Virus record (IMG/VR): IMGVR_UViG_3300040770_000293
Coordinates: 34,515-98,514 of that record
Length of the DNA stretch: 64,000 bases
Strand: one strand, 5' to 3'
Source of the DNA: a virus
Below the pieces are notes generated by a model, which made no database searches, was not told where the DNA came from, and saw nothing but the letters and a program-made list of their open reading frames with translations. The position numbers were made by a program, and so were the translations under genes. Positions within the stretch are counted from its first letter, which is position 1; every line of letters begins with the position of its first letter. Positions 1 to 64,000 of this stretch are shown here, in pieces.

Positions 1-1
1 T

Positions 2-349
2 ATTACTACAGCAGGTATAACTGAAGATGATATTAAACTGTTTACTTGGTTGGAGAATGTATATAAATCTATGGATAAAGAGGCTGGGAATAAAAGAAAA
101 TGTAAAAATTTTATTGCTCAGTTTAGGGCTAATTCAGGTATTTGTAAAAATCATCTAGCTTTTCTTTGTCAAACATTTATAAATGATGATAAAGAAATAG
201 AATACAGTCAAAAACTTGAATTTTTATTTTTTAAGGGGGCTAATTTATTTGAAACTAAGTTTGACATTTATCAAAGCCGACTGTTTCAATATTATGAAAA
301 AAGAAAAGAATTTTTTGAAGATGCTTTCACAAGAATAAACAACAACTAA
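2..349 (+). CDS. Unknown protein, 5' end outside the window
   Basis: The reading frame is open to the left edge, so only the C-terminal 115 or so residues are visible. A TTG at 50 could be read as a start, but the 16 upstream codons look equally coding, so this is a truncated gene rather than a new start. The visible part is charged, rich in Lys, Phe and Asn, and has no motif I recognise. It ends with TAA directly against the ATG of the helicase gene, so the two are probably co-transcribed and the product may serve replication. Confidence 0.7.
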   Translation: MTTAGITEDDIKLFTWLENVYKSMDKEAGNKRKCKNFIAQFRANSGICKNHLAFLCQTFINDDKEIEYSQKLEFLFFKGANLFETKFDIYQSRLFQYYEKRKEFFEDAFTRINNN

Positions 350-1468
350 ATGCAAGAAATTACCTTAGATAATAGAATAAGAAAAGTAGGAGATGCAGCT
401 ACAGAAGCTTTTTGTGAATTAAATAAAATACAGAAAAAAGAGAAGTTAATACTAAAGACAGGAGAAGAAATGATAGACTGCCATATTGGTGGGTTATTAG
501 TAGGAGATTGTGTTTTATTAGCTGGTGCTCCAAGTTCAGGTAAATCTGAAACTCTTTATAGAATGATTGAAAAAATAATGAGTAAAGAAGTTAACTTTTT
601 TGCTGATAATTTTGTTAGTCTAGAATTTAGTATGGAGATGAGGATGTTAAATAAATTACTTCGTTCTACTCACACTTTACTAGGAAAGAAAAAATCAGAT
701 ATTCTATTTGAACCTTTTAATGAAGATGAAGCGAAAAAAGTAAAAGAATATTATGAAAATTTAAAAGATAACAGAAGATATGTAGTACAAGCTCCTGTAA
801 CTCCAGAAGAATTTTACAAAATGACTAAAGAGTTTTGCTTACTAAATACCTCAAAAGACGCTATAATTCTTTCAATTGACCACTTGTTGCTTTTTTCAGG
901 CTCTGATAAACAGTCTGTTCTTGAAAGAATTTCTGAGTTTGTCAACTTATTAAAATTAGAATTCAAAAATATATATTTTATTCTTTTATCTCAATTAAAT
1001 CGTTCTCACAATGCTATAATAAAAGTTAAATCTAACGATATGATACCTACCAATTCTTTACTTTTTGGTTCGTCCTTTATGGAGCAATTAGCATCTTACA
1101 TTGTGATTATAACTAACCCTTTTAAACAGTCTATTGACCAATATTTAAAAGTTAATATTAATAGATACGACTATTTATCAGAGTTTTTTGGTGAAGAAGA
1201 TAAAAATGACAGAGTTTCGTTTTCTACTGTTGGGAATCTGTTCTTTTTTGTTACAAAAACTAGGGAGTCAGATAATGCTTGGAAAGATTTATTTATTAAA
1301 CGTTTAGATTTAAATGAGGATCAACTTAAAAAAATGAAACAATCTGTTGTGGATAATTCTTTATCTTTACCTACTCCAAACTTTACTTCAACACCTGTAT
1401 TTAATTATCCACCTGTAACTCCTAACTTTTATTTGGAAGATGCTTTTGGAGATGATAAGCCGTTTTAA
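350..1468 (+). CDS. DnaB-family (SF4) replicative helicase
   Basis: 372 residues. The RecA-like ATPase core is visible: a Walker A loop GAPSSGKS near residues 59-66, a Walker B strand ending in SID near 175-177, and the DnaB-type LLSQLNR motif near 212-218. The N-terminal primase-interaction domain of cellular DnaB is essentially absent (about 45 residues before the core), as in many phage helicases. It should unwind DNA 5'-3' at the phage fork. It lies upstream of the DNA polymerase on the same strand, fitting a replication operon. The ATG at 350 follows the previous TAA without a gap. The Pro/Thr-rich tail (about residues 345-372) is probably disordered. Confidence 0.9.
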   Translation: MQEITLDNRIRKVGDAATEAFCELNKIQKKEKLILKTGEEMIDCHIGGLLVGDCVLLAGAPSSGKSETLYRMIEKIMSKEVNFFADNFVSLEFSMEMRMLNKLLRSTHTLLGKKKSDILFEPFNEDEAKKVKEYYENLKDNRRYVVQAPVTPEEFYKMTKEFCLLNTSKDAIILSIDHLLLFSGSDKQSVLERISEFVNLLKLEFKNIYFILLSQLNRSHNAIIKVKSNDMIPTNSLLFGSSFMEQLASYIVIITNPFKQSIDQYLKVNINRYDYLSEFFGEEDKNDRVSFSTVGNLFFFVTKTRESDNAWKDLFIKRLDLNEDQLKKMKQSVVDNSLSLPTPNFTSTPVFNYPPVTPNFYLEDAFGDDKPF

Positions 1469-1488
1469 ACTTTTTTATTAAGTTTTTC

Positions 1489-1519
1489 TTGCGGGAATAA
1501 AAGATAATACATATATTTG
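1489..1519 (+). promoter_or_regulatory. Bacteroidota-type promoter with conserved upstream box (copy 1)
   Basis: TTG at 1489-1491, exactly 20 bases, then TATATTTG at 1512-1519, matching the primary Bacteroidota promoter form. It lies inside a 46-base segment (1477-1522) that recurs at 6225-6270 with only three differences, including the GCGGGAATAAAA box in the spacer. It drives the gene at 1536 and probably the unit ending at the terminator at 6191. Confidence 0.85.
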
Positions 1520-1535
1520 TAAAAAATAAAAAATT

Positions 1536-1850
1536 ATGGAGATAAGTTTAAAATTAAATCATGGTTCTGCTTATTTAAAAGTAGAAGCAGATAACGTAAG
1601 AATAGAAGAACATATAAGTGAAACTATTTATGGAGTAAAGGAGGACGGCACTAAAGATTTTAGTCAAAGATTTGGCTATGATATAAGTGATGAATACTTA
1701 ACTCAACTAGAAAGGGTCTTAGAAGATATGTTTTATTATAGAGTTAAAGAGTATGACAGTAATGGTTTGATAAGGCAAGCCTTTAATAAGTTGCCTGAAG
1801 ATGTGAAAAAAGATATGTTAAAAGAATTAAATGAGACTCATGGATTATAA
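1536..1850 (+). CDS. Unknown 104-residue early protein
   Basis: First gene behind the promoter at 1489. The ATG sits in an A-rich leader (AAAAATTATGG). The product is acidic with alternating charged residues, and no recognised domain. The 3' end overlaps the next gene by up to 20 bp, suggesting translational coupling. Confidence 0.8.
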   Translation: MEISLKLNHGSAYLKVEADNVRIEEHISETIYGVKEDGTKDFSQRFGYDISDEYLTQLERVLEDMFYYRVKEYDSNGLIRQAFNKLPEDVKKDMLKELNETHGL

Positions 1851-2229
1851 AACAGCTTGGAATAAATACGTGGAAACCATACAAAGTTCTGCTTACATGC
1901 AAAGATTAACTCTTGCTAATGAAGAAAAGTTATTTAAAGCAGGATTTGAATATGCTAGAAATAATGAAAAGCTCTACACAGAAAAAGCAAAACAATTTCT
2001 AGAAAGTAAGCAAGAAGAGCATTTCAATAAGTTTGATGTATATGCTGATACTAACAGTAAGATAGCTGAATGGATGGAGGAGTATGCTAGAAACTTTAAA
2101 GTAGATAAATTAGAAATAATAGATCATACACCTAATGGAGAAGGTAGAGCTTACATTAAAAGAGGAGATATAACGGGAGAAATACAATTACAAGACGAGG
2201 GTAAAAGTTTTAAAATATTTTTAAAATAA
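1831..2229 (+). CDS. Unknown 132-residue early protein
   Basis: Mostly helical, charged protein of unknown role. There are two possible starts: ATG 1831 (20 bp overlap with the previous gene) and ATG 1840 (11 bp overlap). I keep the longer form but consider 1840 equally possible. The C-terminal third (roughly residues 95-132) looks like a small beta-rich segment with Gly turns. Confidence 0.75.
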   Translation: MRLMDYKTAWNKYVETIQSSAYMQRLTLANEEKLFKAGFEYARNNEKLYTEKAKQFLESKQEEHFNKFDVYADTNSKIAEWMEEYARNFKVDKLEIIDHTPNGEGRAYIKRGDITGEIQLQDEGKSFKIFLK

Positions 2230-2235
2230 ATTATT

Positions 2236-2409
2236 ATGTGGGAATTAATTAAAAAATGGATTGAGAATAAGTCTTACAGATGTGAGCATAATTGGGAATT
2301 GCTTACAGAAAAAGATGTGTATTTAACTAGTAGTGATAAAATGCCACATATGACAAAATTTGTTTATAGGTGTAAAAAGTGTTGTAAATCTAAAACTATA
2401 AAGACTTAA
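2236..2409 (+). CDS. Small putative zinc-binding protein (57 residues)
   Basis: ATG 2236 follows the previous stop by 6 bases. A C-x-H pair near residues 16-18 and a C-x-x-C-C cluster near 47-51 could form a zinc ribbon. No family recognised. It is in line with neighbouring tightly packed genes and is followed after 2 bases by the next start. Confidence 0.65.
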   Translation: MWELIKKWIENKSYRCEHNWELLTEKDVYLTSSDKMPHMTKFVYRCKKCCKSKTIKT

Positions 2410-2411
2410 CT

Positions 2412-2582
2412 ATGAAAGAAGTAAGGTTTAAAACTATAAATATAGGAGAAGTATTTTTTATTAAAACTGAAGATTATAACCGTATCTCTCAATGTGTTAA
2501 AGTTGGTGATTTATTAGGAGAAGAGATTTTTGGTGGTTTATTTCCTTTGGCGGAAAGTGATTTAATACTTGTAGAAGAATGA
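2412..2582 (+). CDS. Small unknown protein (56 residues)
   Basis: Starts MKEVRFKTINIGEVF and ends with TGA overlapping the next start as ATGA (2579-2582), the classic coupling arrangement used repeatedly in this block. The Gly/Val pattern suggests a small beta-barrel-like fold. Function unknown. Confidence 0.65.
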   Translation: MKEVRFKTINIGEVFFIKTEDYNRISQCVKVGDLLGEEIFGGLFPLAESDLILVEE

Positions 2583-3043
2583 CACAAATAATTCTTAAGG
2601 ATGTTATACAAATAACAGATAAAGATATATTAAACGCAATGGCTTACACGTTATATAAACTAAACTATGAAGAAGTTTTAAGGAATAATGAGCTAGAGTG
2701 GGAAGATGTTTGTCAAGAGTTTATAAATGCTATAGAAAGCCCTAAACTAATTGAATTTTATTTGTTGGGAGCTTTCGTAAAAAGTATGTCAAATATAGAA
2801 ATAGCATGTATAAAATTTAATAGTTTTAAAGTTTCTATGTATATCACAGATAAATTTTTAGTTAATGAAGTTTATAAAGATTATTTTAAAGTGGGGTTAT
2901 TAAACGATAGTGACAAAAGAGAGTTTAAAAGAGTGGGAAAATACGAGGAAATTATAAAATTCTTAAAAGAGTTACAATTCCCTTATGTATGGGAGTATGA
3001 GAAATTTTTTAGATTGGGATGTTCTTTTAATAAAAATAATTAA
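2579..3043 (+). CDS. Unknown 154-residue early protein
   Basis: Helix-rich protein with no recognised motif. Its start is embedded in the ATGA overlap with the preceding small gene, and its TAA is followed 2 bases later by the next ATG. Both junctions support the called boundaries. Confidence 0.8.
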   Translation: MTQIILKDVIQITDKDILNAMAYTLYKLNYEEVLRNNELEWEDVCQEFINAIESPKLIEFYLLGAFVKSMSNIEIACIKFNSFKVSMYITDKFLVNEVYKDYFKVGLLNDSDKREFKRVGKYEEIIKFLKELQFPYVWEYEKFFRLGCSFNKNN

Positions 3044-3045
3044 TT

Positions 3046-3735
3046 ATGTTAGAAAAATTTATAGAAGAGTGGCTTCCTAAAACAATACAATGGGATAATA
3101 TAGGTAAATTTATATTAGAATCAGGTATAGAAATTACAGAAGAACAGAATCCTAAATGGTTGACAGGTTATACAAACATTGGTAAAAGTCATAAACCACA
3201 TCACAAAGATGAGTATGTGCGTTACATGGAAGAAAGTCTATTTGTGCTTCATGATGTAGTTCATCAAATATTTACCTTAGAAACTGAATGCTCAAAGGAA
3301 GAATATGTAAAACGTCAACTATACGGAGAGTTATTTACCTTTTACTTAACAGAGTATGTGATACCTAGTTATTGGTATATTACTCATTCTAAATACCTAG
3401 ATGACGATAGGGGATGTTTTTGGTTAATGTATGATATACTTAAGGATAAACCTAAAGATATTAATATTATTGATTGGATGTGGGATATTTTTATAGATGA
3501 AAGTAGAGGAGTATGGACTATCAATATAAAAGGTTTAGAGAAATATAGAAAGATGTTCCAAGAAGATTTAGAAAACTCTAAGAAAAATTACAAGAATTTA
3601 CCTAAGATTAAAAGTTATTGCATGGTTGGGGCTTCAAGTCAAAATCATATAGACTTTTTTGAAGCTGTTTCTTGTGGCGCAATAAAAAATATAAAAAGAG
3701 ATTTTAATTTAGAACTGCCAAGTAATTGGATTTAA
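3046..3735 (+). CDS. Unknown 229-residue protein with a His-rich central motif
   Basis: Starts in the TTAATTATG context. Around residues 68-76 there is an LHDVVHQIF segment (H-x3-H), followed by a conserved-looking Glu/Tyr-rich helix near residues 98-115. Such an arrangement can bind a metal, but I cannot assign a hydrolase family. Co-directional with replication genes. Confidence 0.8.
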   Translation: MLEKFIEEWLPKTIQWDNIGKFILESGIEITEEQNPKWLTGYTNIGKSHKPHHKDEYVRYMEESLFVLHDVVHQIFTLETECSKEEYVKRQLYGELFTFYLTEYVIPSYWYITHSKYLDDDRGCFWLMYDILKDKPKDINIIDWMWDIFIDESRGVWTINIKGLEKYRKMFQEDLENSKKNYKNLPKIKSYCMVGASSQNHIDFFEAVSCGAIKNIKRDFNLELPSNWI

Positions 3736-3759
3736 TTTCAGCAAAAAAAATAAAAACAG

Positions 3760-3906
3760 ATGGAAGAGATAAAAGAATGTAACTTAAACGAAAATGGTAA
3801 CTGTACTTGTTACTTGGAAAAGTGTTCTGAAATAAGTGATTGTGCACCAAAGTTGATTATAAAAAGAAATATGTTAACAGTAAATAAATTGATAAATGAA
3901 AAGTAA
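3760..3906 (+). CDS. Small Cys-rich protein (48 residues)
   Basis: ATG 3760 to TAA 3906, overlapping the following gene by 11 bp. Five cysteines lie between residues 7 and 28 in a C-x7-C-x-C-x4-C-x5-C pattern, typical of small phage metal-binding proteins. No function can be assigned. Confidence 0.6.
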   Translation: MEEIKECNLNENGNCTCYLEKCSEISDCAPKLIIKRNMLTVNKLINEK

Positions 3907-4228
3907 GGCAACAAACACAGAGGTAATGTTATTTTTTATAGGTTTTATATTTTCGATTATTAGTTTATTCACTTTGAACGACTATGTAATTGGATTGAGT
4001 ATAGGAATACTAAGTACTTTAAATGTAATTTGGTATTTTTCAGATATCTTTAATAAAAAACCAGAAAGATACACTTATAAAGGCAACACCTACACTTTTA
4101 ATTATTACTGTTCTTTTAAGCACCCTGAAAATAGAGGTTGGGTTACAGCGGTAAACTATTCTGACAAAGCAGGTAATAAATATATAAGAGAAGTTTCTGA
4201 ATTTAATAAATTATTTATAAATGAGTAA
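3896..4228 (+). CDS. Small membrane protein with two transmembrane segments
   Basis: 110 residues. Two hydrophobic stretches (about residues 10-28 and 31-49) separated by a short Asn/Asp turn suggest a helical hairpin in the inner membrane. The C-terminal half is polar, Tyr/Lys-rich and probably cytoplasmic. It overlaps its neighbours on both sides (11 and 8 bp). Role unknown. Confidence 0.75.
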   Translation: MKSKATNTEVMLFFIGFIFSIISLFTLNDYVIGLSIGILSTLNVIWYFSDIFNKKPERYTYKGNTYTFNYYCSFKHPENRGWVTAVNYSDKAGNKYIREVSEFNKLFINE

Positions 4229-6182
4229 GTTTAATTTAGATGGAGCTTTTGTAATTGATATTGAAACTAGAGGTCTTTTAGATAAGTTAAAGTCTAAGGA
4301 AGATTTACATGTAATGTCTGTTGGGTGGAAATCTGATGGTAAGTGGAATATTAAATCTACAAATAGAGAAGAAGATATTGCTAAGATATTTGAAAATCCT
4401 AACAATACTGTTGTTGGTCATTTTTTTATTGCCTATGACTTACCTGCTCTTAAGATAATGTTTCCTAATATTAATTTTAGAGCAAAGATTATTGACTCAT
4501 TAGCTTTAAGTCACTATCTATTTAATGATAGACTGAAGCATGGGCTTGAAGATTATGGTGTTGAATTTGGGTATGAGAAGGTTAAAATTAGTGAGGAAGA
4601 GTGGGAAAATCTTACCTATGATAAAGCTAAAGAAAGATGTGAAAGAGACGTTCAAATAAACTGTATACTTTGGGATAAACAGTTAACCCTACTTAGAGAG
4701 TTATATGAAACGGATGATGAAATTTATTCTCCCATTGCAAGATGTAATTTTAAAATGGAACTTCTACACATCCAAGAAAATAATAGGATAAAGCTTGACC
4801 TAGAAATGTGTGAGAAAAATTTAGAATTCTTAGAAGATATTATAAGTAAAAAAGAGATTGAATTAAACTCTATACTTCCTAAAATAAAAAATATAGCTAT
4901 AAGAAAAAAACCAAAAACTTTATTTAAAGCTAATGGTCAACTTTCAGTAGTTGGAGAAAAGTGGGTAAATATGGTTAAATATTTAAGCTTGCCTGAAGAT
5001 TATTCTGGAGATATTAATGAAGTAGTTTCAGAGTCTGAACCAAACTGCCAATCAACTAAACAAATGAAAGATTATCTTTTCTCAAAAGGTTGGAAACCTA
5101 AATTGTTTAAAGACGGAGCTAATGGTAAAGTTCCTCAGTTAAGGGATGATAGTAAAATGTTATGCTCTAGTATTAAATTACTAATTAAAACTGTACCTGA
5201 ATTAGAGGCTCTTGATGGACTTTCAGTTGCTCAACATAGGGCTGGATATTTAAAGGCATTTAGAGACACTGTAGATACTAATGGTTATGTTAAAGCAGGT
5301 TGGTCAGGTATGGCAAAAACCTTTCGTGTAAAACATAATAAACCCATAGTTAATTTGCCCTCTAATGGTTCTCAATATGGTGATTTAGTTAGGGCTGTAT
5401 TAATCGCTCCAAAAGGTAAGGTTTTTGTCAATGCGGATTTGAGTAGTTTAGAGGATAAAACTAAGCAATGTTGTATATTTCCTTACGACCCAGACTATGT
5501 TCAAACTTTAAATACTCCAGGATACGATGCCCACTTGCGTATTGCTAAATTAGGAGGTTTCATGTCTGACGATGAAATTGAGTTTTTTAAGTGGTATAAA
5601 ACTAAAGATAAAAAACAGTCAGATTTACCTGAGTCATTTAAGTTGTACTCAGAAGAAGAATTATCGTTACAGTTCAAACGGTTGTCTAAAGTTAGGCATT
5701 CAGCCAAAACTACAAATTATTCAGCGACTTATGGCGCATCTTACAAAAAGATTGCAGAGTCAGCAGACATACCTGAAAAAGATGCAAAAGCTTTACATAG
5801 CACTTATTGGGAATTAAATTGGAGTGTTAAAAAATTTGCAAATGATTTAAAGACAAAAGATGTTGATGGTAGAACTTGGATTTATTCTCCTTTTACAAAA
5901 CTTTGGTTACTACTAACTTCAGATCATATCCGTTTTTCTGCTGTAAATCAAAACTTTGGAGCTTGTGTGTTTGATACTTTTTTATGGTTTTTAATTCAAG
6001 CAGGAGTTAAACCTATAATGAACATACATGATGAATTATCTTTTTATATTAACGAAGGGCAAGAAGACTGGGCAAGAAGAGTTATTAAAGAGAGTATGGA
6101 TAAAGTAAATGCAATCTTTAATCAACCTATAAAATTTGAGTCTGAACCTGAGTTTGCAACATCTTATGGAAATGTCCATTAA
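4221..6182 (+). CDS. Family A DNA polymerase with 3'-5' exonuclease domain
   Basis: 653 residues; replicates the phage genome. The N-terminal exonuclease keeps its acidic motifs: DIE at 13-15, GHFFIAYD ending at Asp73, and a Y-x-x-A-x-E-x-C-E-R-D stretch near 133-143, so proofreading is probably active. Polymerase motif A is DLSSLE (about 405-410), motif B is RHSAKTTNYSATYG (about 491-504), and motif C is the HDE in NIHDELSF (about 600-607). Motif A is followed by Asp-Lys instead of the usual Leu-Arg, a divergent form. It overlaps the previous gene by 8 bp and is followed by a terminator. Confidence 0.93.
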   Translation: MSKFNLDGAFVIDIETRGLLDKLKSKEDLHVMSVGWKSDGKWNIKSTNREEDIAKIFENPNNTVVGHFFIAYDLPALKIMFPNINFRAKIIDSLALSHYLFNDRLKHGLEDYGVEFGYEKVKISEEEWENLTYDKAKERCERDVQINCILWDKQLTLLRELYETDDEIYSPIARCNFKMELLHIQENNRIKLDLEMCEKNLEFLEDIISKKEIELNSILPKIKNIAIRKKPKTLFKANGQLSVVGEKWVNMVKYLSLPEDYSGDINEVVSESEPNCQSTKQMKDYLFSKGWKPKLFKDGANGKVPQLRDDSKMLCSSIKLLIKTVPELEALDGLSVAQHRAGYLKAFRDTVDTNGYVKAGWSGMAKTFRVKHNKPIVNLPSNGSQYGDLVRAVLIAPKGKVFVNADLSSLEDKTKQCCIFPYDPDYVQTLNTPGYDAHLRIAKLGGFMSDDEIEFFKWYKTKDKKQSDLPESFKLYSEEELSLQFKRLSKVRHSAKTTNYSATYGASYKKIAESADIPEKDAKALHSTYWELNWSVKKFANDLKTKDVDGRTWIYSPFTKLWLLLTSDHIRFSAVNQNFGACVFDTFLWFLIQAGVKPIMNIHDELSFYINEGQEDWARRVIKESMDKVNAIFNQPIKFESEPEFATSYGNVH

Positions 6183-6190
6183 TTTATATC

Positions 6191-6220
6191 AAAGAGTCTA
6201 GTAATTAGGCTCTTTTTTAT
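6191..6220 (+). terminator. Rho-independent terminator after DNA polymerase
   Basis: Eight-pair stem AAAGAGTC (6191-6198) with GGCTCTTT (6208-6215, one G-T pair), a 9-base loop and a T-rich tail. It lies 8 bases after the polymerase stop and just before a new promoter, so it closes the first replication unit. Confidence 0.85.
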
Positions 6221-6236
6221 TTTTATTAAGTTTTTC

Positions 6237-6267
6237 TTGCGGGAATAAAAAATAATGTATATATTTG
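6237..6267 (+). promoter_or_regulatory. Bacteroidota-type promoter with conserved upstream box (copy 2)
   Basis: TTG 6237-6239, 20-base spacer, TATATTTG 6260-6267. It is a near-identical copy (43 of 46 positions over 6225-6270) of the promoter region at 1477-1522 and starts the unit beginning at 6287. Confidence 0.87.
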
Positions 6268-6286
6268 TAAAATAAAACTAGAAACT

Positions 6287-6544
6287 ATGAAAACAAGTGG
6301 ATTTAAAGAGTATAGACTGAATAAAGAAGATAAGTACTATGCTACAGAGATTAAAGCTTTAGAAATATTTAATAAGGGCTATTTAGAAGATGCGGACTTA
6401 ATTGTTTTTGGGCAAAAAGATGGAACTTGTATGGAAGCAAAAGATAGTTTAACTGACAGGGAAGAAAAAATAGTTTTAGGGGTCATACAATGGTTGGGGA
6501 CTCCAGTAGGGCAAGGTTTTATCAGAGAATTAAAGGATGAATAA
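6287..6544 (+). CDS. Unknown 85-residue early protein
   Basis: First gene after promoter copy 2, with about a 20-base leader from the -7 box. Acidic and soluble, no recognised domain. Its TAA shares one base with the next ATG (TAATG). Confidence 0.78.
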   Translation: MKTSGFKEYRLNKEDKYYATEIKALEIFNKGYLEDADLIVFGQKDGTCMEAKDSLTDREEKIVLGVIQWLGTPVGQGFIRELKDE

Positions 6545-6798
6545 TGGGAGAAATAGAAAAAATTAAATAAAGATTTGAGAGAGGGTATACTGTAGCTTTA
6601 TATGGTACTAGAGAATTAGTGCATGAGCAGATGGAAGAAGATATTAATTCTCTTTTAATTTTGTTTTCGGCGAAAAATAAAAATATAGAAGCTAAATTAG
6701 AAATGTTAAAGGAGGAGAGACTACTGTTACAAGATACAAGTATAGTTGACAATTACTTTAGATATAGAATTAAAGAACTAACAAATTTATTAAAATGA
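6544..6798 (+). pseudogene. 84-codon gene interrupted by an in-frame TAA
   Basis: ATG 6544 is correctly placed in a TAATG overlap with the previous gene, but codon 9 is TAA (6568-6570). The frame then stays open for 75 codons and ends with TGA at 6796-6798, overlapping the next start as ATGA, exactly as intact neighbours do. The residues on both sides of the stop form a plausible continuous charged helix (EKIK then RFERGY). Either the gene is broken by one substitution (for example GAA or CAA to TAA), or translation restarts at GTG 6619 or ATG 6631, or the stop is read through. Confidence 0.6.
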
Positions 6799-7145
6799 AT
6801 ATAAAATTAAATCAAGAAGTAATAATAGTAGGTATTGGAAACTGTGCTAGATATTCTACTCCTATACATAAAGGATTTGTAAACAAGATAGGTAGAAAAT
6901 GGTTTGAAGTTGATACAGAAAATTATGTAGGAAAAAGAGAGAAGTTTTCATTAGAGGATGGAAAAAGTGATGGAGGTAATTTTATGTCAGAATGGAGAGC
7001 TTTTGAATCTGAAGATGCCTATAATGAACATTTAAACAAACCTGGACTAAATAACTTAATTGTAAATAGTTTAAAAGGTTTGTCTTTTAAAGATTTAGAA
7101 AAAGTATATGATTTAATAAAATTACTTAACTTAAATAAATTATGA
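6795..7145 (+). CDS. Unknown phage protein, probably beta-rich N-terminal domain
   Basis: 116 residues. The first 80 residues have a beta-strand pattern (V-I-I-V-G-I-G, K-x-W-F-E-V) of the small barrel type seen in many Bacteroidota phage proteins; the last 25 form a helix. The start is coupled to the interrupted gene upstream (ATGA), and the stop is coupled to the next gene in the same way. No function is known to me. Confidence 0.78.
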   Translation: MNIKLNQEVIIVGIGNCARYSTPIHKGFVNKIGRKWFEVDTENYVGKREKFSLEDGKSDGGNFMSEWRAFESEDAYNEHLNKPGLNNLIVNSLKGLSFKDLEKVYDLIKLLNLNKL

Positions 7146-7297
7146 TTATACTAACATTATTACTTGTACTGCTTACAGAGATTTATTTTAAACCTAGATT
7201 TCAGTATTTAGATGAGCCAAAGCTGTTTCTTATTTTTTATTCAGCAAAATCTAAAGAGGGCGCAAAAACTAGAAAAAGACTAATAATTAAATTATGA
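7142..7297 (+). CDS. Small single-pass membrane protein (51 residues)
   Basis: ATG 7142 overlaps the previous TGA and its own TGA overlaps the next start (7294). One N-terminal hydrophobic helix (about residues 2-15) is followed by a Lys/Arg-rich cytoplasmic tail. The double ATGA coupling is the best support for its being a gene. Confidence 0.65.
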   Translation: MIILTLLLVLLTEIYFKPRFQYLDEPKLFLIFYSAKSKEGAKTRKRLIIKL

Positions 7298-7695
7298 AAT
7301 TAGAATTAAAACATTTAGCACCTTATTTGCCTTATGGATTGAAAGGGTATTGCACAGATGATATGCAAGGCGAAGAAGTATTTTTAGGAATAGAAATAAA
7401 AAAGAGGCAAATACTTTTAATAACTGATAAACTACCTATGGATTTAGAGTACTTTAAACCAATCCTACGCCCACTTTCAGACCTTACAAAAGAGATTGAA
7501 GTAAATGGAGAAAAGTTTGTGCCTAGAAAAATATTAATTAGTCATTTTGATTTTTACTATTCAGATTTAAATAAATATGATTTAGATAAGTGGGAATATA
7601 GAGTAGTTGATAAACTACTAGAATGGCACTTCGATATTTACGGATTAATAGAGAACGGATTAGCAATTAATATAAATACATTAAACTATGAGTGA
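7294..7695 (+). CDS. Conserved-type Bacteroidota phage protein of unknown function
   Basis: 133 residues. The pattern KLELKHLAPYLPYGLK at the N-terminus, ILRPLSDL near residue 50 and WHFDIYGLIENGLAI near 108-122 recalls a widespread hypothetical protein of Bacteroidota phages and mobile elements (from memory). Its role is not known. It overlaps the next small gene by 8 bp. Confidence 0.82.
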   Translation: MKLELKHLAPYLPYGLKGYCTDDMQGEEVFLGIEIKKRQILLITDKLPMDLEYFKPILRPLSDLTKEIEVNGEKFVPRKILISHFDFYYSDLNKYDLDKWEYRVVDKLLEWHFDIYGLIENGLAININTLNYE

Positions 7696-7843
7696 TATAA
7701 CAAAGTGTAATCCGAAAAATTGCCCACTAAAAGAAATGTGTTACAGGTTTACTGCGCCTGCAGATGATATGTGGCAAAGTTATTTTGTGGAAACACCTTA
7801 TGATCAGGAGAAAAAAGAATGTAAATATTATTATAAAAGATAA
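7688..7843 (+). CDS. Small Cys-rich protein (51 residues)
   Basis: Cysteines near residues 7, 12, 18 and 45 (C-x4-C-x5-C with a late C) could bind a metal ion. ATG 7688 lies within the end of the previous gene and TAA is 5 bases before the next start. Probably a real early phage protein of unknown function. Confidence 0.65.
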   Translation: MSDITKCNPKNCPLKEMCYRFTAPADDMWQSYFVETPYDQEKKECKYYYKR

Positions 7844-7848
7844 AAATT

Positions 7849-8061
7849 ATGCTATTTAAAGATATAGAAGTTTATGGAGTTTCACTAACTGTTTGTTATG
7901 TTGAACATGGAAAATATATGCCCGCCACTGAATTAGACCCAGAGGAATTTGCTGAAATTGAGATTATTTCAATTTGTGCTCAAGATAGTAATATTGATTT
8001 GCAAAATGTTATAGATGAAACTTTTGTTGATTATATAGTAGAGGAATTACATGAGCGTTAG
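7849..8061 (+). CDS. Small acidic protein (70 residues)
   Basis: Starts in the AAAAATTATG context. The sequence is short and very acidic towards the middle and end. It overlaps the primase gene by 11 bp, suggesting a translational link. No motif recognised. Confidence 0.72.
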   Translation: MLFKDIEVYGVSLTVCYVEHGKYMPATELDPEEFAEIEIISICAQDSNIDLQNVIDETFVDYIVEELHER

Positions 8062-8962
8062 TTTTATTGACTCAGTGTCTTTTCAGTTTTTTCCTGCCCG
8101 AATTTGGGATGCTACTCCTCTTGGAGAATTAACTTTAAGGCAATTTTTAGACGTTCATAGAGAGCCAAAAGAATCTACGGTAAAAGTTATTGAAGAGATT
8201 AAAGAAGCAGCTAAAAACAATGATTTAAAGCTTAAGGATTCTCTAAAGCAAAATAATCTATATTCTTTTGTTCCGTCTGTTAAATTAGATGGTTTAGGTA
8301 GAGCGTATTCAAATGTTGTTGATTTTAATCCCGTAATGATTTGTGAGTTTGATAAAATTGACCACGCAAAAGAATTGAAAGAAAGGCTCTTTAATAATTT
8401 AAAATGTGTTATAGCTGCTTGGATTTCACCTTCAGGTAGAGGATTAAAACTTTTAATTCGTATAGAAAAACCTACTTCAATTGATAATTATAAAGAATAT
8501 TATTGTGGTTTGGCTTACTATCTATCTCAATATGAGGGTTTTGACCCAGCTAATTTCAACTGTTGTTTACCTTTATTCTTGTCTTACGATAAAGAGATAT
8601 TGATTAGAGAGGATGCAGAAGTTTGGACTCGACGAGGAGGTAAAATAAATGCTTTTCAAAATTATCATGGAGAATTTGAAATTCCCAACACTATTGATGA
8701 TGAAGTAAAACAAAGAATAATAAATAAAATAACATACTTAGTTGACAGAATTGATGACGGGGCACATCCAAAAATAAGAAGTATAGCAACTATTTTTGGA
8801 GGTTTTTGTTCCTATTACGGATTTTCCTTAGAAGATGCAGATAATTTAATTTGTGAGTTAATATCAAATAATAAGTATATGCAAAAAGACATAAGGGGTT
8901 ATTCAAAAACAGGTACAAGCTTTATAAGAAAAGGCATGTTGTCTCCTTTAGAATTGGATTAA
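8051..8962 (+). CDS. Primase-like protein with VirE_N/BT4734-type (archaeo-eukaryotic primase) domain
   Basis: 303 residues. The CEFDKID segment (about 97-103) and the SPSGRGLKLLIRI segment (about 127-139) are the acidic strand and the Ser-Gly-rich signature of the VirE N-terminal/BT4734-like family, related to the archaeo-eukaryotic primase superfamily. The C-terminal part (about 215-300) is helical, like the PriCT-type tails that follow such domains. Given the helicase and polymerase upstream, it probably makes replication primers, in place of a DnaG-type primase. The ATG lies inside the end of the preceding small gene. Confidence 0.75.
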   Translation: MSVSFIDSVSFQFFPARIWDATPLGELTLRQFLDVHREPKESTVKVIEEIKEAAKNNDLKLKDSLKQNNLYSFVPSVKLDGLGRAYSNVVDFNPVMICEFDKIDHAKELKERLFNNLKCVIAAWISPSGRGLKLLIRIEKPTSIDNYKEYYCGLAYYLSQYEGFDPANFNCCLPLFLSYDKEILIREDAEVWTRRGGKINAFQNYHGEFEIPNTIDDEVKQRIINKITYLVDRIDDGAHPKIRSIATIFGGFCSYYGFSLEDADNLICELISNNKYMQKDIRGYSKTGTSFIRKGMLSPLELD

Positions 8963-8965
8963 ATT

Positions 8966-8982
8966 TTGGCACGGTATTTGGT
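8966..8982 (+). promoter_or_regulatory. Possible sigma54-type (-24/-12) promoter
   Basis: TTGGCAC at 8966-8972, five bases, then TTGGT at 8978-8982. The -24 element is perfect and the GG-N10 spacing to the -12 element is correct, but the -12 GC doublet is GG here. It lies 4 bases after the primase stop and 37 bases before the ribbon-helix-helix gene. It has no primary-type TTG-N20-TAnnTTTG promoter. Confidence 0.45.
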
Positions 8983-8986
8983 ATAT

Positions 8987-8996
8987 TGTAATTACA
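8987..8996 (+). promoter_or_regulatory. Candidate operator palindrome
   Basis: TGTAATTACA is a perfect 10-base palindrome just downstream of the possible -12 element. The half ATTACA occurs again directly before the ATG of the ribbon-helix-helix gene (9013-9018). Small ribbon-helix-helix repressors often bind such sites near their own promoter, so autoregulation is a reasonable inference. Confidence 0.45.
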
Positions 8997-9018
8997 AACA
9001 TATTAAAAATTAATTACA

Positions 9019-9156
9019 ATGAAAAAAGAATTATTACAAATTAGAATTGATGAAGAATTATTAAATCAGTTAAAAGAATTAGCAGATTCAAATGCTATTT
9101 CTATTTCAGGTCAAGTTAGAATGCTAATTAAAAAAGCTGTTAGAGATGGGAAGTAG
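9019..9156 (+). CDS. Ribbon-helix-helix (Arc/CopG-type) DNA-binding protein
   Basis: 45 residues, the normal size for this fold. The beta strand is LLQIRIDEELLNQL (about 5-18), followed by two helices with the family-typical turn (SNAISISGQVRMLIKKAV). It would bind DNA as a dimer of dimers and probably represses its own promoter at 8966-8996. It stops with TAG, and its last 11 bases are shared with the start of the following endonuclease gene. Confidence 0.8.
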   Translation: MKKELLQIRIDEELLNQLKELADSNAISISGQVRMLIKKAVRDGK

Positions 9157-10150
9157 TCGGATTATTAATACAAAGATAGCTATAGAGGAATCCAAGGCTA
9201 TACACGGAAATAAATATGATTATAGCTTACTTGAATATATTAATTATACTATCCCTTTAAAAATAATCTGCAAAGAGCATGGAGTATTTAAACAAAAATA
9301 TCAAAAGCATTGTAAATTAGGAAGAGGTTGCTGGGAATGTGGAAAAAAATCTTGTATAGAGAATAGGTTAACTCTTACACAAGAGCTTTTAGTAGAAAGA
9401 GCTCATAAAATACATGATAATTTTTATAACTATGATAAAACCATATATAAAAATTACTCCGATAAAATCACAATTATATGTCCTATACATGGAGAATTTT
9501 TACAATTGGTTAATACACACCTACAAGGAGGTGGGTGTGTTAATTGTGGCAAAATAAAGGCAGGAAAAAGTAGAAGAGTTGGTAAAGTACATATTTTAAA
9601 TCTATTTACTAAAAAACATGGGGATTTTTACACTTATGAAATAGAGGAAGACTCTAAAACAGATGATATTATTAGTATTATATGCCCAATACACGGAAAA
9701 TTTAGTCAAATAGTTAATGTCCATTATTATTGTGGTTGCCCTAAATGTGGTAACGAAGTAATATCTAAAAAGTTAAGAAAAATACCAAAAGAATTAGATA
9801 ATCTATGTAATAATGTTAGAAGAAGAGTTAAAGGTTTTATAAAAGCAAAGGGATATAAAAAATCGTCTAAGACTTCAGAGATTTTAGGGACATCTTGGGA
9901 AAATTTAAAATTACACTTAGAAGATAATAATTATGGATTTTTAATAAATTCTAAGGGTATAGATGTAGACCATATAATTCCCCTATGCTCAGCAAAAACT
10001 GAAAACGATATTTATAAGTTAAATCATTATACAAATTTACAACTCCTCCCAAGTGAGTACAATCAGTTTATAAAATCAAATAATGATTTTAATAGATTGC
10101 ATTTTGAGACTTGGTTAAAAAATAACCCAATACCTATTGATAATGTATAG
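9146..10150 (+). CDS. Free-standing HNH homing endonuclease with Cys-containing repeats
   Basis: 334 residues. Three repeats of about 55-65 residues (roughly 10-70, 80-140, 145-205) each contain HGxxYDY-like, IxCxxHGxF and a GC-xx-C segment, a repeat type found in phage endonucleases (DUF723-like, from memory) and likely used for DNA recognition. The C-terminus has an HNH module: DVDHIIPLCSA near 272-282 and NLQLLPSEYNQ near 298-308. Such genes copy themselves into alleles lacking them by cutting. It begins inside the repressor gene and is probably a later insertion. Confidence 0.85.
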   Translation: MGSSRIINTKIAIEESKAIHGNKYDYSLLEYINYTIPLKIICKEHGVFKQKYQKHCKLGRGCWECGKKSCIENRLTLTQELLVERAHKIHDNFYNYDKTIYKNYSDKITIICPIHGEFLQLVNTHLQGGGCVNCGKIKAGKSRRVGKVHILNLFTKKHGDFYTYEIEEDSKTDDIISIICPIHGKFSQIVNVHYYCGCPKCGNEVISKKLRKIPKELDNLCNNVRRRVKGFIKAKGYKKSSKTSEILGTSWENLKLHLEDNNYGFLINSKGIDVDHIIPLCSAKTENDIYKLNHYTNLQLLPSEYNQFIKSNNDFNRLHFETWLKNNPIPIDNV

Positions 10151-10283
10151 TAAGGATTTTAAACAGAAGTATTTTTTACTTTGCCGAGAAAAAAAGTTAG
10201 AAATAAAAAAATATTCAGATTTACTTGCACAAGAAGTTAGAAAGCGTTATATTTGTAAAGTTATTAATATAAAAGAGATTTAA
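10143..10283 (+). CDS. Small basic protein (46 residues)
   Basis: ATG 10143 overlaps the end of the endonuclease gene and the TAA is 2 bases before the next ATG. Strongly basic and helical. The promoter at 10225-10255 lies inside this frame, so the codons there also serve as promoter sequence. Whether the peptide is made is uncertain. Confidence 0.5.
   Translation: MYSKDFKQKYFLLCREKKLEIKKYSDLLAQEVRKRYICKVINIKEI
10225..10255 (+). promoter_or_regulatory. Internal Bacteroidota-type promoter
   Basis: TTG 10225-10227, exactly 20 bases, TATATTTG 10248-10255: a perfect match to the promoter form used elsewhere in the window. It would restart transcription after the inserted endonuclease gene and serve the small genes from 10286 onward. 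Confidence 0.75.
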
Positions 10284-10285
10284 TT

Positions 10286-10384
10286 ATGCCATACGTAGGA
10301 GAAGAGGGTAATAAAGGATTGCCAATATGGATTATTATATTCTTTATTTGTTTAGTAATTTTTGGCGCAACAACATTAGTATAA
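10286..10384 (+). CDS. Tiny membrane protein (32 residues)
   Basis: ATG in the TTTAATTATG context about 30 bases after the promoter at 10225. The product is a short Gly-rich N-terminus followed by one hydrophobic helix (about residues 14-30). It could be a host-membrane-acting early peptide; there is no direct evidence for that. Confidence 0.5.
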   Translation: MPYVGEEGNKGLPIWIIIFFICLVIFGATTLV

Positions 10385-10387
10385 TTT

Positions 10388-10609
10388 ATGAAAACAGGTA
10401 CTTTTTATTGGGAGACAAAAGAATATCATCATGATAATACTTTCACTTTAAATGATTGGTTAGAAAATCAAATGGAAGAATTAGTAGAAATCACTTTACA
10501 AGACGGAGGTTATTGTGAAGTTACAAATGCCTTTGAAGAAAATTATTCTTTGATGGCTAGTGGTAATGGAAACAGTTTTAATCATCAAATTAAAATAAAA
10601 AAATTATGA
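10388..10609 (+). CDS. Unknown 73-residue protein
   Basis: Acidic small protein, no recognised motif. Its stop overlaps the next start (ATGA at 10606-10609). Confidence 0.75.
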   Translation: MKTGTFYWETKEYHHDNTFTLNDWLENQMEELVEITLQDGGYCEVTNAFEENYSLMASGNGNSFNHQIKIKKL

Positions 10610-10839
10610 AATTAGAAGACAAATTAAGACATTGTTTATTAGGACATTTATCAGATGATAATACAGAAACAGATGTTACTATTGCTTCTCTTATAGTTAG
10701 GGAATTTGCAGTTTCTTTTTCAGTTTTTGTTGCGGAAAATACTTTAACATATTCGGATGGAAAATACAGGACGCGAGACTTAATACCTACATGTAAAACA
10801 ACGGAAGAACTGCTCGAAATATATGAAGATGGGATATAG
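10606..10839 (+). CDS. Unknown 77-residue protein
   Basis: Coupled by ATGA overlap to the gene before it. The first 55 residues look like helices packed around a hydrophobic Ala/Val/Phe strand, followed by a short acidic tail. No function assigned. Confidence 0.75.
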   Translation: MKLEDKLRHCLLGHLSDDNTETDVTIASLIVREFAVSFSVFVAENTLTYSDGKYRTRDLIPTCKTTEELLEIYEDGI

Positions 10840-11011
10840 TTTATTTCAATTGGAAAGAAAGTATTTTAATCCATTAACTTATGTTGGAGAGGTTGGAAGT
10901 CAACTTGTAGAGAACTGTTGTATTCACTTAGGGACATTTGATACTTTAGAACAAGCTAAGTTAGAGCAAAGAGAACGTGATTTTAAAACAATAGTATTAG
11001 AAAGTTATTAA
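10823..11011 (+). CDS. Unknown 62-residue protein
   Basis: Two adjacent ATG codons are possible (10823 and 10829); the overlap with the previous gene is 17 or 11 bp. The sequence has aromatic residues and a vicinal Cys-Cys near residue 30. No family recognised. Confidence 0.7.
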   Translation: MKMGYSLFQLERKYFNPLTYVGEVGSQLVENCCIHLGTFDTLEQAKLEQRERDFKTIVLESY

Positions 11012-11013
11012 TT

Positions 11014-11199
11014 ATGACAGATGTAAAATTAACAGGAAATTGGTATATTAAAAAGAGGCTCTTCGGTTTTAATATTATGGTTGAAATTGAGTATGAATTT
11101 ATGGATGATTGTCCTTATACTTTTACTTGGCATAATGTAAAGAAGTATAGAGTGGCAAAACCAAGTGATTTAATAGAATTAAAAATAAATATAATGTAA
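11014..11199 (+). CDS. Unknown 61-residue phage protein, beta-rich
   Basis: The LTGNWYIKKRLFGFNIMVEIEY stretch (split here as LTGNWYIKKRLFGF then NIMVEIEY) has a small beta-meander pattern that I associate with a common phage hypothetical protein. It starts 2 bases after the previous TAA in a TAATTATG context. Confidence 0.72.
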   Translation: MTDVKLTGNWYIKKRLFGFNIMVEIEYEFMDDCPYTFTWHNVKKYRVAKPSDLIELKINIM

Positions 11200-11202
11200 A
11201 TT

Positions 11203-11379
11203 ATGGAAATTAAAATAAGATATTATTTAGATAACAATACTTGGTCTGATGAAGAATTTGAATACGCAGGAGATATTGAAAATGTTTTTACAATTACACA
11301 AGATATGATTATTGATTTAATTAGAGAAAGAGTGAGGCTAAACTCTGGAGATTTTATATCAGAAATAGAAGGATTATGA
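11203..11379 (+). CDS. Unknown 58-residue acidic protein
   Basis: ATG 11203 is 3 bases after the previous stop and its TGA overlaps the next ATG (11376). Two strands followed by one helix; unknown role. Confidence 0.65.
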   Translation: MEIKIRYYLDNNTWSDEEFEYAGDIENVFTITQDMIIDLIRERVRLNSGDFISEIEGL

Positions 11380-11804
11380 AAGATATTAGATGGGTTGGTA
11401 AGCAAGTTTTTGATAATGTAGAAGAACTTGAAGATGGTCATGTGGAAATAGTTGTTGATGTAAGTGATTTTCTAGATGAAGTAGATACAGATGTTCTTGA
11501 AAAATATGCGAAGTATCATTTAGATTTAATTCATCTTGACAACTGTGATACTGTTGAAGATGCTTCTGTAGATGATCTAGTTTGGGAATTAAGTCGTAGA
11601 AACTCTTTTAGTTTTTTAGGCGAAATTGAAGATGAGGAAATGATTGAACATCTACAAGACTGTGGATATAAAGTTGTAGACAATGAAGATACTTTAAATG
11701 ATAGTCTCGACTTTGTTCATCAAGGCATGTTAGATGAAATAACTAAAAAATTTTTAGAAAGTTCTTGGGAAGAAAGGGATTTAATATATAAAAAGATTAT
11801 ATAA
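11376..11804 (+). CDS. Very acidic 142-residue protein
   Basis: Rich in Asp and Glu throughout (for example residues 15-45). Such DNA-mimic-like acidity is common in phage early proteins that block host enzymes, but there is no specific motif to prove this. It shares one base with the next start (TAATG). Confidence 0.78.
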   Translation: MKDIRWVGKQVFDNVEELEDGHVEIVVDVSDFLDEVDTDVLEKYAKYHLDLIHLDNCDTVEDASVDDLVWELSRRNSFSFLGEIEDEEMIEHLQDCGYKVVDNEDTLNDSLDFVHQGMLDEITKKFLESSWEERDLIYKKII

Positions 11805-12424
11805 TGATTAAGTACAAATATTCAAAATTATATTGGTTTTTAAGATACTTTGAGTGGATGTCTGTATACTTCTCACCTTTTAGACCGCCAATTCCAATAG
11901 TGTATATTGGTAAAGTTGCCATAGGAACACCTTATTTCTTTCCTCGTGTATGGAAAAAAGCTACTCCTAAAAAAGCTATAGAAGCTACTTTAAAAGAAAT
12001 TAAAGAAGTTAGAGAGTATAATGAAAGAGAGCAAACTTATAAACGTACAATTAGGACTTTTGATGAATTGTATGAACAGAAATTAAAGGGTTCTTTTGCG
12101 CAACCTAAAAAAATAGGTTTTGACTTTGTTCAACTTGGATGGAAAACGAAATGGGAAAGAGATAACTATAGATTTGAATGGAGTCCTATGTGGAGTTTTG
12201 TTTTCTTTGGTTATCAAATTGCCATAACTTTTGTAGCTGTTGATATGTATCGCTTTTGGGAATGTTGGCTTACTTACTCTCGTGAGACAAATAAAAAGTT
12301 AAGTGTTAGAGCCCGTTTAGATGATTGTATTAAACGTTATCCTTGTAAGTGGACATCTTACTCAGGAGATAAAAAAGAAACAGTAGATTATTGGACTAAA
12401 ATACTTAAAAACAAGTGGTTATGA
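11804..12424 (+). CDS. Unknown 206-residue basic, Trp/Tyr-rich protein
   Basis: The N-terminal 60 residues contain several Pro-Trp-Tyr segments (SPFRPPIPIVYIG, FFPRVWKK), followed by a charged helix (about 60-95) and a Trp-rich region (about 105-165). No catalytic motif visible. It ends in an ATGA overlap with the following gene. Confidence 0.75.
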   Translation: MIKYKYSKLYWFLRYFEWMSVYFSPFRPPIPIVYIGKVAIGTPYFFPRVWKKATPKKAIEATLKEIKEVREYNEREQTYKRTIRTFDELYEQKLKGSFAQPKKIGFDFVQLGWKTKWERDNYRFEWSPMWSFVFFGYQIAITFVAVDMYRFWECWLTYSRETNKKLSVRARLDDCIKRYPCKWTSYSGDKKETVDYWTKILKNKWL

Positions 12425-13173
12425 AAAATCTAGAAAGAATAGGTGAAGAATATCTAACTCTTGAAGGAGATAAAGTTAAGGTTGTAGACTATAAAGGTAT
12501 TCATGGTACAGATGTAAAACTTGATAGTGGTCATATTTTTACTGTTCAATATGGTCATTTAGTAAGAGGGAAAGTTAAAAACCCTTACCACCCCTTAATT
12601 TTTAGTGTGGGATTTATAGGTGTTGGTAAATATAAAACAAAAGACGGTGGTAAACATTTTAAATCTTATACAACTTGGAGAAATATGTTAGAAAGAGGTT
12701 GTAGTGAAATATATAAAAAAGAATTTACCTCTTATAAGGAAGCAAGTGTTTGTGAAGAATGGTATAATTTTCAGAACTTTGCTAAATGGTTTGAAGAAAA
12801 CTACAACCCTGAAACAATGCAAGGTTGGCACCTTGATAAAGACATTCTAGTTAAAGGAAATAAAATTTACAGTCCTGAAACTTGTTGTTTTGTACCAAGA
12901 GAAGTTAATTCCTTTTTTGTAAAAGGTAAGAGCAGAAGAGGAAATTACCTAATAGGTGTATATTTACATAAGGATGGTAAATTTATGGTAAGTTGTAATG
13001 TAAATAAAAAAATTAAAAATTTAGGCTATTTTACATTAGAATTAAAGGCTTTTCAAGTTTACAAAACTTTTAAAGAAAATTTAGCAAAAGAATTAGCTAA
13101 CAAATGGAATGGGCAAATAACTGAGCAAGTTTATCAAGCATTAATAAATTACGAAGTAGAAATAACAGATTAA
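12421..13173 (+). CDS. HNH-like mobile endonuclease, probably degenerate active site
   Basis: 250 residues from ATG 12421. A GTG at 12415 would add two residues, but ATG in the ATGA overlap is the better start. It has the common phage pattern YTTWRNMLERG (about 80-90), VCEEWYNFQNFAKWFEENY (about 110-128) and W-x-L-D-K-D-I-L-x3-G-N-x-x-Y-S-P-E-T-C-x-F-V-P (about 137-160). This is seen in free-standing HNH/AP2-type endonuclease genes, with a KD instead of a clear HH. The C-terminal third resembles an AP2-like DNA-binding segment. Probably a mobile element or a domesticated DNA-binding protein. Confidence 0.7.
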   Translation: MKNLERIGEEYLTLEGDKVKVVDYKGIHGTDVKLDSGHIFTVQYGHLVRGKVKNPYHPLIFSVGFIGVGKYKTKDGGKHFKSYTTWRNMLERGCSEIYKKEFTSYKEASVCEEWYNFQNFAKWFEENYNPETMQGWHLDKDILVKGNKIYSPETCCFVPREVNSFFVKGKSRRGNYLIGVYLHKDGKFMVSCNVNKKIKNLGYFTLELKAFQVYKTFKENLAKELANKWNGQITEQVYQALINYEVEITD

Positions 13174-13176
13174 ATT

Positions 13177-14763
13177 ATGAGTAAAAAGAAATATACAGAA
13201 GAAGAGATTAATTTTGTAAAGGATTTAGTCGAAAAAGGAAGTGATGTAACCCCTGCGGCTAGGTTAATGTGTGAGTATTTTGGAAAGTTTTTCACTGATT
13301 CTATTGGGCGTAAAATGCGAGATAAGATGCAGAAAATGAAAGTAACTAATAACGTACAAGTTATTGAAGATACCGATGTATTTAAAGAAGCGCAAAATAA
13401 ACAACATGATAACACAAAGAAAAGGTTTTTAGTTACTTGGGCACAATCAGATACAGCTGTTCATAAGGGATTTCTTAAAAATATAGAATCCTATGCTAAA
13501 TATGTTGATGCTGATATTTTATGTATTGCTGGACGATATTCTAACCCTTCATCTCTATCTGCAAGCAGAGCTATAAAATCAAAAGAAAAAGCTATTAAAA
13601 ACACTTGGGATAATTCTATTTTACCTTATCTTGATGCTAACCGTCATAACTTACATCAACATTTAGCTGTTCTTTCAGATGTTAAAATTCAGCCTACTGC
13701 GTCTACTCCTTTATCAGGCATGAATGGTATAACAGGGGTAGAAAGTTGTATTGTGGGTCATCCTCGCGTACAACTTCAATCTTTACCTGTTATGGAAGGT
13801 TATCCTAATAAACTGTTAGTGACAACAGGAGCATGTACTTTACCTAATTATACAGATACAAAAGTTGGTAAAAAAAGTGAGTTTCATCATCAATTAGGTT
13901 TTGTAATTGTAGAGGTAGATGGTAAAGATTTCCATATTAGACAAATCGTTGCAGATAAAAAAGGTAATTTTTATGATTTAATTTTTTGTGCGAAAAATGG
14001 AGAAATTAGTGAATGTGGTGAAGGTGTACCTGCTTTAATATTTGGAGACTTACACTTGCACGAAGAGGATAAAAAAGCTGTAAAAACTTCTTTTAAAATG
14101 GCAGAATTATTAAAGCCTGAAAATATATTCTTACATGATTTAGGAAATGGGCATTCAGTTTCTCACCACGAACAAAGAGATCCTTTTATATTATTGGAGA
14201 GAGAAGAAGACGGTTCCTGGAGCTTACAAAAAGAATTAGATAATATTGTAGAATGGTTGAACAGCTATCCTCAATATAATTTTGTATCCGTGCAATCCAA
14301 TCATAATGAATTTATTGATAGATGGTTACGAAGTGAAGATTGGCGTAAGACTAAAAATAAAAAATTGTATTTAGAATTTTCAAATGTAGTGGTTAAAGGA
14401 TTAGCTCCAAAAGGTATATTAGCTTATTATTTAAATAATCATGTACCTCATTTGTACTCTTTAGGATTAGATGAGTCTTACAATGTTTTAGGCTTTGAAC
14501 TGGGAATACACTCTCACGTTGGTGTACATGGGAGCAGGTCTTCTCCTATACAACTAAAAAACTTGCCAATGAAGAGCGTAGTTGGACATAGTCATGTCCC
14601 TCACCGATATGATGGGTCATTGTCTGTAGGTACTTTAACTAAGTTAAGATTAAATTATAATAAGGGTTGTTCGGCTTGGTTGCACTCCAATGTTGTTATT
14701 TATCCTAATGGTAAAGCTTCTCACATACATATTACTAATGGTAAGTTTACTACCTTAGTTTAA
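13177..14763 (+). CDS. Calcineurin-like metallophosphoesterase, T5 A1-like
   Basis: 528 residues. The metal-site motifs are in order: GDLHLH (about 290-295), a D-L-G-N-G-H block (about 326-331), SNHNEF (about 374-379) and GHSHVPH (about 470-476). The N-terminal 60 residues resemble a helix-turn-helix. The overall layout recalls phage T5 protein A1, needed for host DNA degradation and the second step of DNA entry. By analogy it may be an early nuclease-type takeover protein. It starts 3 bases after the previous TAA and ends just before a terminator. Confidence 0.75.
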   Translation: MSKKKYTEEEINFVKDLVEKGSDVTPAARLMCEYFGKFFTDSIGRKMRDKMQKMKVTNNVQVIEDTDVFKEAQNKQHDNTKKRFLVTWAQSDTAVHKGFLKNIESYAKYVDADILCIAGRYSNPSSLSASRAIKSKEKAIKNTWDNSILPYLDANRHNLHQHLAVLSDVKIQPTASTPLSGMNGITGVESCIVGHPRVQLQSLPVMEGYPNKLLVTTGACTLPNYTDTKVGKKSEFHHQLGFVIVEVDGKDFHIRQIVADKKGNFYDLIFCAKNGEISECGEGVPALIFGDLHLHEEDKKAVKTSFKMAELLKPENIFLHDLGNGHSVSHHEQRDPFILLEREEDGSWSLQKELDNIVEWLNSYPQYNFVSVQSNHNEFIDRWLRSEDWRKTKNKKLYLEFSNVVVKGLAPKGILAYYLNNHVPHLYSLGLDESYNVLGFELGIHSHVGVHGSRSSPIQLKNLPMKSVVGHSHVPHRYDGSLSVGTLTKLRLNYNKGCSAWLHSNVVIYPNGKASHIHITNGKFTTLV

Positions 14764-14771
14764 ATTATTTT

Positions 14772-14804
14772 AAACCCTTGCAAAAATTTGTGAGGGTTTT
14801 TGTT
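14772..14804 (+). terminator. Rho-independent terminator
   Basis: Stem AAACCCT (14772-14778) with AGGGTTT (14793-14799), loop of 14 bases and a T-rich tail that runs into the next promoter. Closes the unit ending with the phosphoesterase. Confidence 0.8.
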
Positions 14805-14833
14805 GTTTAAACCATTTTTTATGTTTATCTTTG
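14803..14833 (+). promoter_or_regulatory. Bacteroidota-type promoter
   Basis: TTG 14803-14805, 20 bases, TATCTTTG 14826-14833. It begins inside the T-tail of the preceding terminator, so termination and restart are fused. It drives the small-gene cluster 14895-17668. Confidence 0.83.
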
Positions 14834-14866
14834 CTTTTCAAATAAGTAAAAAGGCTGTTTTTATTC

Positions 14867-14882
14867 TTTTTTGCGCAAAAAA
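14867..14882 (+). promoter_or_regulatory. Perfect 16-base palindrome in the leader
   Basis: TTTTTTGCGCAAAAAA is fully self-complementary. It lies about 34 bases downstream of the -7 box and 13 bases before the next ATG, a position suited to a repressor site or a leader hairpin. Confidence 0.45.
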
Positions 14883-14894
14883 TAAACATAAAAA

Positions 14895-15053
14895 ATGGAA
14901 TATTACAAAATGATGATAAATAATGCTAAAGAGTATTTGAAAAATGCAGATACTTTAAGTGAAGATTATGTTAATGCTTTTACTATTAGCGAAGCACTAG
15001 CTATTTGTACAGGTAGGTTAAAAGAAGAAATAGTATTAGATTTAATAAATTAG
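14895..15053 (+). CDS. Small helical protein (52 residues)
   Basis: First gene after the promoter at 14803. ATG 14895 follows an A-rich leader; ends with TAG 5 bases before the next ATG. Helical, slightly acidic, no recognised motif. Confidence 0.65.
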   Translation: MEYYKMMINNAKEYLKNADTLSEDYVNAFTISEALAICTGRLKEEIVLDLIN

Positions 15054-15058
15054 AAATT

Positions 15059-15250
15059 ATGAAAGTATTAGGAATAGAACTAGGTGGAGGTGTTGATACA
15101 TCTGCTTACGATTTTAGAGATGATTTAATAACCGAATTAGAAAAATGTATTGAAATACCTTTTGCTATGAACTCTTTTACAGAGAGTAGACTATTTGGTC
15201 AGCAAGAGTGTTTGAAAGATATTATAGAATATTTAAAACAAATAATATGA
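15059..15250 (+). CDS. Unknown 63-residue protein
   Basis: A Gly-rich loop (residues 6-12, ELGGGVD) is followed by two helices. It ends with TGA overlapping the next start at 15247, supporting translational coupling. Function unknown. Confidence 0.72.
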   Translation: MKVLGIELGGGVDTSAYDFRDDLITELEKCIEIPFAMNSFTESRLFGQQECLKDIIEYLKQII

Positions 15251-15510
15251 AAACAATTTACAAATACGTTATAGAAGTTGAAGATGAACAAGAATTAAAT
15301 CTTCCTTTAGGTGCAATGATATTATCAGCTGCTTTTCAAGGAAAAACTCTTTGTATGTGGGTTTTAGTTGATAAAGATGAAGACTATAGTAAAAAACAAA
15401 CTGTTTACATATATGGTACAGGGCATAATATTGTAGAAGAAAATAGTAGATTTATAAATACTGTTTTTATGGACTATTTAGTTTTTCACGTCTTCGTTAG
15501 AAATTATTAA
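15247..15510 (+). CDS. DUF7352-like small phage protein
   Basis: 87 residues from ATG 15247, in an ATGA overlap. A TTG at 15208 would extend it into the previous gene and is less likely. The series KTIYKYVIE, LPLGAMILSAAFQG, LCMWVLVD, and YGTGHNI matches, from memory, a widespread phage family of unknown function (DUF7352) in which a GTGHP-type motif is conserved. Probably a small beta-rich fold. Confidence 0.75.
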   Translation: MKTIYKYVIEVEDEQELNLPLGAMILSAAFQGKTLCMWVLVDKDEDYSKKQTVYIYGTGHNIVEENSRFINTVFMDYLVFHVFVRNY

Positions 15511-15512
15511 TT

Positions 15513-15701
15513 ATGAAAATATACAAATTTGAACATAATATACCAGGAGGTGAAACTGATTGGGTATGTGCTCCAAACATTAATAAAGCAATAGATTTTT
15601 ATTACGACCACACAGGGATAAATTATTTTGAAGATATTATTGTTAAAGCATTAACTAAAAAAGAATTAGAAAGTAGTTATCTTTTAGATGTGAGTGAATA
15701 A
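15513..15701 (+). CDS. N-terminal part of a phage protein cut by an in-frame TAA
   Basis: 62 residues up to TAA at 15699-15701. The pattern W-V-C-A-x-N-x-x-K-A-I-D-F-Y followed by an EL-x-x-SYLLD segment resembles a common Bacteroidota phage family that normally continues for about 45 more residues. Exactly such a continuation is present in the same frame after the stop (15702-15839). Confidence 0.7.
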   Translation: MKIYKFEHNIPGGETDWVCAPNINKAIDFYYDHTGINYFEDIIVKALTKKELESSYLLDVSE

Positions 15702-15839
15702 GAGCCTGATTTTGATGATGACTATAGTGGAAATTTAACAGAAGAAGATTTTTGTAATGGATATTTAATTATAGAATCTTTTGCCGAATATTTAAAAACA
15801 GCTAAATCTATTGATATAGTAGCTACAACAGCATATTAA
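15702..15839 (+). pseudogene. In-frame continuation behind the TAA at 15699
   Basis: After TAA the same frame is open for 45 codons to TAA 15837-15839. It contains an acidic linker, a helix (F-A-E-Y-L-K) and an I-V-A-T-T-A-Y end, which is the C-terminal signature I expect for the family of the preceding gene. There is no ATG near its beginning. It is either the separated end of a broken gene or is made by readthrough. Confidence 0.6.
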
Positions 15840-15851
15840 AAAATAAAAATT

Positions 15852-16124
15852 ATGAAAAAAGTAGATTTAAACATTTGTAAAAAAGGAGATATTTTAATAT
15901 CAAAACATGGAGCTATTTTAAAATATTTAGAGCCACTACCTGAAGAACATTATTATGACCATAGAATAGAATATTTGTGTTTAGATGGAGTTTTAAATGA
16001 AGGTCAACTTGGTAGTGGTACTAGAAATAATGATGGAACTGTATTTAAAAATAAACATTTAGATACTGACCATGATATTGTATCTATAATACCTTTGGAA
16101 ACCTTTAAAAAATTATATTTATGA
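15852..16124 (+). CDS. Unknown 90-residue protein
   Basis: Starts in AAAAATTATG. It has a beta-rich pattern (GDILISKHGAILKYLEP) that could be a small barrel. Overlaps the next start by ATGA. Confidence 0.72.
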   Translation: MKKVDLNICKKGDILISKHGAILKYLEPLPEEHYYDHRIEYLCLDGVLNEGQLGSGTRNNDGTVFKNKHLDTDHDIVSIIPLETFKKLYL

Positions 16125-16429
16125 AATTAATAGAAGAATTTGACGAGATTTGTAATAAGATTGGAAAACACGTAGGTTATGATGGATACGTAGAGAATCA
16201 TTCTCTTGACACATCTAATATTAATAATTTTTGGCAATCTTGTTCAAATGATGATAGTATTTATTGGGCAGAAACCAAAGAAGACATATTAGAAGATACA
16301 GGAGATATTTATCACTCTGATACAAGAGGTATACATAGAGGAGAAGAAATTACATTAGCTTTAGTTACTAGTGATTTTGGAGATGGAGACTATTGGTTAG
16401 TTTTAGATACTAAAAATGAAATAAAATAA
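16121..16429 (+). CDS. Unknown 102-residue acidic protein
   Basis: Coupled by ATGA overlap to the gene before. Trp and Asp rich, with a DFGDGDYWLVLD stretch near the end. No family recognised. Confidence 0.72.
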   Translation: MKLIEEFDEICNKIGKHVGYDGYVENHSLDTSNINNFWQSCSNDDSIYWAETKEDILEDTGDIYHSDTRGIHRGEEITLALVTSDFGDGDYWLVLDTKNEIK

Positions 16430-16431
16430 TA

Positions 16432-16659
16432 ATGGCAAACAGACATTACGCAGTAGACAGGGATTATGATATTACTCTAAATTTTAAAGTTAAAGTAAAT
16501 CATATTAGTAATTATTATAATTTATCAGAAGAAGATATTAAAAATGTTCTTGATAATTTAGAGGAGGATTTTAAGTCTTATTTTTTGTGGAAAATTAGAA
16601 ATGAACACAGATTAGAAGATGCTGGAGTAGATTTTGTAACTTTTGAAGTGAAAGATTAA
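16432..16659 (+). CDS. Unknown 75-residue protein
   Basis: Starts 2 bases after the previous stop. Strand-helix pattern with a central acidic helix (about 28-46). Function unknown. Confidence 0.7.
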   Translation: MANRHYAVDRDYDITLNFKVKVNHISNYYNLSEEDIKNVLDNLEEDFKSYFLWKIRNEHRLEDAGVDFVTFEVKD

Positions 16660-16661
16660 TT

Positions 16662-16916
16662 ATGAATTTTACTAAAGATGAATGGAAAGAACTGGCTAAA
16701 AGATTTAACGAGAAAAAGTTCTTAGGTAAATTATTACTTATAAAACAAAATCCTACTTTATTTAAACTTGAAATAGATTCAGGTTGGATGATGTTAAGGC
16801 TTCACAGTGAAGAAGCTATGCAACAGGAATTTGACATGTTATTTGAATTCTCAAATGAATTATCTTCAAGTGATATAAATGATTTATTTTGGGCGGCAGA
16901 CATAAAAACTTATTAA
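16662..16916 (+). CDS. Unknown 84-residue protein
   Basis: Starts in TTAATTATG and ends 2 bases before the next start. Mixed helix and strand; residues 50-75 form an acidic helix. No motif recognised. Confidence 0.72.
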   Translation: MNFTKDEWKELAKRFNEKKFLGKLLLIKQNPTLFKLEIDSGWMMLRLHSEEAMQQEFDMLFEFSNELSSSDINDLFWAADIKTY

Positions 16917-16918
16917 TT

Positions 16919-17146
16919 ATGATAAAATGGAAAACAACAAAACCCACTGATAGAAGCGGGTTAACTTACTACGATGAAAGAGAAGTAATTTGTAGCAAAC
17001 CTCTTTTAGTTAAATACAGAGTTGGGAATTACACTTTCTTTGCCAAAGCTACGTATATTCCTTGTAAAAAAGAGTGGCAAGATTGGGAGTCTTTTCAACT
17101 AGAAAATGTAATTGGATGGTATGACTTAAAAGATGATTTGAAATGA
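16919..17146 (+). CDS. Unknown 75-residue protein
   Basis: The ATG at 16919 has the usual TTAATTATG context. A TTG at 16889 would overlap the preceding gene by 28 bases without a good context and is rejected. Trp/Tyr-rich strands dominate. The TGA overlaps the next start at 17143. Confidence 0.72.
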   Translation: MIKWKTTKPTDRSGLTYYDEREVICSKPLLVKYRVGNYTFFAKATYIPCKKEWQDWESFQLENVIGWYDLKDDLK

Positions 17147-17460
17147 AAAAATTAATTGAAAATATAGGGTCAATATTATTTGAACCTTACAAAGATTTAC
17201 CTTGGGAAAAAATAAATAATGTATTATTGTGGAGCTTAAAACTTTATAGTCTTGTATTAGTACCTTATTTAACTGCTGTTTTTATTGGTACTCTGCTTTC
17301 TATTCTTTTTGGTGGATTTACAGATTTTATTTCTAATGTACCTAATTTTACAGTTAATTATTTTTATGATGGTCATCTTTTTAACCTTATAGCTTGGAGA
17401 GTACATTTGTTTTGGTTTGCTTTGTGTCTTTTAATTAATATAAATGAAGAATTAAGGTAA
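17143..17460 (+). CDS. Small membrane protein with two transmembrane segments
   Basis: 105 residues. Hydrophobic helices lie at about residues 28-55 (with a Leu/Val/Thr-rich core) and 80-98. Probably inserted in the inner membrane. Co-transcribed with early genes; function unknown. Confidence 0.72.
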   Translation: MKKLIENIGSILFEPYKDLPWEKINNVLLWSLKLYSLVLVPYLTAVFIGTLLSILFGGFTDFISNVPNFTVNYFYDGHLFNLIAWRVHLFWFALCLLININEELR

Positions 17461-17461
17461 A

Positions 17462-17668
17462 ATGGAGATAGAATATTTACAAATTAGAGAAAAGGTTTTA
17501 GATGAAATATCTTTAGAAAATTTTAAGACTTGGAAGTTTTTAGATGAACATGGTAACTTACAAAATACAATTCAATTTGAAGATGACATAGAAAGAGAGC
17601 TCTTAAAAAGAGAGAGATATGATTTACTTATTGATTTAAAAAACCCCCTAGAGATTGTTAGTCTTTAG
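17462..17668 (+). CDS. Unknown 68-residue acidic protein
   Basis: Last gene of the + strand block. Its TAG (17666-17668) lies in the right arm of the shared terminator hairpin, and its final 21 bases overlap the 3' end of the convergent gene on the other strand. Confidence 0.7.
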   Translation: MEIEYLQIREKVLDEISLENFKTWKFLDEHGNLQNTIQFEDDIERELLKRERYDLLIDLKNPLEIVSL

Positions 17669-17675
17669 AGGGTTT
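17641..17675. terminator. Bidirectional terminator between convergent blocks
   Basis: Stem AAACCCCCTA (17641-17650) with TAGAGGGTTT (17666-17675), one mismatch, 15-base loop. An A-run precedes it and a T-rich run follows, so it can end transcription from both sides. Each arm carries the TAG stop of one of the two converging genes. Confidence 0.82.
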
Positions 17676-17854
17676 CTTTTTATTTCATATATTGTGTCCA
17701 TATTATAACCACTTGTCTCTTTAAATGCAATTCTCTCTTTTGTTTCTGCATCTATATAAAATGTTGCGTGAAACCATACACCTTGCGCTACCCTGTAATT
17801 TTTATCTTTTAAAAAGTTATAAAATTCTTCTTCATTTACTTTTGTCCATCTCAT
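17648..17854 (-). CDS. Unknown 68-residue protein
   Basis: Last gene of the minus-strand accessory cassette. The stretch HATFYIDAETKERIAFKETS suggests a small beta-rich protein. Its ATG overlaps the stop of the upstream gene. Confidence 0.7.
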   Translation of the reverse strand: MRWTKVNEEEFYNFLKDKNYRVAQGVWFHATFYIDAETKERIAFKETSGYNMDTIYEIKRNPLKTNNL

Positions 17855-18117
17855 AACTTATTTAATTTATTTTTTAGTTTTAATAATACCTCTATACAAG
17901 CTTTGTAATACACTTGTTTTTCAAAGTTATCTGTACGTCCTAGTTTAGGAGTTTGTTCTTGAGAGAGCTCAGATTTGTACTTATTTAGACTGTCTAGTAC
18001 TATTCGATTGAATTCTTTTTTGGCGGCTAAAAAACCTGCTTCAAAATCATTAAAGGAAGACTCGTCATCTATACTTCTACTTCTGTATTTTGCGTAATGT
18101 GTTGCTATTGTTTTCAT
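17851..18117 (-). CDS. Unknown 88-residue helical protein
   Basis: Helix-rich and basic at the C-terminus (LKLKNKLNKL). The GFLAAKKEF segment near residue 28 is a form common in small Bacteroidota phage proteins. No function known. Confidence 0.7.
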   Translation of the reverse strand: MKTIATHYAKYRSRSIDDESSFNDFEAGFLAAKKEFNRIVLDSLNKYKSELSQEQTPKLGRTDNFEKQVYYKACIEVLLKLKNKLNKL

Positions 18118-18205
18118 TTTCTATGTATCCGTTATGTATCCATTTTTTGTAGTGATATTTAAAGCACTCTGTTTTAGTTTTTTCTTGTGGCGGTTTTTCT
18201 TTCAA
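18077..18205 (-). CDS. Possible small basic protein with TTG start (42 residues)
   Basis: An open frame fills the 84-base gap between two called genes. It begins with TTG overlapping the upstream stop and ends with TAG inside the next gene. The residues TECFKYHYKKWIHNGYIE look protein-like. There is no ATG start, so support is weak. Confidence 0.3.
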   Translation of the reverse strand: MKEKPPQEKTKTECFKYHYKKWIHNGYIENENNSNTLRKIQK

Positions 18206-18489
18206 AGTTCTGCTTTTATTTTTACTAGTTGTTGTAAAGCTTCCTCAAATACTTCATCAAAATGCTGTTCACTTGTAAGATTACTTATTATTTGATACTC
18301 TTCGTAAAAAGTATTACTGTTACACTCAATTTTAAAACCAAAAGAGTCGTACTTAACTATCACTTGATATTTAGGATATACTTTTACAAGCTCATCTTGA
18401 CATAACTCATCTTGAAAATATAAGTAATAAGGGTATTCTAAGTCTAATTCTTTTTCTGTTATTTCTCTAACTTTGCATTTTACTTTCAT
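18202..18489 (-). CDS. Unknown 95-residue protein
   Basis: Acidic, Tyr-rich protein with no recognised motif. Its start overlaps the stop of the SLOG-type gene by 4 bp. Confidence 0.72.
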   Translation of the reverse strand: MKVKCKVREITEKELDLEYPYYLYFQDELCQDELVKVYPKYQVIVKYDSFGFKIECNSNTFYEEYQIISNLTSEQHFDEVFEEALQQLVKIKAEL

Positions 18490-18854
18490 ATAGTAATTAT
18501 TTTAATTGGTAATCCTCTTTTAATTGCTTTGTTTATTGCGTTTTGCGTACCTCTTGAGTTGTACTGTTGCATTGCTATAAAATAGTCTGAGTTATCTACT
18601 ATGGTTTGATTTCTTAAGATAGGTGCTACTTTTGGATTATTATTTTTATAATCGGGTAAATATATCTCTGTCTTTATTCCTTTTTCTTGCGCCCATAGCT
18701 CACATAAACTATCAAACCCTTTAGCTCCTCCGTGAACTATTATACATTCGTTATCTTTTAAAAGGCGGCTCAAATAAAAATCAAGTTGTTGAAAAACAAA
18801 ATCTTTATCTGTGATTGTACGTGAACCTGAGACTCCTATTCTAACTGTTCTCAT
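18486..18854 (-). CDS. YspA/DUF2493-type SLOG-superfamily protein
   Basis: 122 residues. The N-terminal IGVSGSRTITD (about 6-16) and the HGGAKGFDSLCELWA segment (about 41-55) are the nucleotide-binding loops of the YspA-like SLOG family. Members bind nucleotides or their derivatives and are thought to act in stress or conflict signalling. This could be a phage counter-defence or signalling protein; the exact ligand is not known. It is part of the minus-strand accessory cassette. Confidence 0.82.
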   Translation of the reverse strand: MRTVRIGVSGSRTITDKDFVFQQLDFYLSRLLKDNECIIVHGGAKGFDSLCELWAQEKGIKTEIYLPDYKNNNPKVAPILRNQTIVDNSDYFIAMQQYNSRGTQNAINKAIKRGLPIKIITI

Positions 18855-19270
18855 AAATAGATTTGCCCTTTAATTTCTACTTCTCTTAAAAAATTGTGTA
18901 ATTCATCTTTTTTAGTAATTACTTCTTTCTCATCATCACTCCATAAAATACAGTTATTTTTATGTAAATCAGGAAGGTAGATATTTAAACGGTAAATGAT
19001 TGGAAAAATATAACCTCCTTTTCCATCATCTCTTTGCTCACCTCTACTTGTAATTTCATCTTCTGAGAGTTTATTAGTATAAGGTAAAGTAAGAATATTA
19101 TTTTTAATTCTGTTATACAGTAAAATTAATCTTTCGGGTCTTTTACCACTAATTAAGCACCACCCTAAGACATCATAATTAAAGTGATTATAATATCTTT
19201 CGTCTTTGGCTCTTAACGATTGCATTACAATCGATTTAGTCACTTTTGTCTTTTTTAACTCTACTGTCAT
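18851..19270 (-). CDS. Unknown 139-residue protein
   Basis: Begins with a basic N-terminal 25 residues followed by a mixed fold. No recognisable domain. Its ATG shares a base with the previous gene's TAA (TAATG) and its stop overlaps the next start. Confidence 0.72.
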   Translation of the reverse strand: MTVELKKTKVTKSIVMQSLRAKDERYYNHFNYDVLGWCLISGKRPERLILLYNRIKNNILTLPYTNKLSEDEITSRGEQRDDGKGGYIFPIIYRLNIYLPDLHKNNCILWSDDEKEVITKKDELHNFLREVEIKGQIYL

Positions 19271-19419
19271 TATAATTCAAATTTATCACAGATTTTACTT
19301 TTTAAAGTTAAAGGTTCTTCTGTTAAGTTACATTTATGTTGTTTTCTTTTTCCTTTATAATGGTAATCAAACCACTTACAATGTTTACACTTCGCTTCAT
19401 ATATTATCTCTACTTTCAT
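19270..19419 (-). CDS. Small Cys/His-rich protein (49 residues)
   Basis: A C-x-x-C pair (K-C-K-H-C-K, about residues 11-14) and later Cys at about 30 and 44 suggest metal binding. The frame fills the gap between two longer genes exactly, with TAATG coupling downstream, which supports it as real. Confidence 0.62.
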   Translation of the reverse strand: MKVEIIYEAKCKHCKWFDYHYKGKRKQHKCNLTEEPLTLKSKICDKFEL

Positions 19420-19744
19420 CTCTTAAAATATAATCTGTTGGTTTTAAATTTAATTTGCGTGCCAAAGTTTGAAAACTGTCACTAGCTGAATCATAGTGAT
19501 GTTCCCCTAGCTCATAATCCATGTATAGTCTATTTTTACCTTCACTTACAATATCCTTAGAAAATGCTTCAGCATAAGGTGCGTTTATACATTCATCTGC
19601 TATTCCTAGTAGAGTATAATTTTTATGTGGTAGTTTTACTCTTTCACCACTTGTGGAAGTTAAATATCCATCTGAAGTATCCGCATTAACTCCTTCTTGA
19701 CTGTTTGGTAATTCTACAAAGATGTAGTTTTTATATTTTTTCAT
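19397..19744 (-). CDS. Unknown 115-residue protein
   Basis: The N-terminal half is beta-rich (NYIFVELPN, ERVKLPHKNYTLLG). The middle contains a Tyr/His-rich segment. No family recognised. Its start follows directly after the stop of the 58-residue gene upstream. Confidence 0.72.
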   Translation of the reverse strand: MKKYKNYIFVELPNSQEGVNADTSDGYLTSTSGERVKLPHKNYTLLGIADECINAPYAEAFSKDIVSEGKNRLYMDYELGEHHYDSASDSFQTLARKLNLKPTDYILRDESRDNI

Positions 19745-19921
19745 TTAATTAGTTGGTTTTTTGTGTCTAAACAACTCAATCTTAAATCTTTCTTTCTCTC
19801 TTACTTCTAGTTCATCAAATAAATGACTAGCTACGTTGATTAAGTCTTGAAATATTTCTATGGTAGTTTTATCAGTATTTATACCAAGTCTTTTTAGTTT
19901 TTGTATCTGTTGTTTATCCAT
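19745..19921 (-). CDS. Small helical protein (58 residues)
   Basis: ATG at 19921 overlaps the end of the upstream gene by 8 bases and the TAA at 19745-19747 touches the next ATG. Helical, coiled-coil-like and highly charged. Function unknown. Confidence 0.62.
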   Translation of the reverse strand: MDKQQIQKLKRLGINTDKTTIEIFQDLINVASHLFDELEVREKERFKIELFRHKKPTN

Positions 19922-20504
19922 TGAGTCTATAAGTTTTTAATCTTTCTATTTCTGTTTCTTTTGCGGAAATTTTTAAATCTATTTCTGAATTAAATTGTTT
20001 TATATCTAAAAGTCTGACTGCCTCTTGTCTATCATAGCTACTTCCTCTCACAATTTTGTAAGCTTCTTCTGTGGTATACTTTCCTGCAAATGATATGTTT
20101 GAAGAATAGCCACTATGATTTGCACCCCAATATTGTCCGTAACAACCTGCGTAAACTACAGCTAAATCTTGAGGATTAGAAATAGTTAATAATCTTGCAC
20201 TTTCATCTCTTTCTTTACACCATAAATAGCTTTTTAAATCTCTACGTCTGAGTTCTTTACCTTCATATAGTATTACATCAGAATATTTATCTCGAGTTGC
20301 TATTACATCTATATATTTAATTTCGTTATCTTGATACTTATGAATTGCATCTATAGTTGCCCCTTGATATATTAATTCGGATAATCCTTTACTTCTGGCT
20401 TCTCCTCTTGTTTCTGCCAAAACTATAATTTCGTCATAATACCAAGGTTCAAACAAGTCTTTTGCAGTTATTTTCCAAGCTTTCTTTAATATTGTCTCTT
20501 TCAT
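19914..20504 (-). CDS. Unknown 196-residue protein, first gene of the accessory cassette
   Basis: Contains an AGCYGQYWGANHSGYSS segment near residues 120-136 and a GKYTTEEAYKIV segment near 145-156. This looks like a conserved Bacteroidota phage type, but no function is known to me. It sits directly behind the promoter at 20554-20584, with a leader that holds a GCGGGAATAAAA-like box on the opposite strand. Confidence 0.75.
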   Translation of the reverse strand: MKETILKKAWKITAKDLFEPWYYDEIIVLAETRGEARSKGLSELIYQGATIDAIHKYQDNEIKYIDVIATRDKYSDVILYEGKELRRRDLKSYLWCKERDESARLLTISNPQDLAVVYAGCYGQYWGANHSGYSSNISFAGKYTTEEAYKIVRGSSYDRQEAVRLLDIKQFNSEIDLKISAKETEIERLKTYRLNG

Positions 20505-20553
20505 ATTTTTAGTTTTTTTGGCGGGAATAAAATTAAAACAGCCTTTTCAAACA

Positions 20554-20584
20554 CAAAGATAACAATAATAAATCTATTAAACAA
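20554..20584 (-). promoter_or_regulatory. Bacteroidota-type promoter of the accessory cassette
   Basis: On the minus strand TTG (20584-20582), 20 bases, TATCTTTG (20561-20554). It starts within the T-tail of the late-operon terminator, the same terminator-promoter fusion as at 14803. Confidence 0.83.
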
Positions 20585-20590
20585 GAAAAA

Positions 20591-20625
20591 AGCCTGTAAA
20601 TTACCAAAGAGGCTTTTTACAGGCT
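20591..20625 (-). terminator. Strong terminator of the virion operon
   Basis: A perfect 10-pair stem AGCCTGTAAA (20591-20600) with TTTACAGGCT (20616-20625), followed on the minus strand by a run of six T. The same 3' arm can also pair with an AAAAAGCC segment inside the loop, giving a shorter alternative hairpin. It lies 22 bases after the stop of the 1848-residue gene. Confidence 0.87.
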
Positions 20626-20646
20626 AATTATTTTAAGATTTAAATT

Positions 20647-23600
20647 CTATTTCTTATCTTCCTTGTCTTCTGATAATAGGTAAGCTGGAGTGAAATACAT
20701 AAATGTACCTGAATTTAAAATGTATTGATCTTTTACTCGTTGCACGTTTTTGAGGTTAAAATATTCCTTGACCAATCCCGTATTGCGTCCCCAATACCTA
20801 AGATTTTTTGTAGCTCCAGTCCATTTACCACTTGAAACTATTTCATCGCTTCCGATATCTGTTACAGCTAATACATCAGGGATAACATTTAAGCCAACAA
20901 AACTTGATTCCACAACTTCGTAATATGTTGCTGGTAAAGCTACACCTACAGATGCCGTTTCATTTGTTAATCTGAGCATTAGATAATTTGCAGCCTGTAT
21001 TAAAAAAACGTCTTTATTTTCTTCGTCATCAGCTAATTTAGCTAGTAAAATACTTAACCCTGCTATAAGGTTTAACATTATAAAATCTTTACCATTACGT
21101 TGCATGTTCATTTTAGCATTAACATCATCTTGAGTAAATTCTGCCCAATAGGTTTTTATATCCTTACCTAAATTCTTTACGTCGTCCTTAGTAAACTGTT
21201 CAAAATAACCTTTAACAAATCTCCCTAAAGTTCTGTAAGAGCCTTCTTCAACTTGTCCTGACATTAAAGAAGTATGTTTATTTTTAAATCTCCTTGCTGT
21301 GGCTATCGGAATGAAGGATCTGTGAACGGTAAGTAACTGTAAAAATAGGTTACGAGCCGAAATGCTCTTCTCTTCTTCAGGCATTTGACCATCTATATTC
21401 TGAACTGCATAACTAATTCTTTGATAGATTGCTTCGTTTTTAAGCTTTAAATACTTTTCTAAGTCTTCTCCAGATCTGTTTAATAAGCCCTCCATTTTAG
21501 CTTTGTCATAATTAAACTTTCCATCATCTGTAAGCATAAAATTATACATGGTATTTTGCTCATTTGCATTCCAAGTGTTTTTAAGCTCTAGACTTGATAA
21601 TGTTGGGTTAGCTTTTTTAAACTCGTTAAAGTTTTGAATACTCCCATTTACAATTCTGTAATCATACATTACGCTTAAAGCTATTCTAGGAATAACTGGA
21701 AAGTTACCCATAGAGTGTGTAGCATAAGGTAGTTTTACCATATTTCTCATAACCTTTCCAAAGGATGAGTTTTTCAATCTCTCTGCTTTATTATAAACTA
21801 AGAAATTTTCCAATAGTATATTTAACCTTGCTTTTGAATTTATTTCGCCCGTTTCTGCTATAGCTTTTCCTGCTAACTTTCTAAACTCTTTATTAGCCAT
21901 CTTAGTGGAGGTCATATCTACATGCTCTCCTACTTTATTCTCCAAATAAAACTGACTTTGAGCTGTTATCCAGGATGTTGCTGGAGAAATAACTGCAAAA
22001 CCTAAGTTTCTAAATCTTACAAATGTTGAAAATATTCTTAAAAGTTTTGAAACATTTATATTGTAATTCTTAAAAAAGTTTATATTGTAATCAATATCTT
22101 CCTTAACTCCAAAATAGGCTTCATCCATGTGAGAATTAAACATCTTTAAAGTTGCTGTAGCTGCAGCTTCTTTATTTGAATAAGTATCATTCAAAACAGA
22201 ACTTTGCAACATTAAAGCTTGTCCTATATGCTCTTTCCTTGCTCTATATAACATACCTTGCTCATGCATCCAACTGTAGCTTGTTAGAAGTTCATCTGAT
22301 AAGTCATCCTGATTGGCTAAATCTCTAAAGCCGTATTTAGGTATAATTTTCATATCTTGGACCTTAAACTTTTCGCTTCCCTCTATAACTTCACCTGTTG
22401 CTATGTCTTCCTCTCTATAACCTACTGAATCTTTTATTCCCTCTCTAATTTTACCAAAAGAAGGTTGTTTTGCAAAGGCTTCCACTTTTCTAAGGCTTGA
22501 CTTACTCTGTTGAGGTAGCTTAAATAAGTTGTGTTGATTTAAAGTGTCTGTTGCTTGTAAGGACTCTTTATGATAATCTAATAAGGCTTGTCTAGCTTTA
22601 AATAGTTTTTCATTTTTTGTTGCGTTTCTATTTTTATCTGGCGCAAAAAGATTTACATACTCTGAACTTTTAAAATCATTTCCCTTAAATTGATACCTTC
22701 CTCCTTCATAATTTTTAATGTATTTCTCATTTAAATCTGTTCTTTCCTCTGCTTCAAAGAAACTATAATTTGGAGTTACAGTTAAAGGAGATTCTCCATT
22801 TGAAACTTCCTGTAATAGTTGAGAAACTTTTTTAGTCCCTTCTCCTAGTTCTTGAATTAAACTGTCATAACCTACAGGTGAAAATTTAGTGTAGTAGGGT
22901 AATAATTTTGTTTGAGAATATTTTACTAAATCTTTATAAACAGCTATTTGTCTTTCCTCTAAATCTTTAGGGTAGTTAGAACTAAAATGTTTTTCAAATT
23001 TTTTAGGTATATTCACCAATTGACCTTTAAGTAACATATTTACAAATGTTTTAGCTGAATCTATGTCTGCTTTGCCATTTGAAGTTGTATGTTCTCTAAT
23101 AAAATCAAGTTCCTGTATACCTCTTATTCCTAAATCTTTTAAAGAATCTCTATAAGCTTGATTAACTGTATTCTCTGTTGTTTCTTCAACTTCTTCCTCG
23201 TTTTTTTCTTTCTTAAAAAATGTTGAGGCTTCTTGATATAGCAGTTGTAACTTCTCTGTATACTCTTTTATGTATTCTTTTTCAGATGTTGACATTCTCT
23301 CTACGTCTGTCTCTGAAGGTTGGTTTAAAACTCTATTACCTTTAATTATATTATTTCTCTTACTTTGTAACTCTTTAATAGAAAAAATTAATTCTTCTGC
23401 TCTTTGCTGATTATCTCCTTCAACATTTGACAGTCTGTCCATTAAGCTTTCTTTACCCCCCAAACTATCCCAAAATTCTCTATTAAACCCTAAATAAGAG
23501 TTTAGTTTCAAGTAGTCAAAAGCTCCTTTAAAATCTCCTTGGGCTTCTAATTTTTCTATTTCTTCTATAAACTTAGTTGGAATACCTTGTTTATCTTTTT

Positions 23601-26193
23601 TATTGTCTTGCAGATCTTTCAAGAAAATTTTATCAAGTTTTGCAAGTTCATAAGCTCTTGAAGCTTCTTCTGAAGTGTCTCCAACTATAACTATTTCTAA
23701 ATTACCCTCAGAATCTATAACTCCACTAAGACCTCTTTTATAACTACCATCTGTTGTGTAAGGACTTTTTGCAAAGGCTCTTTCTTTAGCTATTTGCTCT
23801 AAATTAAATTTTAAATCTTCTGTTAAAACTATAGTTCCACTTTCATCTTTAGCTCTTTGATATATTGAAGCTACATCACTAGATATAGTACTTAACCACT
23901 TTCTAGTCTCTAAAGAAATATTTTCTTGTTCGTAAAGAGCTTCTTTTTTAGTATAGTATTCATCTTTAAAAGGTCTCTCTAAATACTGATTAAGTTCGTC
24001 TTTAACTTCTTCTCTATATTCTTGAAATTTATCGTTTGGAACATCTGGTAAAACTCCCTCTCTTTTTTTAATTAAATATTCTTTAATATCTAAAGTAGCT
24101 TGTCCAGAGAATTGATTGTAAGCTTTAAGTTCTATTTCATTTACCTTATCTTCTACTTTTTGGTGGTCTACTTCATCTATTAAAAAACTACCTCTCCTTA
24201 AAGAGTTTACTTCTTTTTGACTAACACCTAAAGATTCTAAGGTTAATAACAAATCTGTTGTTGGATTAGCATGGTATCTGTAAGTCTGTAAAGTTACTTT
24301 TTTAATGTTTTCGCCAAAAAGATTTAAGAGAGGGTTTTCAGCATGATTTAAACTTCCAAAATAAGCATGTGCCCAATTAGTGTCTTTCTTTGCTGCTTTA
24401 GCTACTTTAAGATAATTAATTTTTGAATCTTCTGACCAGTTGTGTTTTATGGCTAAATCGTCAACTAGATTTTCAAGTACTTGATAATTGTCAATTTTAC
24501 TAACTTCTCCATATAAATCTTGAATACCTACTATAGCTTGATCTATTTCTGCCTTAATAAGTCTATCATTGTATTTTGAAAGTTCTAGTAAACCTCCTAC
24601 TTCACTTAGTATAGGTCTCATTTGGTTTAATAATGTCATGTAAACTACATTCTCTTCTGTTGAGAAAGGGTGTTTACTTTTATCATTATTTTTTAAAGCT
24701 TTATTTAAATATTTAATTTGGGTTTTTACAGAAGCTGTGATCCCTGCAAAGGATGCTATTTTATTTTGTTCGTCAATATCATCTAAATTTCGTTTTAATC
24801 TTAAAACAGCCTCTTTACTTGAAGTAATTCCACTAACCTTTGAAAGTTGGTTTTGAGTTATTTCTAATATCTCTATAGCTTTCTTAGCTACAGCCACTTG
24901 TAGTGCCATAGGGTCTTTTGAGCTGTTTGGTACACTGTATAAAGTTAACTTACTAGTTGATAACTGTTCGTTTGATAAATAGTTTTGTAGCTCATCCTGC
25001 TGTAATAATTGAACTACTTGGTTATTAAAACTTTGTAGATCTGAAATATATTGAGGTTTAAATAAAGCTTGTACTTTAGTAAAAAAGTTTTGAAAAAGTT
25101 TTCTAACTCTCTCAATAAAGTTTTGTTGAGTTTCTGTTTTATTTTCTGTTTGGAAATTACTTTGTATTGCGTTTTTTAATACTTTACCTAAAATTTCTTT
25201 TCTTAAAACTTTATCTAACTCTTCTCCACTATAAGTTTTAGAATATATATCTCTATAATTTTCACTTAACTCCGCCCACTCTTCTGTTCTATGTATATTC
25301 CTAAGTAAGTTTTCTATTTCTTCTGAATTCCAACCTTCAACTATTAAGTGAGCTGTTTCTTCTGTTAAATCTTCAACCTCTATTTGACCTCCTTGAAAAG
25401 CTACTACTCTATTAGCTATATCAACTAAAGCTTGTGCTGTAGGCTCTACTCCGTTTTTAATATTATATTTTGAAATATATTCAGAAATACCCATAGTTTT
25501 AACCCCTAATTTATTAAGTAAGGATAATAATTGAACCTTTAGATTGTCTTCATTGGGAAGTTCTACTTCGTCTTGAATAACTTTAGAATCTCCATAAGGT
25601 CTATACATAGGATCTGCACTCAACTCTTCTTCAAAAGTTTTGTAATCTTTTGGCAATTCTTTTTGTCCCTCTTCAAGAATTATAAAATTACCATTACTCA
25701 ACCTCTTAATTTTATTAATTCCAATATAACCATAAGAACTATCTTGAAAAAGTTGAGATTTTATAGCTCTCATAACTTCCGAAGCTCCAGAAACTTGAAT
25801 TACTTTTTGTCCGTTGTCAAATAAAGTCTCTCCTAAAATTACATCTTCCTTAATCATAGAGTTTAAAAAACCAGAAAGTGATTCAGGATTAGAACCACTG
25901 TCTATAGAAAACATTAAATTATCTCCACTATAACCTTGAATATCTCCTGACGAGGTGCTATCTAAAGCGTCTTTAAAATTTTGAAATACTTCTCCATTAA
26001 CGTTTCTATATTCTATTGGAAGTTGCTCACCTTTAAATTTTTTAGAGAAGCTGTTTTTATAGATATCTACTGCTTGTTCAACGGACAAGTGAGGGTTGGA
26101 AACTATAGAATTAAATAATGCAGAAGTTTTACCCTCTGCATCTTTTACCCCTGTTATTTTATTTTGTGCATTATATTCTAGTATACAGCTCAT
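20647..26193 (-). CDS. Giant internal virion (cargo) protein, 1848 residues
   Basis: Length, helix-rich composition and position at the end of the virion block fit the large cargo/ejection proteins of crAss-like phages. The N-terminus (MSCILEYNAQNKITG) resembles that of the protein at 35609-37042. An EETAHLIVE segment near residues 280-288 recalls the conserved EExxH-type helix of phage polyvalent proteins and could be a degenerate metallopeptidase site. A hydrophobic stretch near the C-terminus (about 1695-1715, F-I-M-L-N-L-I-A-G-L) could contact membrane. No polymerase DxDGD motif was seen, so I do not call it an RNA polymerase. It probably enters the host with the DNA. Confidence 0.7.
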   Translation of the reverse strand: MSCILEYNAQNKITGVKDAEGKTSALFNSIVSNPHLSVEQAVDIYKNSFSKKFKGEQLPIEYRNVNGEVFQNFKDALDSTSSGDIQGYSGDNLMFSIDSGSNPESLSGFLNSMIKEDVILGETLFDNGQKVIQVSGASEVMRAIKSQLFQDSSYGYIGINKIKRLSNGNFIILEEGQKELPKDYKTFEEELSADPMYRPYGDSKVIQDEVELPNEDNLKVQLLSLLNKLGVKTMGISEYISKYNIKNGVEPTAQALVDIANRVVAFQGGQIEVEDLTEETAHLIVEGWNSEEIENLLRNIHRTEEWAELSENYRDIYSKTYSGEELDKVLRKEILGKVLKNAIQSNFQTENKTETQQNFIERVRKLFQNFFTKVQALFKPQYISDLQSFNNQVVQLLQQDELQNYLSNEQLSTSKLTLYSVPNSSKDPMALQVAVAKKAIEILEITQNQLSKVSGITSSKEAVLRLKRNLDDIDEQNKIASFAGITASVKTQIKYLNKALKNNDKSKHPFSTEENVVYMTLLNQMRPILSEVGGLLELSKYNDRLIKAEIDQAIVGIQDLYGEVSKIDNYQVLENLVDDLAIKHNWSEDSKINYLKVAKAAKKDTNWAHAYFGSLNHAENPLLNLFGENIKKVTLQTYRYHANPTTDLLLTLESLGVSQKEVNSLRRGSFLIDEVDHQKVEDKVNEIELKAYNQFSGQATLDIKEYLIKKREGVLPDVPNDKFQEYREEVKDELNQYLERPFKDEYYTKKEALYEQENISLETRKWLSTISSDVASIYQRAKDESGTIVLTEDLKFNLEQIAKERAFAKSPYTTDGSYKRGLSGVIDSEGNLEIVIVGDTSEEASRAYELAKLDKIFLKDLQDNKKDKQGIPTKFIEEIEKLEAQGDFKGAFDYLKLNSYLGFNREFWDSLGGKESLMDRLSNVEGDNQQRAEELIFSIKELQSKRNNIIKGNRVLNQPSETDVERMSTSEKEYIKEYTEKLQLLYQEASTFFKKEKNEEEVEETTENTVNQAYRDSLKDLGIRGIQELDFIREHTTSNGKADIDSAKTFVNMLLKGQLVNIPKKFEKHFSSNYPKDLEERQIAVYKDLVKYSQTKLLPYYTKFSPVGYDSLIQELGEGTKKVSQLLQEVSNGESPLTVTPNYSFFEAEERTDLNEKYIKNYEGGRYQFKGNDFKSSEYVNLFAPDKNRNATKNEKLFKARQALLDYHKESLQATDTLNQHNLFKLPQQSKSSLRKVEAFAKQPSFGKIREGIKDSVGYREEDIATGEVIEGSEKFKVQDMKIIPKYGFRDLANQDDLSDELLTSYSWMHEQGMLYRARKEHIGQALMLQSSVLNDTYSNKEAAATATLKMFNSHMDEAYFGVKEDIDYNINFFKNYNINVSKLLRIFSTFVRFRNLGFAVISPATSWITAQSQFYLENKVGEHVDMTSTKMANKEFRKLAGKAIAETGEINSKARLNILLENFLVYNKAERLKNSSFGKVMRNMVKLPYATHSMGNFPVIPRIALSVMYDYRIVNGSIQNFNEFKKANPTLSSLELKNTWNANEQNTMYNFMLTDDGKFNYDKAKMEGLLNRSGEDLEKYLKLKNEAIYQRISYAVQNIDGQMPEEEKSISARNLFLQLLTVHRSFIPIATARRFKNKHTSLMSGQVEEGSYRTLGRFVKGYFEQFTKDDVKNLGKDIKTYWAEFTQDDVNAKMNMQRNGKDFIMLNLIAGLSILLAKLADDEENKDVFLIQAANYLMLRLTNETASVGVALPATYYEVVESSFVGLNVIPDVLAVTDIGSDEIVSSGKWTGATKNLRYWGRNTGLVKEYFNLKNVQRVKDQYILNSGTFMYFTPAYLLSEDKEDKK

Positions 26194-26200
26194 TTATCTT

Positions 26201-26635
26201 TTATTTTATTAATTTTAATGCTACTTGTAATCCTGCTTCTAAAGCTTCTTCGTAAGTGCTATAATTTATTTTACTATACTTATGATTTTGTAAGTTTTTT
26301 TTATTTAAATCTACATTTTTGTAAATCATAAAGTATATTTCAAAAGAAAAAATATCTGTATTAGAAGAATGTAATTTTACATGAATATTCTGAACCTCTC
26401 TCAACCATTTTTGAAGTAAAGACTGTGTTGGTGCATTACAATGGATTATATCCCATTTATCATAACTGCGACTAGAAAGTACCCTTGGGGATTGATAGGC
26501 AAAAGTACAATCTCCGCCTCTGCCCATTTCAAGAGTATGCTCTAAAGTCTCTACATATTTATTTTTACATTCAATATTAAATCCTTTTTCTTTAGCTACC
26601 TTAGCTGTCTCGAAACTTATTAATTGCTCTTCCAT
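26201..26635 (-). CDS. Unknown 144-residue protein
   Basis: Mixed fold with a GGDCTFAYQSP segment near residues 40-50 and a helical C-terminus. It has its own promoter at 26653-26683, so it may be expressed differently from the upstream cargo genes. No family recognised. Confidence 0.72.
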   Translation of the reverse strand: MEEQLISFETAKVAKEKGFNIECKNKYVETLEHTLEMGRGGDCTFAYQSPRVLSSRSYDKWDIIHCNAPTQSLLQKWLREVQNIHVKLHSSNTDIFSFEIYFMIYKNVDLNKKNLQNHKYSKINYSTYEEALEAGLQVALKLIK

Positions 26636-26652
26636 ATATATTTATTTTTTTA

Positions 26653-26683
26653 CAAATATAGAAAGAAAATTACAAACATTCAA
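26653..26683 (-). promoter_or_regulatory. Internal Bacteroidota-type promoter
   Basis: Minus strand TTG (26683-26681), 20 bases, TATATTTG (26660-26653). It overlaps the last codons of the upstream gene and would serve the 144- and 1848-residue genes. Confidence 0.78.
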
Positions 26684-29048
26684 AACTTTCTTCATTTATT
26701 TTTTGTTCCTCCGCTTTGGAGTAGTATTTTTCAATTTTTACTGGTGGAACTTCATCTAATCTTTCTGCTCCATAGTTGTCTAAGTTTACACTTAAAACAG
26801 GTTGAGATACATTAAAAGTTTTATACTCAGATGTGTTTACAGGAACTTCTTCATAAAAACTATTACCCCCCTTTGTATCTACAAGTTCAAACACTCTGTC
26901 TTTAACTCTTATAAAATTATCTATACTGTTGTTTTTTACTATTGTAGTGTCTGTTATAAACTTATATTCTCCCTTTACTTTGTCCAAACTCATTGGGTTG
27001 TTAATATAATTTGTTCTATAGAAATCTCTAGTGTAATCGGAACTAGGTTTTTCTAAAGTTTTTAAGTTTGGTATTTGGTCTGTTAATAATGAATAGTTCT
27101 CTAAATCTTTAGCTTGCTTAATGTTTTTTTCGGCTAAATAGTCCTTAATTTTCTGAACTGTTATTGCGTCATCATTTACAAGTACTATTCCTCTCTCATT
27201 TATTGAAAAGTTACTATAGAACTCTTTATATTTTTCACTGTCTTTTATTTTTTCTTGCAAAAATTCTGAATAGAAGTCAGCTATAAAATCTGTTTTTAAA
27301 TACTCTTCGTTCCCATCAAAAGCTTCAAAACTGTTAAACTCTTCTTGAAAATCTACGTTCTTTTTAAAAGTCATAGGATGTCCAAAAGCATATTTATTAA
27401 TAACCATTTGTTGTAAAACAGTATTATCTAAAGATACTGAGGGTACGTCTAATTTTGACACTTCATTCTCTATAAATCTTTTTATGTCGGCAACTATTAA
27501 TTCTCTATTTTCAATATTTCTTAAAGTTTCAAGATTTAGCTCTCCTGCTTGATTTGCTAAAGGAAATGCCTCTTTAGGTAATATATTTTCATTGTATTGA
27601 GAAATAGCATAAAGTTTATTATATAATGTGTCTAAATCTTCTTTTTCAATTTGTTGATATATATTTTCTGATACCTTTAATAATCCAAAATCATTAAAAA
27701 GAGTGTACTCTGAAAGTTTAGTTTTTAGAGATATTAAGCTTTTATTTAAATTATTTTCAGAAACTACTTCAACCTTTGTTATAGGAATTACTTCTGTTTC
27801 AAATACTATTTGATGTTGCCCTATGAAGTCGTTGAAAGACTGCTCTGAAGGCTCTAAAAGCAATGTGTTTAGACTTTCTAAAAGGTCATATATTTCATCC
27901 CTACTTTTTGAAAACACTTTACTTGAAAGCCCTACTATATCAACTCCTTGTTTAGCAGATTTAACCTCTATTTCTTTAATTAATTCTTTTACATCTTCAA
28001 TATTTTCATAGTATAAATCTTGACCTAATTCATTAAGGTAAATTATGTCAGAAGATATAGAAAGGTTATCACTTAAATTTAAAGTCTGTTCTAGTTGTAC
28101 TCTTATGTCATTTTGATTAACAGCAGTTAAAGTATCACCTTCTATTTTCATTTGGGACATTCGTTTAAACTCTTGCATTTTTTCAAATAGTGTTTTACTT
28201 TCTGAAGAACTATTTAAATTTTCTTGAGGTAATGCATTTACTTTATCATGTATATCTTTTAACTCTCTTCTGCTATATTTTTTAGTGTTTCCTGTATCAT
28301 ATCCCCATTCGTTTATGTCATTACCATCCCACCATAAGTCATTTAATTTTACCTCTTGCTCAATTATTTTGTAAGTTTTCTCTCCAAATCTTGCTTCTCC
28401 ATGATTTTCAGCGTACCCTTTTGAAAAAGTCACCCAATCATAATCTTTAAGACTATCTAAATCAATGTCTAAAGGGATAGCTCTATATGATGTAATAGTT
28501 ACATTATCTTTACCTGCTTTTAAAGCTCTTATTACATTGCTTATAGCTGTAAAAGACTGCATACCCTCGTTGTTGTCATAACCATAGTATCTCGCCCCTA
28601 CTTTAGGCTCAAAATAATCAGAAGGTTGGTTATGGAATCCATTAGCTACTTCCATTAATGAGAAGTCACCTCCTGTTTCTAGCTTTTCTTTTGTTAACCC
28701 CTCATCTTTACTTGGTGCTGAATGTCCATCTCTGAAATCAGACATAACTTCTACAAAATTTTCAAAATCAGAATTTTGTTTTGCTTTTTCATAGACTGAA
28801 TCTAAATCGTTATCAAAAACTTCCTCTACAACAGTTTCTTTTTGTAGTATTTCTGGAATTTCTAAGATTATTTTTTCTAGTAAAGGTAGTTCTAATTCTG
28901 CTCTTAACCTATTAACTTTATCAATTATTTTATTTGCTTGTTCTGTTATAACTTCTTTTACAGATTGTGCCTCCTCTATACCTTGAGATACCTTTAATTC
29001 AAATTCATCCTGTAAAGATGTTCCTTGAAAACATTTTATTTTTGACAT
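26670..29048 (-). CDS. Virion protein with ADP-ribosyltransferase-like domain, 792 residues
   Basis: Between about residues 107 and 250 there is a recognisable series: FRDGHSAPS, TITSYRAIPLDID (the YR of an ART strand), WVTFSKGYAENHGEARFG, and NDLWWDGNDINEWGYD. This fits the ADP-ribosyltransferase-like domain of phage polyvalent proteins (ART-PolyVal-like). Enzymes of this fold transfer ADP-ribose from NAD+ to a target. The rest of the protein is helical and coiled. Its place among cargo genes suggests a modifying enzyme delivered with the DNA. The target is unknown. Confidence 0.7.
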   Translation of the reverse strand: MSKIKCFQGTSLQDEFELKVSQGIEEAQSVKEVITEQANKIIDKVNRLRAELELPLLEKIILEIPEILQKETVVEEVFDNDLDSVYEKAKQNSDFENFVEVMSDFRDGHSAPSKDEGLTKEKLETGGDFSLMEVANGFHNQPSDYFEPKVGARYYGYDNNEGMQSFTAISNVIRALKAGKDNVTITSYRAIPLDIDLDSLKDYDWVTFSKGYAENHGEARFGEKTYKIIEQEVKLNDLWWDGNDINEWGYDTGNTKKYSRRELKDIHDKVNALPQENLNSSSESKTLFEKMQEFKRMSQMKIEGDTLTAVNQNDIRVQLEQTLNLSDNLSISSDIIYLNELGQDLYYENIEDVKELIKEIEVKSAKQGVDIVGLSSKVFSKSRDEIYDLLESLNTLLLEPSEQSFNDFIGQHQIVFETEVIPITKVEVVSENNLNKSLISLKTKLSEYTLFNDFGLLKVSENIYQQIEKEDLDTLYNKLYAISQYNENILPKEAFPLANQAGELNLETLRNIENRELIVADIKRFIENEVSKLDVPSVSLDNTVLQQMVINKYAFGHPMTFKKNVDFQEEFNSFEAFDGNEEYLKTDFIADFYSEFLQEKIKDSEKYKEFYSNFSINERGIVLVNDDAITVQKIKDYLAEKNIKQAKDLENYSLLTDQIPNLKTLEKPSSDYTRDFYRTNYINNPMSLDKVKGEYKFITDTTIVKNNSIDNFIRVKDRVFELVDTKGGNSFYEEVPVNTSEYKTFNVSQPVLSVNLDNYGAERLDEVPPVKIEKYYSKAEEQKINEESFECL

Positions 29049-29293
29049 TGTAAAAATATTTTTATCATTGTTAACATTTCATCATCTTCTCGAATTATTT
29101 TTTCATATAAGATGTTTTTTTCTATGTTCTGTACAAACTTTTTACTGTGAGTGGTAGAACCTTTTATTACAGTTGGTTTTACAGGAATTCCCTGAGCCAT
29201 AATAACCATTAAACCTAAAGTAGAATAAGTTAAAGCCTTTTTAACACTCTTACTTATTCTACCTCTTGTGGCTATGGATATGGGACTAATCAT
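29036..29293 (-). CDS. Small protein with one hydrophobic segment (85 residues)
   Basis: A basic N-terminus (RGRISKSVKK) is followed by a moderately hydrophobic stretch (about 24-37), then a charged helix. It overlaps genes on both sides (8 and 13 bp). It could be a small membrane-active or holin-like protein; that is only a guess. Confidence 0.62.
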   Translation of the reverse strand: MISPISIATRGRISKSVKKALTYSTLGLMVIMAQGIPVKPTVIKGSTTHSKKFVQNIEKNILYEKIIREDDEMLTMIKIFLQCQK

Positions 29294-30590
29294 TTCTTGT
29301 AAATGTTGTTGAAGTTTCTCCGTCTCCTGTAATGTCTATAGTGATACTTCCTACTGAAATTTCATTAGCTGTAGTTGTGGCTGGATTTTCTGAATCAAGT
29401 CCTCCTACTTTATGAAGTTCATCTATTTTAGTTGTTTGATCTATGGCGTTTTGATTACTCCAAACATTAATTGGTATAGTTTCTAAAGCTAGTAAATGAT
29501 TACCTTTTTCAGTCATTGTTCCATTATTATATAAAGTTCCATATCCTTCTAAATAATACTCTCCTCCTGTACAAGTAGTATCAATTTCTACTTCCCCACC
29601 TCTTAGATTAAATTCAGCTAGAGATCCTACAATAGCATTTTTTAATTTAAAATATCCTGAATCTACATCTAATGAAACAGTTGATGGTTGACTTAACATA
29701 TTTATAGTTGTTAAATCTCCTTCAAAAACAATGCCTGTACCACTCATATTTCCTCCAGGTTTTATACTAATATCTCCCTCTAATATACAATTTGTGAGAT
29801 TAGTATTTGCATAAACTCCTGATTTTAAACTACTGTTAGTTGCTCTTAAATCCACGTCCACAGAATCGTATATCTCACAATCCACAGCTTGTGCTGTAGA
29901 CCCTTGTTTAAAAACACCAGTTACTGCTAAGTTAGTAGCTTTACAATCTGTTACTAGTACATTATTAAATGTAAGTGTGTATTTTCTATTTCCCGTTTCT
30001 CCTATAATATCTAATCCATTAAGTATCCCATCTGGAATTCCAACTAAATTTAGATCACTACGTAAATATATCTTCTTAAATCCCCTAGCAAGTCTTATAG
30101 CATAAGAATTTGAAGTTGTTTTACAAGGGTATAAAGGTGTTCCAAATGGATATGTCGAACTATTTGTACCATTTACTGCATCTATAGTAACTCCTCCATT
30201 GTAAGAAGCGTACTCTATTTCAGGTAATTGTTGTACAGTACTATCTACTAAATTTGAAACTGAACTTAAAATAGTTACATTAAAAGCTCCTAAAACAGGT
30301 GCGTAAGGGCTTGACCCATCTTCCGAATATAGATTACCATTAACTGTTAAAACTTGACTTTCTTCAAAAGGTTTTATTTTCCAACCATTAATCATAAAAT
30401 AACTAATTCCTAATTCTTTAGCTCCTGGCAGTGGGTCTCCTCCAACGTTCCTCATAGCTAATAAGTATTTAGAATTATCTGAAGTTAATAACCATTCAAT
30501 ATATCTGCTCCACAAATCTCTAACATCAACAGTTATTGTGCTTACATCAAAAGTTATTATTTTAGTTATTCCATTAAAGATATACGCCAT
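29286..30590 (-). CDS. Tail spike/fibre protein with beta-helix, 434 residues
   Basis: The N-terminal 100 residues look like a tail-attachment domain with a W-S-R-Y-I-E-W segment of the type found in Bacteroidota phage tail proteins. From about 130 to 370 the repeated N-x-x-V/I-x-D/N-x-x-I/L spacing suggests a right-handed beta-helix, as in tail spikes. It probably recognises or degrades a surface glycan. No catalytic residues identified. Member of the tail-appendage cassette. Confidence 0.78.
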   Translation of the reverse strand: MAYIFNGITKIITFDVSTITVDVRDLWSRYIEWLLTSDNSKYLLAMRNVGGDPLPGAKELGISYFMINGWKIKPFEESQVLTVNGNLYSEDGSSPYAPVLGAFNVTILSSVSNLVDSTVQQLPEIEYASYNGGVTIDAVNGTNSSTYPFGTPLYPCKTTSNSYAIRLARGFKKIYLRSDLNLVGIPDGILNGLDIIGETGNRKYTLTFNNVLVTDCKATNLAVTGVFKQGSTAQAVDCEIYDSVDVDLRATNSSLKSGVYANTNLTNCILEGDISIKPGGNMSGTGIVFEGDLTTINMLSQPSTVSLDVDSGYFKLKNAIVGSLAEFNLRGGEVEIDTTCTGGEYYLEGYGTLYNNGTMTEKGNHLLALETIPINVWSNQNAIDQTTKIDELHKVGGLDSENPATTTANEISVGSITIDITGDGETSTTFTRND

Positions 30591-30606
30591 TTATTTGGTT
30601 TTATTA

Positions 30607-30628
30607 AAGGGGTGGGCTAACACCCCTT
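30607..30628 (-). promoter_or_regulatory. GC-rich intergenic hairpin
   Basis: Perfect 8-pair stem AAGGGGTG / CACCCCTT with a 6-base loop, in the gap between two tail genes. There is no T-tail on the minus strand, so it may act as a weak terminator, an RNA-stability element or a processing site rather than a full terminator. Confidence 0.6.
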
Positions 30629-30636
30629 GATTTATT

Positions 30637-31989
30637 TTAAGCTAAAAATGCACGATCATTTTCTGCAACTAAAGAGATACCTTGACCTGTTGCTCTAGTT
30701 ATAGTATAATTTGTTACAACTGGTTTTGCACTTCCTGCATTACCTGCAACTACTGTTACTTGTGCATCTGTTGCTGCTGTACGACCTCCTTGTATATTTG
30801 AATCATAAGCAAAACTAAAAGGTATTGAAGAGCTTGAAATAGTTCCAAATATACCTGCTCCTAAAGCGTTATTAACTGTAATTGCTCCAGACAACCCGTA
30901 ATCTGCGACACCTGCTAAATCTGTAAAATACATTCTGTAATATCCTGTACCACCTAATGTAAGAAAAGAATTAAAGTTTAACGTTCCTGTTGCTGTAAAA
31001 GGCTCAGTTCTTTCTATTCCATTTTTATCTTTAAATACAAGTCTGTTTACATCGTTAGTGTTGTAGTTATCAATATAAACACCTGTTGTAGTTATTAAAG
31101 TATCTCCGACAAAGTTTAACAGCAAACTTGCTGTTTTACCTGTAACTGATCCAACTCCATTATCTATATCCCCTGATTGTCTTAGTAGATACTGTATTTT
31201 AGTATATATTTGTTCTGCTGTTGCATTTGCACCATTAATAATAGTTCTAAAAGGGTAAGATACTCCTCCAATTGTTCTATTTTGGTCTGTTGCAAAATAT
31301 TCAACATTAATCGTGGTGTAAGGTGTGTTAGCAATTACTGTCGCATCCGAAGCTTGTATTTTTAAATCATCTTCATTAGATAGAAGTAAATTTACAATAT
31401 TAGCTCCTGTACTTGTTTTACCCGTGTCTGCAAGAACAGAGTCTTTATACTTTTTACCTTGTTCTCTTACATACCCCTTAAAAAAAGTACGATTATCAAA
31501 ATTACCATTAGTAATATCTCCAAAAACTTGAATACCTTCATTTACTTCATCTACAAAAGTAAAATTAGAAGATGTTCCATTTAAAATTTTTTGATAGTAT
31601 AGTTGAGCTCCTGTACTTACTTCTCCCAAAGATACAATACCTACATATTGTCTAAGTAAAGAACCTGAAGCTGAAAATTCAGACCAACCACCATCTCTAA
31701 TCATTTGTCTAGTTGCATCATTAGATGGTTTCCATCCGTTAAATGTTTGACCATTTGTACCTATTTGGAATTGTCCTGATAATGCATCAATGGCGTAAAA
31801 TCCAAATTCAAATTTATTATAGGCTGTTGTTTCCCAAAGTTGTATAAATTTTGAGTAAAGTGCTTGAAAAGATACACCATCTTTTGCTACAAGATTTCCA
31901 GCTACATTTAAAGTAAATGTTTTTGCTGTTGTGTCAATTGTTAATTCTGTTCCAACATTTAGTTGCGAAGGGCTAATTATTTTAGGCAT
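30637..31989 (-). CDS. Tail fibre/adhesin-type protein, 450 residues
   Basis: Nearly all beta-type sequence rich in Thr, Asn, Gly and Ser with a C-terminal Ig-like region (about 380-445). The sequence starts MPKIISPSQLNVGTELTIDTT, split here after MPKIISPSQL. The pattern resembles phage structural/host-binding proteins from Bacteroidota. Its start overlaps the endonuclease gene by 8 bp. Confidence 0.75.
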   Translation of the reverse strand: MPKIISPSQLNVGTELTIDTTAKTFTLNVAGNLVAKDGVSFQALYSKFIQLWETTAYNKFEFGFYAIDALSGQFQIGTNGQTFNGWKPSNDATRQMIRDGGWSEFSASGSLLRQYVGIVSLGEVSTGAQLYYQKILNGTSSNFTFVDEVNEGIQVFGDITNGNFDNRTFFKGYVREQGKKYKDSVLADTGKTSTGANIVNLLLSNEDDLKIQASDATVIANTPYTTINVEYFATDQNRTIGGVSYPFRTIINGANATAEQIYTKIQYLLRQSGDIDNGVGSVTGKTASLLLNFVGDTLITTTGVYIDNYNTNDVNRLVFKDKNGIERTEPFTATGTLNFNSFLTLGGTGYYRMYFTDLAGVADYGLSGAITVNNALGAGIFGTISSSSIPFSFAYDSNIQGGRTAATDAQVTVVAGNAGSAKPVVTNYTITRATGQGISLVAENDRAFLA

Positions 31990-32635
31990 TTTTATTTATT
32001 TTTGTTTTATAATATTCAATTGTCTCTTTTTCAAATTCTACTCTGCATTCTCCTGCTAATTTTTCAGCCATACCTCCTAAAATACTTATTGTAAAGGTTT
32101 TAGTTTTTATCTTACCATCAACATATATAAAAGCTTGAAAAGCATTGTCTTTTTTATTAAAACGAACGCCTTTTTTAGTGTTTACATATAAGTTATGTAA
32201 CAATTTTCCTAATTTTTGCTTATAAATCGAACTTTGAGAGAGTTTTAAATTTTTTTTGGATGCTATTATTGCATTAATAGTCTCCACAGAACGTTTTTGA
32301 ACTAAATTAGCAAGACGCATTTTTTGTTTTGTAGTATCAGATACAATATAGTTTAAACCTCCACATGTTAAATTATAACCATTAGGGCTCATCGTGTTTA
32401 ATAACTCTATGTAATATTTTTCAAGCCTGTTTAAATCTTCAATATCTATAATATTTTCATCAATTATCTCAAAAGTAAAGTTTTCTTTTTTATATTTTTG
32501 AATTGCAAAAGATATTGCTGATACGTTTTTCTTTGATTTCTTACAATGCTCTCTCCATCTTTGCTCGACTTTTTGTATGGTTTGCCCAATATAAGATTTA
32601 TTGTTTGTTTTATTTGTAATTTTATATATTACCAT
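31982..32635 (-). CDS. GIY-YIG homing endonuclease
   Basis: 217 residues. The N-terminus carries the GIY-YIG pair as VIYKITN and SYIGQT (about 2-18), then an R-W-x-E-H segment near 26-30 and the catalytic Glu region near 70-73. A NUMOD3-like stretch follows and the C-terminal 60 residues resemble an AP2-type DNA-binding domain. It is a free-standing mobile gene inserted between two tail genes, and probably spreads this tail cassette. Confidence 0.88.
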   Translation of the reverse strand: MVIYKITNKTNNKSYIGQTIQKVEQRWREHCKKSKKNVSAISFAIQKYKKENFTFEIIDENIIDIEDLNRLEKYYIELLNTMSPNGYNLTCGGLNYIVSDTTKQKMRLANLVQKRSVETINAIIASKKNLKLSQSSIYKQKLGKLLHNLYVNTKKGVRFNKKDNAFQAFIYVDGKIKTKTFTISILGGMAEKLAGECRVEFEKETIEYYKTKINKNA

Positions 32636-32637
32636 TA

Positions 32638-35208
32638 TTAAGTTATATAATTTCTATCTATTATTTGTGCTATTGGTAAAGTTGCGTTTGAAGATTGTAG
32701 TGTAAAATTTCTAATGTAAAATGGAACAAATCCTGCTTTTGATACAAAAATATCTACGTTGGTTGGCGTTTCATAAATGTAATCCCAAGTACTTACGCTA
32801 TTTTGGTCGACTTGTCCTAAAACCGTATCCGTACCTGCTTGCAGTATAACCACGTCTGAACCGTTAACTATTCCACTAAACGTTAGCTTAAATGTATCTA
32901 AAGGGTATTGAAAATCTTGAGAAGTTGTTGAACTTACTGTTGTTAAAAACACACTTGTTATTGCGGTTGCATTGGTAACAGAAGTGGTAATTTCTAACCT
33001 TAATTTAATTCCTACACTAGGGTTTATTGCTGTTTCTCCGCTTAACGCCGTAGCTAACGTTGTCGCTGTTAAAACTGCACTGAACGCTCCAAAACCTGCT
33101 CCTTTATCTATTTGATACCTATATGTATAGTTTGTTGCTGTTCCTCCTGCCATTATTAAAGCAGTATTCGTAAAGGAGTTGTGACCAATTATGTAACTAG
33201 GAGTTTCAAATAACACTTTATGTCCAATAATAGGCATGTACAAACTTCCCCCAGAAGTGAACGCTGCTCCATTTGTTAGTGTAACTTGTGTAGCTGTTTC
33301 TGCCGTAGGTTCGTTCATAAGAACCGCTATTCTACCTGCTGTTGCTGAAGTAAAACAATTTAACCAATGTGTTCCATAAACAGATACTTGTCCACTTAAT
33401 GCACCCGTACCTCCCATTCCTTTACGCTCCATGTTCAGAACCGCCATAACGTCGACGGCATCTGCGTAATCTCCAAATACATTTTCTTCTACAAGACCTT
33501 TTGAAGAGTTATCCCCTGTCATAATACCTGTTCTTGTGTTACTTACGTAAACTCGTTGAATTTTAGTGTCAAAACAAGCTGAAACTATTGTGTAAATTAA
33601 ACCACAGTTATTTACTGTTCCCATACTTATTGGCACAGCTCTTGTACCGATACTTCTAAGCTTGTTATTTGAACAACCTGTTGTCAATTGCAAAAGTCCC
33701 GTAAAAGGTTGCGTGTTCAAAACAGGCATTGTTAATCCAGATATTTTACAGTTTATTGTATTCGTACTTAAACTCCATACGTAACCTGCTTGAGTTGCCA
33801 ATGTGGTTCCCGAAATCGCTTCACAGTATATTGTGTTTGTTATTTGTATATTGTCACAAGTAGTAAATGTCATAGCTCCTTGTATAATCGTAGGAGTCGT
33901 CCAAGTACAATTTTTAATACGTGTGGCATTTACAGAAAACGTTGTTGCATTTGCTCTAATAACTCCCGCAACTATTTTATCTCTTACAAAATCAAATCCT
34001 GAGCAATCTGATAAAGTGTTTGTGTGCGCACCTGAAGCAGCCATAGAAACTCTTTGCCAAACACAGTCTGTAAATGTTCCTCCTGCAAAGCAAAAAGTCA
34101 TTGTTAGTGGTGATGTAAGTAATGGAGTCGTTGGTTTGTTCCCAACTCCAACTTTGCTAAAAGTCATAGCGGTTGCTATTTCTGATAGAAATATTGAGTC
34201 TATAAATGAAGAGTCTGAAATATTTACGGCATAAGCTTGAGCGCATGATAAATACCAAGCGTAGGTTGATTTTGTAATATTCACAACTCCTCCACCTGTA
34301 GTAGTAAAATCATATCTTGTAGCTAATGTAGCACTAGGTATTACGTTCGCTGTTCTTGCGGCAACGGTGCAATTCTCAAAAAATATATTCCCAACAACTA
34401 CTTTTAACCCTGCTATTGGAGTAAAGCCGTTTGTAGCAGCACCAGAGTTTCCTATTCTCACAAGTCCCGTGGCGTCAATCCAAACTAGCTTTCCTCTAGT
34501 AGCTTCTGTACCTGTTGTTGTGTTTGTCCCGTTATTCGGATAGAATTCAAAATCATTACTACCTACAGTTTTTTCTATGTAAACTCCACCACAATATCTT
34601 TGCAAACCGTTGTTAGGAATTTGCATAGTTTGGTTAGAAACTCCCGAAGTCGTACCTACTTCATACCAAGCACCATTAGAATTATAAACTCCTAAACGGT
34701 TAGCGTTTATAGTACTTGCTTCGTCACCAACGATTTCTATCCATCCAATACGCCCTGCATCACCTGCAGTAGCTCCTATACCTGTTAAAGCTCCTGCTAT
34801 GTACGTTCCTGTTTTTTGCTTAACTCTTAAAAAGCCTGTTGCGGGCATTACAGCACCCGAAGCCGTAGAAGCCGAAGCAAGTGTAGCATGAACTCCAATT
34901 AATTTACCACTTCCAGAACCATTACTAATAACTGTATTAAATGCGGGTACGTTTCCTGTTCCTGCTGTAAACGGAATCATCCATATAGCAGTACCGTCAA
35001 TATTTACCACTCCACCCAAAGAAGCAGATAGAGTTATACTCCCTAAACTTGTAGAAGTCGTTTGGTTTAAACCTGTTCTACTGTCATTATCTATAGTTAA
35101 TGTACCTCCATTTATTGCATAGGTATCACCACCAGTTTTTCCTGTAATTTGATCTATGTTTTGTGCCGTAGTTACTGTAAATGCTGCGATAAGGTTATTG
35201 GTTTTAGA
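32638..35208 (-). CDS. Large tail spike/fibre protein lacking a normal start codon
   Basis: The canonical start would be the TTG at 35019 (793 residues), but the same frame continues upstream to 35208 with 63 additional codons of clear coding character (TVTTAQNID, GGTLTIDNDSRTGLNQTT, then LGGVVNID). This matches the beta-rich N-terminal domain usual for this protein type. No ATG, GTG or TTG exists in frame near 35208; a TAA lies directly upstream at 35209-35211. The body is beta-helix-like (about 180-560) with a C-terminal beta domain. A lost start, an unusual start codon or a sequence error are possible. Role: host binding or capsule processing. Confidence 0.7.
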   Translation of the reverse strand, partial: SKTNNLIAAFTVTTAQNIDQITGKTGGDTYAINGGTLTIDNDSRTGLNQTTSTSLGSITLSASLGGVVNIDGTAIWMIPFTAGTGNVPAFNTVISNGSGSGKLIGVHATLASASTASGAVMPATGFLRVKQKTGTYIAGALTGIGATAGDAGRIGWIEIVGDEASTINANRLGVYNSNGAWYEVGTTSGVSNQTMQIPNNGLQRYCGGVYIEKTVGSNDFEFYPNNGTNTTTGTEATRGKLVWIDATGLVRIGNSGAATNGFTPIAGLKVVVGNIFFENCTVAARTANVIPSATLATRYDFTTTGGGVVNITKSTYAWYLSCAQAYAVNISDSSFIDSIFLSEIATAMTFSKVGVGNKPTTPLLTSPLTMTFCFAGGTFTDCVWQRVSMAASGAHTNTLSDCSGFDFVRDKIVAGVIRANATTFSVNATRIKNCTWTTPTIIQGAMTFTTCDNIQITNTIYCEAISGTTLATQAGYVWSLSTNTINCKISGLTMPVLNTQPFTGLLQLTTGCSNNKLRSIGTRAVPISMGTVNNCGLIYTIVSACFDTKIQRVYVSNTRTGIMTGDNSSKGLVEENVFGDYADAVDVMAVLNMERKGMGGTGALSGQVSVYGTHWLNCFTSATAGRIAVLMNEPTAETATQVTLTNGAAFTSGGSLYMPIIGHKVLFETPSYIIGHNSFTNTALIMAGGTATNYTYRYQIDKGAGFGAFSAVLTATTLATALSGETAINPSVGIKLRLEITTSVTNATAITSVFLTTVSSTTSQDFQYPLDTFKLTFSGIVNGSDVVILQAGTDTVLGQVDQNSVSTWDYIYETPTNVDIFVSKAGFVPFYIRNFTLQSSNATLPIAQIIDRNYIT

Positions 35209-35213
35209 TTATT

Positions 35214-35624
35214 TTATCTTGCTGTGACTGTTTCTATAAATCCTTGAGTGTCTCTTTTTATGTCAAAAACCCAATTCTTTTTTTGCTCTTCTTTTTTTAA
35301 GAGAGGTTTTAATTCTTCTACGTCTAAAGTTACAGGACTATTTAAATTATTTTTTAATTCTGTAAGGTTTGTTTTAAACTCTTGAGTTAATTTTGCTAGT
35401 TCTCTAATAACTAAATCTTGATTGACTTCTACTATTATATCTGCAGGAACTTCTTTATTTATCTCTTGAAGTTTTTCTATAAACTTTTCAAGTGTTTTTG
35501 TGTTAGCATCAACTATTTCAACTATACCTTTATTTACTGTATTTGTATTTGAAAGTAATGTCAGTATCTCTTGATGTCTTTTATCGTCAAGTGCTTGTTT
35601 AAAATCATCTAACTCCATGCGCAA
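35214..35624 (-). CDS. Coiled-coil protein, 136 residues
   Basis: Long heptad-type helices (about 5-95) with a short beta segment at the end. It overlaps the preceding gene by 16 bp and lies directly before the spike gene, so it may be a structural connector, chaperone or scaffold. Function unknown. Confidence 0.7.
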   Translation of the reverse strand: MRMELDDFKQALDDKRHQEILTLLSNTNTVNKGIVEIVDANTKTLEKFIEKLQEINKEVPADIIVEVNQDLVIRELAKLTQEFKTNLTELKNNLNSPVTLDVEELKPLLKKEEQKKNWVFDIKRDTQGFIETVTAR

Positions 35625-37042
35625 TTATTTAATTCTTCTAAATCTTGCCACTCTTTTTTTAACTTTTCTTGAGCTAATTTTATTCTTGTCATATCTTTAG
35701 AAGTTTTTGCGTTTGTTATTTCAGATACAGATATTAAAGGTAACTTAATAAGTTCTAATTTACTTACTTCTGGCAAAGGTAATACTTCTTCTTCAATTAT
35801 CCTAATTTCTTTTACAATTTTTTTAGGTAATTCTTTTTTTGGAGCTTCTACTTCTTTAGATTCAACTGTAGCTTGTTTTAAAACTTGTGGTAATTCTAAA
35901 GATTCTGCTTTACTTATGAACTCTTCTCTATCTTTAACCCCTCCTAATTCTTGTATTACGTTTTTTTCTGTTGCTAAAGGATTATTATTTACAAGCTTTC
36001 CTAAACTATTAATTGTTGATCGTTTTACTAGAAAGTCATTTGAAAAATAAGTTTCTTTTGTAAATACTTCATCTATGTTTCTTAGAGATTCAATTATATT
36101 TTTTATGCTTTTTTGTAATTCTCTATCTGTTTTTATGTTTAAGATTTCATAACTTGTGTAAAAATCTTTTAACTTTTTTTCTTCGACTTTAAACTCTCCA
36201 TTTTCATCATAGAAAGATTTTTCCAAAGCGTCTGCCATTTCTTGAGAGTCTTCAAAAGGTAAAGATAATAGTGAGTTTTTTATATCTTGTTTTTGCTCAA
36301 AACTTAGTTTTTTACCTTTAGCTTGCTCCCCTCTTAAATAATTAAATAATACTTGAGGTAAAACTTCCCCATTGCTATCGAAGTGACTGCTTGGAGTACT
36401 TTCTATTTTATTCCTACCATCTTCTCTTTTTACAATTTTAGTAGACTTTAACTTATCCCACACTCCGTTTGCGGCAGGTGTTTGGTTTGCATCTGAATAG
36501 AAAGGTTTGTTTTGACTAATAACTTTTAATATTGCGTATTTATACATTTCTGTACCAATACCTTTACCTTGTAAACCTTCTATATTTCCCTGATTATAAA
36601 CTTGAGCTGTACTTAAATTAGTGCTCTCTATAGCTAAACCATTTTTGTAAGGTTTCATTCTTACTTTACCTAACATTACATTTTCTTCTCCTGCTTTAAC
36701 AAAAGCTTGTATAGTAGTAAATCCATTGACTTCTACTGTTTTGTAAAGTAGGTTTTTAATGTCTGCAGAATACTCTTTACCCTTATGTAAAAGGTTTATA
36801 ATACTGTTACTTGGTTGTAAAGTATCTAAATTTCTTTTTATAGCTGTTTTGTATTTACTTTTTAGAGGTGATATAACTTGTTCTACAAATTTTTCTGTAT
36901 AAGTAAGAGCTACTAAATCAGCAGCTCTTTTCTCATTTCTTACTTTATTTAGAACTTCTGGAAATAATTTAGACGTTTCTTCTTTCGGAGTTTGCGTCCC
37001 AACTATACTTCCATTATCTCCATATATTACTATACAACTCAT
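35609..37042 (-). CDS. Virion-associated protein with GNAT-like segment, 477 residues
   Basis: The segment GLQGKGIGTEMYKYAILK (about 155-172), followed by NKPFYSD and NGVWDKL, resembles the acetyl-CoA-binding Q/R-x-x-G-x-G/A loop of GNAT acetyltransferases. The N-terminus MSCIVIYGDNGSIVG resembles that of the 1848-residue cargo protein. The rest is helical. Possible role: acetylating a host protein after delivery. It has its own promoter at 37059. Confidence 0.65.
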   Translation of the reverse strand: MSCIVIYGDNGSIVGTQTPKEETSKLFPEVLNKVRNEKRAADLVALTYTEKFVEQVISPLKSKYKTAIKRNLDTLQPSNSIINLLHKGKEYSADIKNLLYKTVEVNGFTTIQAFVKAGEENVMLGKVRMKPYKNGLAIESTNLSTAQVYNQGNIEGLQGKGIGTEMYKYAILKVISQNKPFYSDANQTPAANGVWDKLKSTKIVKREDGRNKIESTPSSHFDSNGEVLPQVLFNYLRGEQAKGKKLSFEQKQDIKNSLLSLPFEDSQEMADALEKSFYDENGEFKVEEKKLKDFYTSYEILNIKTDRELQKSIKNIIESLRNIDEVFTKETYFSNDFLVKRSTINSLGKLVNNNPLATEKNVIQELGGVKDREEFISKAESLELPQVLKQATVESKEVEAPKKELPKKIVKEIRIIEEEVLPLPEVSKLELIKLPLISVSEITNAKTSKDMTRIKLAQEKLKKEWQDLEELNNCAWS

Positions 37043-37058
37043 CTACTGCTATTTTTTA

Positions 37059-37089
37059 CAAATATATAATTAATTTTTAACTGTTGCAA
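37059..37089 (-). promoter_or_regulatory. Internal Bacteroidota-type promoter
   Basis: Minus strand TTG (37089-37087), 20 bases, TATATTTG (37066-37059), fully inside the gap between the 1714- and 477-residue genes. It would drive the GNAT-like gene and possibly the tail-spike cassette. Confidence 0.8.
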
Positions 37090-37094
37090 ATTAA

Positions 37095-40000
37095 TTAATC
37101 ACAATCTGTTATATTTTCTACTTCTTCCAAATCTTCTGCGGGGATATTGTAATTTTCATCTCCCTCTATCAAATCGTCTATTTTATTTTGTAATTCAACT
37201 ATTTCATCGTCAAGAATTTCAGTTTCTGCGTCTAATTTAGCTAAAGCTAAGTCTCTAGACTTCTCTATTCTATAATACTCAGAAGCCTTTGCTCTTTTGT
37301 TTTGCAACACCTTTACTTGACTTTGATATATCTTTTCTATTTTATCAATTTTTTTGTCAATGGTCTCCTGTTTTTTTAAGATTTTAGCTATTTCCTTATT
37401 GTATTTTTCAACTTCTTGATTTACACTTTCATCCACAACTTCTACTTCTGGAGCTATAAACCCTTCACCTGAATAGTTTGAAAAGTCTAAAACTAATTTA
37501 GGTGCAGTTATAGGTCTATATATTAAATTTATAGCTATTTGTGCTTGAGATATTAGTGAATTTTTATCATAATCTTTATCAGCCAAAGTTTCAACATTTA
37601 TAAAGTCTTGAATACTATTCATAGCTTCTGCAATACTTCTTAGTTTTACAGGGTCTAAGCTTGTTAATTGAAATAGTTTAGGTTCTATGTTATTCTCTAC
37701 AAGTTTTGCGTTAATTTTTTTTATTTTTTCCGCTTCAGACAACTGCTGATTATTAAATATATCCTCTACCTCACTACTTTTTTCTAATGTAGTTGTTACT
37801 AAACTTATAGGATATGCTACTTTAACACCTTTGTACTCAAATACAATTACAGGTATTTTAGTAGTTTTATTCTTTTTAGACAATTTTGTAGTAAAATCAA
37901 ATCTTACCCCTTTTTCATCTTTTGAAAGAAAGCTTTTACCATTTAAAACATAACCTGTATTTACCACCACTCCTAGACTTTCTTCTGTAAAGCCTACATT
38001 TAGAGGTTCATAACCCTGATCTGTTTGTTGAGTATTCATATTTGGAAACCCTAAAACTATATTTTTAACTTGTACTTTTGAATTTAACTTAAATCCTATA
38101 GAACCATTATTAAGATTTTCTAGAACTGCTAAATATGCATTCTTTCTAACTTCTAAGAATTTGTTATCTGTTACTCCCTCTCCTATAGTGCTATGAGTTG
38201 CTTTCAAAGATCCTGAAATTTGATCTCCTTTTAAAGTTGTAAAGATAACTAAAGATTTTTCTACTTTTTCAGCTAACTCTTTACTTATTTTTTTACCTGA
38301 TTTTCTAAGCTCTTCTATTAATGATGCATTATATGGGTCGTCAAATCTAACTTCTAACTCTACATTTTCGCCTTCTGAAACTTCATAATTTGCTTCTTGA
38401 TTGTAAGATATTGGAGATGATGGGGTAAAATCGGAAGGTACTTGAACTACTTCTTCTCCTGCTTTTTGATATACAGGTGAGTAAGTGCTATAAGTTAAAT
38501 TTGAAGACAATGGTATTAAATTTAAAGTTTCTTTTACAATGTTGTAATCAGTTTCTTTTATAGATATTCTACCTCTATCTTCTATAGTAAATGTTGCTTC
38601 TCCAAAATTAAATTGTGTTCCTTTAACTTTTCCAAACTCTTGTACTAAGGCTTCTGTAGCTTGTCTACTTTGTCCATCTACTGTTATTATAATAGGTAGT
38701 ACTTGTAATCTGTCTATAACTGTTCCTATGTTTAAATCACTAAATCTTACAGCATTTTCTTTATTTATAGTTACTATTTTAGCAGTAACATTATCATGAA
38801 CTTGAGTGAAACTATTTTGAGTTACATCGTTAGAAGCTTGTACTTCATCTGTCTCATTTATAGTTACAAATTCTTGACTAGTAATATTATTTTTAGTGTC
38901 TTCTTGTTCAATTGAAATTTTCATTTGATTTAATATTTCAATTAAATCCGCTATACTTTCACTTTCTCCACTTACTGCTCCGTCAAGCATTCTCCATTGA
39001 GAAAGTTTTAGATTTAAGTTTTGAAATTTTACAAGTTCTTCTTTTGTTAAACCTATTTCAACTTTAGTATTTGAAGAAAAATTAGGGTTTACTCTTGTAG
39101 CAAAATCTTTATCTTTTCTTTTGCTATTATTAATTTTTTCTAAATATTCTTCATACTCTTCTAATTCTTCTTGATTGGGTTGAGCATTAACAATGTCGTC
39201 ATAACTTTCTCCTACATAAGTCATAGAGATACTGTTAGCTTCTATAGCATCTTCTATTCTTTTTACAAGCTGTTCTGTAGAAGATAATATAGGTTCTTCA
39301 GATTTTGGAGGTGTAACTTCTATAGTATCCTTTATTGCGTCAATCTCCTCTTTATTACTGTCATAGACTTCTTTTTCTCTAGGTAATAAAGTTTCATTAC
39401 TTTTAACTTTTTGCGAAATTTTAGTTAAAAGTTCCTCTGATACTTCTTTATTATCTTTAAAACTCTGATATTCTTCATTAGAAATGTCAGCATTTATTTC
39501 GTCTGCTTGCTCTTTTAAGTATGCATTTTTTACGTCATTATAATTTTTAATAGTGTCTATAAAAAACTCTTTAGTAAATTCGTCCATAGACTTTTTACCA
39601 TTAATAATTTTTGAAAGAAAACTACTTTGATCTTTAGGTTTGTACTTAGGGTCAGAAAGTTTTTTAGCTGTATTGTCAAACTCTTTAAACTGCTCTACTG
39701 AACGGTTGTACTCCGAGATTAACTTGCTAATTTTTAAGTGTGCTGGTAAATTAGTTTCTTTTAAGTTTTCTACTAAATCATTTAAATCAGATAATCTTTT
39801 CTCTGTACTATCTAAATCTATAGAAGATACAGATGTATCATCTTTTATAAAAGGATTTTCTACTTTAGCTGCTTTGAATAAAACATCTCTTTCTTGCTTA
39901 AGCTGAGCATACTCTTCTTCTAATTCTAATAATCTACTTGATACTTTAGTATATCTTTGATTATATGTTGTATTATCCTCTTTACTATTTTTATTTCTTT

Positions 40001-42239
40001 CTAAGCTTAAAAGTTCTTTATTTAAAGCTTCCCTTTTAGTATTTGAAGTTTTTATTCTTCTACTTACATTTTGATAAGTTTTCTTTGTTTTCTCACTTGA
40101 ATTTAAGAGCACTCTATCTATATCTAAAGCATCTACCAGTTCATTACTTTGAGTAAAGTTTCCAAGTATTTCTTTTTTAATACTTGTCAATAAATCAGTT
40201 TGTAATCCGCCTGTAACTTCTCCCATTGTGAGGTTATAAGTTAAAGCTTCAATAAGTACTGATTTATTTGTTAACCCTGCTTCGTTAGCTCCTACAAAAG
40301 TTCCTTTACCTATAATAGCTTCGGCAAACTGCCTGTTTTTTTCAAAGGATTCAGATAGTGTTTTATATTCTTCAACAGTATTTGTTTTGAACTGTTCTAT
40401 GTTTTCCTCTTCTATTCCTGCCTCTTTAAACTGCTCTACAGACATTAAATTGATAGAGTCTTGCAAGTCTGAAATATCATCTTTAGAGTCTCTCTTAATG
40501 TTATAGTTGAAGTTGAGTCGGGAAAACATACTATCATTTCTAGCTATTTCTCCGCCTACTATATCTCCTTTAGCGTCTGCCTCTGCTTTACGTTCATTAG
40601 CTCCCTGTATTTGATTAGTCATAGCTAATCTCTTAACAAATATATCTCCTGCAAATGTGTTTAATCCACTTGCATTGTATTCCATATCTTTTCTTTTGTT
40701 GTCAATATCTTTAGCTCCCCCGAATAAGTTTCCTGTTGCTGCTCCACCTATAAGTGTTGTTAAAGCTGCAGTTCCTAACTCTTTCCACCCTTCTTTAGTG
40801 CCATAAGTTTCTCCCATAGACTCATACACCATACCCATCATGTCTAGATTTTCTGCTGTCTTTTTTGGATCGTAAGTACTATCTAACCATTTGTTAGCTG
40901 TTTTTGTAGTTACTCCTTGTAGTCCTTCTTCAAGTATAACTTCATTAAATAAATTGCTACTTACTCCATAAGCTTTCCCCGCAAAATTTTGAAATTTGGT
41001 AGCTTTTAAGGCTTGTACAACTTTCTTACCACCTATTTCAACTGTTTGTGTACCTATTCCAAACAACCCTTTATTTACATCTTTAGATAGTGATTTTAAA
41101 GGATTTTTTATTCCAAATTGTCCTCCAAAAAATGCTAAGTTAGCTCCACCTACCAACAAATAGTTTGTAGCAAAAACTGCATTAGCAGAATTAGCTAAAT
41201 CCTCTTCAAACTTACTAATTTCATCATCTGTAGGCTTTCTACCATTTAATGTTTCAAAGTTATTGTAGAAATTTTCTTTTGCTTCTTTTTTATAGTGCCA
41301 AGCTTCTATAGAGGCTTCTCCAGAAGCAGATGTTAATCCAAATCTTACAGTGTTTAATATTTCTCCTGCCTTGCTTCCTAATATAGCTCCTTCTCTGTTT
41401 ATTACTCCCTTACTAGCTGTTGATTTTAAAGGTTGTTTTATAAACTGCTTCATTTTTTCTATTCCCGAAAGAGTCCTTTCTGCAACTATAGCCTCTTCTC
41501 CTACTCTAGCAGCTGTACCTAACTTAGATCCTATTCTAGCTCCTTTTAGAGCCAAACTTGCTCCACCTGTAGCATAAGCCCATATTGCTTCAGAAGCTAC
41601 CGTACCTAAAGTAAATGCTGTTCCTGCTAATACATCATTAGCCCAGAAGTTAGCACTACCTAAACTATTTACAAACCCTGCATCTTTTTCTTGTTGAGTA
41701 TAGTAATTTGGTAGTTTATAGTCTAATTTAGTGTTCCAATCATCAAGAGTTTTAGTAAAATCATTATCATAAACTGCTGAAATACTTCCTTGTTTAGCTG
41801 CTTCTATAAAACCATTAACAAAGCCCACTGTATTTCCTAATACAACATTACCTGTTTTTAAAACTAATTTTTCAAGTCCATTTATCCATTTATCAGAAGT
41901 GGATTGCCCTTGTGCTAGACGCTCTTCATTATTAGTTCCTTCTATATAATTTTCAAATTTAGATTGATAAGTATTATCATTTAATCTAATATATGTGTCT
42001 TCTATATTTACAGAGAACTCTTTTAATTTTAACCTATTATCTTTAAATGCATCTAAACTGTTAGGTTGATTTTCTTGTTGAAAGGAAGTTAAAAAGTCTG
42101 AATACCTAGGGCTACTTTTTAATCTTATATCCTCCGCAATTTGCTGAGTAGGTATGGGTTGAGCATTAGTATCGCTAGTTAAAAAGTTAGTTTGTCTTGG
42201 ATTTGAGAGTCCTGAAAGGGGGTTTGTATTATCTAGCAT
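37095..42239 (-). CDS. Giant internal virion (cargo) protein, 1714 residues
   Basis: The N-terminal region (NPRQTNFLTS, a KFENYIEG segment near residue 95, a KLDYKLPNYYTQQEKDAGF segment near 175-193) matches from memory a conserved internal protein of crAss-like and related Bacteroidota phages. Hydrophobic Ala/Gly-rich stretches (about 205-235 and 350-375) could enter the membrane. The middle is coiled coil (about 560-1000). Likely ejected with DNA and part of the conduit through the cell envelope. Confidence 0.75.
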   Translation of the reverse strand: MLDNTNPLSGLSNPRQTNFLTSDTNAQPIPTQQIAEDIRLKSSPRYSDFLTSFQQENQPNSLDAFKDNRLKLKEFSVNIEDTYIRLNDNTYQSKFENYIEGTNNEERLAQGQSTSDKWINGLEKLVLKTGNVVLGNTVGFVNGFIEAAKQGSISAVYDNDFTKTLDDWNTKLDYKLPNYYTQQEKDAGFVNSLGSANFWANDVLAGTAFTLGTVASEAIWAYATGGASLALKGARIGSKLGTAARVGEEAIVAERTLSGIEKMKQFIKQPLKSTASKGVINREGAILGSKAGEILNTVRFGLTSASGEASIEAWHYKKEAKENFYNNFETLNGRKPTDDEISKFEEDLANSANAVFATNYLLVGGANLAFFGGQFGIKNPLKSLSKDVNKGLFGIGTQTVEIGGKKVVQALKATKFQNFAGKAYGVSSNLFNEVILEEGLQGVTTKTANKWLDSTYDPKKTAENLDMMGMVYESMGETYGTKEGWKELGTAALTTLIGGAATGNLFGGAKDIDNKRKDMEYNASGLNTFAGDIFVKRLAMTNQIQGANERKAEADAKGDIVGGEIARNDSMFSRLNFNYNIKRDSKDDISDLQDSINLMSVEQFKEAGIEEENIEQFKTNTVEEYKTLSESFEKNRQFAEAIIGKGTFVGANEAGLTNKSVLIEALTYNLTMGEVTGGLQTDLLTSIKKEILGNFTQSNELVDALDIDRVLLNSSEKTKKTYQNVSRRIKTSNTKREALNKELLSLERNKNSKEDNTTYNQRYTKVSSRLLELEEEYAQLKQERDVLFKAAKVENPFIKDDTSVSSIDLDSTEKRLSDLNDLVENLKETNLPAHLKISKLISEYNRSVEQFKEFDNTAKKLSDPKYKPKDQSSFLSKIINGKKSMDEFTKEFFIDTIKNYNDVKNAYLKEQADEINADISNEEYQSFKDNKEVSEELLTKISQKVKSNETLLPREKEVYDSNKEEIDAIKDTIEVTPPKSEEPILSSTEQLVKRIEDAIEANSISMTYVGESYDDIVNAQPNQEELEEYEEYLEKINNSKRKDKDFATRVNPNFSSNTKVEIGLTKEELVKFQNLNLKLSQWRMLDGAVSGESESIADLIEILNQMKISIEQEDTKNNITSQEFVTINETDEVQASNDVTQNSFTQVHDNVTAKIVTINKENAVRFSDLNIGTVIDRLQVLPIIITVDGQSRQATEALVQEFGKVKGTQFNFGEATFTIEDRGRISIKETDYNIVKETLNLIPLSSNLTYSTYSPVYQKAGEEVVQVPSDFTPSSPISYNQEANYEVSEGENVELEVRFDDPYNASLIEELRKSGKKISKELAEKVEKSLVIFTTLKGDQISGSLKATHSTIGEGVTDNKFLEVRKNAYLAVLENLNNGSIGFKLNSKVQVKNIVLGFPNMNTQQTDQGYEPLNVGFTEESLGVVVNTGYVLNGKSFLSKDEKGVRFDFTTKLSKKNKTTKIPVIVFEYKGVKVAYPISLVTTTLEKSSEVEDIFNNQQLSEAEKIKKINAKLVENNIEPKLFQLTSLDPVKLRSIAEAMNSIQDFINVETLADKDYDKNSLISQAQIAINLIYRPITAPKLVLDFSNYSGEGFIAPEVEVVDESVNQEVEKYNKEIAKILKKQETIDKKIDKIEKIYQSQVKVLQNKRAKASEYYRIEKSRDLALAKLDAETEILDDEIVELQNKIDDLIEGDENYNIPAEDLEEVENITDCD

Positions 42240-45122
42240 TTACTGTAAATTTTTAACTAGTTTAGTATAATAAGGAGAGTTTTCTCCTGTAGATTGTTTA
42301 CTCTTAGCTTGTGCTTGAAATATGTCTTTAACCATGTCTGCGTAGTAAACTTGAGGAGCGTTATCAATAACTGTTTTATAATTATCTACATCAGCTACGT
42401 TATTAACAATTTTTTTATAAATTGTTTCATTATTATCGTTTTTCATAGTGAGTGTTAAATAGTAAGAGTTATCTACATCTTGAGTAACTTCTCCATTAAT
42501 TGTAAAATCATTTGAATTATCTATAGCTCTATTTAAAACTTTGAATTCTTCACTGTCTTTTCCAAAAGTGCTTACTACTCCTTGACCTAAAAAAGCTTTT
42601 GTATCTACATTTGTTAAATAAGGTACAAATTGAGGTTGATTTTTTAATAGTACTTTAGCGTTCCATCTTAAATTTTCTTCTCTAGTTTCTTCAGTAAAAA
42701 ACTTAACTTTTTCTGATATTAAATCCTCTTTTTTAACTCTATCTATTGTGTAGTGAGCTTGATTTGCATCGAAGTTAAGCTTTTTTGCTAAATCTGGCAT
42801 ATTTGCATTAAAAGTTTCAATATCTAAAGTTGAAGATGCTGAAACTATTGTTCCCTCTTTACTTTTAGAGTACTGAGAAATTATTACATTCTTACCTGTT
42901 GAATCTAATTTTATATTCATAGGATTGGCTTCGTTAAAAGCTCCTTGAGGATTAGTTACAAACTCGCTAGCAGATAAAGATTTTAATCTTTGGTAATTTA
43001 CTTTATCAGTTGGTACTACTCCCACAGATTGATTTTGAGGTAATTTTCCAAATAATTTACCTATTGAACTTTTATAAGTTTCTGAGTTTTTATAATCACT
43101 TCCTTTTATAAATTTTGATATTGTATTATCATCTCCACTTAAAGAATTATCAGACCAACTGACAGTATCATATACTTTATTATCTCTTGCTTTTATTAAA
43201 TATTGCCCTGTTTTTGTATTTGGATTTATTTTACTAGATGTTGTAGTTGTTCCTGGAGCTCCTATTACAGATCCAGCCCCTGTAGATGCAGTAGTGTAAG
43301 TTGTAACAACATCATCTGGATTTTCATTAAACATTCTAGCTAACTTAGATACACTGTCTTTTTTTAAATTGTTTGAAAGAGCATCATCTGCATAATAAGA
43401 TTGTTGAAGTGCCTTTAATACGCTTGCTGTTTTTGCTTGGGTAATGTCTCCAATTTTATTGCCTTGTCTATCCATTAAGCCGTTATTGATTAAAACATCT
43501 CTAACACTAAATGCACCCTCTTTTCCACTCTTTCCTACCCATAACATTTTTGTATTAGGATTGTTAAAAAATGCAGAGAATGTTTCTTGATTGTTTAAAG
43601 TTTTATTTACATGCTCTACAGTTCCTTTTTTAATAGCTTCTGCTCTTCCTATTAAGTAAGTGTCTCTTTTTCCTGAAATTTCTTTTATATCAGCCCTGTA
43701 GTTCTTATTATCTAGTATTGCAATATTACTATTTGTTGATACTTTCGATAACACTGCATTTTGAAAAGCTTCTTCTTCACTTTTTCCTGCTTTTATATTT
43801 TTTTGATATTCTGCTATAACTACTTTAGCTTCTGGGTTACCTTGTCCTGCTAAATCTTCTATTTTTGATTTATATGGCGTAGTTACAGCTTTTAAGTTTT
43901 CGCTTAAAGTACTTATTGTTTTATCTATCTCTAACTCTTGGTCAATATTTTCTTCTCCTACAGTGGGGACTTTACCTGATATAAACTCTCCTGCTCCTGA
44001 TATAAGTCCTTTATCTTTGTTTTTTGTATATTCAAACTTTTCAAGTTCTAACTCTTGAGATGCTTCTGCTCTCATATCAGCCCTTTTCTTCCAGAATATA
44101 TCGTCCGCTTTATACTCAGTACTTTGAGTATACAGAGGGGCAAACTTAGCTACAGACTTATCTAAAAAATTTTCTTGCTCTAAGTATGTTGCTGCAGACA
44201 CTTTATTTGACATAAGTACATCTTTATTTTTTTTAAAGCTAGATACTTGGGCACTTAAATCATCTTTTTCTTTATTTTTCTTTTCTTTTTGAGATTCTGT
44301 TAACCCTCCCTTTTTAAGATCTGCTTCAATTTCGAGGATACTTTGAGAGTTTGACTCTATTCTTGAATCCATTAATGACCCTACTTCTCTACTTATTTTT
44401 TCTCCGTCTTGGTATCCTCCTGTATTTGAATAGCCATTTATTTCAATCTGTTTTAAATCATTAACGTCAAGCATTCCGTAGGCTACTTGTCTAAGTTGAT
44501 TTGGAGAGAGTCCACTTATTGTTACTTCTTGAATACCTCCCTGATTATCTCTATACTGAACTTTCTCATCTTTCTTTTTAGCCTCTAAATCTAATACAAA
44601 ATCACTGACTTTTTTATCAATATCTTTATATGGAGTATAACTTAAATTTCCCATAGTATCTGTTTTACCTTCTATCCAATCTTGATAGCCAGCTTTATAC
44701 ATACCATAGTTATAATTTATGTCAGAATATAATCCTTTTTCTTTCTCTTTTATAGCACTAACTTCAGAGTTATATTTTGAAACTTTACTACTTTGAGATA
44801 CTGCATTTATAACTGTTGAATCTAAAGCTGATTTTATTTGACTTTGAATGTTTCTAGTTACCCCTGATTTAGATAAATCTAATTTACCGCTGTTATTAAC
44901 TACATCTAATAAACTCTTAACATTGTTAGCTAAATACTCTCTATCTTTGTCCCTTAAAAGCATTCCATCAATACGTCCTAGTTCTCCTAGAGCAGAGTCA
45001 ATTGCAGCAACTCCTTGGTCAAATTTTCCTTGTTTTGCCGAAAGTACTGTATTGACCAAATTAATGTTAACAGGGTCGATTATTTTATTATATTGTTGCT
45101 TTTCTGATAGAAAGTTTGCCAT
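42240..45122 (-). CDS. Internal virion (cargo) protein, 960 residues
   Basis: Begins MANFLSEKQQYNKIIDPVN and continues as a helical, Lys/Ser-rich protein with coiled coils (about 95-330). No catalytic motif was seen. It touches the next gene end to start. It is preceded by a hairpin terminator, so its level may be attenuated. Structural or ejection role is inferred from position. Confidence 0.72.
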   Translation of the reverse strand: MANFLSEKQQYNKIIDPVNINLVNTVLSAKQGKFDQGVAAIDSALGELGRIDGMLLRDKDREYLANNVKSLLDVVNNSGKLDLSKSGVTRNIQSQIKSALDSTVINAVSQSSKVSKYNSEVSAIKEKEKGLYSDINYNYGMYKAGYQDWIEGKTDTMGNLSYTPYKDIDKKVSDFVLDLEAKKKDEKVQYRDNQGGIQEVTISGLSPNQLRQVAYGMLDVNDLKQIEINGYSNTGGYQDGEKISREVGSLMDSRIESNSQSILEIEADLKKGGLTESQKEKKNKEKDDLSAQVSSFKKNKDVLMSNKVSAATYLEQENFLDKSVAKFAPLYTQSTEYKADDIFWKKRADMRAEASQELELEKFEYTKNKDKGLISGAGEFISGKVPTVGEENIDQELEIDKTISTLSENLKAVTTPYKSKIEDLAGQGNPEAKVVIAEYQKNIKAGKSEEEAFQNAVLSKVSTNSNIAILDNKNYRADIKEISGKRDTYLIGRAEAIKKGTVEHVNKTLNNQETFSAFFNNPNTKMLWVGKSGKEGAFSVRDVLINNGLMDRQGNKIGDITQAKTASVLKALQQSYYADDALSNNLKKDSVSKLARMFNENPDDVVTTYTTASTGAGSVIGAPGTTTTSSKINPNTKTGQYLIKARDNKVYDTVSWSDNSLSGDDNTISKFIKGSDYKNSETYKSSIGKLFGKLPQNQSVGVVPTDKVNYQRLKSLSASEFVTNPQGAFNEANPMNIKLDSTGKNVIISQYSKSKEGTIVSASSTLDIETFNANMPDLAKKLNFDANQAHYTIDRVKKEDLISEKVKFFTEETREENLRWNAKVLLKNQPQFVPYLTNVDTKAFLGQGVVSTFGKDSEEFKVLNRAIDNSNDFTINGEVTQDVDNSYYLTLTMKNDNNETIYKKIVNNVADVDNYKTVIDNAPQVYYADMVKDIFQAQAKSKQSTGENSPYYTKLVKNLQ

Positions 45123-45142
45123 TTCTTTGAGTTATTTAAATG

Positions 45143-45167
45143 CAAAAATACCACATTTCTGTGGTAT
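45143..45167 (-). terminator. Internal terminator with GAAA tetraloop
   Basis: On the minus strand ATACCACA, loop GAAA, TGTGGTAT and then five T. It lies in the gap between two cargo genes, so readthrough must occur to express the rest unless another promoter acts. Likely sets the ratio of virion proteins. Confidence 0.78.
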
Positions 45168-45191
45168 ATAAAAATTGCTTAAATTGAGAGA

Positions 45192-48143
45192 TTATATTTT
45201 ACCTCCAAATCTTTTTTTAGTTGTTTTCTTCTTTGTATTTGTTAGAGGAATACCATTTGGTGCATAGTTAAATTTTGGCGCTCCTTGTGTTTGTTCTACA
45301 CTACTTCCATTATAACCGTAGTTTTCATACATTTGATTTAACAAGTTTGTATTATTTACTGCATTATAATTTGCCAAATCAATCGCCTGCAATTGGTTAT
45401 AGTAGCCTCTTCTATCTGCATCAGTTGTTGCTTTAGCTCTCATAATTTTATTCTCATAACTTTGTAAGTCTACTCCTCTTGCATTCTCTTCTTGAGCTTG
45501 AGTTTGAGCGTTAAATTGTTGAGCTTGATTGTCCGCTACTAAATTTGTTCTATTTACGTCAGAATATACTTTTGCTAAGTTCTCTTGAGTTATAGCTGAT
45601 AAATTAGCTAAAGCTCCTGCTCTTTGAGATTCAGGTAATTGATTTATTTGCTCCATAGCTTGAGCCTCTTGTCCTTTAATTGCTCCTAATTGTTGTTCTG
45701 GAGAAAATTGCATAGGGTCTACTCTATCATACCTTCTAGTGATTTTTAAAGCTCCTTCTAAGCTATCAGGCATCATAGGCGATTGGTTTGGAAGCGTCAT
45801 AAGATTTAAACTCTTTCTTGTATCTTCTTGCTGATCTTTAATTTTACCTACTTCTGTATTTTCTGTTGTTGGTGACTTTTCAGGTTCTTTATAAAAGTTT
45901 GGTAATTGTGGAGCAGATATTTGTTGAATATTTGCACCTACTGCTTTTAAATCTGTTGGTAACACTGGGAATCTATAAGCTCCTAAATTATCATTAAATT
46001 GCTCTAACCAAAATCCTTGAGGTGTTGTTCCTGTCTCTACTAAAGCTGTTTTTAATTTATCTGTTTCTTCTTGTGAGTATTCTGAATCTTTTTTATTTAA
46101 TGGTATGTTTAAAGACTTAAATAAATCGGGTCTAGACTGTTTTAACATAGTTACCCCTTTTGCTGTCATTCTTGCACTTTTAGCGTAAGCTTCTGTCTCT
46201 TCAGGTTTGTTGCTCCTCATATAAGCTTGCAACTCTCCCCAAGATTTATCTATATTTGATTCTTTACCTGTAAGATTACCTTCATATCCCGAAAATCTGG
46301 CTTGTTGTAGAAATCCTAAATATCTTTGTTTCTTATCTTCATTTGTCCAATTTTCTCCATAAGGTTTTGATGTTCCTCCTATCTGGAATTGTTCTTGTGA
46401 ACTTTCTTCCGCAGGTTTTGAAGCCTCTTGTCTTTGAAACACATCATCCATTAGGGCTTTTCTAGCTTCTAATAATGGTGATTTTTCTTGTTCTAATTCA
46501 GATAATTTTTCTGAGAGAAACATTTTATTAAGATTATTTGTAGATTCAGATATACTACTTCCTTGAACAGATTCCTCTGATTTTTTCAATTGCTCTATAA
46601 CTTTTTCTTGCTCGTCAACAATTTTTTGTAAACCTGATTTTTTTGTAAATCTATCTAGTACTTTTGCATAAGTGTCAGTAGCTTTTACTTCTAAGTCAAA
46701 ATTTTCTTTATAGTGTTTTGCATTTACTCCGCCTAGTTTTAAGTGGTCAGATACTATGCGTGTTCCTCCTTCTAAATTTACTTTTGTGCCATTTTTCTCA
46801 TGAGTTTCCCCTAGTGCACGTGTAATTTCACCATCAGGTGATTGTAAGTATTCATCTTTTTCAACTTCGGCGTTTATAGTAGGGTCATTCTCATCTAAGG
46901 GGGTTGTGTATTCCCCCGTAAGCTTTTTTGCGAATTCGCCTCCCTTCTGAAACTGCTGTTCCTGTTGAGGTTGTTGTAAAGATTGAGCCATTTGTTGAAT
47001 AGCTTGTTGCTGTTCTTCTGGAGACATTTGTTGTAATTGTTCCATTATAGCTTGAGGGTCTTGTTGAGCCATTTGAGCATACATTTGAATTATTTGCATA
47101 ACTTGGTCTTGAACTGCTTGTCCTCCTTCTTGAAATTCTGCTACTCTAGTATCTCTATTCTGAAATTTATTATATTCAGGGGTCATCTTGTAATTCTCCC
47201 ATTGCTTATAAGGAACTGTTGTGTAATCTCTACCTTCTATAGCTTCTTGTTTACCTACGTACCATTCTGGCTTTTGATTTCTCCAGACTTTTCTATCTGT
47301 AAACTGTCCGTCTGAAGTAATGTCCAACACGTTTGTGTTTTGTATTTTTGGTTGAGAATTAACTGTTTGTGTTGGTGGTGTAAGTTCTGTTGAAAAATAA
47401 GCTTTGGCAAACTCCTCATCAAATTGTAAGCCTAATCCTTGTAAGTTCTTATTAACTTGTTTTACATCATTATTGTTAAGATCTATATTACCTGTCTTGT
47501 TATAATTGTACCCTCCCTTTTGCATAAAGTCAATCATTCCTCCGTCTTCTAGGGACATTGTTCTTGGAGTCATTGATTTGTTTACTTTATCATTATATTC
47601 ATTCATAATATATTTTTCTCTATTTCCTGCAGCATATGCTCCCACTCCTGTTCTAGCTATTCCTAAAGCTCCAGAAGCAATACCTAGAATACCTTGAGCT
47701 GTATTTCCTTTACCTAATTGATTAGCTCCATAAGCAAGTCTTGATTCTATATCAACCCCACCATAATTGTTCATAAATTGTTGTGGTTGCGTTGTATCTT
47801 CACTAATTGTATTGTTTGAAGAGGACTGCTCTTGGTTTTGTTTTAGTATGTCTGATGGAACTTCGTTCAAGTTGCCTACAGCGTTTGGACTATAGCTAAA
47901 ACCATTCATGCCCATTTGTGGTAATGGATTGTTGTTAGCCCAATTTTCTCCATAATTTAAACTGTTTGGGTCTAATTTATTTTCTTGAGCTTGTAAGTTC
48001 ATAGGAGATTGTTTAAATCCTAGTGTAGATGATAAAGTGGTTTGTGTTCCCATTTGATACATAGGTAGATTAGCCATTTTATCACTTACCCAACTTTCTC
48101 CTCCTTTTTTATATGCAGGTTTTCTATTTAGTTTTTTTTTCAT
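45192..48143 (-). CDS. Internal virion protein with Gln-rich region and GG repeats, 983 residues
   Basis: The N-terminus contains AYKKGGESW (GG at 14-15). Similar short F/Y/M-x-x-GG motifs recur near residues 198, 210, 334, 396, 583 and 980. A Gln-rich helical region lies at about 345-395 (MSPEEQQQAIQQMAQ). The C-terminus is basic (KKTTKKRFGGKI). These features resemble internal proteins from Bacteroidota phages. The exact role is unknown; the motifs may be recognition or cleavage sites. Confidence 0.72.
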   Translation of the reverse strand: MKKKLNRKPAYKKGGESWVSDKMANLPMYQMGTQTTLSSTLGFKQSPMNLQAQENKLDPNSLNYGENWANNNPLPQMGMNGFSYSPNAVGNLNEVPSDILKQNQEQSSSNNTISEDTTQPQQFMNNYGGVDIESRLAYGANQLGKGNTAQGILGIASGALGIARTGVGAYAAGNREKYIMNEYNDKVNKSMTPRTMSLEDGGMIDFMQKGGYNYNKTGNIDLNNNDVKQVNKNLQGLGLQFDEEFAKAYFSTELTPPTQTVNSQPKIQNTNVLDITSDGQFTDRKVWRNQKPEWYVGKQEAIEGRDYTTVPYKQWENYKMTPEYNKFQNRDTRVAEFQEGGQAVQDQVMQIIQMYAQMAQQDPQAIMEQLQQMSPEEQQQAIQQMAQSLQQPQQEQQFQKGGEFAKKLTGEYTTPLDENDPTINAEVEKDEYLQSPDGEITRALGETHEKNGTKVNLEGGTRIVSDHLKLGGVNAKHYKENFDLEVKATDTYAKVLDRFTKKSGLQKIVDEQEKVIEQLKKSEESVQGSSISESTNNLNKMFLSEKLSELEQEKSPLLEARKALMDDVFQRQEASKPAEESSQEQFQIGGTSKPYGENWTNEDKKQRYLGFLQQARFSGYEGNLTGKESNIDKSWGELQAYMRSNKPEETEAYAKSARMTAKGVTMLKQSRPDLFKSLNIPLNKKDSEYSQEETDKLKTALVETGTTPQGFWLEQFNDNLGAYRFPVLPTDLKAVGANIQQISAPQLPNFYKEPEKSPTTENTEVGKIKDQQEDTRKSLNLMTLPNQSPMMPDSLEGALKITRRYDRVDPMQFSPEQQLGAIKGQEAQAMEQINQLPESQRAGALANLSAITQENLAKVYSDVNRTNLVADNQAQQFNAQTQAQEENARGVDLQSYENKIMRAKATTDADRRGYYNQLQAIDLANYNAVNNTNLLNQMYENYGYNGSSVEQTQGAPKFNYAPNGIPLTNTKKKTTKKRFGGKI

Positions 48144-48145
48144 AA

Positions 48146-51046
48146 TTATTTTGAAAATCTTTTTGTTTTTATTCTCGATTTTGTTTGTGGGATTTCAAGT
48201 ACATTTTGAGTATTTGGAAAGAAGTACTCTTTTTCAGGTTTCATTAAAATTTGTTGACCTGTTTCTTGTGATATTCCTAATATATCATGAGGAATATTTT
48301 TCATTGTTATTGATCCATTAGTAGGTACAATAACCTCTTGATTTTGGTATTCGTACATTCCTTGTGAGCTTATTGGTATTGCCCCACCATCTTCTTTACG
48401 GTTTATCTTTCTCTCCTGTTTCAACATTTCTTTTGTTGGCTTTTTGCCTGAACCTCTGTTGGCTCTTATGTTTTTCCAGAGTGAGTTTTTTTCTCCTCCG
48501 TTTTTAAATTCTTCTTGCTGTGTTGCTAAATATGATGCTCCTGCTATTGGAACTATTGATTTGTATATATTAGGATTTGTCATGTCAAACATTCCGTTGT
48601 TTCCCCAAACAGACTTTAGATAGTTATTAGGTTTATGATTAAAAATAATTTCTTCTTTTATAAGCCCTGCGTCATCGACATTTTTTATTTTAGCGTAGGC
48701 AATATCATTTTTCTCTACGTATTTTGCAATATCATCGGTACTAACTCTTGATTTACTACTTATATCTTGAACGTTTTCTGGTAATAATTTTTTATCAATA
48801 TTTCTCCAATTGCTATTTTGTGCGTCAAGTAGGAAACTATTTTCACTTTTTGGATAGTAAAGCTCGTGCAAACCTCTTCTATATTTTTCTGATGCGCTTT
48901 TGAAAATTTTTTCTGGCGCATAACTTTTTTTAATACTTTCTTCATCTCCTGTAAAAACAGCTCCTTTTGTATTATCTTCATTTAATCTTCCCTTATAAGA
49001 TTTTTGAGACCAACTCCCTCTATATGTTTTATCAACCCCTCTAGGAAAAGCTTTTTTAAAGTTTTCACTATTCTGCTGTACAAATTGTTCGGGAGTTCCT
49101 TGAAACTTTGAACCATCAGGATTTTTCATCCAAGTTTTATTTGCTTTAGAAGTTTGTTCTATTGCATTATACTCTTGCATTAATTGGGGATTATCTGGAA
49201 TTTCTTTATTCCATTGACTCCAATTTATTTCTGATTTAAAAGTATCTGTGTCTGAAATACCTATTTTTCCTAATCCTAAAACTGTATTATCTCCTTGTTG
49301 TGTTGGCATTTTTTTATAACCTTGTAGCCAATCTTTTTTGTATGTTGTAATATTAGGATCATTTATAGATAAAGGTTCTTTAGACACTCTAACAGAAGTG
49401 TTTTCAGTTGTTAGCTTTCTTGTTCTGCCGTTTAATTTAGGAATGAACATTTCTTCTGGTAAATTAGCTTCAAATAAATAAGGTAAGTCTTTATTATCTT
49501 TATAGTATAAAGAACTTTTATTATAATAAGCGTCATCTCCAAACGACCTATTTAAATTAATAATTCCCTCCCCTTGAGTCATATCTACATCTTGTTTTCC
49601 TCTTATTATACCACTTTCTAATCCTTCATTATAAGTTGTATTATCAACTTGTCTATAAAATTTATCTGCAGAAGGTTTGAAGGCTTTAGGATTTAACTTA
49701 TAAGCATTAGGTAAGTATTTATTACCTAAATTATTTACTAAATCCCCTGTTCCTGCTAAAGGATTTGCCAAGTTATTTACAAATTGTCCTGTTGTTTGTG
49801 TACCTAACCCTGCTAAAGCTCCTACTGTTAATGGAGCTCCAATTGATGTTACATAAGGTAATACAGAATCTGATTGTTCTGCTTGTAAAGGAGCTTGTCC
49901 TAAATTACTTGCCATACTTCCTATCATTACAGCGGGATTTAAATAATCATCAAAAAAATTAGGTTCATTTGAAACTCTTAATTTATCTCCTGTTGCATTT
50001 GTTTCTGCTGCTAATTGCTTTCTCCAATTTTCTTTTGTGTAGGGTGTTTTTTGCGCTTCTACACTTGTTTGTATTTTTACTTCTCTTTCTTGTGCAATTT
50101 CTTTATCTGTTTTATTCCTTACATTTGGATTAAACAGTCTTGAGTTGTTATAATTATTTACCTTAGTGTTTTCTGTTGCAATGTTACTCCTTTCGTCTTG
50201 TAATTGAAAAGGTTTTTTCTTAAATTGTGAAACACCGCCTCTTTGAAACATTTGTCCTTCTTGAGGCTCTTCAAATGTAGGTTGTGATTGATAATCAGCA
50301 GGATTTACGTAAGCTACCTGTGTAGCTAAAATCATTTGTTGTAGTAAAGCTTTTTCTGTTTTTTTCTGCTCTAACCTGTTTTTAATTTCTGTTGCTTTAT
50401 CTTCTGCTAAATTAGTGGTTTCTTGTGTATTATCCAAACTACTTATATTTTCACTTACTTGTGGAGCGTAGTAGTCTGTTTTTTTGTATTCGCTGAATCT
50501 ATAAGGGTCATTCTGTTGTGTTTCTTCTTGAGTGTTTTGTGTAGGAGCGCTATTTTTAGTGACTTTATAGTTCAACGTGTCATAAACTTCTTTTGCCGTT
50601 TTAACTGTTCCATCTTTTCTTAAAAAAATAGGTTTATTAGCATTTATCTGAGCAGTTGTAGCTACTTCATAAGCGGATGCGTTTGGATTATTTCTTAAAG
50701 TTGATAATAATTTAGATGCTCCTCCAACTCCCATAAAATGTGCAGCGTATAAATCTGTATTATTTGGTGTAATACCTAAATTATTTTTTAAATAATTTGC
50801 ATTTTCCTGAGTATAAAGTTCAGCTACTTTTCTTGATTTTTCTGGGTCAAATCTATCCTCTAAATTATAAGATAAATTATACTTTTTAGTAAGCCCTTCC
50901 CAAGTAGATTTTATAAACTGAAACTTGCCACTAGCACTTGAAGTTTTACTTCTTGCTTGTGAATTATTATTACTCTCTATTTCAGAAAGCCTTGTGTAAT
51001 AATTTGGGTCTATGCTTCCTCCATTTTTATACTCTTTAAACCTCAT
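48146..51046 (-). CDS. Cargo protein: lytic transglycosylase plus ADP-ribosyltransferase-like regions, 966 residues
   Basis: Residues about 15-115 are a lysozyme-like transglycosylase domain: RLSEIESNNNSQARS with a candidate catalytic Glu, then SASGKFQFIKSTW and ITPNNTDLYAAHFMG. It should cut peptidoglycan during DNA entry. Residues about 425-560 include FYRQVDN and LESGIIRG, and about 615-820 include KTYRGSW, AVFTGDEES, LHELYYP and NNGMFDMTNP. Both look like ADP-ribosyltransferase-fold toxin-like modules, though weakly supported. Four GG motifs occur near 9, 267, 847 and 884. Preceded by an endonuclease gene overlapping its start. Confidence 0.7.
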   Translation of the reverse strand: MRFKEYKNGGSIDPNYYTRLSEIESNNNSQARSKTSSASGKFQFIKSTWEGLTKKYNLSYNLEDRFDPEKSRKVAELYTQENANYLKNNLGITPNNTDLYAAHFMGVGGASKLLSTLRNNPNASAYEVATTAQINANKPIFLRKDGTVKTAKEVYDTLNYKVTKNSAPTQNTQEETQQNDPYRFSEYKKTDYYAPQVSENISSLDNTQETTNLAEDKATEIKNRLEQKKTEKALLQQMILATQVAYVNPADYQSQPTFEEPQEGQMFQRGGVSQFKKKPFQLQDERSNIATENTKVNNYNNSRLFNPNVRNKTDKEIAQEREVKIQTSVEAQKTPYTKENWRKQLAAETNATGDKLRVSNEPNFFDDYLNPAVMIGSMASNLGQAPLQAEQSDSVLPYVTSIGAPLTVGALAGLGTQTTGQFVNNLANPLAGTGDLVNNLGNKYLPNAYKLNPKAFKPSADKFYRQVDNTTYNEGLESGIIRGKQDVDMTQGEGIINLNRSFGDDAYYNKSSLYYKDNKDLPYLFEANLPEEMFIPKLNGRTRKLTTENTSVRVSKEPLSINDPNITTYKKDWLQGYKKMPTQQGDNTVLGLGKIGISDTDTFKSEINWSQWNKEIPDNPQLMQEYNAIEQTSKANKTWMKNPDGSKFQGTPEQFVQQNSENFKKAFPRGVDKTYRGSWSQKSYKGRLNEDNTKGAVFTGDEESIKKSYAPEKIFKSASEKYRRGLHELYYPKSENSFLLDAQNSNWRNIDKKLLPENVQDISSKSRVSTDDIAKYVEKNDIAYAKIKNVDDAGLIKEEIIFNHKPNNYLKSVWGNNGMFDMTNPNIYKSIVPIAGASYLATQQEEFKNGGEKNSLWKNIRANRGSGKKPTKEMLKQERKINRKEDGGAIPISSQGMYEYQNQEVIVPTNGSITMKNIPHDILGISQETGQQILMKPEKEYFFPNTQNVLEIPQTKSRIKTKRFSK

Positions 51047-51866
51047 TTTTATTTTGTTTTATTTCAGATATACTTTTAATTCTTATTAAACCACTTTTAT
51101 ATTTTTTTCGGGTTTGATTATAGTTTAAGCCTAACTCTCTACATGCTTCGGCTAAAGACTTAAACTTCCTATTGGTAATTTCATCAAAGCAAGTAAACTC
51201 TGAACTACGAATATCTTTTTCAGCGTAATCAAAAGACCTATATCTACCTTTTTGCAATACTCTATTTTTTTCAACTCTGTATCCTATTTTAAAATATCTA
51301 CATCCTTCCGCTAAACTTTTAAAATACTGCCCTGTAATAATATGATAACAACCTCTAGTAATATGATTATTTTTAGAGTATCGCTTTTCCATCTCTTCTA
51401 ATGTAACTTCTCGTCCTTTTAAAGCTTTACTCAATTTACTTCTTGTTTCTTGTGAAACTATTACATTAGAATTTACATCACTTATTTTCTTTTTGGTCTC
51501 TTCAGTATGTTTTTTACCATAAAAAGGATTTTTACAACCCATCATTTGATCTCTCCTAACTGCTCTTTGATCTTCAGTTATCTCTACACCTATTGTTCCT
51601 TCTCCACCATTTGTCATATTTACTAAAGTGCCTAATCCTAAATCTCTTCTACCATATAATTTTATAAACTCTTTCTCCTTTTCTTTGATAAATTCATAGT
51701 CTTCATGTTCAAAAATTATTTCAACTTCATAAAGAGTTTTTGATATTATATTATTCCACCAATTACTCCTATCTTTTGTTGCATAAGCTCTTATTTCCTT
51801 TGCTCCTATACCAATGTAAAAAACTTCATTAGTATCTAATCTAATATGTCTATAAACTACTACCAT
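51036..51866 (-). CDS. GIY-YIG homing endonuclease with NUMOD3 and NUMOD1 repeats
   Basis: 276 residues. The GIY-YIG pair appears as VVYRHI and VFYIGIGA (about 3-22). A NUMOD3-type NPFYGKKHTEETKKKIS segment lies near 113-129, and two NUMOD1-type repeats with F-K-S-L-A-E (about 180-225 and 235-270) follow. The stop falls inside the start of the next gene. It sits between a truncated lysozyme gene and a second gene with a similar leader, so it is a mobile element which appears to have damaged its neighbour. Confidence 0.9.
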   Translation of the reverse strand: MVVVYRHIRLDTNEVFYIGIGAKEIRAYATKDRSNWWNNIISKTLYEVEIIFEHEDYEFIKEKEKEFIKLYGRRDLGLGTLVNMTNGGEGTIGVEITEDQRAVRRDQMMGCKNPFYGKKHTEETKKKISDVNSNVIVSQETRSKLSKALKGREVTLEEMEKRYSKNNHITRGCYHIITGQYFKSLAEGCRYFKIGYRVEKNRVLQKGRYRSFDYAEKDIRSSEFTCFDEITNRKFKSLAEACRELGLNYNQTRKKYKSGLIRIKSISEIKQNKNEV

Positions 51867-51867
51867 T

Positions 51868-52050
51868 TTATATTTGCTTGCTATCAGCCTTACCTACAAC
51901 TGTTGTGTCAAAGGCTGATTCCGCAGCTAAGTTCCCAACAATACCTGCAGCTTGTATTGCAGGCACTCCTTTTTTAAGATAATAGTTGTAAGCATATACT
52001 TTTTTATCTCCTGAAGTTTTTCCTCCCTCTTTATATTCTTTGTACCTCAT
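51868..52050 (-). pseudogene. Remnant of a tail lysozyme gene (60 residues)
   Basis: The N-terminus MRYKEYKEGGK is a leader like that of the 966-residue protein. YNYYLKKG...QAAGIVGNLAAESAF (about 22-47) is the start of a phage tail lysozyme domain, including the Glu of the ESxF motif. The domain should continue for over 100 residues, but a stop comes after residue 60, directly at the start of the homing endonuclease gene. No remaining part was found downstream. Confidence 0.72.
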
Positions 52051-52985
52051 TATTCTGGTTTTTCATTAGCTACTCCAAACCTGTAAACGTATTGGAATTG
52101 TGTTTCTACATCTTGAGTTAATCTTACATTTGCAAACATACCTTTTATGTTCTCAAGTACCGATTTTCCTTTAAACTTTACTACATTTGTATTTATAGTT
52201 TTATTTATTTGATTTTCATCCCATAGCCACAATGGCTTGTTTTGATTATTGTCTACAACTCTATTATAAAAGTAATTTACAAACCATTGCTCTTCTTTAT
52301 GAGTTGTTAATATTTCTTGACTTTTACCATTTATTGCGGTTTTGGGATACTTGTTTATAAGACTTGTTTGTCCTGTATTATTTACAAGTCTTAACTCACC
52401 ACTGTTAGCTAAATTATTATATATTGTTATAGCTGACATAGGTTTATTTTCTATTTCTGCCCAATCATGTTCATCGTGGTATCTTCTAGTATTTAGATTA
52501 AAGTTTATAGAGTTTACAACTTTTGAAGTTAATGCTGTTTTTGTTGTGTAATCTATTATGAAAGGATACTTTTTACCATAGAAAACTTGATAAGATTGAT
52601 TTGTTAGTAAGTGACTCCACAACCCTTTTTCAAAAGAAGTGTTTGAATTGTTTATTCCTGTTTGGAAATAGTTTTGATGATTTAGATAATAGTTTGGAGC
52701 AAAGCTATAATAACTTATCCACTTTTCTAATACAGGACTATAAGCTACTGTAAAACTTACATCCTTAAAATATATAGGATTTGTAAGTTCTATTGGTATT
52801 TTTATTTCAGTTACTGTAGGTTCAACACTTTCTATGCATTCACATACAGCGTTTCCGTTAGGTAGTATCACTGTGTCACAACCTTCTGGACAAGATATAT
52901 TTTGTATAGTAGTTGTGCAATTACAGTATACTATACTATTTATAGTTTCTTGAGTACAATTTATATTGGGGCAGTTACAAGCCAT
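52050..52985 (-). CDS. Detached C-terminal domain of the tail muzzle protein, 311 residues
   Basis: The first 55 residues are Cys-rich (CNC, NC, CNC, C-x3-C, CEC). The rest carries the series expected at the end of crAss-type muzzle proteins: YFKDVSFTVAYSP, KWISYYSF, LWSHLLTNQSYQVFYGKKYP (about 121-140), YNNLANSGEL and NVRLTQDVE. In most relatives I remember, this region is fused to the giant protein; here it is a separate gene 9 bases downstream. It should sit at the distal tail and contact receptors or the cell wall. The Cys-rich start could hold it to the muzzle. Confidence 0.78.
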   Translation of the reverse strand: MACNCPNINCTQETINSIVYCNCTTTIQNISCPEGCDTVILPNGNAVCECIESVEPTVTEIKIPIELTNPIYFKDVSFTVAYSPVLEKWISYYSFAPNYYLNHQNYFQTGINNSNTSFEKGLWSHLLTNQSYQVFYGKKYPFIIDYTTKTALTSKVVNSINFNLNTRRYHDEHDWAEIENKPMSAITIYNNLANSGELRLVNNTGQTSLINKYPKTAINGKSQEILTTHKEEQWFVNYFYNRVVDNNQNKPLWLWDENQINKTINTNVVKFKGKSVLENIKGMFANVRLTQDVETQFQYVYRFGVANEKPE

Positions 52986-52994
52986 AGTTACTTT

Positions 52995-55900
52995 TTAACA
53001 GGGTGATAAATTACTAAATAAAGTTATTGATTGAACTACTCCTAAATTTAACGTTACAGCTACAGAAGTACTAGGCAATGATATTCCTCCTCCACCACCT
53101 ATCACAGTTGTATTTTGAATTCCATTTATATCTGAAGTATATACAATTCCTGTTAAAGTTATTGGACTTAATCCAAAATATAATTGTTGCCCTACTTGTA
53201 AAGGTAATGAATTTATTTCAAATGATGTATTAGTAATAGCTTTCGCTTCTGAATTTTGCATTATACACTTTATTTCTTGAGTAGTTTTATCTAAAAAGCT
53301 AGTGGTAACTAGAGAAGAGCCTTCTGATAAACCTGTTATAAAATTAAGATTTACTGAGCAATCAGCTAATGTAGTTGTTAATAAGGTACATGTTTGATTT
53401 TGTTCATCATATATGTAACCACTAGGACATAAGCTACCACTAACAACTACTTTTTCACACATTTGTGTTTGTGAGTTATATATGTAATCTGAAGGGCACT
53501 CTATTACTGCTGGAATAATTCCACACTTAGATTGATTAAATAAAAATCCCTCTTCTTTAGAGTATTCTATACAATCATTTAATGGTAGGTAGTCTTTCTT
53601 AGTTAAGAACATTCTATTAAACCTACTGTCCCATCCCATAGTGATACCTATACCATTACAAGCATTATCTGTGTCTACTCCCTTTATTCCTATCTTAAAT
53701 GGTAAGTGCTCCTTAAACCAATTTCTTAGATTACTTTCATAACCTGATATTTCAACTGGAGTTTTACCACCAACTGTTTGCATAACTTGCCCTCTTTTTG
53801 CATCCACATGGAAATGCCCATACTCTGAAGATACACTTTCTGAACTTTGAGTCCCTCCAAATCCTAATTCTGTTTGAAAATAGGTTCTAGGCTTATTTCT
53901 AGTGAAAATACCAGTATTTCCAAAAACATTGTCATTTTGAAAAACTCCTTGTACTGCTATATCGGTTGAATTAAAATATGCTACAGTATTTTCAAACCTA
54001 CCTAGTATTACTTCGTTTTCTATCCCTTTTAACTCCTTTAATTTACCATACGGTGTAGGAAACTCGTAGAAATCATTTGCTCTAAAAACTAGCCACGGAT
54101 CAGCTTGACCTGTTTCTGAATTGTCTTGCAAACTATATCTTACCCCATTAGGACTTTTTGACTGTCTTTCTGCTTCAAAAGTTGTATAATTATTTGGAGT
54201 TGTTTTATAAAATAGTTGTACTGCCTGTTTTTTATATTGTTCGTTGTAAAAAAATGTATTTGGTTTTTTTATTGATACATTATTCTCTTGAGTCCAATCT
54301 ACATGATCCCCTATGTTAGGGTAGAAATCATTTTCAGGCTCTTTCCTTGCGGCTCTATAGTTAGTATTAATTTCTGTTTCTGTAAGCATTCCAGGTATTC
54401 CGTAGTAATATAAATAAAACTTACTTGGTGGTTTTACATACATATCTCTATTACCTGCTAAACTATCAAAATTATAACTACTGTCAAAATCTGGAAATAT
54501 AATATTACCTCTGCTAAAATCTCCTGTTATTTCATAATCACCAAAAAATCTTGCTTTTCTTCCTATGTTTGTATATTTTCTGTAGTCGAATGGTGTTAGG
54601 GAAGCTATTCCCATAGCGTCAGTTACAAATAACGGCATTTTTCTTTTTAAGTGATACCTTGTTATAAAAGTATCTCCTCCAAGAATACTTATACAGTTAC
54701 TAGAAGGATTTTTTAAATCTCCTCTGTATCCTGTATTAATCCAAGAAATGCTATTTATACTCCCATATTGTGCAGGATTATAATTTTTTAATTTTACGTA
54801 AGGTGAAGCAATATTTTTGATTATGTCATTACTCCTACCTTCAATTTCTGAATTAGATTCACTGCCGTAAGTCAAGCTAGAAAGATTTCTATTTAAGTTT
54901 CCGTTATCATATCCTCTGTACTCTTCTTCCCAAGTTAAGGGGAAATCTTTTCCTAAAGATATAAATGTGCTGTGTTCTCTGTCTAAATTATTTATTTCTA
55001 ACTTTTCTCCATCTGTTTCATTAACTGTGGTGTAATTACCTGATTTTAAATTTTTACCAATATTTATACTTCTTAAAACATCTCCTTCTTCTTGCAGTGT
55101 TTTAATGTAGTTATAGTGTCCTTTAGAAGAGTACTTATAAGCAAAGTTTTTAGGGCTTCCTAAATCTTTAAACGTTTTTAGCCACTCATATCTGTATCTA
55201 CCTATTTGAGAAACTGATCTTAAGGCTGTAGTTGTGGCTGCTATTGTAGCTAATATTATACCTCCAACATTAACACTGTTAGAAAGTCCAAAAGTAACTC
55301 TAAAATTTTCTCCAGATTCTGCTATACGTATAGCTAATTCAGAAGCAGCTTCTATTATTGCTAAAGTTGTTGCTGTTGATTTTGCCTTTCTGCCTAATAT
55401 TACCCATTTAGGATGATCGTGTACGTCCACAAAATTACCACTGGATTTTCCAAAAATATATCCTTCCACTTTTAATTCAGAAGGTACTGTTAATTTCTTA
55501 AAATCTGTTTCTGGTGAGTGAAATGTGAAGTTATAGTTACTTTGACTATTGTGTGATATTAAAGAATTATTATCATTTAAGTTTAACTTATCTGCACCTA
55601 AATCATTATAAGGATAGTTAGAGTATAATATATCTTTGTTATCTTCTTGATACTTTCTCATATCAAATAGATACCCTGAGGCTTCTATACTTTTATTAGC
55701 TGTTCTATCTCCTCTAAATATTTCATAACTAACTACACTATCTTTTTGTTCTTGAGTTATTAATTTATTTTTTACCGCAATTTTTAAAAAAGTGTTAATA
55801 ACTTTCTCATCAATAGTTATACCTAAAGGAAATATAGTACTTGCTGAAAAACTAGAAAGTGGGTTATCCCACATAAAAGGTGCTACCTTATTATCTGGAA

Positions 55901-58679
55901 ACTTAAAATGTCTTATAGGCTCACATCTAAAATCTGTACTATCTACTAAATTATAATTACCTGAAATAGTTCCATTGGTAAAGTAATCTTCAAATTCTAA
56001 CCTCTCATTTAAATCTGAAAAATCTTGAGGTTGTATATTTAATACTTTAGAATTATACAATTCTATATTGTCTGGATAGGTCTCTAAACTTTCTACGTAA
56101 GCAAAAGTTCCTTTCTTATAAGGTAAAGATATACAATTTTGAACTTGTGGTAATTCAAAACTACATTCTGAAGTATAAGTTTGTCTTTTGTTTAAAACTA
56201 TTGATGTGTACGTAACATCAACTCTGCTGTAAGTTATATCTCTAGTCACTACAGAAAAACAACCTTTAGTTGGAGCTACTATAAATCTAGTTACATCATC
56301 TTGCCCTGTGACTTGTCTTATAGGACAATCAATAGCTACTATAAAAGTTGTACTATTATATACTCCTAAATTAGTTTCTGCATTATCACCTACTTTTATA
56401 AATAAGCTTCCTGCCGATAACCTTAATTTGTATTGTTCTCCTTCTGATAAATCTACAATTTGACTATATAATGGTGCTGCTGTTCCACAGTTATTATAAA
56501 GGGATAATCTTACTAAAGTTCCTGAAGAAATGCTATCTGTTGGTGTTTCTGGTAATTTTTGTTTTGTTACTTCTAAAATTAATTCTTGTTTAGTTACAAA
56601 GTTTCCCTTGTACCATAAAGCCCCTTTATGTATTTTATTTGTAAATTCTGATGATAAAGACGTTGCATTTTTTGTTGTCTGTAATTCGCTTGAAGTGTTT
56701 GCTCCATAGTACATAAAGTACTGACTAGATAGGGGAGGTGTATTTGCAGATATGTTTTGTATATCTTCTGGAGTATTACATATAGTGTTTGAGAATACAG
56801 ACTCTCTTTTATATACAAATTTATTAATAAATGCTATGTCTTTAGTGTACAACTCCCTAAACTCTTCATCTTTTACTAGAGCTCCATCAACTTGACTTGT
56901 AGCGGAGACCTGACAATAATTTAAAGGTATTATTTTAGCATAATCTAAAGGGAATATACTCGGTATTTTTTCTGAATTTTCTCCTGTAATTGTTTTTAAA
57001 GATAATTTTTCAGATAATAATATTGGTGCAGAACATTCTGAATCAAATATAGGCACACTGTTTTGATTTGTATAGTCTGTAATATCTAGATATTCACAAA
57101 AAGGATATTCAAAACATTCTTCAAAACTGTCTTCAATAAGTTCTGAAAGGTTTTCATATTCTTGTGTGTCAAAAAGTGAAAAAGTCGCTCCTAGAATAGT
57201 TACAACATTTTCAATAGTTGAAGTTTTTTCAATTGATTCTATTATAGTTGTAGTAGGAACATTTTCATTTAAACATACACCCGTCTCTTTTGCATCATTA
57301 TAAAACTGCCATCTTTTTAATCTATCTGTAGTTGTACAATTTACTTTGTTTGCTTCTATGGATAACCTATCTTTATTATTACTTGCTACTTCTGTTAAGT
57401 CTTCTTCTGTAGCTTGTCTTCCTATTAAAGGATATACGGGTGTTTTATACCCTGTATTTGTTTGGAACTGTATTGCTAGAGGATATACTTCATCTCTGTT
57501 ATATCCTTTTTTGCCGTTGTTTACTCCACTTTCGTAGAAATTTTCAGAAGCTATAGAAGTTTGCCATTTAGCAAATTGTCCTATAAAGTTTACTACAGGT
57601 TGTAAATTCCACTCCTTTTCTGATTCTAGTCCATATAAAAATAAAGCATTATTAGACACTGCCAATGCTTCGGCTTTTTTTACTTCTGTGTTTACTTTTA
57701 AAAGTTCAACTAGAGTGGTTGCCTTTTTATTTTGTTGAGTTGTATAAACTACACTGTTGTCGTCAATAGTATGTAAACCCTCTATAAAATAAGTTTGAGC
57801 GTTATTTGTATTCTGTATAACTGCAATCTTATAGTGAGTGTATTGTTTGTCCAAACCTTCTACTTTTAATTTTATAGCAAAGTTTGTTCTTTCAGATACT
57901 TCACTTGAAGCTTCCTGAACTGTATTGTTCTCATCAAATATTGATACTTGTTGAGTTAGTGAGTAATATTGAGATAACTCATTTCCTGCTTCATCTGAAT
58001 AAGCTATTAGGAATTGATAATTTCCTTCTGTTAGACTCCCTCCTTGATCTATTGATGTTGGCGTTAAGTCAGGTATAGCGTGCTTTTTAAAGATCCTCAT
58101 CTTGTCTGCATTGAAGCATTTAACTTCTTCTACAGGTTCTCCACAACTTATAGTTTGACTATTTATGTATTGAGATAGTTTGTTTATTTCAATGTAACGT
58201 GGTTCATTTCTATTATCTGTAAAATATATTATTTTTACTCCTTTTTCATTTTTTATTGCGCACTTTTTTATTGGGAAATTAATATTAAAATTAAATCCAT
58301 TGTTGCAAGCGTCATTAAGTAACGTGGTGTAAGTTTGTAATGGTTGTTGTACTGTATTTTCAAGAGGTTGAGCTATTTGTATGTTATTCTCAAATCCTTC
58401 AAGTTTTCCAAACTCTCCTTCTCCTGTAATAGGATTTGTTAAAAATACAAAAGTTGTACTTGAATCAATATCTACTTTACCCCCTATAAATTTAAAGCCT
58501 AATTTAAATCTAGTTGCTAGTAAATTACTCTGCTCATTAGATAAACTGAAAAAATCCTCTGATGAATTTTCCAAGTTGGCATTCATTGCAAAGGAGTATT
58601 CTGTATTTTCTAATTCTAAAGGGTTTTTTCTAGACATTCCTTTTTTAGGAATATTTAAACTTTTTATTGGTTTTTCCAT
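52995..58679 (-). CDS. Tail muzzle (P22 gp10-like stabilisation) protein, 1894 residues
   Basis: The N-terminal block NPLELENTEYSFAMNANLE and FSLSNEQSNLL (about 19-55) is the hallmark of the crAss-type stabilisation/muzzle family. The middle is beta-rich with many Asn/Tyr/Thr. GWDSRFNRMFLTKKDY lies near residue 1680, where relatives continue into a C-terminal domain. Here about 200 different residues follow, including two CPSxYIYxxQxQxC repeats and a Gly/Ser-rich end, and the usual C-terminal domain is encoded next door. Forms the end of the short tail. Confidence 0.88.
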   Translation of the reverse strand: MEKPIKSLNIPKKGMSRKNPLELENTEYSFAMNANLENSSEDFFSLSNEQSNLLATRFKLGFKFIGGKVDIDSSTTFVFLTNPITGEGEFGKLEGFENNIQIAQPLENTVQQPLQTYTTLLNDACNNGFNFNINFPIKKCAIKNEKGVKIIYFTDNRNEPRYIEINKLSQYINSQTISCGEPVEEVKCFNADKMRIFKKHAIPDLTPTSIDQGGSLTEGNYQFLIAYSDEAGNELSQYYSLTQQVSIFDENNTVQEASSEVSERTNFAIKLKVEGLDKQYTHYKIAVIQNTNNAQTYFIEGLHTIDDNSVVYTTQQNKKATTLVELLKVNTEVKKAEALAVSNNALFLYGLESEKEWNLQPVVNFIGQFAKWQTSIASENFYESGVNNGKKGYNRDEVYPLAIQFQTNTGYKTPVYPLIGRQATEEDLTEVASNNKDRLSIEANKVNCTTTDRLKRWQFYNDAKETGVCLNENVPTTTIIESIEKTSTIENVVTILGATFSLFDTQEYENLSELIEDSFEECFEYPFCEYLDITDYTNQNSVPIFDSECSAPILLSEKLSLKTITGENSEKIPSIFPLDYAKIIPLNYCQVSATSQVDGALVKDEEFRELYTKDIAFINKFVYKRESVFSNTICNTPEDIQNISANTPPLSSQYFMYYGANTSSELQTTKNATSLSSEFTNKIHKGALWYKGNFVTKQELILEVTKQKLPETPTDSISSGTLVRLSLYNNCGTAAPLYSQIVDLSEGEQYKLRLSAGSLFIKVGDNAETNLGVYNSTTFIVAIDCPIRQVTGQDDVTRFIVAPTKGCFSVVTRDITYSRVDVTYTSIVLNKRQTYTSECSFELPQVQNCISLPYKKGTFAYVESLETYPDNIELYNSKVLNIQPQDFSDLNERLEFEDYFTNGTISGNYNLVDSTDFRCEPIRHFKFPDNKVAPFMWDNPLSSFSASTIFPLGITIDEKVINTFLKIAVKNKLITQEQKDSVVSYEIFRGDRTANKSIEASGYLFDMRKYQEDNKDILYSNYPYNDLGADKLNLNDNNSLISHNSQSNYNFTFHSPETDFKKLTVPSELKVEGYIFGKSSGNFVDVHDHPKWVILGRKAKSTATTLAIIEAASELAIRIAESGENFRVTFGLSNSVNVGGIILATIAATTTALRSVSQIGRYRYEWLKTFKDLGSPKNFAYKYSSKGHYNYIKTLQEEGDVLRSINIGKNLKSGNYTTVNETDGEKLEINNLDREHSTFISLGKDFPLTWEEEYRGYDNGNLNRNLSSLTYGSESNSEIEGRSNDIIKNIASPYVKLKNYNPAQYGSINSISWINTGYRGDLKNPSSNCISILGGDTFITRYHLKRKMPLFVTDAMGIASLTPFDYRKYTNIGRKARFFGDYEITGDFSRGNIIFPDFDSSYNFDSLAGNRDMYVKPPSKFYLYYYGIPGMLTETEINTNYRAARKEPENDFYPNIGDHVDWTQENNVSIKKPNTFFYNEQYKKQAVQLFYKTTPNNYTTFEAERQSKSPNGVRYSLQDNSETGQADPWLVFRANDFYEFPTPYGKLKELKGIENEVILGRFENTVAYFNSTDIAVQGVFQNDNVFGNTGIFTRNKPRTYFQTELGFGGTQSSESVSSEYGHFHVDAKRGQVMQTVGGKTPVEISGYESNLRNWFKEHLPFKIGIKGVDTDNACNGIGITMGWDSRFNRMFLTKKDYLPLNDCIEYSKEEGFLFNQSKCGIIPAVIECPSDYIYNSQTQMCEKVVVSGSLCPSGYIYDEQNQTCTLLTTTLADCSVNLNFITGLSEGSSLVTTSFLDKTTQEIKCIMQNSEAKAITNTSFEINSLPLQVGQQLYFGLSPITLTGIVYTSDINGIQNTTVIGGGGGISLPSTSVAVTLNLGVVQSITLFSNLSPC

Positions 58680-59566
58680 TATTTACCGTAAGCAAATTGC
58701 TGATATATGCTGTTTCTTCTTTTGTGATTTGCTGCTAATTCTTTCCACCATTTTCCTCCCATACCTTCAAATTTGGCGGCGGTCATAGCATTTGAAAATT
58801 TATCTGCAGATTCTTGTTTCCAATACATTAACTTATTTTGAACATCTGGATCATCTCCATTAGTCCATAAGTTTTCATATATTTTTTTCTTTAGCTCTGC
58901 CACTACATATTCATAAACATAGTTACCCATTACTTCTGGAATTATCAAGTCATCTGTGCCTTCTTCAGTTGGTAAGCCTTGGTATTGAATGTAAATAAAA
59001 CCCTTATTAAAATTAGTTTGTATATATTCTCCTAGTATGTTTATTTCATAGGGGCAAGAATTTGTTAAGTTTTTTTGCAAATTCAAGTTGTTTCCGCAAA
59101 GCCTTTCTTTTTTAAATCCTCTTGTTAACTTTAATAGTTGAGGATTTTTGTATTTAAATTCTACTTGAGTTCTTCCATCGTGAAAAAATAATTTTTCTGT
59201 TATTTCTGTAAATTCTCCTGTTTTAAAATCATCTGCTAAATTATCCCAGTCTCTTTTAGCTTCTATTCTTACTCTATATTGATAAATATTTTGTAAAGTG
59301 TCTTCGTCCTCTTCTCCACATAACACTTCACTTTTATCTGGAATGCATTTTGCCGCTAAAAACAATGAATAAAAGTTTTCAGGCAATTTAGCCATTCCAT
59401 TTTTAACTTCCACCACTTTGTCAACCTTTGGCATAATATTCCCTCCAAACTTTAATAAGGCGTTCTTAGTCCATAAGTTTAAAGATATAGTATCTATTAA
59501 CCCACTTTCATTATATTGTTTTAAATCTGTTAAAACCTCCGCTATAAGTTGATTACGTGTTGTCAA
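58679..59566 (-). CDS. Tail ring protein, P22 gp4-like
   Basis: 295 residues. Fits the ring/tail-tubular family under the portal: an N-terminal helical part (about 1-45), a beta domain with LPENFYSL (about 58-65), a GFIYIQYQGLP segment (about 188-198), and a C-terminal helical region after IPEVMGNYVYEY (about 207-218). Its position between the IHF-like and muzzle genes matches the gene order in crAss-like phages. ATG is used at 59566, overlapping the IHF-like gene by 14 bp. Confidence 0.82.
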   Translation of the reverse strand: MTTRNQLIAEVLTDLKQYNESGLIDTISLNLWTKNALLKFGGNIMPKVDKVVEVKNGMAKLPENFYSLFLAAKCIPDKSEVLCGEEDEDTLQNIYQYRVRIEAKRDWDNLADDFKTGEFTEITEKLFFHDGRTQVEFKYKNPQLLKLTRGFKKERLCGNNLNLQKNLTNSCPYEINILGEYIQTNFNKGFIYIQYQGLPTEEGTDDLIIPEVMGNYVYEYVVAELKKKIYENLWTNGDDPDVQNKLMYWKQESADKFSNAMTAAKFEGMGGKWWKELAANHKRRNSIYQQFAYGK

Positions 59567-60179
59567 TGTTTTGTTTTTTTATTACGTCTACTGTGTATGT
59601 TCTATTTCCGTGTAGGTTATGTAACAGTGAGAAATTCATTTTATATCTTTTTCCTTCACTTAATAATTGTGACATTATTCTTGTAGTGTAGTATTTATGA
59701 AAGGCTCTTTCCATTACCCACTCTTTTAGTGCTGTATCTTTCCTTATAGGTATAAATGTTATACTGTGAGGGAAACCTTTAGTCTGAAAGTTCATGTACT
59801 TTTTTTTCTTTCCTTGTACAAACCCTTCCATTACTCTTCTTTGCGGATACCTTACTATGCAGAAATATCCAAAATTCTTAATAAAAACTCCTGCTTCATT
59901 TCTAACTGTTCTTTCTGCTATTGTTTTTAGAGTTTGGTATATTATTTCAAAGGTTTGTTTTTTTGTAAATCCTTTTTCTTTTAGATTTAAAGTTTTTTCT
60001 AAATGTTGAATTAATTTTTTATTAGCTCTTAAATCTACAGTATTTACGAATGTTTTTTTGTAAACTTCTTTGTTCTCTGCGTCAGGTTGTTTTCTTTTTA
60101 CGTGATTGACATTTTTAGGATTGTTTTTTGAATGTCTAAAAACTCTCTTTTCTCCTTTCGTGTATTTAGCTACCTTCAT
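59553..60179 (-). CDS. IHF-like virion-associated DNA-binding protein
   Basis: 208 residues. After a basic N-terminus (about 1-45) comes a helix pair and the HU/IHF signature GVFIKNFGYFCIVRYPQRR (about 97-115). The C-terminal 60 residues are extra. crAss-like phages carry IHF-like genes between ring genes, and they occur in the tail region of the particle. Likely structural rather than a classic nucleoid protein. Overlaps the previous gene by 14 bp. Confidence 0.8.
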   Translation of the reverse strand: MKVAKYTKGEKRVFRHSKNNPKNVNHVKRKQPDAENKEVYKKTFVNTVDLRANKKLIQHLEKTLNLKEKGFTKKQTFEIIYQTLKTIAERTVRNEAGVFIKNFGYFCIVRYPQRRVMEGFVQGKKKKYMNFQTKGFPHSITFIPIRKDTALKEWVMERAFHKYYTTRIMSQLLSEGKRYKMNFSLLHNLHGNRTYTVDVIKKQNIDNT

Positions 60180-60831
60180 TTAAGTTAGGGTTTTGATCTT
60201 CTTGCACTTGCTTCGATAGTACTACTTCTTTTATAGTTTCTGAGATAACAACTTCCATTAATTTGTCACTGCATATAAAATCGTAATCCCAAGCTGATTT
60301 GCAATTACTTTCTTTGCACGAGGATAATTCATCAAGGTCAAATAAATCTAAAGTTATTAGGGAAACATTTACTATTTCTACTTCTGTATCTGGTATATAT
60401 AAATAATTATCTTTTATATAAAAATATAAGTCTTTTGATGCGTCTTTTCTTTGTTTATTTAATCTGTATTGTGCAAGAGTAATAGGTTTTATCAAGTGTT
60501 CTCCATCTAATGAAGTAACTTCTTTTATACTTGAGCCAAACTTACTGTAAATTAGTTCAGGTAGTTTTTTCTTAGACTGCATTAACTGTTTACAAGTTCT
60601 AAACTCTATAATAGGGCAATCAATAATATCTATTTTTTTTAATTCAAAACAGTTTAAACTTGACAATAAGTTATCTTCTCTATATATTGAGTTTTCTCCT
60701 GCTTTTTGAGATATAAAAAACTTTGCTTTTTCTTGTCCTACTTTTAAAATAAAACGGCGTGAAATCATAGAGTCCTTACTTAAAGACTTTAGTCCGTTTA
60801 ACACTCTTGATACAAATTCTCGATTATTCAT
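60166..60831 (-). CDS. crAss-type ring (head-tail joining) protein
   Basis: 221 residues. The N-terminal helix pair (about 5-40) and the beta segments IDCPIIEFRTCKQLMQSKKKLP (given in parts: IDCPIIEFRTC, then LMQSKKKLP), LYFYIKDNYLYIPDTEVE, followed by a C-terminal helix, resemble the first ring protein of crAss-like tails. It is first in the neck/tail unit after a terminator. Assignment is from memory of gene order and sequence pattern; other head-tail joining proteins remain possible. Confidence 0.68.
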   Translation of the reverse strand: MNNREFVSRVLNGLKSLSKDSMISRRFILKVGQEKAKFFISQKAGENSIYREDNLLSSLNCFELKKIDIIDCPIIEFRTCKQLMQSKKKLPELIYSKFGSSIKEVTSLDGEHLIKPITLAQYRLNKQRKDASKDLYFYIKDNYLYIPDTEVEIVNVSLITLDLFDLDELSSCKESNCKSAWDYDFICSDKLMEVVISETIKEVVLSKQVQEDQNPNLNEGS

Positions 60832-60835
60832 TCTG

Positions 60836-60866
60836 CAAATATACTATATTATACTTATTTTTTAAA
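60836..60866 (-). promoter_or_regulatory. Weak candidate promoter for the neck/tail unit
   Basis: The minus strand has a perfect TATATTTG (60843-60836) directly before the ring gene, but the -33 position has TTT rather than TTG. The transcript would be nearly leaderless. It lies just after a strong terminator, where a promoter is expected. Confidence 0.4.
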
Positions 60867-60889
60867 ATTACTTACAAAGTGGTTTATAC

Positions 60890-60958
60890 AAAAAAGAGAT
60901 GTATTTCTACACCTCCTTCTTTTTAAAACAAAAGAAAACCAATAAACTTTTGTTTTAA
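60890..60958 (-). terminator. Tandem hairpin terminator
   Basis: A 12-pair perfect hairpin (60923-60934 with 60947-60958) is followed on the minus strand by GAGGTGTA-GAAA-TACATCTC and six T (60890-60915). The second hairpin has one G-U pair, a GAAA tetraloop and a clear T-tail. Ends the receptor-binding unit to the right. Confidence 0.85.
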
Positions 60959-61279
60959 CTATAAACAAATTGAATCAACTGTTATTATACCATTATCATC
61001 AATAGATACATTGTAAATATCTATTAATATTAATTTATAGTATCTACCTTGTCCTGCTACAGGAATTAGTCCTTGTGCATCACTAAAAACTTTATCTCCA
61101 TTAACAACCAAACCTGTAGTTACTGTCTCTATGTAGCATGGAGTGTCTACAACTAAACTACAAACATCTTGATTAGTTACTTGAAATGTACTGCTTATAG
61201 ACCCCTCTTGTAAATTATTAGGTGGTGTTACTTCTGTTATATGTTCTGTTCTGAAAATATCTCTTTTAAAACTATTCAT
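60959..61279 (-). CDS. Small tail-appendage protein, 106 residues
   Basis: Beta-rich with three Cys; the N-terminal 45 residues and the C-terminal 50 form two small domains (FSDAQGLIPVAGQGRYYKL). It is the last gene of the appendage unit. Probably a structural tail component; no family recognised. Confidence 0.65.
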   Translation of the reverse strand: MNSFKRDIFRTEHITEVTPPNNLQEGSISSTFQVTNQDVCSLVVDTPCYIETVTTGLVVNGDKVFSDAQGLIPVAGQGRYYKLILIDIYNVSIDDNGIITVDSICL

Positions 61280-61280
61280 A

Positions 61281-62447
61281 TTAAATTTTTGTATTACCTC
61301 CTAAAAAGTAATTATTTGTTGATAATTCTTGACTTAAATATGTTTGATAGTACTGACCTTTTATTTTTAATCCTATAGGATTGTTTATAATTGTTCCAGA
61401 AGCTACGTAAGTTACATCTCCTGTACCTTTTTGAGTGAAGCCCACTCCTATTTTAGAAGTTAGTCCACTAGGTACTGTTATACTTACATTTGTTGCTCCA
61501 TTTGCAATTATAATTTCAAAATTATAATCTGCGTTGGTTAGTGTATAATTTGTACCTGTAAAATCTGTTGGGTATGTAATTACTTTTTGTAAATTTTCTA
61601 CGGCGAAAACTGTTCCTGTTAATGATAGTCCTGAACCTGCAGAATAAGTAGTATTTGTATCTGCAGAAGATATTACAAAGTTAGGATAAGTGCCTGTTAC
61701 AATAGTTGCTCCACCTTGAGATAGAATAACTGTTTGGTCTGGAGATGTGTTATTAAAGGTTGTGCCTACTAGAGAAATTCCTGTTCCTGCTGAATAAGTG
61801 GTATTAGTATCTACTGAAGAAATTACATAAGGATTTGCTATTGTTCCTGTTCCTGTCTTTGTTACGTTTGTTCCTGCATTTATTTTAGTTTCTGAACCGT
61901 CTGGTACTACACTTGCACTCACTGTAATATCTATATCATCTGTCCCTTGAGAAATATTTACAGAAGCATTTGAAGATTTTATTTTTCTAAAGTTTAGTTG
62001 GGTGTTATCTCCTACTATGGTTGTACTTTTATAAACTTCAGAGCCTATCCCTAAATTTGTGGCGGAGTAAGTCTTTTGATTAGCTTTTATAAATGGTATT
62101 AAGTTAGTTTCATCTACAGCTATAGTTATAGTATCTGTTCCTTGGGTAATTGTTATTAAATTACTGTTCACAAGTGTTCTTAATTGTTTTTTGCCGATAT
62201 TTGAAATACCTTTATATATCTGTGAACCTGAACCTACATTTATTAAGTCAAAAAAATTTTCTAAAGATTCAAATCTTTCGCAGATGTATGCATCTAATAG
62301 TTTTAATGCCTCTGTTAAAGTTTGTGATTTTAAAACATTACTACAAACTAAATCTTCTTTTAAGGTAATACAGTCTGTGCTAAGTCTAGTTTTACAAGTG
62401 CAATCAATTTCTAACTCTCCTCCACATTCACAATTATTATTTTTCAT
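61281..62447 (-). CDS. Tail fibre protein with repeats, 388 residues
   Basis: The first 60 residues are Cys-rich (CECGG, CTCKT and others), followed by a long beta/repeat region: two SQGTDxIxI-type repeats (about 95-175) and two NTTYSAGTGxSLxGT-type repeats (about 215-290). This is characteristic of trimeric tail fibres. The C-terminus is a small domain. Probably host recognition. Confidence 0.75.
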   Translation of the reverse strand: MKNNNCECGGELEIDCTCKTRLSTDCITLKEDLVCSNVLKSQTLTEALKLLDAYICERFESLENFFDLINVGSGSQIYKGISNIGKKQLRTLVNSNLITITQGTDTITIAVDETNLIPFIKANQKTYSATNLGIGSEVYKSTTIVGDNTQLNFRKIKSSNASVNISQGTDDIDITVSASVVPDGSETKINAGTNVTKTGTGTIANPYVISSVDTNTTYSAGTGISLVGTTFNNTSPDQTVILSQGGATIVTGTYPNFVISSADTNTTYSAGSGLSLTGTVFAVENLQKVITYPTDFTGTNYTLTNADYNFEIIIANGATNVSITVPSGLTSKIGVGFTQKGTGDVTYVASGTIINNPIGLKIKGQYYQTYLSQELSTNNYFLGGNTKI

Positions 62448-62468
62448 AATATACTATTCTTATTTTTA

Positions 62469-63173
62469 TTAGTTATATACTCTTATTTCAATTGTTGCAT
62501 TGTCATATACGCTGTCAGATGTAGAGCCATTTGTAGTTAAGTGACTAAATAAAACAATGTAATCTAATTCAGCATAACCTGCTACTGTATCTGAACCAGC
62601 ACTTCCATTTGTTATCATTACCGTTGTTTTATTTGTGGTAAATATTCCTGTAAGAGTACCTAGATAAGTCCCTGTTGAATTTCTTGTCCATACTATCGAC
62701 CCCCCTAACGTATTTTCTAAAACTCTAGCGACAGGGTTTGAAGTTCCTGTTTGATTTAGTAAAGCCGTATATACTTTGTAAGGTCTATAGTCTACCACAG
62801 GACTGCTAATAGTCAAATTACCAATGCCTAAAAGAGATTCTCCATTTATTGTCTTTAAATCTAATGTAGGAGTATTAACTATTGCTGATATAACATAATT
62901 AGATAAATTTGTTCCTGTTCCTGTAACTGTTACATTTGTTCCTGCTACTATTTTTGTTTCGCTTCCATTTGCGATTGGTATTTCACTTATCTGTTCATCT
63001 TTTCTCATTAAAGCAGATACTATGTTTGCATTAATTTGAGTTTGACTTGCGCCTGCTGAAAGGTCTAGATAAGTTATTGCGTTTGGTGTAGCTACACAAT
63101 TTGTACTTACGTAGTTATTTTGACATTCTTCAGCTGTTTGTATTATTGTTATTCCTGTGTTGCACTCTTCCAT
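62469..63173 (-). CDS. Tail fibre protein, 234 residues
   Basis: An N-terminal Cys-containing segment (about 1-30) and a short beta region with GTNVTVTGTGT (similar to a segment in the next gene) precede a C-terminal jelly-roll-like domain (about 130-234). Its ATG overlaps the preceding TGA by one base. Likely receptor-binding. Confidence 0.72.
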   Translation of the reverse strand: MEECNTGITIIQTAEECQNNYVSTNCVATPNAITYLDLSAGASQTQINANIVSALMRKDEQISEIPIANGSETKIVAGTNVTVTGTGTNLSNYVISAIVNTPTLDLKTINGESLLGIGNLTISSPVVDYRPYKVYTALLNQTGTSNPVARVLENTLGGSIVWTRNSTGTYLGTLTGIFTTNKTTVMITNGSAGSDTVAGYAELDYIVLFSHLTTNGSTSDSVYDNATIEIRVYN

Positions 63174-63505
63174 TATGTTGTTTGTTGTAATTCTGTTATT
63201 AATAACCCTTGTGCTGTTATTTGTGCTTGCATTTCACATATTTTTATATACATTTGTTCAATAACCGATTTAGTTGTTTTTGGCGTGCTAAATGTTACAC
63301 ATGCATTTAATAGTCCTGAAACATCTATATCTTGTTTTAGCTTACTTACAGTGTTGTATAGGTCTTCTGTTGTTTGTTCTAAGTCCTTACAATCATTGCC
63401 AAATAAAGGTGAGAATTGAGGAACTTCTTTTTCATATTTTATACAGGCTGAAAATCCTTTAATATCTCCGCAAGTATATTTTATCTTATTACAGTTTGTA
63501 GTCAT
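63173..63505 (-). CDS. Tail adaptor/coiled-coil protein, 110 residues
   Basis: The Cys-rich N-terminus (MTTNCNKIKYTCGDI, then FSACIKYE) is followed by a coiled coil (about 45-75 and 88-105). From memory, similar proteins in flavobacterial phages connect tail fibres to the tail. Possible trimer organiser. Confidence 0.72.
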   Translation of the reverse strand: MTTNCNKIKYTCGDIKGFSACIKYEKEVPQFSPLFGNDCKDLEQTTEDLYNTVSKLKQDIDVSGLLNACVTFSTPKTTKSVIEQMYIKICEMQAQITAQGLLITELQQTT

Positions 63506-63520
63506 ATTTTTATTTTAGTT

Positions 63521-64000
63521 TTATATTGCGGCTGGTTGCCATTGAATGTTTCCATAAGTTGCAGTTATATCGTCATTACCTCCTGTAGCTCCACCTGCTG
63601 TTCCTGTTATTTTCAATATGTTAGTGTTACTAAAAGTTAAACCTGTTAGTGATGTATATTTTGTATATGCTGAAGTGCTTGCTCCTGGAGTAGAAATATT
63701 TAATATTGACCTGGCTGTTGTTGTTCCTGTTCGTATTATAGAAACATTTATTACAAATGCTCCTGCAACACTCATTGTTAAAACTCCTGTATCCCCAATA
63801 ACTTGTCCTGCAAAATATACTTTTAATTGACTACTTGCTGTTGCGTCTTTAAGCTCTCCTCCGTAAACCGCTACTATCTTTTCACCTGTTGTATTTAGTC
63901 TATTTGCTAGAGTGGTGTAAGTGTATAAATCTGTTTCTGTTATTCCAACATTATTAGCATCTACAAAGAAATCTTTAAGTTGTATAGGTGTTAAGGCTAA
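63521..64000 (-). CDS. Tail fibre/appendage protein, N-terminus outside the window
   Basis: The frame is open to the right edge, so at least 159 C-terminal residues are visible. An ATG at 63775 falls inside the conserved fold and is not the true start. The pattern VIGDTGVLTMSVAG, SIIRTGTTTARS and ITATYGNIQWQP is a C-terminal beta-domain widespread in Bacteroidota phage appendage proteins. Probably structural, host-contact role. Confidence 0.72.
   Translation of the reverse strand, partial: LALTPIQLKDFFVDANNVGITETDLYTYTTLANRLNTTGEKIVAVYGGELKDATASSQLKVYFAGQVIGDTGVLTMSVAGAFVINVSIIRTGTTTARSILNISTPGASTSAYTKYTSLTGLTFSNTNILKITGTAGGATGGNDDITATYGNIQWQPAAI

Follow-up and report, generated by a model that had tools for sequence, protein, structure and literature searches.

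A crAss-like phage tail muzzle gene split in two at a slot for exchangeable domains

On the minus strand of the DNA shown here, the gene for a giant tail muzzle protein stops short of the usual C-terminal domain, which follows directly as a small gene of its own. This raises the question of whether the gene is broken, whether the stop is an error, or whether the muzzle is built from two chains. On the sequence evidence below, the split is real, recurrent, selected and located at a domain slot, and is not an error. We assign a probability of about 0.7 to the reading that the two genes encode one two-chain tail muzzle with a recurrently swapped adhesin slot, its propeller being completed by the small chain.

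The muzzle locus and its two pieces

The window (the whole stretch of 64,000 nucleotides analysed) is part of a 98.5-kb IMG/VR virus record, and its minus strand carries a crAss-like structural gene block. Relatives are referred to by L numbers and called split or intact according to whether the muzzle is in two genes or one. The main features are as follows.

60166-60831, minus strand: CrAss_Ring_2, structural block (Pfam/PHROG profile matches)
59553-60179, minus strand: HU/IHF-like protein, structural block
58679-59566, minus strand: CrAss_Ring_1, structural block
52995..58679, minus strand: large muzzle piece, 1894 aa, comprising the conserved core, the upstream Cys-rich hinge and the cassette (crAss_MUZ PF25731; phrog_37948 positions 7-1741)
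53589..58679, minus strand: conserved muzzle core up to TKKDY, residues 1-1697 (alignments and a tree of 52 cores)
53358..53588, minus strand: upstream half of the Cys-rich hinge, with CPxGY repeats and 7 Cys (shared with intact L004, L020 and L086, partly with L029)
52998..53357, minus strand: variable cassette, about 120 aa, of no Pfam family (no blastn match to L003)
52986..52997, minus strand: junction, read from the sequence, with the TAA stop at 52995-52997 and a 9-bp A-rich spacer at 52986-52994
52050..52985, minus strand: small muzzle piece, 311 aa (phrog_37948 positions 2047-2287, E 4e-58)
52818..52985, minus strand: downstream half of the Cys-rich hinge, 9 Cys, at the N-terminus of the small piece (same module within the intact L086 chain)
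52053..52778, minus strand: conserved muzzle C-terminal domain, residues 70-311 (alignments; dN/dS 0.07 versus L003)
48146-51046, minus strand: SLT transglycosylase-type gene, after a NUMOD3-bearing homing endonuclease

The large piece matches the Pfam family crAss_MUZ (PF25731) at 115.5 bits, against a curated cut-off of 27 (E 3e-33). The small piece, which begins MACNCPN and contains YFKDVSFTVAYSP...RLTQDVE, has no Pfam match, but it continues the 2289-position family PHROG 37948, of which the large piece covers positions 7-1741 and the small piece 2047-2287, in order. Because this family spans both, the pieces are consecutive parts of what is one protein in relatives, including the one-piece muzzle of Cellulophaga phage phi17:2. 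The neighbourhood agrees with that of other crassvirus muzzle genes, which lie after ring protein 1 and before cargo-type genes: here CrAss_Ring_1 and CrAss_Ring_2 adjoin, and cargo-type genes, one of them of the SLT transglycosylase type, come after. The initial annotation had described the C-terminal domain as a separate gene, and the two open reading frames together with the coverage of PHROG 37948 confirm it.

After the small piece lies a 60-aa stub (51868-52050, minus strand) of a tail/cargo-type protein that is 367 aa long in L003. Across 51036-52050 (minus strand) the stub leads directly into the NUMOD3-bearing homing endonuclease, followed by a different transglycosylase-type gene, and the arrangement looks like an endonuclease-linked replacement of a gene. 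Two relatives, L007 and L009, have HNH-related sequence before as well as after the small muzzle gene, which is thus bracketed.

The junction and its recurrence among relatives

The junction reads CCC TGT TAA AAAGTAACT ATG GCT, and the two open reading frames lie in one frame, separated by the stop and three codons. It was therefore necessary to exclude a lone nonsense codon or readthrough, that is, a TAA that is a sequencing error or a fresh nonsense mutation, or one that is read through to give a protein of ~2200 aa. We find this scarcely credible. The window record is identical over 20,726 bp to a second IMG/VR contig that keeps the stop, although that contig may derive from the same sample; L003, which is 82-85% identical in DNA, has the same stop and 9-bp gap but a different cassette. 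The gaps of other split relatives measure 10-41 bp (for example 10, 11 and 13 bp) and fall in all frames, and the gap of L005 is 673 bp and holds an HNH endonuclease gene. Since gap length varies in this way (10-41 bp or 673 bp), frame is not kept across relatives, and with neither gap length nor frame conserved a readthrough or frameshift that joins the pieces is rejected. The shared frame of the window is a matter of chance. The homologous start Met of the small gene, together with C3, is invariant in 10 of 10 aligned split genes. An alternative genetic code (TAG=Q or TGA=W) leaves the frames unjoined, as the separating stop is TAA, which is not recoded here; no tRNA genes were found within the window. 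The frameshift or sequencing error that, according to the initial annotation, would refute it is thus removed by L003, by the identical contig and by the frames of the other gaps.

Both parts are under purifying selection. Simple NG86 estimates of dN/dS relative to L003, with dS near 1 in places, are 0.10 (core), 0.23 (N-terminal module of the small gene) and 0.07 (C-terminal domain of the small gene).

We compared gene models in relatives sampled from viral contigs and cultured phages. Of the 52 distinct cores, 18 belong to split muzzles and 34 to intact ones, which also disposes of the suggestion that relatives might always be split. On the core tree the state switches seven times or more, and a shared origin for all splits is rejected (best all-splits-together tree, p-AU 7e-9, on a quick tree). 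Split and intact forms are found side by side: the window and L003 with L004, L081 with L029, L094 with L096, and L035/L040 with L037/L039. The last two are intact within an otherwise split group and carry a 45-aa remnant slot with two cysteines, which suggests that they lost a cassette and then re-fused. No relative was found among GTDB genome contigs when these were searched with the small-piece alignment.

The muzzle varies elsewhere too. L037 encodes an intact muzzle of 3073 aa (1502-10720) with a core ~1000 residues longer than in relatives, and internal DNA repeats around 3500-5000 mark another variable muzzle region. In L045 the small piece (9872-10933) has an extra Cys-containing stretch of ~70 aa inside the C-terminal domain, after FQTGVNS, which is a second insertion site.

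The Cys-rich hinge and the exchangeable cassette

The break lies in a slot between the motifs TKKDY and YFKDVS. In most crassvirus muzzles this slot spans 32-45 residues and is cysteine-free, except in L037/L039. In the wider group of the window it is a Cys-rich hinge that flanks a variable domain. The upstream half of the hinge consists of CPxGY repeats, in which the cysteines that precede the cassette usually number 7 and vary in count between relatives, and the downstream half is a 9- or 7-Cys module that ends in C.C and is followed by an E.P motif; two of its cysteines are missing together in the 7-Cys form. Matches of the chitin-binding family CBM_14 to the CPxGY repeats span about 20 residues only and are treated as motif similarity.

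The intact relatives reveal where the two Cys-rich ends come from. L029 has hinge elements in a single chain with no cassette, and in L086 a DUF5122 propeller sits between the two hinge halves within one intact chain. The small gene starts with the same module as the downstream half in L086 (CEQCEQPC..CNC..CIGDC..CTC), and because this module sits inside an intact chain, the N-terminus of the small gene is inherited. It had been taken as new, but the 9-Cys module of L086 and the shorter forms in L029 and L004 show that it is not. Likewise, the CPSxYIY repeats at the end of the large piece had been regarded as gained there, but they are not a gain: CPxGY-type repeats are also present in intact L004, L020, L029 and L086.

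It is plausible that the Cys-rich ends relink the two pieces by disulfides, since the hinge halves are continuous in intact relatives and each window half has an odd number of cysteines (7 in the upstream hinge and 9 downstream, with 2 more in the cassette), although odd counts do not reveal which cysteines pair. Disulfides are known to stabilise the tail of phiCrAss001 (PMC10172136). The 59-aa N-terminal module of the small gene also departs from its C-terminal domain in identity: the module is the more alike of the two between some distant lineages (63 versus 53% between the window and L008, 54 versus 40% between the window and L040) and the less alike in near relatives (55 versus 91% for L023 and L025). 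This contrast points to exchange of the N-terminal module as well.

The real variable element at the break is the cassette that follows the repeats in the large piece, which the initial annotation had overlooked. Window positions 53001-53387 have no blastn match to L003, and the flanks are 82-85% identical. Joint alignment identifies the window cassette as a remote relative of the L003 and L008 cassettes. A single-sequence search with the cassette of L003 gives a match to that of L008 (E 2e-10; core 47% identical) and none to that of the window (core 83% identical). Different inserts between flanks about 77-86% identical are found in the pairs L002/L003, L008/L011 and L025/L027. The DNA of L002 and L003 is 82% identical as far as the cassette; alignment resumes, at 85%, 23 bp ahead of the small gene, and nothing aligns in the interval. 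L008 and L011 follow the same pattern, at 80 and 76%. The part of L025 that holds the repeats and PKD can be aligned, at 79%, to a third, separate gene in L027. Such a third, stacked cassette gene, starting with a Cys-rich module and CPxGY repeats, is present in L027 and L040. L040 also has a nucleotidyltransferase-like open reading frame (2842-3198; weak NTP_transf_2/Polbeta matches) between the large piece and the extra cassette gene.

Intact forms contain VWA (L010 and, weakly, L015), VWA_4 (L030) or DUF5122 (L086) by Pfam; the vWA region of L015 has close counterparts in L004 and L020, and L032, L033 and L038 appear PA14-like by eye, with no Pfam support. Split forms contain PKD_5 with or without LRR, DUF11 with DUF285, Fib_succ_major, a weak Lcl_C, or no Pfam domain, as in the window, and also include small Ig-like cassettes. 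Several of these domain types are common in Bacteroidota surface proteins, and the cassette, a domain of adhesion type, may bind surfaces. Filled slots of about 330-370 aa with no Pfam match also occur in the intact muzzles of two cultured phages, Cellulophaga phage phi17:2 (L057, 9050-10033) and Flavobacterium phage FpV4 (L060, 7897-8994), which are possible model phages for the slot.

A proposed two-chain muzzle and its alternatives

The structure of the phiCrAss001 muzzle, gp44 (PF25731; PDB 7QOK, 7QOL), which has a homologous core and probably the same C-terminal domain, provides a frame for placing the small chain. Muzzles of this family are hexamers at the tip of the tail, and the gp44 fold comprises ring-joining, propeller, IG1, IG2 and crass domains. 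PDB searches with the single sequence of either piece found no muzzle; a family profile matched the phiCrAss001 muzzle alone (E 4e-4), with weaker segments in colinear order. In this comparison the C-terminal domain corresponds to roughly residues 1190-1303 of the 1371 in gp44, a match that is colinear but weak and not significant alone. IG2 with the crass domain occupies residues 318-1021 of gp44 (PMC10172136), so that, by elimination, the chain after 1021 comprises the propeller and ring-joining parts. We also built AlphaFold2 models of the C-terminal region, in which the window chain was read through the stop as a modelling device only, and of the small piece, with mean pLDDT of 59 and 70, that is, modest confidence. 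The sole significant Foldseek match of each was the phiCrAss001 muzzle (7QOL/7QOK), at E 6.6e-7 for the C-terminal region and 3e-6 for the small piece, with low TM-scores. The models suggest that the small chain probably supplies the last propeller blades and/or ring-joining strands, and that the slot is probably a loop of this region.

We propose that the 32-45 aa linker of most crassviruses became, in the group of the window, a Cys-rich hinge carrying an exchangeable adhesion-type domain. Where the cassette is compact (vWA, DUF5122 propeller, PA14-like), the chain would continue through it. Where it is extended or its ends are widely separated (strings of PKD/Ig, solenoids of LRR or DUF285), its C-terminus would be freed by a stop followed by a new start, and the rest of the muzzle would be a separate small protein starting with the downstream hinge half. 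This small chain would dock to complete the propeller and the ring-joining region, and the Cys-rich halves would probably join the chains covalently in the virion. The split would recur because the slot is a recombination site at which cassettes are swapped, stacked or lost, and homing endonucleases beside the small gene may help to move them in some lineages. The compact-versus-extended rule fits most cases in a modest sample; exceptions are split L081 and L025, with vWA-like regions behind PKD strings, and the split muzzle of the window, whose cassette is small.

A different history is that of genes in pieces, in which a homing endonuclease inserted into the muzzle gene, broke it and was later lost in most lineages, the cassette variation being secondary. 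Such breaks are known for the phage Aeh1 NrdA, the T4 topoisomerase and the phage 25 DNA polymerase (PMC2988022), and endonuclease genes are indeed near at hand: an HNH gene between the pieces in L005 with same-sized inserts in L007 and L009, HNH genes (phrog_953) that immediately follow the small gene in L007 (8984-9736), L008 (8996-9754) and L009 (8982-9740), and, in the window, a GIY-YIG gene separated from the small gene by 184 bp. Both fragments are under selection, as noted above. However, most split loci have a 7-41 bp spacer without an endonuclease, the window only a 9-bp gap; splits arise on several branches and every time at the same cassette boundary; and because intact L086 carries the same modules, this boundary predates the break. 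We therefore consider this history rather unlikely as the cause of the split. Less likely still is that the small protein has left the muzzle for a separate decoration or cargo-type role while the large piece works without it. It has its own gene and start, and sequence alone does not demand a muzzle location, but its C-terminal domain is as constrained as the core, it always adjoins the large gene, in intact relatives it is part of the single chain, and every split locus seen among the relatives has a small piece. The fused homologues, the purifying selection on both parts and the conserved start of the small gene make it well supported that both products still form one muzzle. For the two-chain muzzle, endonucleases may aid cassette movement, by analogy with the 'HEG islands' of other phages, where such genes border exchanged regions (PMC10448857); as there, they adjoin the exchanged segment in some muzzle relatives, but what is exchanged here is a single protein domain and no island of >10 kb, and the endonuclease role is putative.

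The proposed two-chain muzzle differs from gp44 in its two chains and in the Cys-rich hinge with an exchangeable cassette. Variation in muzzle length by insertions was noted before (PMC10172136), but those insertions were named in the crass or IG2 regions, and the slot described here is near the C-terminus. Like the genes in pieces reviewed earlier (PMC2988022), it is an essential phage protein made from two genes, with an endonuclease at the break in some relatives; unlike them, it is a virion structural protein, its split recurs at one slot with cassette exchange, and the break in the window has no endonuclease. BACON/Ig-like repeats in crAssphage tail proteins, with a proposed host-binding role (PMC6949934), are likewise domains of Bacteroidota type that the tail genes of crassviruses have gained, exchanged and repeated. 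The passages on them place them in tail-associated ORFs and describe neither the muzzle nor gene splitting. We found no account of split muzzles or of vWA cassettes in muzzles in the literature covered, most subscription journals being outside that coverage.

The muzzle is the gate that is thought to pass DNA and cargo proteins on ejection, and contact with the cell has been suggested for its exposed crass domain. Rather than a broken gene, the split looks like a durable means of swapping a surface part, and its natural recurrence indicates that two or three chains apparently suffice to build an assembly of roughly 1 MDa. More tentatively, the gate protein may have become a docking port: its interrupted propeller would be completed by a second chain and secured by cysteines, and adhesin cassettes would be plugged in, stacked (L027, L040), removed, and moved from one lineage to another by recombination and homing endonucleases; if so, it would be a modular receptor-binding system within the tail gate. 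Natural pairs with and without a cassette (L035/L040 versus L037/L039; L094 versus L096) make the role of the slot testable. The slot marks where these phages place and exchange adhesion-type domains, which would help in studying how hosts are recognised in a group of which few members are in culture.
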